Shown piece by piece: positions 1-64,000 of a stretch of 64,000 bases of DNA. Origin of the DNA: Rhabdophis nuchalis (Eukaryota > Chordata > Lepidosauria > Squamata > Natricidae); NCBI GenBank assembly GCA_039707465.1, contig CM077648.1, forward strand, positions 73,179,619-73,243,618, read 5' to 3'. The notes beneath the pieces were generated by a model. That model was not told the origin of the DNA, made no database searches, and saw nothing but the letters and a program-made list of their open reading frames with translations. The translations under genes and the position numbers were made by a program. The first letter of the stretch is position 1, and each line of letters starts with the position of its first letter.

Positions 1-597
1 GCAATGTGGGGTGGAAAGACTCGAAAGATCACCCCCACCTGGGGGAGGGCACTGATCTCTAAAATGGCCAGTGAATTTTTCGCAACGACCAGAGCCACCA
101 TTTTGGCAAACTCTGACCACTATCATATAATTAAAATTTTCACATTTATTCCAACAGACACAATGCAATTCTTTCTAACTAATCTCAGTCAAAACACAAT
201 TTAAAACATTCATACAAGGCCATAAAAAGCCTTTATTCTTTGCATACTAATTACTCAAACTAGTCTAAATTATTCTAAACTTCAAGTTAAACCTTAAATC
301 ATATAACCTAACATATGGTAAAACTTAAATCATATATCCTAACTCAATCTGCATCCTTCCTAACTCAAAAAGTCTGTTAGCTTTTCCCTTCTTTGTTAGC
401 TTAATTGCTCACTTAGTAATATAAAGGAGTGTGAAGAGTTTTAGATTGCTCTGGTGTTAAAGTAGCAGAGAGTTCTTTTTTCCTTAAAGAAAAGGTGGTG
501 GGGAAGATCTTATTACAAGAGGGACACAATAAATTGCAGGCACATATTAAAACAATCTTACAGTACAGTTTTCCTAAACAATAGATCTGAAAGCCAA

Positions 598-957
598 TTA
601 GGTTTTGTCTTTTAAAGTCCCAATTAAAACATAGTCCATGCAATGATTTATTAAGGCCAGATTAAGCCTGCGAAAAGGAGAAGCTTCTTGAAGAGGGGGT
701 GCAGAAGTAATAGGGAAAAGAGATTTATCAGAGGTGTCGGATGGTGAAGGTGTTGAAGGAGAAAGGATAGTAAAGCAAAGAGAATCTTCTAAAGGATAGG
801 CAGGACAGTGTGAGGAAGCATATTGAAGAAAAGTAGAAAGTTCCTTTCTAGAAAGGGGGTAAGTGCCGTTAACTTTTTGCAGACAATTAGCCTTCTTGAC
901 TAAAGAGTGGAGTTCATCCCTATGAACTGATGAAACTCGAAAAAGTGAAGAGCCCAT
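598..957 (-). pseudogene. Short Gag-matrix-like open frame of the retrovirus-like element
   Basis: A 119-codon reverse-strand frame starts MGSSLF, which has the glycine at position 2 needed for myristoylation, about 90 bp past the LTR. The first 70 residues (Leu/Lys-rich helix, then a segment with CPAYPLED) look like the matrix domain of betaretrovirus-type Gag, where a Trp/Phe-Pro-Glu motif often sits at this place. The frame ends early at 598 with no capsid domain, so the copy is broken or non-autonomous. A GTAAGT splice-donor-like sequence lies just before the ATG, so a short leader exon is the alternative reading. No protein search was possible. Confidence 0.3.
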
Positions 958-1027
958 ACTTACGAAAAAGCCTTTGCCGAGGTGTATAAGTTGGGAGTCA
1001 AGGCAACGTAATCCTAGACAAGATCCA

Positions 1028-1045
1028 CGTCGTGAGAGGTCACCA
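1028..1045 (-). other. Possible primer-binding site (tRNA-Trp-like)
   Basis: Two bases past the LTR end the reverse strand reads TGGTGACC, followed after a few bases by ACGACGTGGAT. TGGTGACC is the start of a tRNA-Trp type primer-binding site. The match beyond eight bases needs a small insertion, so the assignment is weak. Confidence 0.3.
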
Positions 1046-1047
1046 GA

Positions 1048-1553
1048 TGTGATTGCGGTGAGTGTGCTGGTCTGCGGGGCCCCTGGACCGGGGTGCGCTC
1101 AGCCAGAGGCCAAGCGGGCTCCGAGGAAGAAGACAACGACACGTGGTGGTGTTTGCAGGAGAATTGCGAGCAAGCTCTTTGTTCCGCAGGGAATCTCAGG
1201 AAGCCCCGAGCATTGTCTCGCATCCTCTTTTATTAGGCTCAGACAAAGAAGCACTACGTGGTCCAATCATATACATGGTTACATCCTATTGCCTTATATG
1301 GCTACATCCTAGTACCTTATATGGCTACATCCTAATACCTTATATGGCTACATCCTTCCTGATGCCTTATATGGTTATATCCTTTGGGTGAGTCACACAT
1401 CTCTTTGGGTGTTAGCATTCGGAGAAACGGAAACTTATCTTCTCCTTTGTTCTGTAAACACTTTGTTCCGTAAACAAACTTAGCATCCGGAGAAGTGGAG
1501 ACTTCTTATCCTTTGTTCCGTAAACAGGAACTTGTGAGTGCCATGTTGCAACA
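1048..1553 (-). repeat. LTR with enhancer duplication and four CArG boxes
   Basis: On the reverse strand the block begins TGTTGCAACA and ends CAATCACA, giving TGT...ACA ends. U3 carries a diverged direct repeat of about 50 bp (motif GAACAAAGG...TCTCCGRATGCTAA, within about 1405-1530), then four CArG boxes, a reverse CCAAT (1263-1267), and a poly(A) signal AATAAA at 1229-1234. The region downstream of the signal is GC-rich and would be R/U5. The order U3 enhancer, poly(A) signal, U5 is that of a retroviral LTR. Confidence 0.6.
1292..1374 (-). promoter_or_regulatory. Four tandem CArG (SRF-type) boxes in the LTR U3
   Basis: The palindromic decamer CCTTATATGG occurs at 1292-1301, 1315-1324, 1338-1347 and 1365-1374, inside a 23-bp tandem repeat (spacings 23, 23 and 27 bp). 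It matches the consensus CC(A/T)6GG bound by serum response factor. A further degenerate unit lies at 1271-1286. Factor binding is inferred from the motif only. Confidence 0.6.
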
Positions 1554-1601
1554 GGGTACCACAGGGGGAAGGTCCTCTCGCCTCTCCTGTTTAACATCTA
1601 C

Positions 1602-2504
1602 ATGAAGCCGCTGGGCGAGATCATCCGTGGTTTCGGGGTAGAGTTCCACCAGTACGCTGATGATAATCAGCTGTACATCTCTACCCCGAACCACCCCAAC
1701 GATGCCGTTGAAGTGATGTCCCGGTGTCTGGAGGCCATGCAAGTCTGGATGGGGAGAAACAGGCTCCGACTCAACCCATCTAAGAACGAGTGGCTGTGGT
1801 TTCCGGTGTCCCGATATAGCCAGTTGGTACCATCTCTGGCTATTGGGGGTGAGTCATTGGCCCCTGCAGAAAGGGCTCGCAACTTGGGTGTCCTCCTGGA
1901 TTCTTGGCTGTCTCTAGAAGATCACATGACGGCCGTGGCCAGGGGGGCTTTTTATCAGGTCCACCTGATACACCAGTTGCATCCCTTTCTGGATCGTGAC
2001 GCTTTACACACGGTCACTCAAGCCCTCATCATCTCCCGCCTGGACTATTGTAATGCTCTCTACATGGGGCTTCCCTTGAGGTGCACCTGGAGGCTCCAGC
2101 TAGTTCAGAATGCGGCCGCACGGGGGATTCTAGGAGCGTCTAGATGCTCCCACGTGACACCTCTCCTGCGCGAGCTGCACTGGCTGCCTGTGGCTTTCCG
2201 GGTGCACTTGAAGGTATTAGTAACCACCTTTAAAGCGCTCCATGGCAAGGGACCTGGCTATCTGCAAGACCGCCTCCTGCTACCAAATGCCTCCCACCGT
2301 CCAGTTCGCTCCCACAGAGAGGGCCTCCTCAGGGTGCCATCGGCCAGGCAATGTCGACTGGCAACCCCCAGGGGGAGAGCCTTCTCTGTGGCAGCCTCCG
2401 CCCTCTGGAATGACCTACCCCCTGACCTTCGTACGATCACAGACCTGCACCTTTTCCGTCGGGCTTTGAAGACCCATCTGTTTCGAGCAGCCGGCCTGGC
2501 ATAG
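1602..2504 (+). pseudogene. L2 ORF2 fragment (RT C-terminal half)
   Basis: This is 300 open codons of a LINE reverse transcriptase. The catalytic YADD is at 1653-1664, followed by the L2-type thumb region (RLDYCNALYMGLP, LQLVQNAAARG, LRELHWLPV) and a C-terminal block ending KTHLFRAAGLA. The first half of RT and the endonuclease are missing, so the protein cannot work. The frame has no internal stop, which points to a fairly young copy. The ATG at 1602 is an internal methionine, not a true start. Confidence 0.85.
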
Positions 2505-2693
2505 TTTCTAAACTGGCATACTTTTAAATGCTATAGTATTATATGGTTTTAGTAGGGATTTTAACAGGTTTTAGACAGGCTATTCGTTATTTAATGTATT
2601 TTAATAGGTTTTTAATTGCTTTCTATGTTTTTATTCGTGATTTTACTGCTGCCTGTACACCCCCCTGAGTCCCGGAAGGGAGAAGGGTGGTAT

Positions 2694-2708
2694 AGAAATT
2701 TAAATATT
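2694..2708 (+). repeat. Target-site duplication of ORF1-only element A (left)
   Basis: AGAAATTTAAATATT occurs here and again at 9284-9298, directly after the poly(A) run of element A. The 15-bp perfect duplication brackets 6.6 kb and marks the element's outer limits. Confidence 0.9.
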
Positions 2709-3548
2709 GGCTTCCGGTATCCGGCTCCAGCGGAGACGGGCGAGCCTAGGGCTCGCTCGCCGCTTTGTTGCCTTTTCTGCCCACCCACGGGGGCGAAACT
2801 CTCCAGTTACCGGAGGTTTCCCGTAGGGTCGGCTCAGAGGGAGCGGTCCTCGTCACGGCGGTGGGGAGGGCGCTCCTCTCTGCGACCTAGGTGGAGAGGA
2901 ACATGCTAGCGGGGGTTTTTTCCTTCTCCAACGGCTGTCGGTGCCATTCGCTTTAATGGAGAGGGCTAAACGGAGAGATCGGGCGGATCGCCGAGGCTTC
3001 AGCTGCGAGAGAGAGTGAGTTTAAAAGAACACCTTTTTTTTTTCCTTGCTGCCAGCCAGGCTGAACGGACTGGGAGGGGGGTGTTTATTTCTAAAAAAAA
3101 CCCCCTCGGATTTAAGCGGCACGTTAAAATGGCTTCTCTGCAAAGAGAAAGTGGAAACTTTCACTCCGGACGGTCTTTAACAAGGGAAAGTGGAATGCGA
3201 TTCTTTGCAACATTGTTTCTAGGTCTGGCTGGTTTTAAAAAAATGCTTATTTTGCTACTCTCTCCCTCTGGCTCTGAGAGGGGCGGTGGAAGTGGCTTCT
3301 CTTTGTCCCTGCCTGACTATTTCAACTAAGGAAAATTTCCAGCGTCTCTTTGAAAGCAGGACTCTCTCTGGATTTTTGAAAAAAAATTTCTTTTGATGGA
3401 TTTGTGACTTCTTCTCTGGAATACCTTCGTTATTACTATTTGCTGACCTGGGAAACTGTGTCTCTTTTGGTTTCTGAATTGTTTGCAACTTCACAGCCCT
3501 GAACTGAACTGAGCTCCTGGTTTGCCCCACCAGCCCCACCCGGAAAAC

Positions 3549-3558
3549 GCCATCTTGG
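3549..3558 (+). promoter_or_regulatory. YY1-like motif upstream of ORF1
   Basis: GCCATCTTGG lies 34 bp before the ORF1 start codon and matches the YY1 core GCCATNTT. The same motif is at 27315-27322 in copy C, and a T-variant is at about 43552 in copy D. The start codon sits in a good Kozak context (ACCATGG). Use by YY1 is inferred. Confidence 0.35.
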
Positions 3559-3582
3559 TGGCAGTGACTCTAACTTTTAACC

Positions 3583-4290
3583 ATGGCACAAGAAGCAGCA
3601 CTTGTAAATTTGGAACAAAGGATGGCTTCTCTTGAAACCTCTATGCTAACTTTGATATCAGAAATAAAGGCCCAGAGGGCTGAAAATATTATCTTCAAGA
3701 AGGAGTTGTTGGATACAAGAAGACAAGTGCTGGATAACACACAGAAGAATAAAGAACTGGAAGGGGGGTTGGAGGGGGCTAAGGGGGAAATTAAAAATGT
3801 TACTAATGAGGTTGTGGAAATAAATGGGCATGTGTCTAGGATGGATATGGAAAGAATGACATACTTTTTGAGATTTCAAAATGTTTCTGAGGAATCTGGT
3901 GAATGCCTCCCTGATCTTATGAGCACAATTTTAGCAGACTATTTACAAAAACCTAAGGATGAGATCAGGGGGGACATTGACCTAGCCTACAGAATTAACT
4001 CAGCATATGCCAGGATAAATGAAGTGCCTAGAGAGATACATGTGAAATTTGTTAGAAGGTCAACCAGAGAGGAGATCCTGAAAGCGCAGAGAGAGAAACC
4101 TTTAACTTATCAACGAAAAACGGTCACTATCTTGAAGCAGATCCCTAGAAAAATTAGAGATTTAAGAAGGAAATTTTCCTTCTTGTCTAAAACCTTGTTT
4201 GATCACGGGATTTGGTTCAAGTGGATAACACCTGAAGGGATTCTGGTGTTCTGGGAAGGAGGAAGAGTGAGGATTAAAACAGGAGACTGA
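3583..4290 (+). pseudogene. L1-type ORF1 protein, N-terminal part, interrupted by L2
   Basis: The frame gives 233 codons of the ORF1-only protein before L2 sequence takes over at about 4283, where two foreign codons precede a stop. Residues 1-95 form a charged heptad-like coiled coil (LEQRMASLE, KELLDTRRQVLDNTQ). Residues about 97-175 resemble the L1 ORF1 RRM (TYFLRFQNV, DIDLAYRINSAYARINEVPREIHVKF is the conserved stretch, shown here only by its two ends). Residues 176-233 begin the C-terminal domain (LKQIPRKIRD, WFKWITPEG). In L1 this protein trimerises and binds RNA. The remaining 49 codons lie at 8856-9004. Confidence 0.85.
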
Positions 4291-5595
4291 GCATGCGCGA
4301 AGGAATGGCGGCGGAGCTTTGAGGCGATGCTGACCGGAGGCCCATTTGGCTTCGGGGGACGCGGCCGGCCCCTTTGGGGTGATCGGTAAGGGCCGGCCCA
4401 GCAAGTTGAAGACCCAGCCGTCACACTGAGGCCTTTCCAACGCCGGTGAGTGTGACGGCTGAGACGGGAGGCGCGGGGGGGGAGCCCGGAGGAAACGCCG
4501 GAAAAAAAAAACGCCGGCAGGCCGGAAAGTCGGAGGCCCTAGCGGAGGCCAAGCAAAGGCTGGAGGCTCTGGTGGACCGTTAGAGCGGCGGCAGAGGGAG
4601 CGCCGGAAGGCCGGAGGCCCTGGCAGAAGCCGGTGGAGGCCGGAGGCCTCAGACGGAATGGAGCGGCGGTGGAGAGCGCCGGAAGATCCTGAGGCCCTGG
4701 CGGAGGCTGGTGGAGGCCGGAGGCCCTGGCGGAGCGGCGGCGGAGAGCGCCAAAAGGCCGGAGGCCCCAGCGGAGGTTGGCGGAGGCTGGTGGCCCCCGG
4801 CGGAGGGGCTGAGTGGCAGCGGAGCGCTGGAGGGAGCGCCGGAACGCCGGGTGGAAAGGCGGAGCGGCGGCGGAGCAGTGGCAGAGCTGCGCGGACCATC
4901 TCAAATTCGGACCATCTCAAATCCGGTGGAGGCCCCCGTGGAGCAGCGAGGCCGGGTGAAGGCCTCCACAGGGGATGGCTGGTGAGGTTGGCGGCCGCAG
5001 AGGGACGGGAGGTGCGGCGGACCGATGGAGCGCTGGAGGCCCCAACAGAGGCCTATTGGAGTGGTGGAGGCCCTGGCTGAGGCCCTGGTGTGGGGTGGCG
5101 AGCCTGCGACGCGGTGAGGCCCTGTGGAGGCCTGATAGAACAGTGGAGGGAATTTTCCTCCCCCCCCCCCCAGGACTCCCCGATAAAACATCTACGGGGA
5201 GGGGGGGTGAGAGTGAAGCAAGGCCAGCCCAAAGGAAAAACAGCTCCAGCCACCCCGTGGAAAGCCTCTACCCGAGGAAGAACTGACTGACTCTTATGAT
5301 CTATTTCCCCTGTTGATTTGACTTGCATTTGCACTTTATCTTGGCGTTTCCTCCCTTAAAGCCAGCAATGGAGCCACGGGATGGTTTTTTATTCAAGGTC
5401 CGACCTCCTTGATCTGCGAGAGTCCCCCCTCTCGCAGGTTTGGCCCCTTAGTCTATCTCGGGCCCACCTCAAGGATGGGTTAATTAATCCAGAGAGGTGG
5501 AAAAAACGCAAGCTCAGGGGGTTTTTAAATAAATTTTTAATTAGGCTTTTAAGGGGTTCTGGGGTGGGGGAGGGGTTTAAAAAAGATATAGACAG
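4283..5595 (+). promoter_or_regulatory. GC-rich 5' region of the L2
   Basis: About 1.3 kb of very GC-rich, CpG-rich sequence; 4540-5100 is made of imperfect GGAGGCC/GGCGGAG units. Internal LINE promoters are commonly of this kind. The open frames across it on both strands are low-complexity by-products. A frame at 5381-5821 (basic, 146 codons) overlaps the ORF2 start and could be a vestigial upstream ORF, but no domain was recognised in it. Confidence 0.5.
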
Positions 5596-8500
5596 ATGGA
5601 GACGGAAGCAACGATCAATAGTAAGGGCCAGGATAGCAGTCGACGGCGGGAAGCGGAAGGCGAAAGGAAGGGGGATACCCGAGTCGTTCCTCAGGAGGGC
5701 ATACCAATTCAGAGGGTCGTGGGGAGGGGCAGGACCGAGGGGAGACAATTCTCATCCTCCCGGTTGGTGGCACGCAGCCGTTGGTTACAAACGGTCGGGT
5801 GCCACAACCCCCGCAGGCTAGGTGGCCAGGGAATACAGAGCCAGGGTCTGCGGCTGATGTTCTGCAACGCCAGGTCCGTTGTCAACAAAGCCCCCCTCAT
5901 TAGTGACCTTGTGTCAGAGGGGGAGCCGGACCTGGTAGGAATTGCGGAGACCTGGTTGGGCCCCGAGGGAGGTCATCCCCTCGTTGAAATGTGCCCACCA
6001 GGCTACCGCGCATTTCATCAGCCGCGGGCCCTAGGCAGGGGTGGCGGGGTAGCGGTCATTATTAAGGAAGGCCTGGAGCCGAGAGAGACCATTGTGCCTC
6101 AGACCTCCGGCTGTGAGTCCCTCTGCATGAAGTGGGGCCTAGGGAGGCAGTTGGGCTTGCTGGTTGTATACCTGGCTCCCCGCTATGTAGCAGCAGCCCT
6201 GCCCGAGCTCCTCGAGGTGATCGCTACGGTGGCAGTGGAGACCCCCAGACTTATAGTCATGGGGGACTTTAATCTGCCATCGTTGGGCGAATCATCCGTG
6301 GCAGCTCGGGAGTTCATGGCTTCCATGACGGCCATGGACCTGACCCAAGTAATTCAAGGCCCCACCCATGAGGGTGGACATACGCCGGACCTCATCTTTG
6401 TCTCGGGCCAATGGAAGAGTGATCTGGGTACAGGGGATATAGTCATCACACCCTTGTCATGGTCAGACCACTCACTTCTCCGACTCGACTTTCCGACCGC
6501 TGCTCCCCTCCGCGGGGAGGCGGAACCAGAGTTACCAATCTGGTACCGCCCCAGGCGCTTGATGGACCCGGACGGGTTCCAGACAGCGCTTGGGCCATTT
6601 CCTGTATCCCTGACCCGCGCCCCGATGGAGGACCTCACGGCCGCATGGAATAATGCGGCCGTGGGAGCCTTAGATCGGGTCGCGCCCTTGCGGCCTCTCT
6701 CGCGGCGGCGAACCACCCTGGCTCCTTGGTTTACTGAGGGGCTGCGGGTGATGAAACGCCGCAAGAGATGCCTAGAGAGAAGGTGGAGGGCTAGCCGCTC
6801 TGAATCTGACCGGACACAGGTAAGAGCCCATTTACGGACTTACATTGTGGCGCTGAGGGTGGCCAAACGTCATCATTGTGCTACCCTCATAGCATCCGCA
6901 GAAAACCGCCCTACCGCCCTGTTTAGGGTGACCCGTTCTCTCCTTCATCAGAGGGAGCGGGAAGCCCCGCTACAGGGTAGAGCAGAGGAATTTGTGATTT
7001 TTCTGCAGGAGAAAACCGCCCAGATACAGAGTGAGCTAGCCCCCATTCATGGCCCAGTGGGATGCCACGAGAGAGATCTTGTTTGGGAGGAGTTTGACCC
7101 CGTTACTTCCGAGGATATGGACAGGCTACGTGGGCGACTGCGAGCCACCACATGTTCATTGGACCCGTGCCCCTCCTGGCTTGTACTGGCATCCTGGGAG
7201 GTGACACGAGGCTGGCTCCAAGAGGTTATCAACGCATCCTTGAGTGAGGGTTCCTTGCCTGCCTCCCTAAAAGAGGCTATGGTGAGGCCCCTCCTCAAGA
7301 AGCCCTCTTTGGACCCAGCTCTTTTGAACAACTACCGTCCAGTCTCCAACCTTCCCTTCTTGGCGAAGGTTGTTGAGAGTGTTGTGGCACAACAGTTTCC
7401 CCGTCACCTGGAGGAAGTTGACTATCTAGATCCGCGCCAGTCCGGCTTTCGGCCCGGGCATAGCACCGAGACGGCATTGGTCGCGTTGGTAGATGATCTC
7501 TGGAGGGCCAGAGATGGGGGATGTTCCTCCATCCTGGTCCTATTAGACCTCTCGGCGGCTTTCGATACCATCGACCATGGTATCCTATTGCATCGGCTGG
7601 GGGGGTTGGGGGTGGGAGGCACCGTTTTGCGGTGGTTCTCCTCCTACCTCTCTGGCCGATCGCAATTTGTGCGGGCAGGAGAGCAGAGGTCGACCCCGAG
7701 ACCTCTCACATGCGGGGTGCCTCAGGGGTCGGTCCTCTCGCCTCTCCTGTTTAATGCATACATGAAGCCGCTGGGTGAGATCATCCGTGGTTTTGGGGTA
7801 GAGTACCACCTGTACGCTGATGACACCCAGCTGTACATATCTACCCCAGACCACCCCAACGATGCCGTAGCGGTGATGTGCCAGTGCCTGGAAGCCGTGC
7901 GGATCTGGATGGGAAGTAACGGACTTAGGCTCAACCCGACCAAGACTGAGTGGCTGTGGTTTCCGGCTGCCCGATTCAACCAGCTTTCTCCAACGCTGGC
8001 CATAGGGGGCGAACATCTTGCCCCTGTGGATGGGGCGCGCAATTTGGGTGTCCTCCTGGATACCCGGCTGTCTATGGAAGAGCAAGTGACAGCCGTGGCC
8101 AGGAGGGCGTTTTACCAGGTTCGCCTGGTTCGCCAATTGCGCCCCCTATTGGATCGGGACGCCCTTCGCACAGTCACCCATGCCCTCGTGACATCCCGAC
8201 TGGACTATTGCAACTCTCTCTACATGGGGCTCCCCTTGAGGTGCACCCGGAGGCTTCAGTTAGTTCAGAATGCGGCCGCGCGAGCAATTATGGGCACCTC
8301 CAGGTTTGCCCATGTAACACCGCTCCTGCGCGAGCTGCACTGGCTACCTGTCGTCTTCCGGGTGCGCTTCAAGGTGTTAGTTATCATCTTCAAAGCGCTC
8401 CATGGCTCGGGACCTAGCTATCTGCGAGATCGGATCCTGCCCCACACATCCTCACGACCGATTCGCTCCCACAGAGAGGGGCTTCTCCGGGTGCCGTCCA

Positions 8501-8661
8501 CTAGACTTTGTCAGCGGGCGACGCCCAGGGGAAGGGCGCTCTCTGTGGCGGGCCCGGCCCTCTGGAACGACCTTCCCCCTGATATTAGAACGACCACCGA
8601 CCTCCGCTCCTTCCGGGTAAAATTGAAGACCCATCTCTTTCGACTGGCCGGCCTTGAATAG
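5596..8661 (+). CDS. L2 LINE ORF2: endonuclease-reverse transcriptase
   Basis: An intact 1021-codon frame. Residues about 85-310 form an apurinic-like endonuclease, with LRLMFCNARS (Asn91), GIAETWL (Glu118), VMGDFN and SWSDHSLL supplying the catalytic set. Residues about 555-810 form the reverse transcriptase, with YRPVSNLPFLAKVVE, SGFRPGHSTETAL, LDLSAAFDTIDH, GVPQGSVLSPLLF and YADD at 740-743. The C-terminal part carries the L2 signature RLDYCNSLYMGLP and LLRELHWLPV. Length and order fit the L2 clade. It would nick target DNA and copy its own RNA there. There are no stops or frameshifts, so this copy could be active. The chosen ATG is the first that gives the whole endonuclease. Confidence 0.93.
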   Translation: METEATINSKGQDSSRRREAEGERKGDTRVVPQEGIPIQRVVGRGRTEGRQFSSSRLVARSRWLQTVGCHNPRRLGGQGIQSQGLRLMFCNARSVVNKAPLISDLVSEGEPDLVGIAETWLGPEGGHPLVEMCPPGYRAFHQPRALGRGGGVAVIIKEGLEPRETIVPQTSGCESLCMKWGLGRQLGLLVVYLAPRYVAAALPELLEVIATVAVETPRLIVMGDFNLPSLGESSVAAREFMASMTAMDLTQVIQGPTHEGGHTPDLIFVSGQWKSDLGTGDIVITPLSWSDHSLLRLDFPTAAPLRGEAEPELPIWYRPRRLMDPDGFQTALGPFPVSLTRAPMEDLTAAWNNAAVGALDRVAPLRPLSRRRTTLAPWFTEGLRVMKRRKRCLERRWRASRSESDRTQVRAHLRTYIVALRVAKRHHCATLIASAENRPTALFRVTRSLLHQREREAPLQGRAEEFVIFLQEKTAQIQSELAPIHGPVGCHERDLVWEEFDPVTSEDMDRLRGRLRATTCSLDPCPSWLVLASWEVTRGWLQEVINASLSEGSLPASLKEAMVRPLLKKPSLDPALLNNYRPVSNLPFLAKVVESVVAQQFPRHLEEVDYLDPRQSGFRPGHSTETALVALVDDLWRARDGGCSSILVLLDLSAAFDTIDHGILLHRLGGLGVGGTVLRWFSSYLSGRSQFVRAGEQRSTPRPLTCGVPQGSVLSPLLFNAYMKPLGEIIRGFGVEYHLYADDTQLYISTPDHPNDAVAVMCQCLEAVRIWMGSNGLRLNPTKTEWLWFPAARFNQLSPTLAIGGEHLAPVDGARNLGVLLDTRLSMEEQVTAVARRAFYQVRLVRQLRPLLDRDALRTVTHALVTSRLDYCNSLYMGLPLRCTRRLQLVQNAAARAIMGTSRFAHVTPLLRELHWLPVVFRVRFKVLVIIFKALHGSGPSYLRDRILPHTSSRPIRSHREGLLRVPSTRLCQRATPRGRALSVAGPALWNDLPPDIRTTTDLRSFRVKLKTHLFRLAGLE

Positions 8662-8855
8662 TTCTCTCTGTCTTTTAATTACAAATTTTAATGGGTTTTA
8701 ATTATATATTTTTAGCATGGGTAGATTTATTTAATTCTATTTTAAGTAATGTTTGTATTTTGTATATTGTTTTTAATTATGCCTGTGCACCGCCCCGGGT
8801 CCCTGTGGGGAGAGGGTGCGGTTAATAAATCTTAATTTATTATTATTATTATTAG

Positions 8856-9283
8856 TTGCTGAGGCGGAAGCCTTTCTTAAAAAATATTCCTCTGTCCTGG
8901 GGGAAGATCCAGGGGGGACGGAGGGGGCCATGGCCCCGCCTACGGGGGGCCAGGGGGGAGAGAAAGAAGATACAATAGCCAAAAGACTTAGATCAAAAAA
9001 ATAACTTTGCCTTGATTTTTCTTGAACAATTTTGCATAATATTTCTATCTGGACTTTTTGTAAATGTCTGACAGCATGGAATGGAGAATTTAAGTAAATG
9101 TACTTGCTTTCATCTTGTAGTGGTATGGAAAATGTTTTCTATGATAACTTTTTTTATTGTGTATTTTGAGGTCTCGGAAGGTCCGACGACTCTAACGTGA
9201 ATGCTCTCAAAATTTCTTTGTAACCATTACCCTATCCTGTTAAAAAATGTAAAACCAATAAAACTTTTTCAATAAAAAAAAAA
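8856..9283 (+). pseudogene. ORF1-only copy A, C-terminal codons and 3' UTR
   Basis: The sequence resumes the interrupted frame (AEAEAFLKKYSSVLGED...TIAKRLRSKK, stop at 9002-9004). The 3' UTR that follows is shared with copies B, C and D and ends in AATAAAACTTTTTCAAT at 9257-9273 and a poly(A) run. The acidic-then-basic tail ending KRLRSKK is conserved in all copies and could be a nuclear localisation or RNA-binding tail. Confidence 0.85.
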
Positions 9284-9298
9284 AGAAATTTAAATATT
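9284..9298 (+). repeat. Target-site duplication of element A (right)
   Basis: Perfect 15-bp copy of 2694-2708, located directly after the poly(A) tail. Confidence 0.9.
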
Positions 9299-9320
9299 AA
9301 ATTAAATTATTAAATTATCT

Positions 9321-12300
9321 TCATTGATTCTCACTACTGGGAAACATATCCTAAAAATGCATGTTGGTGGCCAATGTGTATTGCTGTTTTTATTAAAAAT
9401 AACTGCCATTAGCCTATCTGCCAAATTATTTATTGTATTATTTTGTTTTATTTAGTTACTATCTTACCATAGTGATTCAGAGTAATGTAAATCATATCAT
9501 TTTCATTGGAATAATTGAAATCACAATAATTTCTCTTCAGCTGATGAAACAGTCAAATTGTGGCTTCTTAATACATGCTAAAATTAATATTTGGGGGTTA
9601 TCACTTTTACTAGAAGTAAAATCAGAATTGGCCTTTTTCTGAAAGGGAATAATTGTGTAATGAAGTTTAGTGCTGAGAAGGACATGCTCCTCTCCTTGTC
9701 ACAAGTCTCATGAACCATCCATTAAGTGGCAGCTTCCAAATTTCTGAAGGGCTTAATTATTCAGAGCAATAGTTTAAAATTTCTGGAAACATTGTCCAAA
9801 AATAAATTTGGAGTCCCTATGCATCTTCCCCCCTGAAATCCTGATTGCAATGTGAACAATGGATAAGCACATGAAAACAGATCCCCAGCTGTCCCTGACA
9901 CAAACAAATAACATGTTAGCATACTTTCTACACTGCTTCATTCATATACCTTTACTGGATGTGGGAGTGTCCACGTATCATGTTCCTTTTGTAATGTTAA
10001 GTTCTCCCTTGTCTTTTTTCCCCTCATAACAAAAATCTTAAGAAGGGAATAACAGCAAATACATTATGACTCATTGAGGCAGTGAAAGCAAGTTATATTT
10101 TTTCCTCTACCCATTTTAAGTTATCACGTAATCTGAAGGAATATCATGGACTATCATATGTGAAGAATCCAAAAGAAAATAACACAGAAGCATCAATAAT
10201 TAGGCAGGAAATTATTTGCCAAGCAACTGAACAGAATAAACTGTGAAGTTCCCAGAAGATGACCTAATTAATTTATGAACCTCGAGACAAAGTTCAAAAG
10301 AAATCCAATCATTTATTAGGATCAACATTCTAGCATTACTTCTGTGGAGCCAAAACTGAAAATCATTTAATGGCATCTGAATGTCCCTTATGTCCCCTCC
10401 CCTCTGCCTAAATCATAAATAATATTAGCCAACAAGAGGCTGCAGTAGGGTCTGGACATGTGTATTCACAGGTCAGTTTTGAGATTCCACTCTGACTCCA
10501 GGTATGCATGGAATTCTCCTCTTTTCTCTATGGCAGCTTGATAGTAGTCATGGAGACACTTTACAAGCTGACATAAATGCTTGTTCCAATTAATCAACCT
10601 AAAAGACTTTTGTGAGAGCAAAATTGCATTAAGCAAACAGGTCTTTCAGTTTTAAAAGATGTGAATAGGGAGAGGATAAAAAAACTATCAAGGCAGCATA
10701 TGTGATTGTGTGATCAAAGCCCTTTACTCTTTTTTTAACTACTCCCCCTCCAGAGGCACCTGCTTTGACCTATTATTTCCATTTCAGGTATAAACTACGT
10801 GTTCAGTTCTGCATAAACAACTTTAAACTTTCCCTCCTGCAAAAAAGAGTGGTGTGGCATGTTCAGAGACCCACCTTTAAAAAACCCTTAGGTTTATTTT
10901 GTTTGTAAACTAAGCCCATATATAAATACAATGTTGGTGTATTTTCTCAGCCTTTGAAGAAAGACTGAGAGAAAAATAAACAGTTGCTCAAGATAAGAAA
11001 TAGGAAATAAAAAGAGCTCATTTAACTTGTAATTATTCCCATAATTTGCTATAGGGATTCATTGGGAAGTGAATTGCCTGAACTAACACTAACTACGATT
11101 GGAAAGAATTGCTGAGTTTTTAAAGGCAGACTGCCCTGCTAATGTGCGTCAGGGGATATCCCTTTCCACGTAAGATGTCACAGGAAGGGGACATGAACAC
11201 GAGGGCCTCTTGCTACTAGAATGTTTACTAGGAATGGTAATGTTGTTACTGCTTCAGAAATAGTTGTACAATTGGCTACTATCATTATCAGTATCCATGT
11301 TTCCTTTTTTAATATGCCAATCTCAGCTCAACAAACTTGCAATTTTTTAAAATCCAAATTATTTTTGTGCATATTCTCCAAGCACACGTATTTGGCCTGC
11401 TTATCCTCATTTCTGTAAATGTTTGCTGTTATACATTATTTTCATGAATGTAAGCTTTAAAAAAAAATTTCCTCTAATTGTTTTTAATCTAAATGGCTTA
11501 AATCTGAAACTTCTATATATCTCAATTTCAGCTCAAACACACTAAGAGGATCTAAGTTCCTCATTAACTGCAAAACAAGTTGTGCCCCATTTATTTCTCA
11601 GCCCTGGTCTAAAGAGAACCAGTGCTGGGAAGTGTTAATTCTGCTAGCAGCAATTCAAGATTTGAGACTCAGCATTCTAGGCCAACAACCTGGTTTTTTT
11701 TTTTTTTTTCCAGAAAGACACTAGGGATTTTTTTTGCCAGCAAAACATTTGTTCCCTCCTGAGTGACTGGTCCTCACTACTAACAAGTTACTTCCAAACA
11801 GATACATAGATTGTTTAGGCAACGGTTTCCAGGGTTCGTTGTTGCCCAAGCTCTTTGCCCATTAGAGATGAAAGCTGAACACTGCTGTTCCTTCAACCCT
11901 ATGTACCTCTCCAAATCCAGCAGCTTTAGGTCATTTCTTTTTCTAACTGGGCTTTGATTTTCCACAGCAAAATTGAAAAACGTATGTAGTTTATGATAAA
12001 TGGTTGGACTTGGGACTCTAATTCATCTCTTTTCAGTTTTTCTTCTTGGTAATAAAAGCTAAAATTATAGGTGAAGCATGGGCATAAAATATGAGCCAGC
12101 CATTATGTGCTACAATTTTTCCAATTGATTAGTGATATAGAATCTATAAATTCACACCAACAACTTTGGAAAGACCCCATGGATCATAGCAACCTTACAG
12201 AGCATACCCTTTTCATGAAGTTTTCTGGTTCATTATAGGCATCTTGGGGAGGGGGGCTATGGGAATTATCTCTCTTCAAGGCCATGGAAGGCTAATCAAG

Positions 12301-12441
12301 AACACAATCCAAGACCCAGAGAGAGAAGAGTATTGAATCTTTTTACTGCTTTTGAATGGAAGATAGCAGTTCCCAGGGCCTTTAGCCATCATTATAAAAC
12401 TGTGCCACTATTTATCAATTGTATTAAGCTATGGTAGAAAA
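9321..12441. other. AT-rich stretch with no recognised gene
   Basis: Frames are short and random-looking. No repeat family, splice-flanked exon or RNA gene could be recognised. This is the longest apparently single-copy stretch in the left half of the window. Confidence 0.5.
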
Positions 12442-12786
12442 GGGGATGTGGTGGCTCAGTGGCTAAGATGCTGACCTTGTTGATCAAAAAGGTCAGCAGT
12501 TCAACGGTTCAAATCCCTAGCACCACATATCGGAGTGAGTTCCCATTACTTGTCCCTGCTTTTGCCAACCTAGCAGTTTAAAAGCATGTAAAAAATGCAA
12601 GTAGAAAACTAAGAACCACCTTTGGTGGGAAGGTAACATGCATCTTTGGCATTGTGTCATGCCAGCCACATAACCATGGACACATCTTCAGACAGCGCTG
12701 GCTCTTCGGCTTTGAAACGGAGATAAGACTGCCCCCTAGAGTTGGGAACAACCAGCACATATGTGCAAGGGGAACCTTTAACTTTA
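12442..12786 (+). repeat. tRNA-derived SINE (squamate type)
   Basis: The 5' part has a pol III A box TGGCTCAGTGG (12452-12462) and B box GGTTCAAATCC (12506-12516), 44 bp apart, as in a tRNA. A SINE body follows (GCCAGCCACATAACCATGG, ACAGCGCTGGCTCTTCGG). The 3' end reads CCCCCTAGAGTTGGGAACAA...GGGGAACCTTTAACTTT, the type of tail that squamate SINEs share with Bov-B/RTE LINEs. The copy is complete but diverged. Confidence 0.8.
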
Positions 12787-13525
12787 TGATAGAACAGGAG
12801 CAGCCTGGTTGCTGCTGTCCAATGCTAATCAGTTGTTTGGCAGTTATTGGCACAGTCCCAACAGATGGAAGTATTTGTCTTTTCAAGTTACTTTTGTCCC
12901 CTGCCTCCTGTAGGTTTTTTTTAACCTTAACTTCTACCCCAAACTGATCCCAGCAAAGAATGAGATGGGTGTTAAAATGATCTGTTCAACTTCACTGAGA
13001 GTTTTGATATTTTTATTTTTTTTCTTTTATCCCTGAATATATTTAGCTTCTGTAATCATTTTCTCTCTCCTTACTTATTTTATACAATTTTGTTTCCTGA
13101 ACATTGATTAGTTTTATGCTTATAGAAGTCAATGCTGTTTAGCCTGTATATGTAGTTGATTAAACGGATAAATTAAGGTAAAAAACATAGTATATCAAAT
13201 GCTCCTGCCTTTTGGAGGGTTAGGGTTACTTACTTTACTCACCCAAAGACGAGGGTAGTCTGCCTGCCTCTAAAGAACTCTGTTTCTTTTTCTAAGTATT
13301 AAATGTGAGAGTGGATGACATGCTGCGTGTTCTTTTTCTTCCAACACTTAGGTATTATTTTGCATTGCAGTTTTCTATATTTTCTTGATTATATTGATTT
13401 TTACTTTACTGAATCTAATAATAGTAATTAAAAATGATTCCACTCCAGGTATCAAATATATTATGCATGCCACTGACTCCATCGTAGGATGGTTCACTAT
13501 AACTAAAATACCTATTATAATAATA

Positions 13526-13690
13526 CAGTGGTGGGTTTCAATTTATTTTATTACTGGTTTGCTCATACACAAACACACACACACCGCTTCTGCACATGTG
13601 GGTGGGTGGGTGGGTGGGTGGGCGGAGCCTCCCACCATTGCCACTACCGGTTTGCCCGATCCAGGGCGAACCAGCAGAAACCCACCTCTT
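13526..13690. mobile_element. Short hAT-type element (MITE) with 8-bp duplication
   Basis: The ends are CAGTGGTGGGTTTC and GAAACCCACCTCTT. The flanks are TAATAATA on both sides (13518-13525 and 13691-13698). The inside holds CA and GGGT microsatellites. The flank is simple-sequence-like, so the duplication alone is weak evidence, but the inverted ends agree. Confidence 0.6.
13598..13621. repeat. (GGGT)n microsatellite
   Basis: Six tandem GTGG units inside the small hAT element, preceded by a short CA run. Confidence 0.8.
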
Positions 13691-13758
13691 TAATAATAGC
13701 AATATTAGTACATTTTTTAAACATACACACACACACACACAAAACAACAACCCTAAGA

Positions 13759-14063
13759 TGGTCCCCAACCTTTGTAGTTTGACGACCAGTCTGTGGGGGG
13801 GAGGAGAGGGGAACCAGTCTGTCAAGCATTGGGCTGGCATCACACATCTGCATGGCAATTCACAGGAGGGTGACGTGCATGCACCAGCACAGCTCAACTG
13901 CCAATGGACTTGCACCCACATGCACATGCCTGCCAGTTTGCTGTTCATGCAAATGAAGCTGTGCGTGCCAGCCTGTTGTGTGAACGGAGCTCCACCTACG
14001 CCCTGTCCCACCTCTCGCACAGCCAATTCCAAATAGGCCATGGCCGGAGGTTGGGAACTCCTG
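13759..14063. mobile_element. hAT-type MITE, 305 bp, with 8-bp duplication
   Basis: It begins TGGTCCCCAACC and ends GGTTGGGAACTCCTG, which are imperfect inverted ends. It is flanked by perfect CCCTAAGA duplications (13751-13758 and 14064-14071). No transposase frame. A partial inverted relative lies at 14471-14612. Confidence 0.7.
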
Positions 14064-14159
14064 CCCTAAGAGACATTGCAGCTATATGAAAATGTCAGAT
14101 GATCTACTAGGAGCACTGCATCTCCCCCACCCCAACCATCTTATGCCAGCTTTCCTGGC

Positions 14160-14440
14160 AGTGTGTGTGTGTGTGTGTGTACGTGTGTGTGTACCTGTCC
14201 ATTTGCATGTTCATGTTTCCCAGTGAGTATTGACTCCTGGTGACTGGCTGGACAAGTCCCTACAGTTTTCTTGGGAAGACGTCTGAATTTCAGAAGGGGT
14301 TTGCCATTGTCTCCTTCTTAGGACTGAAAGAGAGTGACCCAAAGTCGCCCAGCTGGATTTGTGCCCAAGGTAGGACCAGAATTCACAAACTGCCATTTTC
14401 TAGCTGATGGCTTAACCACTATACTAAACTGATTCACTTT
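14160..14440 (-). repeat. tRNA-derived SINE, reverse strand, with TG/CA tail
   Basis: On the reverse strand the head has A box TAGTATAGTGG (14416-14426) and B box GAATTCTGGTCC (14373-14384). The body ends ...ACTTGTCCAGCCAGTCACC and runs into a (CA)n tail (14160-14198). The order tRNA head, body, CAGTCACCAGGAGTC, CA repeat fits the Sauria-type SINE. Confidence 0.7.
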
Positions 14441-14470
14441 CTGGCATAGAACCCTCTGGTATTACAATAC

Positions 14471-14612
14471 AATGCCCAACTGGTTCCTGTGCATGTGTGT
14501 GCAGGTCCATTGGCAGTTGAACTGTGCTGGTGCATGCACGTCTCCCTCCTGTGAATTGCAATGCAGATGTGTGATGCCAGCCCAATGCTTGGCAGACTGG
14601 TCCCTCTTTTGG
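14471..14612 (-). repeat. Partial copy of the 13759 MITE, inverted
   Basis: The sequence matches the reverse complement of about 13805-13930 (shared blocks include TGCATGCAC, CACACATCTGCAT and GCCAGCCCAATGCTTG). The ends are missing. Confidence 0.6.
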
Positions 14613-14849
14613 AAATCATAGTGCAAGCAAGACTAGAGTGCCACATATAGAAAAACTGATTATGTTGGCTAGAATTCTGGAGATTGTAGCCTTGATCCAT
14701 TCAGAAAGTCTAAATGGTTATATCAGTAACAATATAAGTTGGGGACAACTAAGATTAAAATTGTCACTTAGCACTGAAGCTCATTAAATAATATTGGATC
14801 ACTCACATTTTAACTCAGAACTTGGCAATATTTCTGACACTGACAAATA

Positions 14850-15500
14850 AAAAGAAAACAACAACAACACACAATAATTAAGAGTCTGGATGAAGACGAT
14901 AGCTACAAATACCTGGACAGTGGGCATCCTTCAAAGTGACAACATCAAGCACACTGAAGTTAGGAAAAAGGTTAGACGTGAATACTGCAAAAGAATGAAG
15001 AAGAACTTAAACTCCAAACTTAGTGGAGGATATACCATCAAGGCAATGAATAACTGGGCAATTCCAGTCATTAGATACACCACTGGAATAGCGGACTGGA
15101 CTGAAGCTGAACTAAAAGCCCTGGATAGGAAGATCAGAAAAATAATGGCAATGAATCATGCCTTTCATTCAATAAAAAAAATAATAGAAAATAAAATGGC
15201 TAAAAAATTAAAGTGCTCTGGGACTTTAGAATTTGGACAGGAATCTGTCAAATAACATCCGAAACTTAACAATTGTCACTAAGAAAAACAAAAGGTCCAG
15301 ATAGTGGATTTGGCAATATCTGCAAACAGCACAACAGAAGAAAAAAACCTGGAGAAGATAAGAAAATATAAAGACTTGTAAATAGAAATAGAACTGTGGC
15401 AAAAGAAAGCAAAGCTAGCATTGACTGTTAGAAGCATCTCGAGTGTAATCCCAAAACAACACCATTGGCATTGGCAAAATCACCAATTACAAAAGGCAGT
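14850..15500 (+). pseudogene. Decayed non-LTR retrotransposon fragment (R4/Dong-like)
   Basis: The frame 14890-15255 reads YLDS-type sequence into VRKKVRREYCKRMKKNLNS, GYTIKAMNNWAIPVIRYTTG, DWTEAELKALDRKIRKIMAM. This block resembles the thumb region after the RT core in R4/Dong-type LINEs (AINSWAVPVIRYTAG is the family form). A stop and frameshifts follow, though coding similarity seems to go on to about 15500 (CAACACCATTGGCATTGGC). The RT core itself is absent. The clade name is from memory of the motif and is tentative. Confidence 0.5.
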
Positions 15501-15571
15501 TTTGTTTGGAACCGCTAACACCTAACAATTTCCTTATTTAATATTTTGCCCTATACAAACTATGTGAATGT

Positions 15572-15573
<2 letters not shown>

Positions 15574-15602
<29 letters not shown>
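15574..15602. repeat. (CA)n microsatellite
   Basis: About 14 uninterrupted CA units. Confidence 0.9.
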
Positions 15603-15606
<4 letters not shown>

Positions 15607-15867
15607 AATTTGGTCACTAGCATAAATATGTGCAGACTAACTTATTCAACTACTCTGACAGGCTTTTTATTTCTGTTTTAGGATTTACTTTTTAGTACTG
15701 GCTTTAATTACATGATTATGAAATGCTTAAAATAAGCATTAGGCATTAAATTAGTTTCAAAAAGCACCCTGCATATTTTGCTAATTGAATTTTCAGCCAT
15801 TTACTTTGTAAACTTTTGTGGAATTATACTTCTCCTTGCAGCTATCAATACTGAAAAATTCTTCAGA

Positions 15868-16345
15868 TATGCCGTGTTTCTCCAAAACTATGACATGTCC
15901 TCCTAATAAGCCCAATCAGGCTTTTCAGAGCATGTGCCATAATAAGCCCTCCCCTGAAAATAAGCCCGCCCCAACTATTTAAGCGTGTGCGCAACCAGTC
16001 CCCGCCATTACCACTGGTTGCTTTAAATGCAAACAACCAAAGTGAGGAGGTGAGGCTGGAGTGGGGGAAGGGGGGACATGCCCCACCCACCGCAAAAAGA
16101 GCGGCAGGAAACCCGTTCCCTCCTGTGCAAAGAGCCTGGTGCAAAAAGAGCGGCAAGGCAAGCAAAGTGCTTCCACACAACACCCTGCCTTTCCCTCCCC
16201 TGTAAAAAAGAGCCTGCCGCAAAAAGAGCAGCAAGGCAAGCAATGCGACCACACACACACACACACACATGCCTGTTCCCTCTCATGCAAAAGCACCGCT
16301 CATCTTGCCCCAATGGTAAAGGCAGCCTGCCTGGTTCCCTTCCCC
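15868..16345. repeat. Repeat with 'ATAAGCCC' end and purine/pyrimidine-rich body
   Basis: Begins GCCGTGTTTCTCCAAAAC, followed by several AATAAGCCC units, a common reptile interspersed-repeat end. The middle has repeated GCAAAAAGAGCGGCAGG units (16092, 16140, 16216) and a CA run at 16247-16269. The matching other end was not found, so type and limits are uncertain. Confidence 0.35.
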
Positions 16346-16379
16346 ATCGTCCCTTTAGCTAGGAATGAGAGGTGGGGGT

Positions 16380-16757
16380 GGAGAAGTGGTGGTGGAGAAG
16401 CCAACTCAGTAAGAAAGGCTCCTTAGACACTGAATGGCCCCTCCCTGGCTGGGGAATAAATAGAAGGGGTAGATGCAGGAGACAACAGTTCGGATTTCTT
16501 TCGGAAGATTTGCTCATTGTGGTTCGTGCCTCACAGACTGCTTGCCAGAACTTAATTTACAGCCTTGTGGCTGGAAGCTCCTGGTCTGGCAATTATCTCA
16601 AGGAACTGATAAGATCTGTAACTGCAGTTAGCCCTTTGAAGGATTATTACCTGGACTTTTTGGTGGGTGAATGCGATTAATTCACAGGAGATAAATAAAG
16701 AGGAGCTTTTTGGGACAAGGAGTCTGTTTATTAGTTCTGCTAAGGCTGGGTCAGAAC
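16380..16757 (+). repeat. Possible solo LTR
   Basis: A TATA-like AATAAATAGAAGGGG (16456-16470) is followed about 230 bp later by AATAAAGAGGAGC (16693-16705) and a T-rich run ending GGGTCAGAACA. This order resembles U3-R-U5. No clear TG end or target duplication could be fixed. Confidence 0.25.
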
Positions 16758-17990
16758 AAGTTCCAAAACAATTATTTATCAGAAAATGAGTTTCCAGTGG
16801 AGACTTTGTAGGCCAAAAGATATTTCTATAAATAAACATGATAATAGAAGCTTGCACTTGGCCTTAAAGCATACCAGCTATTTATCTAGTCAATTAAATT
16901 AAATTAAATTAAATTCTATTAAATTAAAAGAGAGGTAGTTAAGGATCTTAATTCTATAAGCATTCTGCATGCTGTTCTGGCTATAGTAAGTCAGTGTCAT
17001 CGCATGTCACATGCTTTCTCAAAATGTAACCTTTTACATTGAAAATCACAGTCTAATAAACCAACATGCTAAGCAATATTTGACAGATGAAAAAATAGTT
17101 GCGTACAAATTCAACATTCAGCAAATTGAACAGTGAAATTACCAATATTTAACAGCCATTGATTCCCATTGGTGAAATTGCTCTTTCATTACACTTTGGT
17201 GTATTTTCTGTCATGCTTTCTAATTATATATTTAATTACTAGGAAATAGGAGAATAAAGACTGCTTGAGTTTTCCTTTGTGCCAGTTCAAAAGTACAAAT
17301 GGGGACAAGTAATTTGTGCTACCAAAATGCTTCAATCACACAAAATATTTTCATTTTCATGAGACCAGTAATGTTTAATTTGTAGCCCCATGTCGGGTGT
17401 TTTTATCCCATATCTTCCTTTGACAAAGGGGTGAGGGGAGGAAGTTGCATCATGTGTGATTCCTTATTTACCCCACATAAGCATTAAAGACTTTTTACAA
17501 AAATCTATGAAGTTCTTGCTTCCTTGATCTTATCCCACAGTGTGCAGTTTGGTTGGCATTGGTCAGAAACAAGACATTTCTTTGTCCTTTTGTTCCTCAT
17601 TTATAGTAAGTTAAGTAAGGTGGAGCCTCTTTCAATTATTAAAATGTTTCCCTTCATGATTTATTCTACCTGGGCTAAGATGCTGTTTTTGAGATAAGCT
17701 ATCAATGACTCTTCCACTATCTTTTGATTCTTTATGTTTACTTGGTTTTCCATTCCTCTTCTGGACTGTGATGGAATGTGTCTACAAAGAGGTTGGAGCT
17801 GTGATGTACTACAGTGAAGTGGATGGTCCCAGGAAGGAAGGAATGCATTTCAAAGAAGGGGACAAGACAAGAGACTACAGAACTGGGAGCTGGATTGGAG
17901 AAAGTGATTTAGGATAGTCACTCTCTAGAATCTTTCAGAGTACATCCCTTAAGCTCAGAGTAGTATACATTTAGTCTGACAAGATTCTGC
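16758..17990. other. No recognised gene; AAATT repeat at 16890-16928
   Basis: AT-rich sequence with a short (AAATT)n microsatellite near its left end. The frame 17705-17917 has no recognisable domain and is taken as chance. Confidence 0.5.
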
Positions 17991-18179
17991 CTCTATGGCA
18001 GGGGTCCCCAACCTTTTTTGCACCAGGGACCGGTTTCATTTTAAAGAAAATTCTGCGGACCGGCTGAGTGGCTAAGCAGTCATGTGACTGGGTGGGCGTG
18101 GCCAACTTGGAAAATGTGAAACTCACTTAACAATGATTTTGGTTAGCAAACAAACTTTTGGCCTCAACTGTGGTCATAA

Positions 18180-18181
18180 GT

Positions 18182-18236
<55 letters not shown>

Positions 18237-18261
18237 CTTTTTCTTTCTTTCTTTCTTTCTT

Positions 18262-18293
<32 letters not shown>

Positions 18294-18690
18294 TCTTTGT
18301 CTCTGTCTCTCTTTCTTTCTCTTGCTATTTCTTTCTTTTTCTCTCTCTTTCTCTCTATTTCTTTCTCTTTCTTTCTTTTTCTCTTTCCCTCTTTCTCTCT
18401 CTTTTTCTTTCTCTCTCTCTCTCTCTTTCTGTATCTTTTTCTGTCTCTTTCTTTCCTTTCTGTCTCTTTCTCTCTGTCTGTCTTTCTCTCTCTCCCACTT
18501 TCTTTTTCTTTCTTTCTCTTTCTTTCTGTCTCTCTCCTTCATCCGCCCATCTCTGTCACTCTGTGTGTGTGTGCGTGTGTCTGTCTGTCTTGCATTCACT
18601 CAATCACTCATTCTGTGTCTCTGTCTATCTTTCTCTCCCTCCCTCCCTCTCTCTGTCTCTCTATGTGTGTCTGTCGTCGTCGTTGTCGTC
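18180..18690 (+). repeat. Pyrimidine-rich microsatellite tract carried by the hAT element
   Basis: (TTTC)n grades into (TC)n, TCTG and TGTG units and ends in (GTC)n. The long Ser/Phe/Leu frames here are products of the repeat, not genes. The same tract is inside copies 2 and 3. Confidence 0.9.
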
Positions 18691-18744
18691 GTCGTCCCCC
18701 CAGCCTCCTCAGCCCGCCTGCCGCGCTTGGTCGCTCATTCGCTC

Positions 18745-19180
18745 GGTCAGGCTCCGTGGCTGGGTAGGAGCCGGGCTGGAGAGGAGGAGGAGGGAGAAGG
18801 GGGCAGCCCATTGGGCAGAGCGCGCGGGAGAACGCAGGAGGATGGTGGGGGCTCTTCCTCCACCCTCGTCGACGGAGGGACTCCTGTGCGCCGCCGGAGC
18901 AACCCTCCAGTTCCCTCCCCCGCCCGCGGAGCCTCCGCAGCCCCTGGAAGAAAACGAGTGGCCGGCATGCCAGCAGGGGAGGGAATCGGTGACCAGTCCG
19001 GCGGCGCCCAGGAGTCCCTCCGTCGACGAGGGAGAAGGAAGAGCCACACTCCAACGGCGCGAACAGCCGCGCCTGTGTTCTCCCGCGCGCTCTGCTCAGG
19101 GGGCTGCTCCCTCCTCCCTCCTCCTCCTCTCCAGCCCTGCGGCCTGGCTCCCACCCAGCCACGGCCCGGCACCGGTCCGT
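18745..19180. repeat. GC-rich inverted repeat (foldback) with arms of about 200 bp
   Basis: The left arm has CTCCGTGGCTGGGTAGGAGCC, GCAGAGCGCGCGGGAGA and CCTCGTCGACGGAGGGACTCC (cited by ends; each has its complement). The right arm carries their reverse complements in reverse order: GGAGTCCCTCCGTCGACGAGG, TCTCCCGCGCGCTCTGC, CCCAGCCACGG. A transcript would form a long hairpin. Confidence 0.8.
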
Positions 19181-19203
19181 GGCCCGGGGGTTGGGGACCC
19201 CTG

Positions 19204-20193
19204 CTCTATGGCATTAGCAAAGAACTGAACTTTGGCTGGATTGTTATATGTCATTCTTGGGTTGGGACTATAGATTCTCTATAGCTTTCACAAGGCAGGT
19301 AATTAATTACAAAAATTTCAGCAATACAACCAAGTCAAGAAGATAATCATTTAGAACTGAAACAACACCAAATGTAACAACCATACATATTTAAAACAAC
19401 ATGGCATAACTGCAATTAATACAACTGTTAATTAAAATGTTAATATAAAATATAAACTAACTTAACTACTATCATTAATGAAAATAGGGTAGATAAGCAG
19501 ATTCTGCAGTAACCAGCTAGTCAAATAAATAGATCTTTAAATCCCTCTTGAAAGCCTTCAGACTAACATAAAGGAGGGGGAAAAGGTGATTGTACATTTG
19601 TGGGTCAAATCTCTGAAGGCCAGATATCTGGAAATTGTGACCTGAGAATGAGAAACAAGGGAGGGAGTCCTGCTCAGAAGAACATAAGGAACAAGCATGA
19701 AGTGGGATCAAAATATGGCCTCTCAGTCCTGTGGTGAGCTGATAGCTCAACTTCCAGGACTATCACTTGTACTCTTCCTCAGATAAAGAACCAGAGTAGA
19801 ATTTAGTGGTGTAACAACAAATGAGAGTTGCGAGGCAGGTCCACAACAATAACAGGAAACCATTGCAGAAACCCTGACATGAGATAAATCGTCAATAATG
19901 ACATTAGTAAAACTACAATCTCCCCAATATGAGCCCCATAGCTCCCATGAATCCTAGGTAGCCAGAAACACCGAGTTCTGATCGCTCAGAGGTGCTGCCA
20001 TGGCACAGAGTAGTGGGGGCATGGGAATCAAAGTCATTGTGTCATAATGCACTGATGGGGATCTGGAAAAAAGTCACGTTTGTCAAATATGGGGTAAAGT
20101 AAATTATTTTATGTTCAACCTGTAGATTATTTCCTGTAGTTATATGCCACTTTTCCTCAAAGATTATTAAAATATGGTTTCCTGTGGGCCAGA
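19204..20193. other. No recognised gene
   Basis: 19490-19760 has sequence suggestive of an old interspersed repeat (ATCTTTAAATCCCTCTTGAAAG), but no family could be named. Confidence 0.4.
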
Positions 20194-20275
20194 GAAACTC
20201 ACCAGACTCAAGGTTGACTCAGCCTTCCATCCTGAGGACCCAGACTGTTTGGGACAATATGCTGGCTCTTTAAAC
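20194..20275 (+). repeat. SINE fragment
   Basis: GACTCAAGGTTGACTCAGCCTTCCATCC...TATGCTGGCTCTTTAAAC (shown by its ends) matches the body of the SINE at 30224-30413. The copy is interrupted at its right edge by the next element. Confidence 0.55.
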
Positions 20276-20410
20276 CAGGGGTCTCCAACCTTTGCAACTT
20301 TAAGTCTGAAGGACTTCAGTTCCCAGACTTTTCCACCCAGCTTTGCTGGCTGGAGAATTCTGGGAGCTGAAGTCCTTCAGACTTAAAGTTGCAAAGGTTG
20401 GAGACCCCTG
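20276..20410. mobile_element. Near-palindromic hAT-type MITE (135 bp)
   Basis: CAGGGGTCTCCAACC...GGTTGGAGACCCCTG. The first and last roughly 50 bp are reverse complements (TTTGCAACTTTAAGTCTGAAG and partner), so the whole element folds into a hairpin. The flanks CTTTAAAC and CAATAAAC match at six of eight bases. Confidence 0.75.
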
Positions 20411-20849
20411 CAATAAACCCTTTGACTTGCATTTGACTTTGTCAATGATGTTTTATCATTCCATGGACACCTGATTTCTATCAAGGACTGTAGGAAGTGA
20501 AGTGTCATTGAACTTCCTTCTTACATGCTTCTAGTAGCAGTGTTACTCTTAGCCTAAATTAAGCTACATCTGTAGACAAAGATCATTGTACATGCAAACC
20601 TTTCTTTCTTAATTATTATCATAAATCTAACCATCTGGTCTTTTCAGAATTATTGCCCATCCCGTTCAGTGTAAATATAACTTCAGATCAAGAAACATAG
20701 TGGCCAATTTTTTTGCCTGTGACAGAGCAACTCACCATAAACTAACTGAATTAATAAGAATATTATTTAACTAAGGAAAAAATACTGTTAATGACTCCTT
20801 ATTCAAGGTTTGCACTTCCTTAAAAATGCTTGTGTCAGTGTTATTAGAT

Positions 20850-21055
20850 CAGGGATGTCAAACTCGTGGCCCATGGGACAGATGCGTCATGCCCACCCCA
20901 GCTCCGCAAATGGGAAAAACATCACAAAATGTCACATGATGGCAACATGATGCTACAAGTTTGACATCCATGCATCACACCCAGTTTAGCAAAGTGAGAA
21001 AAAATCGTGATACGTCATGTGATGCTGCCGCGACAATGTGAGTTTGACACCCCTG
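20850..21055. mobile_element. hAT-type MITE (206 bp)
   Basis: Ends are CAGGGATGTCAAACTC and GAGTTTGACACCCCTG. The body has repeated CACATGATG-type units. Flanks TATTAGAT and TTCTATTC both have a central TA but otherwise differ. Confidence 0.6.
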
Positions 21056-21410
21056 TTCTATTCTATGCATAGCTCCATCTGGATCATGGCTTCTATTTCC
21101 TGTAGATTCATTTCCATTCTGTTATTGAATTCTAAATTCAGCAAAATTCAGCATAATTTCTAAATGTCCGCTTGGAGCTGGATAATATTTGCATGGCAAA
21201 TAACCAGGAAAATCAAGGAGCGTAGGCTAGTTGGGAGATTGTAAAACAAATCACCAAATAAAGCATTTTTAAATGTTGCAGAAAAACACATCATCATCAA
21301 AAGGTAAGCTTGAGTTGAGAGAATCTTGATGCTTTAAGTACCAAAGAATAACTAGCAGTAGTTAAACATGTCATTAGTTTCACTTGATTATGAAGTCCTA
21401 ATGAGTTATA

Positions 21411-21427
21411 AGAATTCTATGGAAAGG
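21411..21427 (+). repeat. Target-site duplication of ORF1-only copy B (left)
   Basis: AGAATTCTATGGAAAGG, repeated at 22210-22226 as AGAATTCCATGGAAAGG (16 of 17 bases). Confidence 0.85.
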
Positions 21428-22209
21428 CGGATCTTAAAGATTTAATGAGTACAATTTTAGCAGATTATACTAAAAAGAATAAAGAATACCTCTGGGGGGA
21501 TATAAGCCTGATCTACAGAATTAACTCAGCATATGCTAGAATAAATGATGTACCTAGAGAGATTCATATTAAATTTTTAAGAAGGTCCACAAGGGATGAG
21601 ATACTGAGGGCACAGCGAGGGGGGCCTTTGAAATACCAACAAAAAGAAATTGCCATATTGAAGCAAATTCCAAAAAAAATTCGAGAGATAAGAAGGAAGT
21701 ATTCCTTCTTGTCCAAAAAATTATACAAAAAAGGAGTATGGTTCAAATGGTTAATGCCTGAAGGAATGTTGGTATTCTGGGATGGGGTAGAGTTAGAGTT
21801 GAAACAGTAGGAGAGGCAGAGGCCTTTCTTAAAAAGCATTCCTTAATCCTGGAAGATGAAGAAGGAGCGGGAGGGGCCACGGCCCCGCCCACTGGTGGGG
21901 AGGAGGAAGAAGAAACAATAGCAAAGAGACTCAGATCTCAAAAATGAATTTATTTCGAAACTATTATTTGTAATTCCTGAAAACGGATGTTAATATAAAA
22001 CAAAAGATTGAATGTACGAAGTTTATGATGTGATATATATATATATATATATCTTGCCACCATTTACTTAACTGTATTTTGTATGAAGCCTCGGAGGCAA
22101 CCACCGCCCCTGACATGGAAGTCCTAAAATGTTAATGTAATACCCTATATACTCCCTTTTCCTTTTTATACATTGTAAAACCAATATAAATTGTTTTTTT
22201 TTAAAAAAA
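21428..22209 (+). mobile_element. ORF1-only L1-type retroelement, copy B (5'-truncated)
   Basis: Begins within ORF1, in the RRM region. It runs through the C-terminal domain, the stop at about 21943-21945, the family 3' UTR (here with an AT dinucleotide run at 22033-22053) and a poly(A)-like end. The 17-bp duplications and 5' truncation are typical of L1-driven insertion. It is the most diverged of the four copies. Confidence 0.85.
21445..21945 (+). pseudogene. ORF1-only protein, C-terminal half, frameshifted
   Basis: The open stretch 21445-21807 covers the end of the RRM (YRINSAYARINDVPREIHIK) and the C-terminal domain (ILKQIPKKIREIRRKYSFLS, WFKWLMPEGMLVFWDG). A single-base shift near 21790 then breaks the frame; the normal end, ETIAKRLRSQK with stop, can be read in another frame up to 21945. 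The missing N-terminus and the shift make it non-functional. Confidence 0.8.
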
Positions 22210-22226
22210 AGAATTCCATGGAAAGG

Positions 22227-22868
22227 ATAATTAGTAGTTCACATGTGAACCTGAGCAATTTTAACACAAACTGCAGATGACATTTAGTTCCGTTCAGGGA
22301 CCTGTGAGAGCCCAGGAGAGAGCCTTCTGAAAGTTTGTGTTATTAGCTAGGTGAGAATGTGAAAGTAAGGGCAGAATAATAAATAAAACTGATTGTAGCT
22401 CAGATCAACCAAGTAGAAGACACAGCACCTACACAGATTTATGGGTCAAGAAATAGTGTCAATTACAAGGCTATCTTTGTATATACAATTTTAGCCAGTT
22501 GGTGGCCTCTTCACCCTTTTTAGGGAGGGGAGGAGAGGGGGGGAAATCCCAAAACAAGTTTCAGCAGTATGGAAGTATATAACTTCTTTATCAAAGTTGT
22601 TTTATTTATGCAGCTTATGACCATTGTGAAGGTACTGTGTGTGCCCATGAAAAATGTTTTTCTTTATGATGGCCTTGGTCTAATATAGCAATGCAGTCTA
22701 GATGATCTGATATCCACTACATTCTAAGAGCATCAAAGTGGCATTTGAAAAAAATACTGGATTCATTCAATTAAGTGTACATGCATTGAACTAAATTATG
22801 AAAAGCTGCCATCTGGATGCATTTATGGAAAGGACCCACAAGGGCAACATTCATGCTGAGAAATGGCC
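22227..22868. other. No recognised gene
   Basis: AT-rich sequence between copy B and the L1 poly(A) end, without clear repeats or frames. Confidence 0.4.
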
Positions 22869-23175
22869 TTTTTTTTTTTTAATTGAAAAAGTTTTATTCA
22901 AACAAATTTCCCCCCCTTTTTACCCCCCGACATATAATATAAATCACATACAAATACTATACCCCCTCCCCTCCCCCTGTCTTAAAATAAATTTCTCATT
23001 CCAATATTGTATCCCCTCACCTCCCAACAATCATAATATAAATTTCTCTTAAAATAACAATATCCCATTAACCCCATCTTCTAAATTAATTGAACATATA
23101 TAAATCATAATATAAATGTCTCTTAACGTAACCATATCCCATTAATCCCATTTTCTAAATTAATTATACATATAT

Positions 23176-23232
23176 ATTTCCCCACCCTCCACCCTAACCC
23201 TCCCCCACCTCCCATTCAAACCCACCCCCTGA
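23176..23232 (-). repeat. G-rich tract in the L1 3' UTR
   Basis: On the transcribed strand there are at least six runs of three to five G within 57 bases, able to form a G-quadruplex. The second L1 has the same tract at 41227-41288. Mammalian L1 3' UTRs carry a comparable G-rich polypurine stretch. Confidence 0.6.
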
Positions 23233-23332
23233 CTTCCGCTATACACCACTCTAATAATTCCAAACATCCCATATAATATTTGCTCTATTCACATTGTATC
23301 CCTTACTTATCACCCTATCAATCTAAACATTC

Positions 23333-26227
23333 TTACCTAAAGGCTACATAATACTTCCTGGTCTGGTATCTATTCTGTATATAATCAATCCACTTTGCCC
23401 ATTCCTGTGCATAATTCTCCTGTTTCTGATCTTTTAAGAAAGCTGAAATTTTTGCCATTTCCACAAACCCCGCCACTTTCTGAATCCATTGATCAATTGT
23501 CGGTAAGAAATCTTTTTTCCAGTGTTGAGCAATCAACAACCTCGCTGCTGTAACCATATACAAAATCAATTTTGTTTCCCCTTTAGTAAAATCTTTAATT
23601 ATACCCAATAAAAACATTTGCAGGATAAATTGTATTCTTTTCTTAAATACATTTTGCATAACCCACCATATTTTTATCCAAAAAGCTTTAACCTTATTGC
23701 AAGTCCACCATACATGAAAAAAAGTAGCATCTAAACACCCGCATCTCCAGCATTTAGGTTGAACATTTGGGTACATACATGATAACTTCTTAGGATCTAA
23801 ATACCATCTGTAAAACATTTTATAAAAATTCTCCCTTAAATTCTGTGACTGCGTAAATTTAACATTCTGAACCCATATTTTTTCCCACGTATCCATCATA
23901 ACCGGTTCGTCAAGATTCTGAGCCCATTTAATCATACAATCCTTCACCAATTCGCTTTCTGAGTCTCTTTCTAACAATACATTGTATATTCTTTTAACAT
24001 GTTTTGGACCAGTCTCTTTTATCTGCTTGATCAGTTCAGCTTCTTTATCCATAAAGCCTACCCTGCAGTCTTCTTTCCATCTCTTCTGTAACTGTATGTA
24101 ATGTAACCAATTTAAAGTAATTCCTACGTCCAACAGTTGTTCCATAGTTTTCAACTGCCATTCAACCCCATCAAAAATAAGCACATCTTTATATAAACAC
24201 CCCCCGAGTGACTTAATATTTGTAATCCACATGGTGTCTGCAAGATCCAACCAAAGCGGTATTTTATGATCCCAATTAGGCCGATGCTTCTTCCATATTC
24301 TCATCAAGGCACTTCGGAGAACGTGGTTGTTAAACACTTTGTCCACCTTATCTTCATAAAACAAATATGCATGCCAACCCAGAACAAGGTCATGACCTTC
24401 TATATTCAATAATTCAGCTTTTGTTTTCCCAAACCAATCTGCCACACACGTCAATGCCGCCGCTTCATAATACAGTCGAAGGTTTGGGAGTCTAAGGCCA
24501 CCTCTTTCACGAGTATCTTGCATAATCTTTATCTTTACTCTTGGTTTTTTCTCCTTCCAAACAAATTTGTATAATGTTGCTTGCCATTCTGACAAAATTT
24601 TATCTGATTTAAGCACCGGTATCATCTGAAATAAGAAAATAAATCTAGGTAGAATATTCATTTTAATTGCTGAAATCCTTCCAAGCAAAGATAGTGGTAG
24701 CTTTTTCCAAACTTGAAGATCCTTCTGTATCTTTTGCCACAACACTTCATAGTTATTTGAAAAAAGTTTTGCATTTACTTCTGCAATTTGTATTCCTAAA
24801 TATTTGACTTTAGAAACGATTTCGAACCCTGCCAGACTTACAAGTCTTTTTCTCTGAATCTCTGGCATATTTTTAACCATCATTTTCGTTTTATTTTTAT
24901 TCAGTTTAAACCCAGACACCATGCCAAATTCTGCAATGATATTTTTCATCTGGATTATTGAGTTCAAAGGATGTGAAAGGGTAACAACCAGATCATCAGC
25001 AAATGCCCTAGTTCTGTATTCCTTTTGCCTAATAATTATACCACTTAAAGAATTTGAGTCCCGAATTGTATTCAACAAGACTTCCAGAGTTAAAATAAAT
25101 AACAATGGAGATAATGGGCATCCTTGTCTTGTACCTTTTTGTATCTCAAAAGTTGTAGACAAATTTCCGTTGATAATAAGTTGTGCGTTTTGTTGCTGAT
25201 AAATTGCTCCAATCGCTTGTCGAAATCGTGGTCCCATATCCATCTTTTCCAACGTCTTGGTTAGAAAATTCCAGTTCACACGATCGAAGGCTTTCTCCGC
25301 ATCCAAAAAGACCAGCACTGCAGAGACCTGTTTATTCTTATCAAGATAGTCAATTAAATCGATAAGTTGCCTTACATTCTCCTTCATATGTCTGCCTTCA
25401 ATAAATCCTGCTTGGTCATAGTGAATAACCTCTTGGATAACTGGCATCAATCTGTTGGCAAGTACTTTAGCATATATTTTATAATCTGTATTTAGAAGAG
25501 ATATCGGTCTGTAATCCTCTGGTTTCTTAGGGCCGTCTTTGTCTTTGGGTATCAATGATATAAAAGCCGCTTTCCATGAGAGAGGTATTTTACCTCCTTG
25601 CTGAATATTGGAAAATAATTCTGTAAGATATTCAATCATTTCCAATTGTAAAGTTTTATAGTAGATTGCAGTCAAACCATCAGTCCCTGGAGCCTTGGCT
25701 AATTTAAGTTGGTTTATAGCTAAAATAATCTCGTCTGCAGTTATCAAACGTTCCAAATTTGCCTTTTGAAGCACGGCTATTTTAGTAACCCTTTTTCCTT
25801 CCAGAAAGTCCTCTATTGAGTTATTCTGTATATTGTCCTGTAAATATAACTTGGTGTAATAATCCACAAATGATTTTTTAATCAAAACCTGTTGATATAC
25901 CGTTTTCCCTCCATATTCAATTCTATCAATAATTCTATTATTCGTATTCTTTCTCAAGGTGTAGGCCAACCACCTACCAGGTTTATTAGCGTTGGCAAAA
26001 GAATTATGTTTGGCAAATTGTAAGTTAGTTGCTGTTTGTTCTGATATAAGCATTTGAAATTGATCTTTCAACAGCTTTATCGCCATCTGGAGTGTCACAT
26101 TTTTTGGAGTTACTATAAGTAACTGCTCCTTTTTTTTAATTGCCTTTTGACCCCACGCTCCAGTTTGAAAACACCTCCTATTTGATCTGGCCCGGTAAAG
26201 CCTTAAATGTAAACCAGGCCAGTGCAA
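23333..26227 (-). pseudogene. L1 ORF2 protein, RT and C-terminal part
   Basis: 964 open codons. RT motifs in order: FISLIPKDKDGPKKPEDYRPI (about residue 215, cited by its ends), QAGFIEGRHMKENVRQ, FLDAEKAFDRVNW, GTRQGCPLSPLLF, and FADD at 409-412 (24992-25003), the normal L1 form of the active site. The C-terminal region ends with a Cys/His cluster, CWRCGCLDATFFHVWWTC, matching the L1 C-terminal zinc-knuckle-like motif. The endonuclease domain is missing, and the first 40 residues look like junction sequence. The copy lacks a promoter and endonuclease but has no internal stop, so it inserted recently. It represents the autonomous family that could drive the ORF1-only elements. Confidence 0.88.
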
Positions 26228-26230
26228 GAT

Positions 26231-26498
26231 TTAGCAACCCATTGCTACTTCCCTCTACCATCAATTTTCTTGAAATTATGTGATATTGCCTATTATATCA
26301 ACATGAGCAGTAAAAAAGGTAACTCTTGAAAGAACCAGGAAAAAATAGATAGATGCTGCAAGCTTGTAACAATATAACTGCTACCAAGAAACATATTCTT
26401 ACAAAAACATTTACATAATTTATTTTATTCCATAAAATAATTAACTTGTTAGAGAAAGATTGTATATTAGGGCTCTGCAGACTTGAAAAATAATTTGG
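26231..26498. other. Spacer between L1 and ORF1-only copy C, no recognised gene
   Basis: AT-rich, without frames or repeats that could be named. Confidence 0.4.
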
Positions 26499-28450
26499 GG
26501 CTTCCGGTTCCGCCTTCCAGCGGCGACGGACGAGTCTTGGGACTCGTCCGCCGTTTTGATCTTTTTTCTGCCCCCCAACGGGGGCGGGGCACCCCTGTTT
26601 TGGGGTCCCTCCATAAGGCTGGCTTGCCTGGGTCGGTTTATCCCAGCGGCGGCGGGAAAACAGCCCTTGTCTTCGGTCTAGGCGAGAAAAGACATGCTGC
26701 GGGGGGTTTTCCCTTCGCCAATGGAGGACGGCAACGCACGATGAATTTGGAGAGAGCTGAGTGTTCGGATCGGAAGGCTTTCCAGGGCGTTGGCGGTGAG
26801 GTGAAGAGTGAGTGACTTTAACCTTATTTGTGCTGGCAGCCTGGACTGAAAGAACATGGAGGGGGGTGTTTGTTTGTTAAACCCCCCCTCGGATTTAAAG
26901 CGGCGCTTAGAAATGGCTCCTCGTTGCGAGGAAGCGGACATTTCGCATCCGGATTGCTTTGAAGCAAGTGAAAGTGTTTTGCGGCTTGTTTCTTTACAAT
27001 GTATCTAAGTCCGGCTGGCTTGAAACAATTTTTCCTTTGCTACTTTCTCCTGCTGGCTCTCAGACTGGGCGGTGGAAGATGGCTGCCCTTTGTTCCTGAA
27101 TGACTATTTTTACTTATGGAAAATTACCAACATCTCTTTGTGATTTGGACTCCCTCTCTCTATTAATGAAGAAATTTCTGGATTAATTGATTCCTTCCCT
27201 GGAGTGCCTTCCCTGCTATAATTATTGACTGTGAAAAGTGTTTCTCTTCTGGGTCTTGAACTTTTTACAACCCTGTTTTCTCCTGACCTGCTTCAACGGC
27301 CCCACCCAAAAAACGCCATCTTAGTGGCACTGACTTTATCATCTTACCATGGCATCAAAATCAGAATTGGCAGGTTTGGAACAAAGAATGACATCAATGG
27401 AATCAGTGTTACAAGCTTTGGTGCAGGAAATTAAAGCTTTGAGAGAAGATAATAGCAGCTTCAAGAAGGATCTTTTGGAAACACGGAAACAAGTGCTGGA
27501 GAACACACAGAAGACTGAGGAGCTGGAAGGGGGGCTGGCTGGGGCAAAGGGAGAGCTTAAAAATGTTAACAGTGAGGTTAGAGAATTGACAGGGCATATG
27601 TCTAGGATGGATTTTGAAAGGATGTCATATTTTTTAAGATTTCAGAACATTTCTGAAGAACCTGGTGAATGTCTTCCTGAACTCATGAGCACAATTTTAG
27701 CAGACTATTTACATAAACCTAAAGATGAGATCAGGGGGGACATTGACCTAGTTTACAGAATAAACTCGACATATGCCAGGATAAATGAAGTACCCAGAGA
27801 GATACATATTAAATTTGTTAGAAGGTCAACCAGAGAGGGAATTTTGAAGGCGCAGAGAGGGGGGCGGCTAATTTACCAACAAAAGGAAGTCGCCATCTTG
27901 AAGCAGATCCCAAAAAAGATTAGAGAGATGAGAAGGAGGTATTCCTTCTTATCAAAAAAATTGTTTGACCACGGGACTTGGTTTAAGTGGGCGATGCCGG
28001 AAGGGATGTTGGTGTTCTGGGAAGGAGGGAGAGTTAGGATTAAAACAGTTGTTGAGGCGGAAGCCTTTCTTAAAAAACATTCCTCTGTCCTGGGGGAAGA
28101 TTCAGGGGGGGCCACGGCTCCGCCCGCTGGGGGCCAGGAAGGAGAAAAAGAAGATACAATTGCCAAGAGACTTAGATCGAAAAAATAACTTTGCTTTTTT
28201 TATTAACATTGTATAACCTTTATATCTGGATGTTTGCACATGACTGCCAGCATAGAATTGAGAATTTAGGAAGCATGCACTTATTTTCACCTCGTAGTAT
28301 TTTTGGAAAATGTTTTTTTAATGTTTTATTATGAAGCCCTGGAAGGGCCAATGATCCCGACACAAAAGTTCTCAAAATGTTTCTGTATCCCTTACCTTTC
28401 CCTTTTGGAAAAATTGTAAAAACCCAATAAAACTTTTTCAATACAAAAAG
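26499..28450 (+). mobile_element. ORF1-only L1-type retroelement, copy C (full length)
   Basis: Starts GGCTTCCGGTTCCG. It has an 850-bp 5' UTR that aligns along its length with copy A (CGGGGGG/GGGGGTTTTT.. and YY1-like blocks), an intact 279-codon ORF1, the family 3' UTR with CCAATAAAACTTTTTCAAT (28424-28442) and a short A-rich end. Total about 1.95 kb. No ORF2 lies between the ORF1 stop and the poly(A) signal. A clean target duplication was not found, possibly because of later changes at the A-rich end. Confidence 0.85.
27349..28188 (+). CDS. L1-type ORF1 protein of the ORF1-only element (intact)
   Basis: 279 codons with ATG in Kozak context (ACCATGG). Residues 1-95 are coiled coil with Leu/charged heptads and a Gly-rich break (LEGGLAGAKGELK). 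Residues about 97-175 are RRM-like (SYFLRFQNI; RGDIDLVYRINSTYARINE, given by its ends). Residues 176-250 are the C-terminal domain (ILKQIPKKIREMRRRYSFLS; WFKWAMPEGMLVFWEGGRVR). Residues 250-279 form an acidic/Pro-Gly linker and the basic end TIAKRLRSKK. In L1 this protein coats RNA as trimers and acts as a chaperone in the retrotransposition particle. The frame is open even though the element has no ORF2, so it was probably kept by selection until recently. The assignment to the L1 ORF1 fold is by pattern, not by search. Confidence 0.85.
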   Translation: MASKSELAGLEQRMTSMESVLQALVQEIKALREDNSSFKKDLLETRKQVLENTQKTEELEGGLAGAKGELKNVNSEVRELTGHMSRMDFERMSYFLRFQNISEEPGECLPELMSTILADYLHKPKDEIRGDIDLVYRINSTYARINEVPREIHIKFVRRSTREGILKAQRGGRLIYQQKEVAILKQIPKKIREMRRRYSFLSKKLFDHGTWFKWAMPEGMLVFWEGGRVRIKTVVEAEAFLKKHSSVLGEDSGGATAPPAGGQEGEKEDTIAKRLRSKK

Positions 28451-28920
28451 ATGTTATAAAAAGACTCGTGTAACTCTTAAAGCAACCATGCCTTCTTTCA
28501 GGTTCCTGCAAAGGTTGACCTCCTTAAAGAAAAGTGTTGTGTCCATGTTAGGCTGAGGTACTTCTTGCCAATACTTTTCAAAGCCTGCTCAGTTAAAATA
28601 CATAAATTTGCAGGCATAAAAAGGAAGAAAATAAAACTGACATTGTCCCTCTACTACTGCCTCTGATCAAATGGCACCAGTTCTTTCTTAATTATAGTTG
28701 AAATGAAATATTATCAACCGCAGCAATGCCAGAACTCAGAAATGAAACTGGTAGATGAACCAGAGAAGCAAAACAAACAATCCAGTTATCATTAAATTCA
28801 GTTAGAGTTCAGGGTAATAAAATACAAGCAGGCATAGTCCATCAATCTGGCAAACCTGTTGAGCAGGAATAGGACCAGTCCAAAGTCCCCCTATATTCAT
28901 GGAAAACAAACTTTCTGGAG
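28451..28920. other. No recognised gene
   Basis: Spacer between copy C and the second hAT foldback. Confidence 0.4.
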
Positions 28921-29103
28921 CAGGGGTCCCCAACCTTTTTTGCACCAGGGACCGGTTTCATTTTAAAGAAAATTCTGCGGACCGGCTGAGTGGCTCAGCA
29001 GTCATGTGACTGGGTGGGCATGGCCAACTTGGAAAATGTGAAACTCACTTAACAATGATCTTGGTTAGCAACCAAACTTTTGGCCTCAACTGTGGTCATA
29101 AGT

Positions 29104-29166
<63 letters not shown>

Positions 29167-29187
29167 CTTTTTCTTTCTTTCTTTCTT

Positions 29188-29219
<32 letters not shown>

Positions 29220-30164
29220 TCTTTGTCTCTGTCTCTCTTTCTTTCTCTTGCTATTTCTTTCTTTCTCTCTTTCTCTCTCTTTCTCTCTTTATTTCTTTCT
29301 CTTTCTTTCTTTTTCTCTTTCCCTCTTTCTCTCTCTTTTTCTTTCTCTCTCTCTCTCTCTTTCTGTATCTTTTTCTGTCTCTTTCTTTCCTTTCTGTCTC
29401 TTTCTTTCCTTTCTGTCTCTTTCTCTCTGTCTGTCTTTCTCTCTCCCACTTTCTTTTTCTTTCTTTTTCTTTCTTTCTCTTTCTTTCTGTCTCTCTCCTT
29501 CATCCGCCCATCTCTATCACTCTGTGTGTGTGTGCGTGTGTCTGTCTGTCTTGCATTCACTCAATCACTCATTCTGTGTCTCTGTCTATCTTTCTCTCCC
29601 TCCCTCCCTCTCTCTGTCTCTCTATGTGTGTCTGTGTCGTCGTTGTCGTCGTCGTCCCCCCAGCCTCCTCAGCTCGCCTGCCGCGCTTGGTCGCTCATTC
29701 GCTCGGTCAGGCTCCGTGGCTGGGTAGGAGCCGGGCTGGAGAGGAGGAGGAGGGAGGAGGGGGCAGCCCATTGGGCAGAGCGCGCGGGAGAACGCAGGAG
29801 GATGGTGGGGCCTCTTCCTCCACCCTCGTCGACGGAGGAACTCCTGTGCGCCGCCGGAGCAACCCTCCAGTTCCCTCCCCCGCCCGCGGAGCCTCCGCAG
29901 CCCCTGGAAGAAAACGAGTGGCTGGCATGCCAGCAGGGGAGGGAATCGGTGACCAGTCCGGCGGCGCCCAGGAGTCCCTCCGTCGACGAGGGAGGAGGAA
30001 GAGCCACACTCCAACGGCGCGAACAGCCGCGCCTGCGTTCTCCCGCGCGCTCTGCTCAGGGGGCTGCCCCCTCCTCCCTCCTCCTCCACTCCAGCCCTGC
30101 GGCCCGGCTCCCACCCAGCCACGGCCCGGCACCGGTCCGCGGCCCGGGGGGTTGGGGACCCCTG
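28921..30164 (+). mobile_element. hAT foldback element, copy 2 (1244 bp)
   Basis: Same ends and order as copy 1. The flanks are TTCTGGAG (28913-28920) and TTCTAGAG (30165-30172), matching at seven of eight bases. It contains the pyrimidine tract (about 29102-29630) and the GC-rich foldback (about 29700-30145). It looks nearly identical to copies 1 and 3 apart from repeat length. Confidence 0.9.
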
Positions 30165-30223
30165 TTCTAGAGAAGAGGGAGCCTGACACTCACTTTTCCA
30201 GAACCTCCTACACCAGCGGCTAA

Positions 30224-30413
30224 TAGCAAGACTTATTTACTGCTTCACAGTGCTTTACAGTCTTCTCTAAGTGGTTTACAGAGTCAGCATATTACCCCCA
30301 ACATTTTACCCACCTCAGAAGGATGGAAGGCTGAGCCATCCTTGAGCTGGTTAGGATCAAACTGCTGGCAGTCAGCAGAATTAGCCTGCAATACTGCATT
30401 CTAACCCGTGTAG
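30224..30413 (-). repeat. tRNA-derived SINE, reverse strand
   Basis: On the reverse strand: GGTTAGAATGCAGTATTGCAGG head, a degenerate B box CAGTTTGATCCT, GCTCAAGGATGGCTCAGCC, and a 3' part ATATGCTGACTCTGTAAACCACTTAGAGA (given by its ends). This is a common squamate SINE with a CR1/L2-like 3' end. The same family is at 20194. Confidence 0.6.
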
Positions 30414-30425
30414 CACTATGGCACT

Positions 30426-31263
30426 TTGCTAGACATGATGCTAGACCTCTCACATGATGCTCCAGACTCCAGGGGACTAAAATGCCTATAGACCCTTCGG
30501 CCTCTCTGCCTCTCCTGATTGCAAACAATTTTAATAAATTCTTTACACATTTAAAAAAAAAAGAATAGATATACTATAAAACCACATCCACTTCTAACAT
30601 TCTTATTTTTTAGAATATCACTGAGTTCAGAGATGGTCTTTAAAAATGAAAATGATTGGTGCCTGTAGGTCTATTTTGTGTTTAGATGTTGCTAGCCAGA
30701 AAAAAATGAGATAAAATTTAGTGACAGGAAACATTTGCAGAATGATTGGGGACTCAGAAGGCATTGTGTGTGTGTGTACACATAAATACATAGATGCACA
30801 CATTATATATTAAAGTAAATTACTTTTCTGTCCATCTAACTGCAAATAAAATAGCTTGTCCTATTAATTTGTATTCCTAAATTAGTAATTCCTCTTAAGT
30901 GCAATTTATTTGGGAACAGGTAGGAGAAGGGCACAGAGAAAACAAAGTGGCTGGTAGATATTTTCATTAGTCTTTCTATAAAAAAAAGATAATTTTGAAT
31001 CAAATGCAGTTTCAAAAATCTGATGAAACATGAATTCAGAGGTAATGAAGAGGAAATCTGTAGTTTTCCCCCTTACCCCCCTTACCTTCCTGTTCAGGTT
31101 TCATTTTAAAACATTGTTTTTCAAACTTGGCAATTTAAGATGAGTGGACTTAGTTCCCAGAATTCCCCAGCCAGCATGCTCACTGGTGAACTCTGAGAGT
31201 TAGAATTAGGGTTAGGTTTTTTTCTAAAATTATTGATTTGAATGTATTGATTTTCCCATTTTT
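30426..31263. other. No recognised gene; small hAT-like fragment at 31110-31195
   Basis: 31112-31180 (TTTTTCAAACTTGGCAATTTAAG...CCCAGAATTCCCCAGCCAGC, shown by its ends) looks like one end of a common squamate MITE, also seen at 59080-59165. The rest is AT-rich and unassigned. Confidence 0.4.
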
Positions 31264-31770
31264 TATTTATTTCGAATTTATAACCCACACCTTCTCCTAA
31301 AAAAGGACCCAGGCCGGCGCACAGGAAAATTTAAAAACAATACATATATACAAAATACCATTATTAAAACCTATTAAACTTATAACCCTGTGCTAAAAAC
31401 AATTTAAAATCCCCCTAATTAAAATTTACAGCTAATAACAGTCAGAAATGGGAGGTTATGCTAGGCTGGCTTGTTGAAATAGATGCGTTTTGAGACGCTG
31501 GCGGAAAAGGCGGAGGTCTGAGATGGTGCGTAATTCAGGGGGCAGGTTGTTCCAGAGGGTAGGGCCCCCCACAGAGAAGGCCCTTCCCCTGGGTGCTGCC
31601 AACCGGCATTGCCCAGCCGACGGCACCTGGAGAAGGCCCTCTCTATGGGAGCGGATCGGTTGAAGGGATGCATGGAGCAGGAGACAGTCTCGCATATAGG
31701 TAGGCCCCGAGCCATGGAGCGCTTTGAAGATGGTCGTCAACACCTTGAAGCGCACCCAAAAGGCCACAGG
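31264..31770 (-). mobile_element. L2 LINE 3' fragment, reverse strand
   Basis: Begins on the left with the complement of the L2 3' end (TTATTTATTTCGAATTTATAACCC). It continues through the last codons of ORF2, where the frame 31456-31767 gives FRVLTTIFKALHGSGPTYMR-type sequence to KTHLFQQASLA. The inner end at 31770 is the 5' truncation point, followed by TAGATAGA/TCTATC simple sequence. Confidence 0.8.
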
Positions 31771-31980
31771 TAGTCAGTAGATAGATTTATCTATCTATGC
31801 AAATTAATATGAATTGGTTCATAATTATGTTAAAACTGAGGTTCAAAATGCTGTGCAGTTGGTAGAAAAGGCTGGTTGGTGATTCAGCTGAGAGGAGTCT
31901 GCATCAGCTGCAATGACTCATGGAAAGCCATCTCTCCTTCATGGGGCACTGCATCTTTTTCTAGCTCATTGCAGTGCACA

Positions 31981-31995
31981 AAATGTACAGCAAGG
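31981..31995 (+). repeat. Target-site duplication of the 32-kb retroelement (left)
   Basis: AAATGTACAGCAAGG, repeated perfectly at 35687-35701 after an A-rich tail. Confidence 0.9.
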
Positions 31996-32821
31996 AGGGG
32001 AGGACGGAGCGTAGCTGTGCCGATACAACGCAGGTCCTTGGCGCTCGGAGACCTGTGTTGACCCTTTGCCGCCCCACGGTCTGTAAGTGACCTAAACTGT
32101 CCTGGAGGGGCGGTGAGGAGGGAGACGAAGGGGTACCGCAAGCCCCTGTTTTGACCCAAGGGAAGAGCTCCTGCAAGGCGGCAAAGAGGCAGCCCCCATC
32201 TGGGGAGCATAGGCGTTGGCGAACTCTGGTAGAAGGAAGGAACAAAGTAGGAAGTGAAAGTGCTGGCCGGGAAGGTATTCTAACTTTGTTTGAAACATTT
32301 TTTTTAATCTTCAGTAACTAAAGCCCTTAACTAAGAAGTAAGTGGTGGAATTTAATTTAATAGGCTGTGAACTGAGAGGTTTCTGGGGGGGGCGGGGGTG
32401 TTAATATATATTTTTTAGAACTTGTGGATTGAAGCATCGAATCAAGGCTTTTTTTCCCCTTTAGAAGTGATCGGACTTTCTGGTTTCTACTACTCATTCT
32501 AATTTTTGCTACTTAAAGCTTTGAAGCTGGGATTATTTTTATAATTAATTTTGAAGATCTACTACGTTTTTCTTTTAGGATTGAATAAAAATTACGTTCT
32601 GTATTCCCCCCCCCCCCTAACAACAATGGAAACTGCTGATTGGAAATTTAAACCCTTTTTTGCCTTTTTTTTAGCCACTAGAAGTTGTTGTCTGGTTAAT
32701 TTGAATTTTAAAGTCACAGTATTTGTTTTTTAACAATTGGAAATACTAAAATAAAATAAAACAAGCTACAGACCAGCTGACAGAGAAAGATAAATTGGTA
32801 TTATCTTTTGGAGCTGTCAAC

Positions 32822-33364
32822 ATGGTATTTGATGAGAACAGCCCAGAAAACCAGAGGATCCTAGCTGAAATTCTAAACTTGGTGAAAGAAACCACTATTA
32901 GCATAAACAACACATTGGATAGATATGTATCTATAATACCAGATTATGATCAATTGGAAACTCTAGAAATTGAAGAGAGAGAATCAAAGCAGGAAGATAA
33001 ACAGATATGTATTTCAGATGAAAAATATGCAAATGAAAAGAAAGAAGAAAAAGAAGATATTCTCACAGGAGAAAATACAGGAGAATTTGAGAAATCTGTG
33101 TCTCAGCATTGTTACAAAGGAAAAGATGGGGGGGGGGAATTAAAAGATAGGAACTGGAGAGTTGTTGGAGAGTTACATTGTTGGAGAGTTGTTGGAGAGT
33201 TACATTGTTGTTGGAGAGTTACATTGTTCAATAGAATGTGGAAGAAAGTTTATAAAAAACTTGGAAAAAGGAAGATTAAAAGAAAGGGGGGTTTCAAATG
33301 GCAAATAACTGGAAATTTAATGGCTAAAAAGAAAAGTTGTGATCCTTTGATGATTAATAATTAG
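32822..33364 (+). pseudogene. Uncharacterised ORF of the unassigned retroelement
   Basis: 181 codons from the first ATG (32822). The N-terminal 60 residues are helix-prone (RILAEILNLVKETTISINN) and the middle is acidic. Residues about 110-135 are an internal tandem expansion of WRVVGELHC units, and the C-terminus is strongly basic (VYKKLGKRKIKRKGG). The coil/acid/basic layout recalls a decayed ORF1-type RNA-binding protein, but no RRM motif is visible and no family is claimed. The run of G at 33128-33136 could mark a frameshift. Confidence 0.4.
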
Positions 33365-33796
33365 TTAGATTGTGCCTAGAATATCATTGAAGGATTATTA
33401 GTTAATTATTAGCCATTTACAATAAGACTAATTAACAATAATGTTATAGTTTACTGATATATATCTATCTTTTTATGTGTTATCGATGAGCTATTAATGG
33501 AGAAATTAGGAACTATTCTAGAATAGCGAAATAATTATAATTAATACTGGTTGATAATGGCAACTGAAATATTGATGATTAATAATTAGACGGTTTGAGA
33601 ATATCATTGTATGTATATGTGTATGTTAGTTGAGAATAGAAAATAGATATTATTAGGTGGTACTGTTTCAAAGATAGGTTTGAAGAAGAAGATAGATTAA
33701 ATTTGGAACATTAGATAAGAATTTTGCAGTACTGATATGAAGAAACATAATGAAACATTTGATTTATAAATTTACAAAATTAGATTATTCATTAAT

Positions 33797-33940
33797 GATA
33801 ATCCCTGGAAGTCTTTAAAAAGATGTTAGACAGCTATTTGTCTGAAATGGTATAAGGTTCCTGCCCATGCAGGGGGTTGGACTAGAAGACCTACAAGGTC
33901 CCTTCCAACTCTGCTATTGTATTGTATTGTATTTCAGAGA
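33797..33940 (+). repeat. CR1 3' tail with (TATTG)n end
   Basis: TTGTCTGAAATGGTATAAGG, GGGGGTTGGACTAGAAGACC and CCCTTCCAACTCTG are the hallmarks of the squamate CR1 3' end. It ends in three TATTG-type units. Confidence 0.8.
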
Positions 33941-33982
33941 AGCTATGAAGCTATGTGAGACTGGCCGGTATGCTTTCTAAAG

Positions 33983-34940
33983 CAGGGGTCCCCAACCCCC
34001 GGGCCGCGGACCGGTGCCGGGCCGTGGCTGGGTGGGAGCCGGGCCGCAGGGCTGGAGAGGAGGAGGAGGGAGGAGGGGGCAGCCCCCTGAGCAGAGCGCG
34101 CGGGAGAACACAGGCGCGGCTGTTCGCGCCATTGGAGTGTGGCTCTTCCTTCTCCCTCGTCGACGGAGGGACTCCTGGGCGCCGCCGGCCTGGTCACCGA
34201 TTCCCTCCCCTGCTGGCATGCCGGCCACTCGTTTTCTTCCAGGGGCTGCGGAGGCTCCGCGGGCGGGGGAGGGAACTGGAGGGTTGCTCCGGCGGCGCAC
34301 AGGAGTCCCTCCGTCGACGAGGGTGGAGGAAGAGCCCCCACCATCCTCCTGCGTTCTCCCGCGCGCTCTGCCCAATGGGCTGCCCCCTTCTCCCTCCTCC
34401 TCCTCTCCAGCCCGGCTCCTACCCAGCCACGGAGCCTGACCGAGCGAATGAGCGACCAAGCGCGGCAGGCGGGCTGAGGAGGCTGGGGAGACGACGACGA
34501 CAACGACGACGACAGACACACATAGAGAGACAGAGAGAGGGAGGGAGGGAGAGAAAGATAGACAGAGACACAGAATGAGTGATTGAGTGAATGCAAGACA
34601 GACAGACACACGCACACACACACAGAGTGACAGAGATGGGCGGATGAAGGAGAGAGACAGAAAGAAAGAGAAAGAAAGAAAAAGAAAGTGGGAGAGAGAG
34701 AAAGACAGACAGAGAGAAAGAGACAGAAAGGAAAGAAAGAGACAGAAAAAGATACAGAAAGAGAGAGAGAGAGAGAAAGAAAAAGAGAGAGAAAGAGGGA
34801 AAGAGAAAAAGAAAGAAAGAGAAAGAAAGAGAGAGAAAGAGAGAGAAAAAGAAAGAAATAGCAAGAGAAAGAAAGAGAGACAGAGACAAAGAAAGAGAAA
34901 GAGAGAGAGAGAGAGAAAGAAAGAAAGAAAGAAAGAAAAG

Positions 34941-35023
<83 letters not shown>

Positions 35024-35206
35024 ACTTATGACCACAGTTGAGGCCAAAAGTTTGGTTGCTAACCAAAATCATTGTTAAGTGAGTTTCACATTTTCCAAGT
35101 TGGCCACGCCCACCCAGTCACATGACTGCTGAGCCACTCAGCCGGTCCGCAGAATTTTCTTTAAAATGAAACCGGTCCCTGGTGCAAAAAAGGTTGGGGA
35201 CCCCTG
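33983..35206 (-). mobile_element. hAT foldback element, copy 3 (inverted)
   Basis: Perfect TTCTAAAG duplications lie at 33975-33982 and 35207-35214. The order is reversed relative to copies 1 and 2: foldback first (about 34015-34445), then the purine-rich (GAAA)n tract (about 34500-35025). Ends CAGGGGTCCCCAACC and GGTTGGGGACCCCTG. Confidence 0.9.
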
Positions 35207-35701
35207 TTCTAAAGGATGTATTGTAGAGTGACAATTCTCCTTTTTATCTTTACTTTTCTGTTTTATTGGTGCAATGCCATGTTATACTTTTGTTCTACAC
35301 ATAAAAGAATGTAAAAACAATCAATTAAATTTGAGTTGAGATATAATAATATGGATGGATACGGAAGAAATATATAGATTTTTGTAATTAACCAATATAA
35401 CTTTTATGATTTCTAACTTGTAAGGAAAGATGATATCTTGCTGCTGGAATATCATTTTATATTTTTGATTTTACATATAAAAGGATGTTTTGATAATTAA
35501 ATTGAGGCTTAGAATTAATAATTGTAAAATTAATATGGAAAAATGTATGGAATTTTGTTATTAATTGACATAATTTTTATGATTTGTAATCTGTAACAAA
35601 AGATGGCTTCTTATGTTTTTCTTTTTGGAATATTTCTGCCTTATTTATGTTTTTTTTCAAAATAAATTAAAAAAAACTTTATAAAAAAATGTACAGCAAG
35701 G

Positions 35702-36723
35702 TAAACACCAAATGGATATTGAAATAAATGTCCATCTGAGTTCAGTTCCAAGTGAAGAGAAAAACACTGGAAACATGGAGGCTGTTTGGAAAGATGATTT
35801 AATGGTGGGCAGGACCACATGGCTTGAGGTCCTGGGCAATTGAGAACATGGACGGGTGTCTCTTGGACCCCACCTTAGAGATTCCTGTTCCTGTGTAAGG
35901 GCAGGTATCCTGATTGGTTGTCAGACTCCCATGGGGCCATGCAGGGGTAACTTTGTAGGTTGTCTTGAGTACCAGGCTTGGTTGAATCTTGCTGGATGAT
36001 GATGTAATAAAGAGGGTTGTGTTTTGAAATAATTCCTATTATGCCTTAATGGCTTTGTCCTGGTTTGTATCTTGAGTGAAGGCTAATCCTATCATGTCCT
36101 AAGGGTGAAGGTCTTTTGTTTTGTTGATAAGCTGGACCAGCCTTTTGTCTTGTAGATCAGTTGGCACCAAGATATCTGCTGGGGGGGCAGAGCAGGGAGC
36201 TGAGGCTCTGAGTTTATGTCTTTAGAAACATGTTTCTCCTTTAGGGAAAATATAATATACTGCTTTTTTAATATTTCCTATAATATTTCATTTTTTTACA
36301 AGAGGGGCTGGTGTTAACTTTCTACCTGGGGATGATTATATTTCTTTGTCCTTTGTTATGCAGTTTCCAAACCTAGAGCACAGTTGAAGTGCCTTTCAGT
36401 TTAGTGTTGTTTTGTTTGCTCAACCCAACGAAATCTCTGGAATTGCAAAACACTTCCCCACGTTCCTCTTCCTCCCTACCTAGTACTACTTGGTCCAATT
36501 GCTGCTGGTTATTCTGTTCTGGCTGTGTCAGGCCAAAATGTGTTTTAGACACTGAAAGATGAATATCTCTTCTACTATGAGGAATTGGGACCCGAGTTTG
36601 TATGGAAATGATAGTATATGTGCTTAACTCCTTCTAGTGACTCCATATTTGCATTGCAATTATGCACTACTGTTCTTCAGTATTGGTCCAAGAGCTAGGT
36701 GACTTCCTTTATGGAAATATGTA
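35702..36723. other. No recognised gene
   Basis: Continuation of the target DNA beyond the retroelement. Frames are short. Confidence 0.4.
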
Positions 36724-37457
36724 CCATATTTTTCGGACTATAAGATGCACTTTCCCCTCCCAAAAAAGTGGGTGGAAATTTCTGTGCATCTTATAGAGCA
36801 AATGTTGCTGAAGTCCCACCCACCTACCAGCCCCCAACCTTTGGCCTCTGCCTCCCAGCAATCTGCCTCCTTGCAGCAAAGAGCAAACAGCCTGCTCAGC
36901 TTCAGCACAGCCTGATTTAGCACAGCCTGATTTGGATCAGCCTCCTGGAATACCACCAATCAGCTGTTTCAGACTGTGGGGATCACCGCCACCCATCGGC
37001 GCCTTTGACGCCCATCGCCACTGCCACCTATTGCCACCTCAGTGAGTTGCATTTTCAGCCTCCGCACATCCCATTTTTAGCTTGTTCCAGGCAGTGGGGA
37101 TAGTGCCTGGAACAGGCCAAAAACAGGATGAACAGAGCCTAAAAATGGGGTGTGTGGAGGCCAAAAATGGATGCATGGAGGCAGCGATAGGTGGCAGTGG
37201 CGATGAGCAGTGATGGCACCAATGGATGGTGGCAATGCCTGCAGCCTGGAACAGCTGATCAGTGGTATTTTGGGAGGCCAATCCAACCACCAATCAGCTG
37301 CTCGTGCTAAATCAGGCTGTGTTGAAGCTGGCCAGGCTGTTTGCTATTTACTGCAAGGAGGCAAATTGCTGGGAAGCAGAGATTTTTTTCTTGTTTTCCT
37401 CCCAAAAAGCTAGGTGCATCTTATAGTCTGGAGTGTCTTATAGCCTGAAAAATACTG
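36724..37457. mobile_element. TIR DNA element with 'TATTTTTCGGACTATAAGATGCAC' ends
   Basis: The left end reads CCATATTTTTCGGACTATAAG then ATGCAC. The right end contains GTGCATCTTATAGTCT and then CTTATAGCCTGAAAAATACTG, so the right terminus holds the inverted partner twice. TA flanks both sides. The interior has a second imperfect inverted repeat around the CTGGAACA blocks (37080-37115). No transposase. The superfamily is uncertain; the TA flank suggests Tc1/mariner-like. Confidence 0.55.
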
Positions 37458-37530
37458 TAGTTAGCATATTTTTCCCAGCAACAATGTCTGGTGAGGGAAA
37501 TGTGATTTCCTCATAACTAGCAACTATATG

Positions 37531-37690
37531 AGAGACAGTTTGATGTAATGGTTAAGTTACCTGGCTAGAAACTAGGAGACTGTGACCTTGAGCCAATCAC
37601 TCCCTCTCAGCAGTAGGAGGCAGGCAATTGCAAACCACTTTTGAAAAAAGATTGCTAAGATATCTGCAGGACTAGTCCATTAAAAACTGA
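37531..37690 (+). repeat. tRNA-derived SINE, 3'-truncated
   Basis: The A-box-like TGATGTAATGG (37541-37551) is followed by CCTGGCTAGAAACTAGGAGAC and CAATTGCAAACCACTTTTGAAA (given by parts). It is the plus-strand relative of the SINE at 14160-14440. Confidence 0.65.
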
Positions 37691-37728
37691 TTAAAAAGCA
37701 TATACATTAATACACATAGTAACTATAT

Positions 37729-37880
<152 letters not shown>

Positions 37881-40529
37881 TTTTGCTTGTTGAAATTAGT
37901 AAAGGATGAAACATTAGTTCCTCTTTTACATCCATGACATTTGGGGAACTTTTAAAAGGCTTGGCATCATTATTTTGTTCAGATATTGCAAATAGAAATT
38001 CGGTCTGTTTATATCACAGTCTATTTATCCCTGTTCTACTGTAACACATATGTTTAATTTAGGGCCTCACAGTTGTATATGACCCTCGAAGCTGCTACAA
38101 AGGATGTTCCCAAATTCCTAAATTGTCATGTGACCAAAGAGAATTGATTAACCAGACAGTGATCATATTCAGCGCATTTAATGAACCGAGTTTTAAGTGT
38201 ATTAAATTGTATCAAATCAGAATGTTATTTTAGACAATCCAGTTCTTCTTTGTCCCAGCCTAATTAGGGGGCAGAGAATAAGATGCATTCCCAGCACAAC
38301 ATTCAATGACCTGGACAACCATCAGACTGAAAGAAATGGTGAATATACTATACTACAGAATAGGATAGTACAATATACTACAACAAACTTTGCCACCACC
38401 TCTGACACAGTGTGTGTGTGTGTGTTCATTCCAATACTTCTGGCTCAGAGCAATGGTTCATTTTTATTTCTGTAACTGTGCACATCACCTTCCTTGAAAT
38501 GAGGAGATTCAATAAAATTTATGCCTGAATAAATTACTACTGAATAGTTTACAAACAGAATAACATTATTCATTTAGACACTCTTCACAAAATGTCAGAA
38601 AACCAGAAACTGTCACAGACTCTTGAATTCTTCCTTCCTGAGCAATATCCATTTTTGTTATACATAAAAGAGAATATTGTAAAGAAGCAGGCAATTTTCT
38701 TCTAAAATTAGCAATAATAATGCTACAACCTTTAAATACCTAAGAAAGGGGAGATAGAGTGACCCCATCTTGAAACTTAGCGAAGAGAGAGAAAAATACA
38801 AACCTGTTTGCTGCGATTAAAAGTGTCATCTCCCACACACAAAACTGTTTCATATTTCAGCTGAGGTAAGTATATGGTCCATAAATAGAAAGCTTGAAAT
38901 GAAGCAAGCTTGGCTGACAACAAATGTTGACATGTAGGGAATGATAATTATATAATGGAAAAGATAACAGAAATATGCTTAAGAAGCTGTCATAAACAAA
39001 ATGTAAATCAAGGTGAAAACTATTCAGCTAAATATCTGCTAATGTTTCAAGAAAAACAGTGAAAGACTAGGGGACTAATAAGTCAGAATCTATGAAAAAT
39101 ACTAAAAAGTAATTTCCAAAAACAACGTGCTCTTTAGTAAAATGAAACCTGGGTTTTTATTCTAACATTTTTTTCCATTTTGTTCTCTATTTTTAAAAAC
39201 AAAACAAAACCCAAAGTAGTATATTCTATGGACTAATATTCTTTCACACTTGTTTCATAATAGCATGCATGCTTAGTCATGAGATTGTATCAAAGAAAGG
39301 AGTCAGCTAAACTACGAGGAGGAAACTGATTTAACGTTCATCTTGCATTGTTTGGGGTTCCAAAATATCTGATAACTTTACAGGCAAGGTTTTTTAATTA
39401 AATATTTTGATCAAGCAAATAGCTTCAGTATATTTTTAAAGTTAAATTTTCTTTCAGACATTGTTCTGTGTGTTTAACTCCCCTTTCCACAAATAAATGA
39501 TTACTACATTTTTAGACTAAGGCAGCAACCTTGTCCTCTTATCAGCTGCTGTATAATTGATAGCCTTGCGTCACAGAAATGACCTTTTAGAAATGAAATC
39601 CTTGACTGACTTCATAATGATAGCAGGCTATCTTTAAGCCCTGAATGAGGAAACTATCAGATGCTTCTGCACACTCTCTAAATTTATATCTTTGTTTCAA
39701 TTCATTTACTTATTTCATTTTTATTGCTAGGGCTTGGGCTACAGTCTTGTTCCAGACAATTCTGTGTTTACAATTAACATAACTGTCACATCAGCCGGGT
39801 AGTAGATATTTCAGCAGTCCACTGGAGTCTAGAATCTGGTCCCTCCTCAAACCAATTTCTTAGTTAAGTCTTTCCCAATTGGGTCCCCTGTAATTGTTTT
39901 AAGCTACAAGTCTCAGAACACACTGAGAACTAGAATTTCTCAGAGAGATGCCCAACTTCAAGGCTGAGGAGCATAGACAAAAAGTCCATTAATCCATGGA
40001 AACAGCAGGAGAAAAAAGTAACACCATTTGTTTGCAGTGGGAATAAAGAGGAAGTGCACATACATGTTTGCAGAAAGCAATTCTTTTAGTAGCTTCTTTT
40101 TAGTCTGACTCTTTTTCTAATGGTAGCATGTCAGACATCTGGAAACTCTAGTCAAGTCTGAACCCAGGGTCTATTCAACACATGCCAATTGTAGCTTTAC
40201 AGCAAATTTTTGAGAAAGCAGTTGATTGCTCTATCTCTCTTTGTGACTACTGTTACTTCTTTCCTCTTGTTACAAAAGGATTGCTTAATACATAATCCTG
40301 AAAAGATCCTAAATTATGAGAATGTTGTAGGCATAAAATACCTTCACATCAGCTAAGCATTTGTCTATATATTTTGTAACATTTAATGGGACAGAAATTG
40401 TTCATCATCATGTAAACATCTGAGCAGGTATATAAATTACTGTGGCACAGTCACCTCAGTTATAACAAAAGTGATTATTATGCTATTTAAATTGCCAAAA
40501 TCCATTCTTTAAATTTATGAATAGTTAAA
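37881..40529. other. No recognised gene
   Basis: AT-rich, apparently single-copy sequence with one short TG run (38408-38424). No exon, RNA gene or repeat family was identified. Confidence 0.5.
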
Positions 40530-40924
40530 ATCAGTGTTCAGCAGTTGCCAAAAAAGCCAACACTGTTCTAGGCTGCATAAACAGAGGAATAGAATCAAGA
40601 TCACGTGAAGTGTTAATACCACTTTATAATGCCTTGGTAAGACCACCTTTGGAATACTGCATCCAGTTTTGATTGCCATGATGTAAAAGAAGATGTTGAG
40701 ACTAGAAAGAGTGCTGAGAAGAGCAACAAAGATGATTAGGGAACTGGAGGCTAAAACATATGAAGAATGGTTGCAGAAACCCTGTATGTCTAGTTTAATG
40801 AAAAGAAGGACCAGGGGAGACATGATAGCAGTCTTCCAATATCTCAGGGTTTACCACAATGAAGAGGGAGTCAAACTATTCTCCAAAGCACATGAGGGCA
40901 GAACAAGAAGCAATGGATGGAAAC
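40530..40924 (+). mobile_element. CR1 LINE, ORF2 3' end (part 1, split by L1)
   Basis: The decayed CR1 C-terminal code includes a [15 protein letters not shown] start, CCACTTTATAATGCCTTGG, GACCACCTTTGGAATACTGC and GGGGAGACATGATAGCAGTC. It breaks off in TGGATGGAAAC at 40914-40924, and the rest is at 45950-46265. The frame has stops and shifts. Position 40693-40941 is a chance open stretch inside it. Confidence 0.8.
40914..40924 (+). repeat. Target-site duplication of the second L1 (left)
   Basis: TGGATGGAAAC, repeated at 45950-45960 where the CR1 resumes. The original CR1 sequence is thus cleanly rejoined. Confidence 0.85.
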
Positions 40925-41374
40925 TAATTTTTTTTAATTGAAAAAGTTTTATTCAAACAAATTTTCCCCCTTTTTACACCCCCAACATATAATAAAAATC
41001 ACATACAAATACTATACCCCCTCCCCTCACCCCGTCTTAGAATAAATTTCTCATTCAGATATTATACCCCCTCGCCTCCCAGCAAACACAATATAAATTT
41101 CTCTTAATATATCAATATCCCATTAACGCCATCTTCTAGCTTAATTAAACCTATATAAAACATAATATAAATTTCTCTTTAAAAAACCATATCCCATTAT
41201 TCCCATCTCTAGATTAATCATACATATATATTTCCCCACCCTCCACCCTAACCCCCCCCACCTCCCATTCAAACCCACCCCCCTGACTTCCGCTATACAC
41301 CACTCTAATAATTCCAAACATCCCAAATATTATTTACTCTGTTCACCTATCAATCTAAACATTCTTACCTAAAA

Positions 41375-42735
41375 GCTACATAGTACTTCCTAGTCTGATA
41401 TTTATTCTATATATAATCAATCCCTTAGAAACCTTATAACAGACCCATCATAAACACCCACACCTTTAACCTTTTAGCTAAACATTAAAATACATACATA
41501 ATAATTTGCATCCTTCCTGGTTCAAAAGGTTTGCTATTTTCCTCTCTCCATTTGCTTGATTGCCCACTTAGCAACACAAAAAATGTAAGGATTACTCTAG
41601 TATTTGAAAAGAACACAGTTACTTCTCTTTTCACAGAGGAAACAGAAGTGGTATAGAAAGATTTCAGATCCTATCACAGGAAGGATACAGTAAATTGCAG
41701 GCAAATTTCTACTTCAATACATACATGATGATAATTTCTTAGAATGTAGATACCATCTATAAAATGTAATATAAACTTCTTCCAACAGATATTCCAAACC
41801 AAAAACGCAATATCGTAACAACCAGATCGACTGCAAATGCTCTAGTATATCCCTTTTACCTTATAGCTATGCCATTTAAGAGATTCAAATCCATATATAT
41901 TATATGGATTATAATTATATTCAACAAGACTTCTAAAGTTACAATAAATAACATTAGAAATAATAAACCTTGTCCAAATCCCATATTCATTCCCCCCGCC
42001 CCAAGTCTTGATTAGAGAGTTTCGGTTCATTCACTCGTAGGCCTTTTTCACATCCAAAAAAGCCAGCATTGCAGAGATCTACATATTTTTATCTAGATAG
42101 ACAATTAAAAATTATGAGTTGCCTTGCATTCTCCCTCACATATCCCCTCTTAAATAACTGGCATCAATCTGTTGGAGTAAACACCCATATCTGCTAAGTT
42201 CTCCCTTCCAGCATTTTAATTAACCATTAGGTTACCTACATAATGATAATTTCTTCGAATCTAGATACCATCTGTAAAATATATTATAAAGATTCTCCCT
42301 TGAGTTCTATATCTATACAAATTTAGCATTTAACTTTCAAAGTTCGACCCAAGTTTTTCCCCAGAACACTAACATGATATTAATCCTTTCCGCGTCAATA
42401 TTCATAAGTCCAACTCTTCAGGTCTGTTTCCATCCCTTCCGTAGCTGCTTGTAATACCAGTTTAAGCAGCTGCCCCCATGAATAACAAAAATACCCTTTA
42501 TATAAGCAACCCCCGAGTGACTTTTCATCAGGATTATTAAATATATAAGCAACCCCCAAGTGACTTTTCATCAGGATTATTAAATTCCAAAAACGTGATA
42601 GGGTAACAACCAGATCCACTGCAAATGCTCCGGTTCCAGTTTTCAGTCATAAGCCTTTTCCACATCCAAGAGAACCAGCATTGCAGAGATCTGCATATTT
42701 TTATCTAGATAGTCAAATAACTGGCATCCAACTAT
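41375..42735 (-). pseudogene. Remnant of L1 ORF2, deleted and duplicated
   Basis: Blocks homologous to 23336-25380 appear out of order. The C-terminal codons are at 41375-41430. Two sets of the RT blocks (GATACCATCTRTAAAA; AACAACCAGATC; GCAGAGATCT) are at about 41720-42200 and 42240-42735. A 42-bp unit around TAAGCAACCCCCRAGTGAC is tandemly doubled at 42505-42585. The catalytic core is not open. Confidence 0.65.
41508..41705 (-). repeat. Fragment related to the retrovirus-like element at 349-545
   Basis: Shared order of GCATCCTTCCT, TTGCTTGATTGCCCACTTAG, GGATACAGTAAATTGCAGGCA-type blocks (about two thirds identical by eye). It sits inside the scrambled L1 ORF2. Confidence 0.55.
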
Positions 42736-42738
42736 TGG

Positions 42739-43233
42739 CTAATTGCTTCTTCCTTTTATCCTTTTGTCTTTCTTAACTCGCCGAGATTGAGACCTCCTCT
42801 GCTTCTGCGGTTTCTGAATTCGTCTGGTGCTAGACCTGGCTTCACATTGCTCATCTGATTTACATATTGGCATTCCAACGGATCCCCCTATAGCAGTCAC
42901 TTGAAATCCGCTTGCAGCACCCTGGGCTTCCCTCTCTTTTTGTGTCTGCCTTATCTGTTCTTCTGTCTCTTTCTCAAACAGCCTCTGCTCTAAGGCGTCC
43001 AGGTCTGCTGGTGTTGGTGTAGATGTACGTGGGGGCGTTGCACTTGCCTTCAGTATTCCATCATAAAAATCTCTTGCCTTATCTATAGTATTCAGACGAT
43101 ACCTCACCCCCTCATATCTGAATATAACACCCATTGGGGCATCCCACCTAAATGGTATCTCTCTTTTCTTCAACTCAGCTACCAAAAATCCAAAATCCCT
43201 TCTAAGCTTTAATACCGCCGGAGGCAGCTCCTT
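42739..43233 (-). pseudogene. L1 ORF1 protein, C-terminal part (separated by copy D)
   Basis: The frame carries the L1 ORF1 C-terminal domain: LKKREIPFRWDAPMGVIFRY and NTIDKARDFYDGIL near the start, then a long Lys/Arg/Gln-rich tail ending in a basic cluster (QKQRRSQSRRVKKDKRIKG). The codons just before, up to 43233, read on in the same frame to the edge of the duplication, so the protein was whole before copy D landed. The tail is longer and more basic than in the ORF1-only proteins. Confidence 0.75.
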
Positions 43234-43244
43234 AAAAACACTGA
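43234..43244 (+). repeat. Target-site duplication of ORF1-only copy D (left)
   Basis: AAAAACACTGA, repeated at 44706-44716 after the poly(A). Confidence 0.85.
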
Positions 43245-44705
43245 AACAATTTATTCTACCACTCTCTCCTTCGGGCTTTGAGCTTGGGCGTGGAAGATGG
43301 CTTCTCTTTGTTCCTGACTGACTATTTCACTTATGGAAAATTCCCAGCGTCTCTTTGCAATTTGGACTTCCTCTGGTTATTAATGAAGAATTTTTTCTTT
43401 TTGGATTTGTGATTTCTTTTCTGGAGTACCTTCGCTATTATACTTATTGAGTTGGAAAATTGTTTCTCTCTTGGTTCCTGAACTTTGCAACTTTACAACC
43501 CTGAACGGAACTTTTGGCTCCTGATCTGCCTCATCAGCCTCACCCAGAAAACGCCATTTTAGTGGCATTGATTTTAACAGCTAATCATGGCACAAGAAAC
43601 AGCACTGGCAAGCTTAGAACAAAGGATGGCTTCTCTTGAATCTGTTATACAAACTTTGGTACAAGAAATTAAGGCCCAGAGGGCAGAAAATATTAACTTT
43701 AAGAAGGAGTTATTGGACACACGGAAACAAGTGCTGGAAAACACACAGAAGAATGAAGAATTGGAAGGGGGGCTGGTGGGGGCTAAGGGAGAGATTAAAA
43801 ATGTTACTAATGAGGTTGTGGAAATAAATGAGCATGTGTCTAGGATTGATATGGAAAGAATAACATATTTTTTGAGATTTCAGAATGTTTTTGAGGAACC
43901 TGGTGAATGCCTCCCTGATCTCATGAGCACAATTATAGCAGACTATTTACATAAACCTAAGGATGAGATCAGGGGGGACATTGACCTAGCCTACAGAATA
44001 AACTCAGCATATGCCAGGATAAATGAAGTACCTAGAGAGATACATGTGAAATTTGTTAGAAGGTCAACCAGAGAGGAAATCCTGAAAGTGCAGAGAGGAA
44101 GTCCGTTAATTTACCAACAAAAAGAGATTGCTATCTTGAAGCAGATCCCAAGAAAGATTAGAGATGCAAGAAGGAAATTTTCCTTCTTGTCTAAAACATT
44201 GTTTGATCACGGGATTTGGTTCAAGTGGGTGACACCCGAAGGGATGCTGGTGTTCTGGGAAGGAGGAAGAGTGAGGATTAAAACAGTTGCCGAGGCGGAA
44301 GCCTTTTTCAAAAAACACTCCTCTGTCCTGGGGGAAGATTCAGGGGGGGCAGGGGGGGCCACGGCCCCGCCCGCTGGGGGCCTGGAGGAAGAGGTTGAAG
44401 ACACAATTGCCAAGAGACTTAGATCTAAAAAATAACTTTGCCTTGATTTTTCTGAATAATATTGCATAATATCTGTATTTGGATTTTTGTAAATGACTGA
44501 CAGCATAGAACTGAGAACTTAGGTATATGTACTTGCTTTCACTTTGTAGTGTTACGGAAAATGTTTTTTTATTGTTATCAATGTATTTTGAAGTCCCGGA
44601 AGGGCCGACGACTTTGACGTGAACGCTCTCAAAATTTCTTTGTATCCCTTACCCCATCCTATGGAAAAATGTAAAACCAATAAAACTTTTTCAATATAAA
44701 AAAAA
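43245..44705 (+). mobile_element. ORF1-only L1-type retroelement, copy D (5'-truncated in the 5' UTR)
   Basis: Contains the last roughly 340 bp of the 5' UTR, an intact 282-codon ORF1, the family 3' UTR with AATAAAACTTTTTCAAT (44680-44696) and poly(A). It is inserted, in opposite orientation, into the ORF1 gene of the L1 family that probably mobilises it. The clean 11-bp duplication with an A-rich start fits an L1 endonuclease target. Confidence 0.9.
43587..44435 (+). CDS. L1-type ORF1 protein of the ORF1-only element (intact)
   Basis: 282 codons starting at ATCATGG. Domain order as in copy C: coiled coil 1-95 (LEQRMASLESVIQTL; KELLDTRKQVLENTQ), RRM about 97-175 (TYFLRFQNV; PREIHVKFVRRSTREEIL), C-terminal domain 176-250 (KQIPRKIRDARRKFSFLS; WFKWVTPEGMLVFWEGGRVR), and a Gly/Pro/acidic linker ending TIAKRLRSKK. 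Most differences from copy A are conservative. It differs strongly from the L1 ORF1 into which it is inserted, although both share the layout and scattered motifs (YRVNS versus YRINS; QLPRDVVI versus EVPREIHV). It is predicted to bind RNA; it cannot move alone. Confidence 0.87.
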   Translation: MAQETALASLEQRMASLESVIQTLVQEIKAQRAENINFKKELLDTRKQVLENTQKNEELEGGLVGAKGEIKNVTNEVVEINEHVSRIDMERITYFLRFQNVFEEPGECLPDLMSTIIADYLHKPKDEIRGDIDLAYRINSAYARINEVPREIHVKFVRRSTREEILKVQRGSPLIYQQKEIAILKQIPRKIRDARRKFSFLSKTLFDHGIWFKWVTPEGMLVFWEGGRVRIKTVAEAEAFFKKHSSVLGEDSGGAGGATAPPAGGLEEEVEDTIAKRLRSKK

Positions 44706-44716
44706 AAAAACACTGA
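44706..44716 (+). repeat. Target-site duplication of copy D (right)
   Basis: Perfect copy of 43234-43244. Confidence 0.85.
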
Positions 44717-45317
44717 TCAGTTGTCCATCTACCTGAGTAGAGGAGTAATAAGACTTCTGCACAATATCGTTTCTAAAGTTTCTCTCGGTGAAATATATCA
44801 CAACATCTCTCGGTAATTGCCTTTGTAGTGCTATACGTGAATTTACTCTGTACGTTTTATCAATTTTAGCATAAATTTCACCAGGATCCACTTTTAATAA
44901 TATAGCCAAAGCATCAGCACAAGCTTTTCTTAAATCTTCTCTAGAATTCTCTCTAAGACCTCTCAACCTAATAGCATGCTCCATTGACCTAAGTTGTAAC
45001 ATAATAACCTCATGATCTATCTTGCGCATGTTTCCCTCCATTTCCACAAATTTCAAATCCGTTTCCTTTGCTTTAACTTCCACCTCTGAGGCCAATCGCT
45101 CAATTTTAGAATCAACCTTAATTATAACTTCAGACAGGCTCTTAGCCATAGCTTGCATATTTTTATCCAGTTGATCATGTTTATCCTGAACCGCACTCTT
45201 AAGTTGATCATGTTTATCCTGAACCACTCTCTTAAGTTCTGTACTTTCATTAGCTATGAAATTCATCAATTCTTTAAAATCCTGGGTAGTTACTGCACCA
45301 GCCCATTCCGTTGCCAT
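44717..45317 (-). pseudogene. L1 ORF1 protein, N-terminal part (split by copy D)
   Basis: The ATG at 45315-45317 opens about 200 codons. Residues 1-105 form a coiled coil with an internal duplication (VVQDKHDQLK and AVQDKHDQLD). Residues about 108-190 form the RRM, with MLQLRSMEHAIRLRGL, a helix, GEIYAKIDKTYRVNSR and LPRDVVIYFTER. The frame runs into copy D just after QVDGQLISV. This is the ORF1 of the autonomous L1 family, which has lost function here through the insertion. Confidence 0.8.
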
Positions 45318-45949
45318 CTTTTAAACTTCCCAAGAAAAATGCTCTTCGAAATATCCAAATAAGTCAATAAATCAAATAGTGCGTTTGGCTTTATAACTTG
45401 CTCCCCCTTTCCGCCTGCAGCTGTCCGCTATCAGCCAGGGGTTAAGCAGAGACCAAAAGCCACAAATCAGTAATTAGACAAAGCAACTAACTTTCGTTTC
45501 ATTTCATCTGGTAGTTAACGCCATCTTGAATCCTTTGTTCTAAGAGCTGTATCTTAAAACAGTTCACGAACTTTAATTACTTGCGTTTAGTTTCCTTTGA
45601 AGTACGAACGCTTGAAATATAGTCCTTCTTGATGGATTGCCTGGAGCATATTTTAAAGAGTTGTTTACGGTTGTCTTGCTTCGCTAAACCCTTAGCGAAG
45701 GGGTCCGGCAGCCTGGAACTAAAGCCACTGAGAAGGGGGGCTCTCCTTGCCTGCTCCCCAGAGGCTATAATACCTTCTGGAGAGCTACACAAGAGGCTCA
45801 ACCAAACAGCGTGAGTTCTCCCATAAATTCCTAAGGATTTATGAGTATCCGAGACATTTACGATGTTATAAAAACGCCTCTGACAAGCTGCTGGATCGGC
45901 AAGCTCATAAGAGCCTGTCCGCGACAGCCGAAGCTCAACCCGGAAGTCC
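45318..45949 (-). promoter_or_regulatory. 5' UTR of the second L1
   Basis: 632 bp, beginning GGACTTCCGGG at the very end. CTTCCGG is an ETS-type core and also opens the ORF1-only elements. No TATA box is visible, as usual for LINE internal promoters. Confidence 0.5.
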
Positions 45950-46265
45950 TGGATGGAAACAATTAAGGAGAGTAGCAATTTAGGACTAAGGATAAATTTC
46001 CTGACAGTTAGAACAATTAATCAGTGGAACAGCTTGCCTCCAGAAGTTATGGATGCCCCAACACTGGATGTATTTTTAAGAAGAGACTGGAAAACCATTT
46101 GTCTGAAATGGTATAGGGTTTCCTGCATAGGCAGGGAGTTGGACTAGAAGACCTCCAATGTCCCTTCCAATTCTGTTATTCTATTCTATTCTATTCTATT
46201 CTATTCTGTTCTGTTCTGTTCTGTTCTGTTCTGTTCTGTTCTATTCTATTCTATTCTATTCTAAA
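45950..46265 (+). mobile_element. CR1 LINE 3' end (part 2) with ATTCT microsatellite
   Basis: Continues the CR1 from 40924: AGCAATTTAGGACTAAGG, TTTCCTGACAGTTAGAAC, GTGGAACAGCTTGCCTCCAG, TTGTCTGAAATGGTATAGGG, GTTGGACTAGAAGACCTCC. It ends in (ATTCT)n at 46178-46265, with an internal block of GTTCT units. This microsatellite type growing from CR1 tails is characteristic of snakes. Confidence 0.85.
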
Positions 46266-46758
46266 AATAACTGCTATCAATATCTGATATCTTTTGCTGA
46301 TGTGATATATGATATATATTGCCAAGTTACCTGCAAAATCAAATTCACACTCTGCATTCAGGTGTTTAGTTAGCTTTCCACTCACAAGAGACAACTAGGC
46401 TGAGCCCGAGGGAGAAGTCAAATGTGTCATCAGTCATAAGGCCCTGCATGCCCACAAGAGATCTAAGTCCAGCCCACCTGAATTCCTTTGACTTTTATCT
46501 ACCACCAATTTGCTTTGATCATTAGTAGCTCAGATTTTTGTAAAGAGTTTAAGCTTGCAATAAATATTTATACTCATTTGAATTGCCTGAATCTTCTGAT
46601 TTCCCTGGAGCCTGGCACCATTTCTCAACACTGGCATTGGAAGACTGATCAGCTCTGAAGCCCTGCTTCATGCTTACACCAAACTTCAAACTGGAATGCT
46701 CTCTTGCCAACTTCTCATAAAAAAGCAACAGGGTCTTTATTCTTGTGTCATTAGTTGA
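46266..46758. other. No recognised gene
   Basis: No repeats or frames of note. Confidence 0.4.
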
Positions 46759-46993
46759 CAGTGGTGGGATTCAAAAGATTTTACTACCAGTTCTGTGGGC
46801 GTGGCTTGGTGGGCGTGGCAGGGGAAGGTTACTGCAAAATCCCCATTCCCTCCCGATCAGCTGGGACTTGAGAGGCAGAGAATAGATGGGGGTGGAGCCA
46901 GTCAGAGGTGGTATTTACCAGTTCTCCAAACTACTCAAAATTTCCACTACCGGTTCTCCAGAAGTGGTCAGAACCTGCTGAATACCACTTCTG
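46759..46993. mobile_element. hAT-type MITE (235 bp)
   Basis: Ends are CAGTGGTGGGATTC and GAATACCACTTCTG. Internal half-repeats are CTACCAGTTCT and CACTACCGGTTCTCC. The 8-bp flanks do not match clearly. Confidence 0.6.
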
Positions 46994-47862
46994 CTTTAGC
47001 AGCTTCGGTGGCAGAAGCCAGTAACTTTCTACAAAATCAGGAATAAATATTTCTCATATTCATGCTACAATATTTTTTGTTTTCATTTCATAAATTTTAT
47101 CATTGCTACTAATGCATGCCATTCATTTGTAAGAGTGCCAAACCAGTACATGCTAAGAGAGAGTGTGAAGGTACAGATAAAGACTTCAAGCCTGAACTGC
47201 ATGGTGACAATTTAAAGAAATGCCAAGTTTTTGACAGTTCATTTGTTTGGTTGCAGCAATGTTTTCCTGTGCCATGCATGCTATGGAGCACAATTGGTAC
47301 CCTTTGGAAGAGTTTGCTTGTGGAATATTTTTTAGGGATACTTGATGAGGGATCAGAGCAAGATTTGAAGGAGCAAGAGAAGCTTTTCTGGAGGTTACCA
47401 GGGTATTTTAAGACTAAATGTGACTGGCAGAAGATACAATATTCCTGTAAACAGAGAGTAATGCATTATGCAGGGTGGAATTAGTCGTGTGGGAATTCTT
47501 GATGGAGTTCCTTCCAGCTGACTTATCGAAGCTGTGAGAACAAGCGTTGATAGCAGAGGCAAGGTGACAAGCCCTTAAGTGAGCTGCTGAAGTATGGAGC
47601 CACCAAAAAGCACCAGCCACTCTCGTGTAATCCTAAACTCCTGACTTGTTTTCCCAGGGCCCCATCTACAAAATAAAAACGTGTTAGCATCAAGAGAACA
47701 GCCTCAATTTAGGTCATAGGTTTTGTTCTTGTTGCAAGAATGATTGTTATTAAGTCTCTATTTTCTCATTTGTAGTTTCAATAGCAATTTAATCCGCAAC
47801 ATTTCTGGACTGTGGGTACATTGTCATGTAGCTGGTTGTCTGACATCATAAGTCAAGATGTT
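46994..47862. other. No recognised gene
   Basis: The 122-codon frame at 47116-47484 shows no domain, no splice or promoter context and no repeat relation. It is treated as chance. Confidence 0.4.
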
Positions 47863-47870
47863 GTCTAAAG

Positions 47871-48450
47871 CAGGGGTCCCCAACCCCCAGTCCATGGACT
47901 GGTGCCAGTCCGCAGGGCTGGAGAGGAGGAGGAGGGAGCAGCCCCCTGGGCAGAGGATGGCCGAGCGCGCCTCCACCAGCTCCTTCCGACGGCCACCGCG
48001 GCGCACTTTCCGGGGCTACCCGGAGGGGCCAGCATGTCAGCTGAGGAGGTTACATCTGCCTCATCCTGCAGTGAGCGAGCGGGCGGGCGGAGGGCCCGAG
48101 CTGCGGCTACCTTAAGCGCCGCCGAGGCCATCTGGGTGCCACACGCCCACCTCCCTTCCAGCCCCATGTGGCGCCCAGACGGCCTCGGCGGTGCTTAAGG
48201 TAGCCACAGGCTCAGGTCCTCCGCCCGCCCACCTGCTCACTTGCTGCGGGATGAGGCAGATGTAACCTCCCCAGCCGACATGCTGGCCCCTCTGCTGCTT
48301 CCTGGGGGGGGGGGAGGGAGAGAATGACAGACACACACAGAGACAGACTTAGAGAGACAGAAATAGAGAGAGGGAGGGAGAGAGGGAATCACACACACAC
48401 ACACACAGTGACAGAGATGGGTGGAGGAAGGAGAGAGAGAGAGGTACACA

Positions 48451-48500
<50 letters not shown>

Positions 48501-48824
48501 AAAATAGAAAAAGAAAGATGAATGGAGGGTGGGAGGGAGGGAGTGAAGGAAAGAAGGGAGGAAGGGGGAGGGAGGCAATGGAAGGAAAGGAAAGGAAAGG
48601 AAAGGAAGAAATCTATTTTCCTATTTCCTTCCACCTCAAGCTACCTGTTTGGTTAACCAGGTAAAAGATCTATTTTTCTCCCAGTGGTTATTTCAAAGGA
48701 ATCACATCCTCTGAGTCATTTCCTGGATTGAAACCAGCATCCCAAAGAGTCATGGGCTGCCTTTATATATAACGAGTGCCCATAAATCCATTTTTACCAT
48801 CTTCAGAAGACCAAAGACCAGCCA

Positions 48825-48860
<36 letters not shown>

Positions 48861-49217
48861 CTTATGACCACAATTGAGCCCAAAATTTTGGTTGCTAAGC
48901 AAGACCATTAAGTGAGTTTCACCACATTTTCCAAGTTGGCCACGCCCACCGGGTCACATGACCACTGAGCCACTCCCACAAAACAGGCCACACCTTTTGG
49001 CTCTCAAAAGAAATTTCAGTAGTGGTACTGTTGATATTTTGCTCTATTGACTAATAGGTTTGCCCACCACTGCCCTAGAGGGCCAAGTGAGCCGACTCCC
49101 CCCCGCGTGTGCATGTGCTGCCTGTTCCCCCCCCCCCTTTCTTCTAGGCCAGCCGGTCCACAGAATTTTCTTTAAAATGAAACCGGTCCCTGGTGCAAAA
49201 AAGGTTGGGGACCCTTG
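47871..49217 (-). mobile_element. hAT foldback element, copy 4 (older, different foldback)
   Basis: It shares the terminal sequences with copies 1-3 (CAGGGGTCCCCAACC; GAAACCGGTCCCTGGTGC; AACTTATGACCACA). The foldback inside is another sequence: arms at about 48035-48120 and 48195-48275 around TTACATCTGCCTCATCC/GGATGAGGCAGATGTAA and AGCGCCGCCGAGGCC partners. Purine-rich GAGA/CACA tracts follow (48320-48605), a (GAAA)n run (48832-48862), and an insertion of about 165 bp at 48980-49145. The flanks GTCTAAAG and GCTTAGAG agree at five of eight bases. Confidence 0.75.
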
Positions 49218-49277
49218 GCTTAGAGCTCATAAGGCAATATATATCTTCAATAACCTTAGCATTCTTTATAAGCACTC

Positions 49278-49489
49278 TGTTCGATTGGGTAAAGGAAGGA
49301 CACACTAGGAGTGAATTCAGCTCTTTATTGGTAAGGTATAGCTCAAGTAACAAGCAGCCGGCGGCAGTCCCTTTTTAAAGGTAGCCGCTTGTACGAACTG
49401 ACCAATCACAGCCGGCCCTGGTCCCAGCCAATCAGGTTAATCCATTAGCTGCAGACTGGAGTGGAAACCTCTATTGTAAGGACACAACA
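49278..49489 (-). repeat. 3' LTR of the Gypsy element
   Basis: TGTTGTGTCC...GATCGAACA-type ends on the reverse strand (here CAATCGAACA). Preceded on the coding side by the purine tract GGGAGGGG (49490-49497), which serves as polypurine tract. Confidence 0.9.
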
Positions 49490-49725
49490 CCCCTCCCATC
49501 CTGGATTGGTTAATGCATTTCGTGACATAGTCACTGAGGTAGGTGGGGCTATGTGTGGCGTGCCCTGATCAGTTGGCTGCTGAACTTCAGTCAGGTCGGA
49601 TGGACCTGTTGCTGCTGCATCTCCCCCGCTGGAAACTGCTGGAAACTTTCAGCGGTCGTGGCTGGAGCTTCTGGAGCGCCCCCGCTCGGAGCTCGCTGCG
49701 GATTAGCAATTTGCCGGGATGAGTA

Positions 49726-50737
49726 TCATTCCATGTCTGGGGTTTCTGGGAGGTGTGGTGTTGATGTCTGTTGTGGGCTAGGTTGTTGCTCAGTCTCCCT
49801 CAGCTGCGAGTGTGCGAGGCATCTGCGGAGTTGGTCTATGTGTCTACACCAAACTCTGCTGTCCTCTAGGGTAACTGTGTAGGAGCGGGGCCCCGTGATG
49901 CTGGTTATTTCGGCCGGTATCCAGAGGGTGCCCCCGGCATAGTTGTGTGTGTATACCTTATCTCCTATAGTGAAATGTCTCGTCTTGCTGGTGGAATCTG
50001 GTGGTGTGTGTGTGGAGTAATTTGGGTGTAGCTGGTCCAGAGGGGACCTTAGTCTGTGGCCCATGAGGAGCCCTGCAGGACTTCTCCCCATCGTGACGCT
50101 GGGCGTGATGTGTTGGTAGAATAGGTAATGGTCTATTCGTGTTTGCCAATCGCCTGTGGTCAGCTTGGCTAATGCTTCCTTAGCCGATCTTACCATCCAT
50201 TCAGCCTGGCTATTACCCGCCGGATGGAAAGGGGCGATGAGGGCGTGTCTGATCCCTAAACTCGCTATGTATGTCTTGAACTGTAAGGCTGTGAATTGAG
50301 GCCCATTGTCCAATACCAGTGTGTCAGGTAGCCCATGTGTGGTGAAAAGTTTCCGGACAGTTTTAATAACCGCTTCGGCCGTAGTGGTCTTCATGAGTAT
50401 TATTTTCAACCTGGTCTATGTGTATCCTAGCCCACGGTGATTGGGGGCGCTCCCATTCTCTTACTGGTGCTTCCGGGGGGGGTGCTCTCGATGCTTGGCA
50501 GGGTGTGCAGGTAGCTACCCATTCTTCTATTTCTTTATCCATGTTGGGCCACCACACGTAGCTCCTGGCCAATGCCTTCATACGCACAATACCCAGGTGG
50601 CCCTCGTGCAATGTGTCTAGCACCCTGCTGCGCAATTTGGCTGGTACTACAACTCTATCCCCCCACAACAAACATCCCTGCATAACCGATAGTTCGTCCC
50701 ATTTGTTCTCAAATGTTTTAAAATTCGGTTCCCCCAT
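49726..50737 (-). pseudogene. Gypsy integrase, broken
   Basis: The upstream frame (50363-50737) has the zinc-binding HHCC region (LHEGHLGIVRMKALARSYVW, then CTPCQ) and reaches WARIHIDQ, the first catalytic Asp. The downstream frame (49726-50409) picks up at MKTTTAEAV, with VLDNGPQF (second Asp) and AGNSQAEW (Glu), and then a C-terminal chromatin/SH3-like region. About 25-30 residues that normally join the two are lost, together with the frame. All three acidic residues exist but not in one protein. Confidence 0.8.
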
Positions 50738-51179
<442 letters not shown>

Positions 51180-51403
51180 TTAATTTAATTTAATTTAATT
51201 TAATTTAATTTAATTTAATTTAATTTAATTTAATTTAATTTATAACCCGCTCTCTCTCCCCAAAGGACTCGAGGCGGGGCACAGGGAAATTAAAAATACA
51301 TATAAAAACAATACAGTATTAAAAAGAATTAAACTAAAACCCTGTGCTAAAATCCCATGTTAAAACTAAGACAAACCCCTAAAAAACCCTAAAAACAGTT
51401 AAG

Positions 51404-52906
51404 CTATCCCAGGCCGGCCAAGCAGAAGAAATGTGTTTTTAATTTTTGACGGAAGGAGCGGAGGTCCGTGGTTGTTCTAATTTCGGGGGGAAGGTCATTC
51501 CAGAGGGTCGGGCCCGCCACAGAGAAGGCCCTTCCCCTGGGCGTCGCCCGCTGACACAGCCTGGTGGACGGCACCCGGAGAAGTCCCTCTCTGTGGGAGC
51601 GGATCGGCCGCAGGGATGTATGGGGCAGGATGCGATCCCGCAGATAGCTAAGTCCCGTGCCATGGAGCGCTTTGAAGATGATGACCAGCACCTTGAAGCG
51701 CACCCGAAAGACGACAGGCAGCCAATGCAGCTCGCGCAGGAGTGGTATTACATGGGAAAATCGAGAAGTTCCCATAATTGCCCGCGCGGCTGCATTCTGG
51801 ACAAGCTGAAGTCTTCGGGTGCACCTCAAGGGGAGCCCCATGTAGAGAGCATTGCAGTAGTCCAGTCGGGATGTCACGAGAGCATGAGTGGCTGTGCAAA
51901 GGGCACCCTGGTCCAGTAGGGGATGCAACTGGCGGACCAGGCGAACCTGGTAAAACGCCCTCCTGGCTACGGCCGTCACTTGATCTTCCATGGACAGCTG
52001 TGCATCAAGGAGGACGCCCAAGTTGTGTGCCCCATCCACAGGGGTTAGATGTTCGCTCCCTATGGCCAGTGATGGAGTCAACTGGTTGTACCGGGATGCC
52101 GGGAACCACAGCCATTCGGTCTTGGACGGGTTGAGTCTGAGTCTGTTACTTCCCATCCAGGCCCGCACAGCTTCCAGGCACTGGCACATCACCGCTACGG
52201 CATCGTTGGGGTAGTTTGGGGTAGATATATACAGCTGCATGTCGTCAGCGTAGAGGTGGTACTCTACCCCAAAACCACGGATGATCTCGCCCAGCGGCTT
52301 CATATATGTGTTAAACAGGAGAGGCGAGAGGACCGACCCCTGAGGCACCCCACAAGTGAGGGGTCTCGAGGTCGACCTCTGCCCTCCTGCCAACACAAAT
52401 TGCGATCGACCGGAGTGGTAGGAGGAGAACCACCACAACACAGTGCCCCTCACCCCCAAACCCTCCAGCCGATGCAATAGGATACCATGGTCGATGGTAT
52501 CAAAAGCCGCTGAGAGGTCTAATAGGACCAGGATGGAGGAACAACCCCCATCTCTGGCCCTCCAGAGATCATCTACCAACGCGACCAATGCTGTCTCAGT
52601 GCTGTGCCCAGGCCGGAAGCCAGACTGGCGTGGGTCCAGATAATCAATTTCCTCCAGGTGACGGGGGAACTGTTGTGCCACCACACTCTCTACAACCTTC
52701 GCCAGAAAGTGAAGGTTGGAGACCGGACGGTAATTTACCAACAATGCTGGGTCCAGGGAAGGCTTCTTGAGGAGGGGCCTCACCACCGCCTCGTTCAAGA
52801 CGGCTGGCAAGAACCCCTCACTCAAAGAACTGTTGACCACCTCCTGGAGCCAGCCTCGTGTGACCTCCCAGGATGCCAGTACAAGCCAGGAGGGACACGG
52901 GTCCAA
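51404..52906 (-). pseudogene. L2 ORF2, RT and C-terminal part
   Basis: 500 open codons from the linker (DPCPSWLVLASWEVTRGWLQ) through RT (SGFRPGHSTETAL, LDLSAAFDTIDH, GVPQGSVLSPLLF, YADD) to the C-terminal end KTHFFCLAGLG. It would be one protein with the frame at 52922-54436 but for a single TGA at 52922-52924. Confidence 0.85.
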
Positions 52907-52921
52907 TAAACATGTGGTAGC

Positions 52922-54309
52922 TCACAGTTGCCCACGTAACCTGTCCATATCTTCGGAAGTAACAGAGTCAAACTCTTCCCACAAAACTGTCTCAAGATCT
53001 GCCTCGGGGCATCCCACTGAGCCACTTTCGATGGAGGCCAACTCGCTCCAAATCTGAGCGATTTTATCCTGCAGATATTCCCCAAATTCCTCTGCTCTAC
53101 CCTGCAAGGGGGCTTCCCGCGCCCTCTGTTGAAAGAGGGAGCGGGTCACCCTAAACAGGGTGGCAGGGCGGTTATCTGCGGATGCGATGAGAGTGGCACA
53201 ATGATGACGTTTGGCCACTCTCAACGCTACAAGGTAAGTCAGTAAATGGGCTCTCACCTGTGTTCGGTCAGATTCAGACCGTGTGGATCTCCATCTACTC
53301 TCTAGGCGTCTCTTGTGACGCTTCATCACCCTCAGCTCCTCGGTAAACCAAGGAGCCTGGGTGACTCTTCGCCGCAGGAGAGGCCGCAAGGGCGCGACCC
53401 AATCCAAGGCCCCCGTGGCCACGGTATTCCACGCGGCCACCAGGTCCTCCATCAGGGCACGGGTCAAGGACACAGGTAATGGCCCAAGCACCGTCTGGAA
53501 CCTATCCAGGTCCATCAGGCGCTTGGGGCGGAACCATATAGGTGAATCCGGTTCCGCCTCCCCGCGGTGGGGTGTAGCGATTGGAAAGTCGAGCCAGAGA
53601 AGTGAGTGGTCTGACCATGACAGGGGTATGATGGCTATGTCCCCTATACCCAGATCACTCTTCCACTGACCAGAGACAAAGATTAAGTCCAGCGTGTGTC
53701 CTCCCTCGTGCGTGGGGCCCTGAATTACTTGGGTCAGGTCCCTGGCCGTCATGGAGGCCATGAACTCCCGAGCTACCTCTGATGATTCGCCTACCGATGG
53801 CAGGTTGAAGTCCCCCATGACAACCAGTCTAGGGGTCTCAACTGCCATCTCGGCGATCACCTCAAGGAGCTCGGGCAGGGCTGCTGTTACATAGCGGGGA
53901 ACCAGGTATACAATCAGCATGCCCAACTGCCTCCCTAGGCCCCACTTCACGCAGAGGGACTCACAGCCGGTAGTCTGTGGTACAGTGGTCTCTCTCGGCT
54001 CAAGACCTTCCCTAACAATAACCGCTACCCCTCCACCCCTGCCTAGGGCCCGTGGCTGATGAAAAGCGTGGTAACCTGGTGGGCACATTTCTACGAGGGG
54101 AAGTCCTCCCTCGTGGCCCAACCAGGTCTCCGCTATTCCTACCAGGTCCGGCTCCCCCTCCGACACAAGGTCGTGGACGAGGGGGGCTTTGTTGACCACG
54201 GACCTGGTGTTGCAAAGCATCAGCCTCGGGCCCTTGCTCTGTAATCCTTGACCACCTAGCCTGCGGGGGTTGTGGCACCTGACCGCTTGTAAACAGCGGC
54301 CCTGTGTCC
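52922..54309 (-). pseudogene. L2 ORF2, endonuclease part, ending at one nonsense codon
   Basis: Endonuclease motifs are CNTRSVVNKAPL, GIAETWLG, VMGDFNLPS and SWSDHSLL. The frame ends ...DMDRLRGQL and TGA, where the intact copy has CGA (Arg), the change expected from methyl-CpG decay. The open frame extends upstream to 54436 only because Gypsy RNase H happens to be in the same phase; that chimeric start is not real L2. Confidence 0.85.
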
Positions 54310-54511
54310 CTTTGTGAAACCTCTTGACTCTGGCCATTGCAGCCAGGACTTCCCGGTCGAGCTGGCTGTAATTCCACTTGGTCAAGGACATGGTTCGGGA
54401 ATAGTAGGCGATCGGTGCCTCCATTCCATTGAGCATGCGATGGCTGAGGATGGCTCTGACCCCTTAGGGCAAGGCGTCACAGGTCGGGATGAGGGGGTGG
54501 GTCTGGCTGTA
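54310..54511 (-). pseudogene. Gypsy RNase H, N-terminal part
   Basis: APIAYYSRTMSLTKWNYSQL and REVLAAMARVKRFHK are the Gypsy RNase H start. It is separated from the RT frame by stops near 54475 and 54512 and cut at the L2 junction. Confidence 0.75.
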
Positions 54512-55807
54512 CTATACAAGGAAAGAGTCTGCTGAGAGCAAGTATTTTATTGCTGCAAATGCGATGTCTTCCCGCTTTTCCCATGACCAGGTGGCGTTCT
54601 TAGCCAGGAGGCAGTGAAGTGGTTCAGCAATGGTGGCTTTCTGTTTTAGAAAGACGCTGTAAAAATTAAGTAGTCCGAGGAATGCATGCAGCTCTGCCTG
54701 GTTTTTGGTCGTGGGGGCATCCCTGATAGCTTTAATCTTTTTTTTGGTTGGGTGGATCCCAGAGCCATCTATGAGGTACCCAAGGAATTCTACCCTGGGT
54801 ACGTTAATTTTGCATTTTTCTTTTTTGAGGCAGAGGCCTGTGTCTTTAATTCTGCTGAGAACTGTGCTCAGTCTTTTAAATAATTGCACCTTGTCTTTGG
54901 TTGAAACCAAGATATTGTCAAAATAGGGGATGACTCCGGGAATCCCCTGTAACATGCATTCCATGATGCTTTGGAACAGTCCAGGGGCAATACTAACTCC
55001 GAATTGCAGGCGGGTGCATTTAAAGGCCGCCCTGTGAGTGACTATGGTTTGAACCTCCGCTGCAGCGCCATCTACTGGCAGTTGCTGGTATGGTTGTGTT
55101 AAATCTAATTTAGCGAAGACCTTCCCTGGTCCCAGCGAATGTAGTAAGTGCTGTACGATGGGCACCAGGTACGCGCTTTGTTGTAGGGCGAGGTTCAGGG
55201 TGCACCGGTAGTTGGCGCATATGCGGACTGACCCATCTAGCTTGACCGGGGTAACGATAGGCGTTTCCCAACGGGCATGATTGACTGGCTCTAAGATCTC
55301 CTGAGTGATTAATTTGTCCCGTTCAGCATCGATTTTAGGTCGGAGAGCAGAAGGCACTCTCCTGGGCTTGAGCTGAATTGGGGCAATTTTAGGGTCTAGA
55401 TTAAAGGAGATAGGGGTACCCGTGTACTTACCAAGGCCAGGGCTGAAAAATTCCTTGAACTCCTTGAACAGTTCATCGTAGTCTTCCCTACTCTCGTTGT
55501 CATTGACTTGGGTGACTTCCAGACCCAGGGCCTCAAGCCAGTCCAGTCCCAGCAGGCTTTGCAGTCTGTTCTTGACCACCATGATGGGTAGCCTTGGCTT
55601 GAACCCCTCGTGCTCGAGCATGAAGACGCCTTCTCCGACGACCGGAACCCGGTTCCCTTGGTAGTCCCTTACTCCCAGGCTGGGCTCCTTCAGCTGGTGC
55701 TTCTGTAGTCCAGGAGCAGTGCGACTGATGCCGTCCCAGGACATGATGGTGATGGATGACCCGGTGTCGATCTCCATCTTGCACGGTGCCCTGAGTTTTT
55801 TGTGCAC
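54512..55807 (-). pseudogene. Gypsy protease and reverse transcriptase, inactive
   Basis: 431 codons. The protease active site DTGS is at residues 14-17 (EIDTGSSITIMSWD). RT runs from about 135 to 345 with WETPIVTPVKLDGSVRICAN, FAKLDLTQPY (Asp235), LQFGVSIAPGLFQ, and the catalytic box as YFDN at 295-298. The family box is YxDD, so the second Asp is Asn here (a G to A change), which would abolish polymerisation. The connection domain follows (FLGYLIDGSGIHPTKKKI; FLGLLNFY), up to a stop at 54512. Confidence 0.85.
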
Positions 55808-55984
55808 CCTTGTGCAGATCGTGGATCGTGGGTCGGGGGTTGTCTTCGTTGGGAATCTGTTGGACCTGACGAGCCCTCTGTTCTGGTCTCTTTGTTGGTG
55901 GCTTCGATCAGGGGGGCCATTGGGTCGAGGAGTATTCCGCTGGCTGCCAGGGTGCCATGGGCCATTCTGTGGGTCAGTTGCTTC

Positions 55985-56718
55985 TGCAGATCCTCATGAT
56001 GTGGCCCTTCTTACCGCACCTTTGGCAGAAAGCCTCCAGGAACCAACATTTCATCCTGGGGTGGTTTTCTCCACAGGGAGGTTAGCACGATTTGAATTTC
56101 CAAGCCTCGGCGTCTTCCACATTCTCAGCTGGCTCTGTGTCCTCAAAATGGATGCTTGCCACTTGGCTAGGGTTTTTTTGACCCACCGGGCCGGATGGCA
56201 TGCATTGACCGGTCAGCGGTTTCAGAGGCTCTGGCTTCATCCAGGCAATCTACAGGGGTTAAGCTGTTTTTTGAGAGTAGCCTCCATTGGAGGTTTGGGT
56301 CTCGGCAGCCCAGGATGATCTGGTCGAGGATTTGGTCGTCCAGGTCCCGGAACTCACAATGTGCCGCCGCTCGGTGGAGAGCAGCCACATATTGGTTTAT
56401 GGTCTCTCCATCTTTCTGATTCTGGGTGTGAAATGCATATCTCCTCACCGACTTGGATGATCTGGGGGCATAGTGTGTCTTCAGGGCTTGCTGTAGGGCT
56501 GTCCAGGTGACTGACTGTAGGGGAGTTGACTCACACAGGTCCTTTGCTGTAACCAGCACTTCTCGGCCACAGTAGCTGAGGTCTGTGAGGTTCCTGAGGT
56601 GGTGGGCTTCCAGGTAACACTCAAACTGGATCATGTAGAACTCCCAGTCCTCGGTCGCTGGGTCAAACGGAGTTGGGGTGGCTTGCGGGTTCATGCTGCC
56701 GTCTGGTCGTGTGTTCAC
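55985..56718 (-). pseudogene. Gypsy gag, broken
   Basis: 183 codons from ATG 56718 give a retrotransposon Gag domain (TEDWEFYMIQFECYLEAH; LKTHYAP; RYAFHTQNQKDGETINQYVA). A stop follows at 56167. A zinc knuckle, CQRCGKKGHIMRIC (C-x2-C-x4-H-x4-C), can still be read at about 55985-56027 in a shifted frame. Confidence 0.8.
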
Positions 56719-56804
56719 CTTGGCTGCTGGTTCAGCATGTCCTCACCAGGCTCCAGAATTGGCTGCTTGCCAGGGTGCTTCGCTCTTTGCCTAGTTGCCT
56801 TCTG

Positions 56805-56823
56805 ATCCCATCCTGGTCACCAG
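56805..56823 (-). other. Primer-binding site of the Gypsy element
   Basis: Adjacent to the 5' LTR, the reverse strand reads CTGGTGACCAGGATGGGAT. TGGTGACC would pair with a tRNA 3' end GGTCACCA; the tRNA is not assigned with confidence. Confidence 0.5.
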
Positions 56824-57035
56824 TGTTCGATCGGGTAAAGGAAGGACACACTAGGAGTGAATTCAGCTCTTTATTGGCAAGGTATAGCTCAAGTAACAAG
56901 CAGCCAGAGGCAGTCCCTTTTTAAAGGTAGCCGCTGGTACGAACTGACCGATCACAGCCAGCCCTGGTCCCGGCCAATCAGGTTAAATCATTAGCTGCTG
57001 ACTGCAGTGGAAACCTCTATTGTAAGGACACAACA
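56824..57035 (-). repeat. 5' LTR of the Gypsy element
   Basis: 212 bp, same limits as the other LTR. It includes CCTTTTTAAA-type TATA sequence and ends TGTTGT...GAACA on the coding strand. Confidence 0.9.
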
Positions 57036-57401
57036 CACTCTTTGAAGTTAAACCTCCTGGAAGATTACCATGCTTTAATTCTGCATGGTATCTTAATCTT
57101 CACATGTAGAAAGAGAAAAGTTTACTACTGATACTCATTGGACAAGAAGGATATCAAGAAGCTATTTGGGATCAGGTAGCCAATCCTCAATTTAAGAATG
57201 AACAAAAATTAAAAACCAAGCAAGTATGGTCCATGGGTTACATATATCATAAATTTCATCCAGACCTCCAAATGCCTACTTTAGTTGTGCCCCTGATTCA
57301 CAATAATGATCAACCCTCACCAATGAAGTAGGAAAAATACTGAATAATGCACAAATTCTTTCACAGCCTGGAGAAATTTAAATCTAGAATTAAAAACAGC
57401 T

Positions 57402-57490
57402 ATTTATGTTTATGTTTATGTTTATTTACATTTATATACCGCCCTATCTCCCTTGCGGGACTCAGGGCGGTTTGACTACATTCTGTGCTA
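57402..57490 (-). repeat. LINE 3' tail with (TTTATG)n
   Basis: The complement of GTCAAACCGCCCTGAGTCCC...GGGCGGTATATAAATGTAAATAAAC (shown by its ends) is the 3' tail of an L2/CR1-like LINE, ending in TTTATG units. Confidence 0.6.
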
Positions 57491-57972
57491 TTCAGACTTT
57501 CTGAGCTAGTTCATATTTACTTTAGCTTCCGGCCTGCCATCTTAGTGAATCTATAGCAATTCCCAATTAGAGTGGCACAATCAAGCGACTGGATCTTGAG
57601 GGCAATACGTGCAATAAAGATGTTCTATCCTCCTACCTTTCGATCCACTCTCTGATCTGCCAATCAAACTCTAAATATAGTAACAATGGCAAAGGTCAGA
57701 AACTAAAAAGTATTTTTCCTGGTGGTTGTAGAATTTGTATTCTTCAGTTAAGAGGAATATCCCCAGCCTCTGCTCAAAGCAGCATCAGAAAATTGCCATT
57801 ATCCTAAAGCAGTCTTTCTTAGACTTTCTTTCTTCAAGATCCCTTCCTACTTAAAAAAGAATATGGAGGACCCCAAAAGAGCTTTATTTTGTCTGGGTTA
57901 TATTTATTGATATTTAGCATACAGCAGTGGTCCCCAACCTTTCTGGCTCTGTGGACTAGAAGCAGTCACAAG

Positions 57973-58680
57973 CACAGTCACTCATGCACTTGTGACATCC
58001 CGTCTAGACTACTGCAATGCTCTCTACATGGGGCTTCCCTTGAGGTGCACCCGAAGACTGCAGCTAGTCCAGAATGCGGCAGCGCGGGCAATTCTGGGAG
58101 CCTCCAGGCATTCCCACGTGACACGGCTCCTGCGCGAGCTGCACTGGCTGCCTGTGGTCTTTCGGGTGCGCTTCAAGGTGTTGATTACCATCTTTAAAGC
58201 GCTCCATGGCACGGGACCTAGTTATCTGCGAGATCACATCCTGCCCCACACATCCCTTCGACCGATTCGCTTCCACAGAGAGGGGCTTCTCTGGGTGCCG
58301 TCCACTAGGCAATGCCAGTGGGTGACGCCCAGGGGAAGGGCCTTCTCTGTGGTGGGCCCAACTCTCTGGAACGACCTACCCCCCGAGCTCAGAACCACCT
58401 CGGACCTCCTCTCCTTCCGTCAAAAGCTTAAGACCCATTTCTTCCAGCAGGCCGGCCTGGCCTAATCTACCTCTCCAGCCTTTAGTCTGAATATGTAAAT
58501 TGTTGTAATTGGATTTTTAAGGGGTTTAGTTTTTAAGGATTTTAGGTTTTTAGCGCAGGGATATAGTTGGTTTAATTCGATTTTATATATTTATAATGTT
58601 TCTATGTTTGTATGCTTTTTAATTTCCTGTGCACCGCCCTGAGTCCCTTTGAGGAGAGGGAGCGGTCTACAAATTACACT
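57973..58680 (+). mobile_element. L2 LINE 3' fragment
   Basis: Starts in the RT thumb (CACAGTCACTCATGC) and runs to the L2 3' end (GCACCGCCCTGAGTCCC...GGAGCGGTCTACAAATT). A short GACTTGA repeat follows. 5'-truncated. Confidence 0.85.
57992..58465 (+). pseudogene. L2 ORF2, last 157 codons
   Basis: SRLDYCNALYMGLPLRCTRR, LRELHWLPVVFRVRFKVL, LWNDLPPELRT, ending FFQQAGLA and stop. Open but without any catalytic domain. Confidence 0.85.
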
Positions 58681-58849
58681 TGACTTGATCTGACTTGACA
58701 GTGGCAGTGAGCAGGGGAAGGAATGATTTTGTGCACATGCCTGCCACTTGTGCAAATGGAGCTTCGTACACTCGCATGTTGCCTGCATTGCCCAGTTTCT
58801 AATGGGCTGCAGTCCGGTACCATCTGCATACTGGGGTTGGAGACCCCTG

Positions 58850-59611
58850 TCATACAATGTTTAAAAAAATCAAAATGATGCATTTGTTGCCATTATTGTT
58901 TTTCATAATTATTTGATGGGATTTTAATATTGAAAAGTAATAGAACATAGGCTGGAAAATGTTTCTGATTTCACATACCCTTAAGAGGGTTTTGGGAGGG
59001 GCAGGGGTCTAAAAACCATTCTTTAAGAAATATTGTCCTATGGTCATGTCTCCCTGCAGTTCCAAATGACATTTTGAGCGAATCATGTTTCTCAACTTAG
59101 CATTCTTGTTGGGAATTCTGGGAGTTGAAGTCCACACATCTTCAGGTTGCCAAGATTGAGATTTATATATTATTCTAAGGCATGCCTAGAAGCAACCTTT
59201 CATAAAAGTATCATAAAAATAAAATGAGGGTAAAAATGTCCCTGACAGTATTACTTATTTTAAAAGACACAGATTTCATAACATGGATTTAGGAGCAATT
59301 TATCTGATACTGATTTAACCAGTTGTGCAATGCAATTACGCTATTGTGCTAGAAATGGTGTTTGCTCCCTGCTCTAGCAGCCATGTGAGAATCAACCCTA
59401 TATCATTTTGAAATTGGCCTGGTCAGTTTGTTGATTGTTTAATATTTTTTAAGCCAATGAATTTTTAAGCTTTTATATTTGTAAAATAATACAGAAACAG
59501 TGACTAAGTATTTTTCTCCTGCACAGTGCACGGTGCCATCTATTTATTTACATTTATAATTTAATAACAATAATAAGGAGATGGATGGAACAAGCCATCT
59601 AGTATTAACAG
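58850..59611. other. No gene; MITE end fragment at 59080-59165
   Basis: 59088-59160 (TTCTCAACTTAGCATTC...GGGAATTCTGGGAGTTGAAG, by its ends) resembles one half of a squamate MITE. The rest is unassigned. Confidence 0.45.
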
Positions 59612-59706
<95 letters not shown>

Positions 59707-60147
59707 CTTTAATTTGTAGACCGCTCCCTCTCCCCCAGGGGACTCGGAGCGGTGCACAGGGAAGATAAAAGACAATAAATATACATATACAAATATACAT
59801 ACATAATTAAAAGGCAAATTAAACATTATTCCTGTGCTAAAATTCCCAATTGACGTTCACTAAAATTCCCAATTAAATTTACTAAAAAAACCCATAGATA
59901 GAGAGACTACCCTAGGCCGGCCAAGCAGAAAAGGTGTGTTTTTAATTTTAGACGGAAGGAGCGGAGGTCCGTAGTTGTTCTAATGTCGGGGGGAAGGTCG
60001 TTCCAGAGGGCTGGGCCCGCCACAGAGAGAGCCCTTCCCCTGGGCGTCGCCCGCTGACAAAGTCTAGTGGACGGCACCCGGAGAAGTCCCTCTCTGTGGG
60101 AGCGAATCGGCTGTGAGGATGTATGAGGCAGGAACCGATCCCGCAGA
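59612..60147 (-). mobile_element. L2 LINE 3' fragment with (TAA)n tail, reverse strand
   Basis: (TAA)n at 59612-59704, then the complement of the L2 3' end (TTTGTAGACCGCTCCC) and the last 80 codons of ORF2 (HREGLLRVPSTRLCQRATPR to KTHLFCLAGLG). Same subfamily as the intact element at 4283. Confidence 0.85.
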
Positions 60148-60756
60148 TGATGCAGCATACTATTTGATCTTTATTCTAGTCTGGACTTTGGGAAAAGGTC
60201 AGTACTGTTCTGCCTTGCAAAGAGCAATAAAAAGAAACAGGCCAGTCAATTAATCCAAACTACCATGGGTTACAGAATGATTCATTGGCTTTGGGGGGGA
60301 AAAAATAGAAGACATATGTTTAGAATATGCAGAGGCTTTCCAAAGACAAGGCAAACAAAGCCTCAAGAGGTTTATTCCTTAAGTGAATCTGCAACAACTG
60401 AAGAAAAAAGAAAGTATCTCAGGCTTTGAATGCCTATTTCTGTCAGTTGTACCTGAAAGCCTGCATATACTCAGCATATTCTTGTACATGCACTCCCTAA
60501 TATTCACTTCCTATTGCTATTTTGTTCTGTTTATAAACTTATTCCATATTATATTGCTTGGTTATATTCACTCTGATCTATACAACTCTATGTAAACTTT
60601 CCCCTGTACGCATATTTGTACTCAAATTTTAGAAGCAAAATACATCAAAGTATTCTGAAAAGAAAAGATTTCCATATTTGTATACATTTAGGGGTGTATG
60701 TTGATGGTTAACTTACCTCAGGTTACCTTGAGGTAAAATGGGTAGCATATAAATGT

Positions 60757-60788
<32 letters not shown>

Positions 60789-62640
60789 TCCTTCATATTG
60801 ACTCAATCTATGAATAGTACTTTTGAAGTTTTGAAATAGCATTTCAAAATATATAGTTTTGTGATAAATATCCACTATTATCTACATCTAGGCTTGAGTT
60901 CTCGGTCTTAGCTCTGCCTCCTTCCCAGATGTTTTACTTTACTTAAGGAAACATTTTGAGGGGGGGAAATAGGAATCCTGAATTTTATTTGGTATAACAA
61001 CCTAAGGAAGTTTGAGTTCTCGTTGTTTGGGCATGAGATGAATTAAATATGATATTGCCTGGAAATGGGAGGGGAATTGTCATTACCATAAATATTGATC
61101 ATACTGTATTTACCCTACCAAATCCCCCTTGAAACTAAACAGTCACATGATGGATGATGTCAACATAGTTCGATGTCTCACACGCCCCCGGAAGCACATG
61201 ATAATCTTATTCCTTCACAGAAATCAAACTTTTCCAAGTGCGCTGTCATGTTTTCGCCAGGCCTGCTAATTTTGTGATAAGGGCAATTCCAGTTGGGTAT
61301 TGTATTTAGCTCCTGTTGCATTTATCTACTGTGCCATTCTTTGTACTGTAGCCATCAACTATCTAGTCAGCACTGATCTAAATTTGGAAGGAATTTGGAG
61401 TCACTATACTTTCCTCTTCAAACATAACATGAGAAGAATTCTTGTCCTAGGAAAGCCAAAATATTCATTTCTGAGTTCATAGTTCATAGTTAAAAACATC
61501 CAATTAGAGGTTAATAGAAAGCTAGCAAACTGTGCAGCCGTCAGTGATTCAATGGGAACAATCCAGTTTCATACTAAGAATACAATCAAGGCTTTTGTTG
61601 ATGATGAATATTCATGAAGCTGTATATAATATATTGTATTCAATGAAGGCTCACATACTATATGTGAATGCAAGTGCATGATTGATCACTGTCATTACAT
61701 GAAATGATTCTGATCCAAACCTGCCCTTGCCATTTCATACTTTTAAAACAGAAATTAGCAGCATTTAGAAAAGTGATCAGAATTAAAAAGTTGATGAGGA
61801 AAGGCTTTGTACTTGCACAATGTTCTCTCTTGCTCCCTCCAGAAACTTTCCCATTCAAAAGATAGCACACATAGGCAAATACAGGATCTGGGAAGCTACA
61901 AAGAAGCTGTTACAGGGACAGGAATTTAAAATGGCAGACTGACAGATGGGAAATAGTTGACCTGTTTTAAGCTGGTCCTCCCCTGCTACTTCTCCAATCC
62001 CATTAACATCCCAGGAGGTATCTTTTCCCGTTTGAAAAGAAATGTCATGGGGATATTTCAGACATCTGTGCATAATGTATAGCTTGCTCCAAACTAAGGA
62101 AAAAAATATCTCTACTGGTTTAGTTGGGAACTGCAGGAAGTGCAAGATATGAAGCCTTAGATCTCTGGATGTACTAGTTGCTAGGAAACAACAATGGGGT
62201 AGAGCTATTAGGTTTCTACTTTAGGTTTCTTGTACACAACTGAAGGCAACTGTGTAAGTAATTCAAACCAATGTAAAACTCACCATGTGATCTGCCTCTT
62301 CCTCTACAAATTGAATCTTGTCAACAATGCAAAGCTGTTTTCTCTCAGTGGAGTGCATCACAAAGAGCGCAGCCAACTTTTGCACAGATATCCCAGCACT
62401 GTGTGTGGGGTGTGTGTGTGGGTGCTGTGGGTGTAAGTAAAAACAAGATTTGGATCATGATGAGGTTTGTGATGGTGATGGTGGTTATCATAATGATATA
62501 ACTCTTTTCTACGCAGACTAGACAGGTCTGTGCAGCAAATTCTTAACTATTTTTTAATTGCTTGATAGAATATGAAATACTAAATTAGTGTTAGCAACAG
62601 AGAGTCACTTTGCAGACTGAGATGGTGAAAAGGTAAAGGT
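60148..62640. other. No recognised gene
   Basis: AT-rich with small microsatellites (AATC at 60757, TG at 62399-62425). Frames up to 96 codons lack domains. Confidence 0.45.
60757..60788. repeat. (AATC)n microsatellite
   Basis: Eight tandem AATC units. Confidence 0.9.
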
Positions 62641-62644
62641 AAAG

Positions 62645-64000
62645 TTCGATCCTGTGACTCCTGAGGACATGGACAGGATGCTGGGGCGGCTGAACGCCAC
62701 CACATGTTTACTGGACCCGTGTCCCTCCTGGCTAGTACTGGCCTCCTGGGAGGTTACACAAGGCTGGCTCCAGGGAATTGTCAACGCTTCTTTGAGTGAG
62801 GGGTTTCTGCTGGCCGCCTTGAAAGAGGTGGTGGTGAAGCCCCTCCTCAAGAAGCCCTCCCTGGACCCAGCTGTGTTGGCCAACTATTGTCCTGTCTCCA
62901 ACCTTCGATTTCTTGCTAAGGTTGTTGAGAGTGTGGGGGCACGGCAGCTCCCTCAGCACCTGGAGGAAACTGTCTCTCTGGACTCGCGTCAGTCCAGCTT
63001 CCTGACTGGGTACAGCACAGAGACAGCATTGGTCGCGTTGGTGGATGATCTCTGGAGGGCTCGGGATAGGGGTTATTCCTCTATCCTGGTCCTGTTAGAT
63101 CTCTCAGCGGCTTTTGATACCATCGACCATGGTATCATGCTGCGCTGGCTGGAGGAGCTGGGGGTTGGGGGCACCGTTTTATGGTGGTTCTCCTCCTACC
63201 TCTCCGACCGGTCGCAATTTGTGTTGGCAGGAGGGCAGAGGTCGACATCGAGGTGCCTCACTTGTGGGGTACCACAGGGGTCGGTCCTCTCGCCTCTCCT
63301 GTTCAACATTTATATGAAGCCGCTGGGTGAGATCATCCGTGGTTTCGGGGTAGAGTTCCATCAGTACGCTGATGACACTCAGCTGTACATCTCTACCCCG
63401 GACCACCCCAACGATGCCGTGGAAGTGATGTCCCAGTGTCTGGAGGCCGTGCGAGTCTGGATGGGGAGAAACAGGCTCTGACTCAACCCCTCCAAGACCA
63501 AGTGGCTGTGGCTTCCGGCGTCACAATATAGCCAGCTGGTGCCATCTCTGGCTATTGGGGGCGAGTCATTGGCCCCTACAGAGAGGGCTCGCAACTTGGG
63601 CGTCCTCCTGAACTCGCGGGTGTCTTTAGAAGATCATATGACAGCCGTGGCCAGGGGGGCTTTTTATCAGGTTCGCCTGATACGCCAGTTGCGCCCCTTT
63701 CTGGATCGTGACGCTCTACGCACAGTTACTCAAGCCCTCATCACCTCCTGTCTGGACTACTGCAATACTCTCTACATGGGGCTTCCCTTGAGATGCACCC
63801 GGAGGCTCCAGTTAGTTCAGAATGCAGCCGCGCGGGGGATTCTGGGAGCTTCTAGATGCTCCCACGTGACACCTCTCCTGCGCGAGCTGCACTGGCTGCC
63901 TGTGGCTTTCCGGGTGCGCTTCAAGGTATTAGTAACCACCTTTAAAGCGCTCCATAGCAAGGGACCTGGTTATCTGCAAGACCGCCTCCTGCTACCAAAT
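62645..64000 (+). mobile_element. L2 LINE, 5'-truncated, running off the right edge
   Basis: Begins in the linker before the RT and continues to the window end in the C-terminal region. Belongs to the same subfamily as the copy at 1554 (GVEFHQYADD, GRNRL, LEDHMTAVARGAF). Confidence 0.88.
62654..64000 (+). pseudogene. L2 ORF2 fragment, one nonsense codon
   Basis: 275 codons run to TGA at 63479-63481 (NRL then stop). The same frame then stays open to the window end (LNPSKTKWLWLP; RLQLVQNAAARGILG; LRELHWLPVAFRV). At the stop, the copy at 1602 has CGA. RT motifs LDLSAAFDTIDH, GVPQGSVLSPLLF and YADD (63364-63375) are present. Confidence 0.85.

Follow-up and report, generated by a model that had tools for sequence, protein, structure and literature searches.

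The closest described counterparts of the elements reported here are the HAL1 (half-L1) elements of mammals, reportedly described by Bao and Jurka in 2010. HAL1 encodes ORF1p alone and had several independent origins in mammals (PMC5753468), and its machinery is probably provided by L1 (PMC4161310). Rat HAL1, a shorter L1, keeps on integration an internal promoter that full-length L1 often loses (PMC8535693). L1TD1, by comparison, is a domesticated, L1-derived mammalian gene (PMC4161310). In SINE/LINE pairs, the non-autonomous element has the 3' tail of the LINE that is thought to copy it; mammalian L1 has relaxed 3' recognition and needs a poly(A), and the reptilian pairs have CR1, Bov-B, L2, and Vingi tails, with no L1 tail among the rows consulted (PMC3747384). 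When assayed in culture, an Alu transcript driven by pol II acts as processed pseudogenes do and requires both ORF1p and ORF2p (PMC2666806), so an ORF1-only pol II RNA with its own ORF1p would need only outside ORF2p. No squamate or reptilian half-L1 was found described in the titles and abstract openings of the open-licence papers listed by literature searches, and HAL1 and ORF1 are absent from the main text of PMC6050309.

The window analyzed here, a 64-kb stretch of the Rhabdophis nuchalis genome, contains four plus-strand copies (A to D) of an element with this architecture. The original prediction had claimed four copies sharing ORF1, stop codon, 3' UTR, and poly(A) without an ORF2, and all of these features, or for copy B the 3' part of ORF1, are present at each site. 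Copy C (26499-28449) is apparently full-length, with a 5' UTR of about 850 bp (26499-27348) that begins GGCTTCCGG, an intact L1 ORF1p-like ORF1 of 279 aa (27349-28188), a 3' UTR (28189-28442) terminating in AATAAAACTTTTTCAAT at 28426-28442, and a short A-rich tail. Copy A (2709-9283) is also full-length and was subsequently split by a LINE-like insert (about 4281-8853); its target site duplication (TSD), AGAAATTTAAATATT, lies at 2694-2708 and 9284-9298, and its ORF1 (3583-4280, resuming at 8854, to 9004) runs on past the insert and is open over 282 aa with the insert removed. Copy D (43245-44705) is truncated within the 5' UTR, has an intact ORF1 of 282 aa (43587-44435), and sits, flanked by the TSD AAAAACACTGA, in ORF1 of a resident L1, L1b. 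Copy B (21428-22208), the most diverged of the four, starts inside ORF1 immediately after its TSD (AAGAATTCyATGGAAAGG, 17/18, at 21410-21427 and 22209-22226) and carries one one-base frameshift. All three complete ORF1s are thus open; intact frames had been predicted for C and D, which they are, and A has to be added to them once its insert is left out. The shared 5' UTR predicted for A (874 bp) and C extends over its entire length (nhmmer model 1-872) and from the same first base; the full-length element is about 1.95 kb. Two of the four copies are complete at the 5' end and two are 5'-truncated (B and D), a proportion that can be set beside the promoter retention reported for rat HAL1. The interval from the ORF1 stop to the terminus, which had been predicted to be constant, measures 269 bp in A, 256 bp in B, 254 bp in C, and 260 bp in D, with the ends judged by eye and that of B approximate, its terminus being diverged.

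A blastn search of the window with C as the query (E 1e-3) recovered A (2709-4282 and 8854-9280), B (from 21445), and D (43242-44702) and no further matches. No additional copies were found in the window by nhmmer with 5'- and 3'-UTR profiles, the sole extra row being on the minus strand inside A (E 0.15). A tblastn search of the resident ORF2 across the window (E 1e-3) found nothing between the ORF1 and poly(A) of any copy apart from a weak match (28% identity, 7213-7950) to the RT region of the LINE that later entered A. When the four 3' UTRs were searched by themselves, no convincing ORF2 remnant was found, the best matches being 12 residues in C (E 0.057) and 14 residues in A (E 0.12), both on the opposite strand. 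An ORF2 with endonuclease and reverse transcriptase is therefore found in none of the four copies, so they do not qualify as autonomous L1s, and all four encode ORF1p, or in B the 3' part of it, without ORF2p, which bears out the predicted HAL1-like architecture. In its workings, the family would be of HAL1 type, a likeness drawn from descriptions of mammalian HAL1: both appear to be ORF1-only, non-autonomous L1 derivatives, thought in the case of HAL1 to be mobilized by L1. A conserved 3'-UTR hairpin is not claimed, since the RNAalifold consensus was weak (-5.59 kcal/mol, covariation term -0.19).

The copies bear the marks of individual insertion. The two arms of the TSDs match at 15/15 bp in A, 11/11 in D, and 17/18 in B, and the A-rich 3' ends of these three copies lie beside them. 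No clear TSD was read in the flanks of C, for which the candidate seen by eye, AAAAATAATTT/AAAAAGATGTT, is weak (8/11). The usual target of the L1 endonuclease is TT/AAAA, and the target site before D is TT/AAAA, with AT/AGAA for A and AT/AAGA for B. Read from these features, A, B, and D are separate insertions of an ORF2-less RNA, with the hallmarks of target-primed reverse transcription (TPRT) present.

The ORF1 of C has a predicted coiled coil (residues 2-92), an RRM (about 90-186), and a C-terminal domain (about 187-248), and a PDB search with the predicted fold returned human L1 ORF1p as all of the best ten matches. By query, the TM-scores reached no more than 0.24-0.30, with an rmsd of 10-13.6; these low values may be put down to differing domain placement in the model. 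Pfam gave no significant L1 ORF1 domain on the ORF1s of C, B, D, or L1b and only Transposase_22 on A, under the cut-off (14.5 bits, E 0.047, cut-off 22.4); a PDB search with a single ORF1 sequence gave no L1 match; and a 6-row ORF1 profile reached L1 ORF1p in PDB at E 0.54-1.5 only, a profile match requiring 24 rows. The AlphaFold model from 6 sequences was poor (pLDDT 47.4). With its coiled coil, RRM, and C-terminal domain, the half-L1 ORF1 product is an L1 ORF1p.

Protein database searches, in two of which the approximately 8,000 candidates with the most shared words were scored, returned at least 22 distinct relatives of ORF1. The closest among the matches listed, P0001 (82% identity over 70% of C) and P0002 (73% over 62%), lie on short ENA contigs, and P0003 and P0004 are 44% and 38% identical to C. 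The organism is named for 14 of the 22 relatives listed, which belong to Erythrolamprus, Notechis, Micrurus, Pseudonaja, Pantherophis, Naja, and Laticauda, all of which we take to be snakes; this lends indirect support to the prediction of a squamate element. No relatives were found in the viral contig collection or the genome contig collection. Five of the snake L1 ORF1-like proteins (P0005, P0006, P0011, P0014, and P0022) have database names such as nucleoporin GLE1-like, PF3D7_1120000-like, Smc-like, and tropomyosin-like, and these misleading names imply that ORF1s of this kind are entered as host genes in annotated gene sets. In a 25-row tree, from which the short or marginal P0021 and P0022 were omitted, as from alignment A3, copies A to D formed one clade with P0001 and P0002, six rows in all and with a support of 100/99, in agreement with the prediction of a separate ORF1 lineage. 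The clade branches as a ladder, B first, C and D next, and finally P0002 together with A and P0001, three rows whose order is less well supported (82/88 and 82/83). The tree was rooted on the L1b ORF1, which is on a very long branch, and its root is unsure. The ORF1s of A to D differ from HAL1 in grouping with ORF1s from snake genomes and in belonging to a non-mammalian host.

A dN/dS calculation had been proposed as a check on ORF1, and it indicates purifying selection. The Nei-Gojobori dN/dS ratios were 0.23 (A-C), 0.31 (A-D), 0.21 (C-D), 0.16 (A-B), 0.14 (C-B), and 0.14 (D-B), with dS between 0.26 and 1.28, and synonymous sites changed at three to seven times the rate of nonsynonymous sites. 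By codon maximum likelihood, omega was 0.231 (lnL -2259.54), and omega = 1 was rejected (lnL -2316.74). A two-omega model gave 0.357 for tips A and D and 0.183 for the remainder (lnL -2256.76); a higher omega on these tips is expected if selection stops after copies insert. The pairwise divergence among A, C, and D was 22-33% in the 5' UTR (0.328 for A-C), 15-26% in the 3' UTR, and 11-19% in ORF1. The one ground for placing this selection in an ORF2-less state is the shared junction, from which we infer it.

Two resident L1s lie on the minus strand of the window. L1a (22869-26227) is 5'-truncated and has an ORF2 frame of 964 codons (23333-26227) with RVT_1, a 3' UTR, and the 17-nt terminus; a domain search of this ORF2 did not find the endonuclease domain. 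L1b (40934-45949) is a full-length L1 copy with the TSD GTTTCCATCCA, split by D; it has a 368-codon ORF1, open with D left out, and a 3' UTR of the L1a type, its 3' end being 87% identical to that of L1a. All that stands in the place of its ORF2 is scraps in two ordered series, of which the pieces of at least 58 nt are 69-82% identical to L1a. Neither is a working source of ORF2, L1a being 5'-truncated and the ORF2 of L1b wrecked. Judged from its sequence, L1a could be the type of element able to supply ORF2p, itself incomplete, and L1b, with an intact ORF1 next to a wrecked ORF2, may have lost ORF2 while keeping ORF1, in which case this one copy may represent a second, younger ORF1-keeping lineage.

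The half-L1 copies and the resident L1s have a terminus in common. The 17-mer AATAAAACTTTTTCAAT occurs at exactly five sites on the two strands of the window, which are the 3' ends of A (9257, plus), C (28426, plus), D (44679, plus), L1a (22882-22898, minus), and L1b (40937-40953, minus), and allowing up to 3 mismatches adds one more site (0.82 expected). The 17-mer includes the AATAAA signal, which leaves about 11 nt of free evidence. The best local alignment of the A, C, and D 3' UTRs with those of L1a and L1b consists of this 17-mer, in some cases extended by a few A-rich bases that follow it, and in the six comparisons 0 or 1 of 300 shuffles scored as high; outside this terminus, the A, C, and D 3' UTRs have no similarity to L1a or L1b, so that just the terminal 17 nt are shared, another point on which the copies are set apart from HAL1. 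Copy B ends in AATATAAATTGTTTT, without the 17-mer, and its 3' UTR has no match above chance with that of L1a or L1b (shuffles as high: 22/300 and 120/300). It does clearly match the 3' UTR of C (score 50, the top of 300 shuffles being 35, with 0/300 as high), and to a lesser degree those of A (1/300 as high) and D (10/300). At the other end, L1b starts GGACTTCCGG, which resembles the start of A and C; wider homology of the A and C 5' UTRs to L1b was rejected, the scores lying within those of shuffled sequences (27/100 as high for A and 92/100 for C). Compared with autonomous L1s (the remains of L1a and L1b, with human L1 as the structural reference), the half-L1 has the same ORF1p domains and TPRT hallmarks, a GG(A)CTTCCGG start as in L1b, and a AATAAAACTTTTTCAAT(A)n 3' terminus, but it is without ORF2 and its UTRs are otherwise unalignable with those of L1a and L1b. 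That three copies end like the neighboring L1s suggests that the half-L1 borrows the L1 copying enzyme, and, given the common 17-mer, L1s of the resident type would supply the ORF2p. This common 3' end is also the likeness to SINE/LINE pairs, the difference being that the half-L1 codes for ORF1p. The conserved tail in A, C, and D would point to stringent 3' recognition by L1s of the resident type, and it bears on the open question of whether non-mammalian L1s recognize a specific 3' end or merely poly(A).

As a separate observation, GCCATCTT lies 34 nt upstream of the ORF1 start in A (3549, plus) and C (27315, plus), and AAGATGGC occurs twice near or before the L1b ORF1 (45527 and 45320, minus), with a variant in D. 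The motif, which we take to be YY1-like, is also found elsewhere in the window, at 10 sites altogether.

Copies A to D are probably members of a long-lived, ORF1-only, non-autonomous family derived from L1, which provides ORF1p for itself and relies in trans on L1 ORF2p for its copying. This reading draws from the sequence on the architecture, the identity of the product as L1 ORF1p, the purifying selection, the TPRT hallmarks of A, B, and D, and the common terminus, and mobilization in trans is suggested by the 17-mer in A, C, and D. In the proposed mechanism, an internal pol II promoter is expected within the 5' UTR of about 850 bp, and the half-L1 RNA would make its own ORF1p, which would form trimers and coat the RNA that encodes it, in a presumed cis preference. 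The endonuclease and reverse transcriptase would be supplied in trans as ORF2p by L1s that share the 3' terminus, and this ORF2p would copy the half-L1 RNA into nicked genomic DNA. The active source elements would have been without ORF2 throughout, and selection would keep ORF1 intact in the absence of ORF2, since each RNA codes for the protein that coats it.

The copies might instead have arisen by splicing or internal deletion from an autonomous, ORF2-bearing L1 family, which we consider unlikely. With a donor after ORF1 and a 3'-UTR acceptor, splicing would produce an identical junction each time, and selection on ORF1 would look identical under this explanation, since the full-length parents need ORF1; moreover, L1b shows that ORF2-internal deletion occurs in this genome, and ORF2-bearing relatives of the half-L1 ORF1 or 3' UTR may be common outside the 64-kb window. 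A working parent, however, should leave 5'-truncated copies consisting of ORF2 and 3' UTR, and none of the four copies of this 3' UTR in the window is of this kind, although four is a small number. The single junction is also kept among deeply diverged copies, with a dS of up to 1.28, and their ORF1 is only 29% identical to that of L1b (175 columns), both of which tell against such by-products.

That A to D are retropseudogenes of one domesticated, ORF1p-derived host gene, comparable to L1TD1, is very improbable. The ladder-like tree, with its longer trunk and short tips, is what one evolving gene shedding copies would give, and omega is lower on the inner branches (0.16-0.18) than on the tips (0.33-0.36). 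Retropseudogenes decay, however, and when each tip was simulated as wholly neutral at its fitted length, with indels ignored, the three frames all stayed open in 0 of 20,000 trials, and the omega of the tips is itself below 1. In addition, a 5' start motif as in L1b and a 3' 17-mer as in both L1s are unexpected for a host mRNA, and in two of the four the 5' UTR is complete and begins at an identical base. The half-L1 resembles L1TD1 in retaining an L1-derived coding sequence without ORF2, but L1TD1 is a host gene, and the half-L1 is mobile, multicopy, and marked by TSDs and poly(A). Deleted L1s are common in general and L1b is itself one, but that ordinary L1s gave rise to the four copies by unrelated chance deletions is hardly credible and was dismissed, as the original prediction had done in favor of a defined family, because the copies have one junction and one ORF1 clade, with TSDs around the ORF2-less form in three of four.

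The persistent ORF1-only family may, more tentatively, be one half of a two-part squamate L1 system, a possible but doubtful extension in which lasting ORF1-only elements (A to D, with L1b as a second lineage under way) would coexist with ORF2-bearing suppliers of the enzyme, all with a common GG(A)CTTCCGG start and AATAAAACTTTTTCAAT end. If so, reptilian L1 ORF2p would still recognize a specific 3' sequence, unlike that of mammalian L1, and ORF1-only parasites would arise and last outside mammals. The half-L1 strategy would then be a recurrent outcome of L1 evolution and not a mammalian peculiarity, and it would offer a natural comparison for why ORF1 stays while ORF2 goes.

Other repeats are present in the window. 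The LINE inserted in copy A (4281-8853) has a 1021-codon reading frame (5596-8661) and occurs in several copies, with similar stretches near 1565-2504, 51404-54300, 57972-58471, and 62638-63992; we take it to be of CR1/L2 type. On the minus strand at 49726-56718, integrase-, RT-, and gag-like frames, apparently interrupted by a LINE, presumably belong to a Ty3/Gypsy element. A repeat of about 1.2 kb has three copies, at 17999-19203 (plus), 28921-30164 (plus), and 33983-35206 (minus), which are 96-99% alike over their longest ungapped stretches. With inverted ends CAGGGGTCCCCAACC/GGTTGGGGACCCCTG, 8-bp duplications (8/8, 7/8, and 8/8), and a long internal TTTC microsatellite, it is presumably a recently active, non-autonomous hAT-type element.
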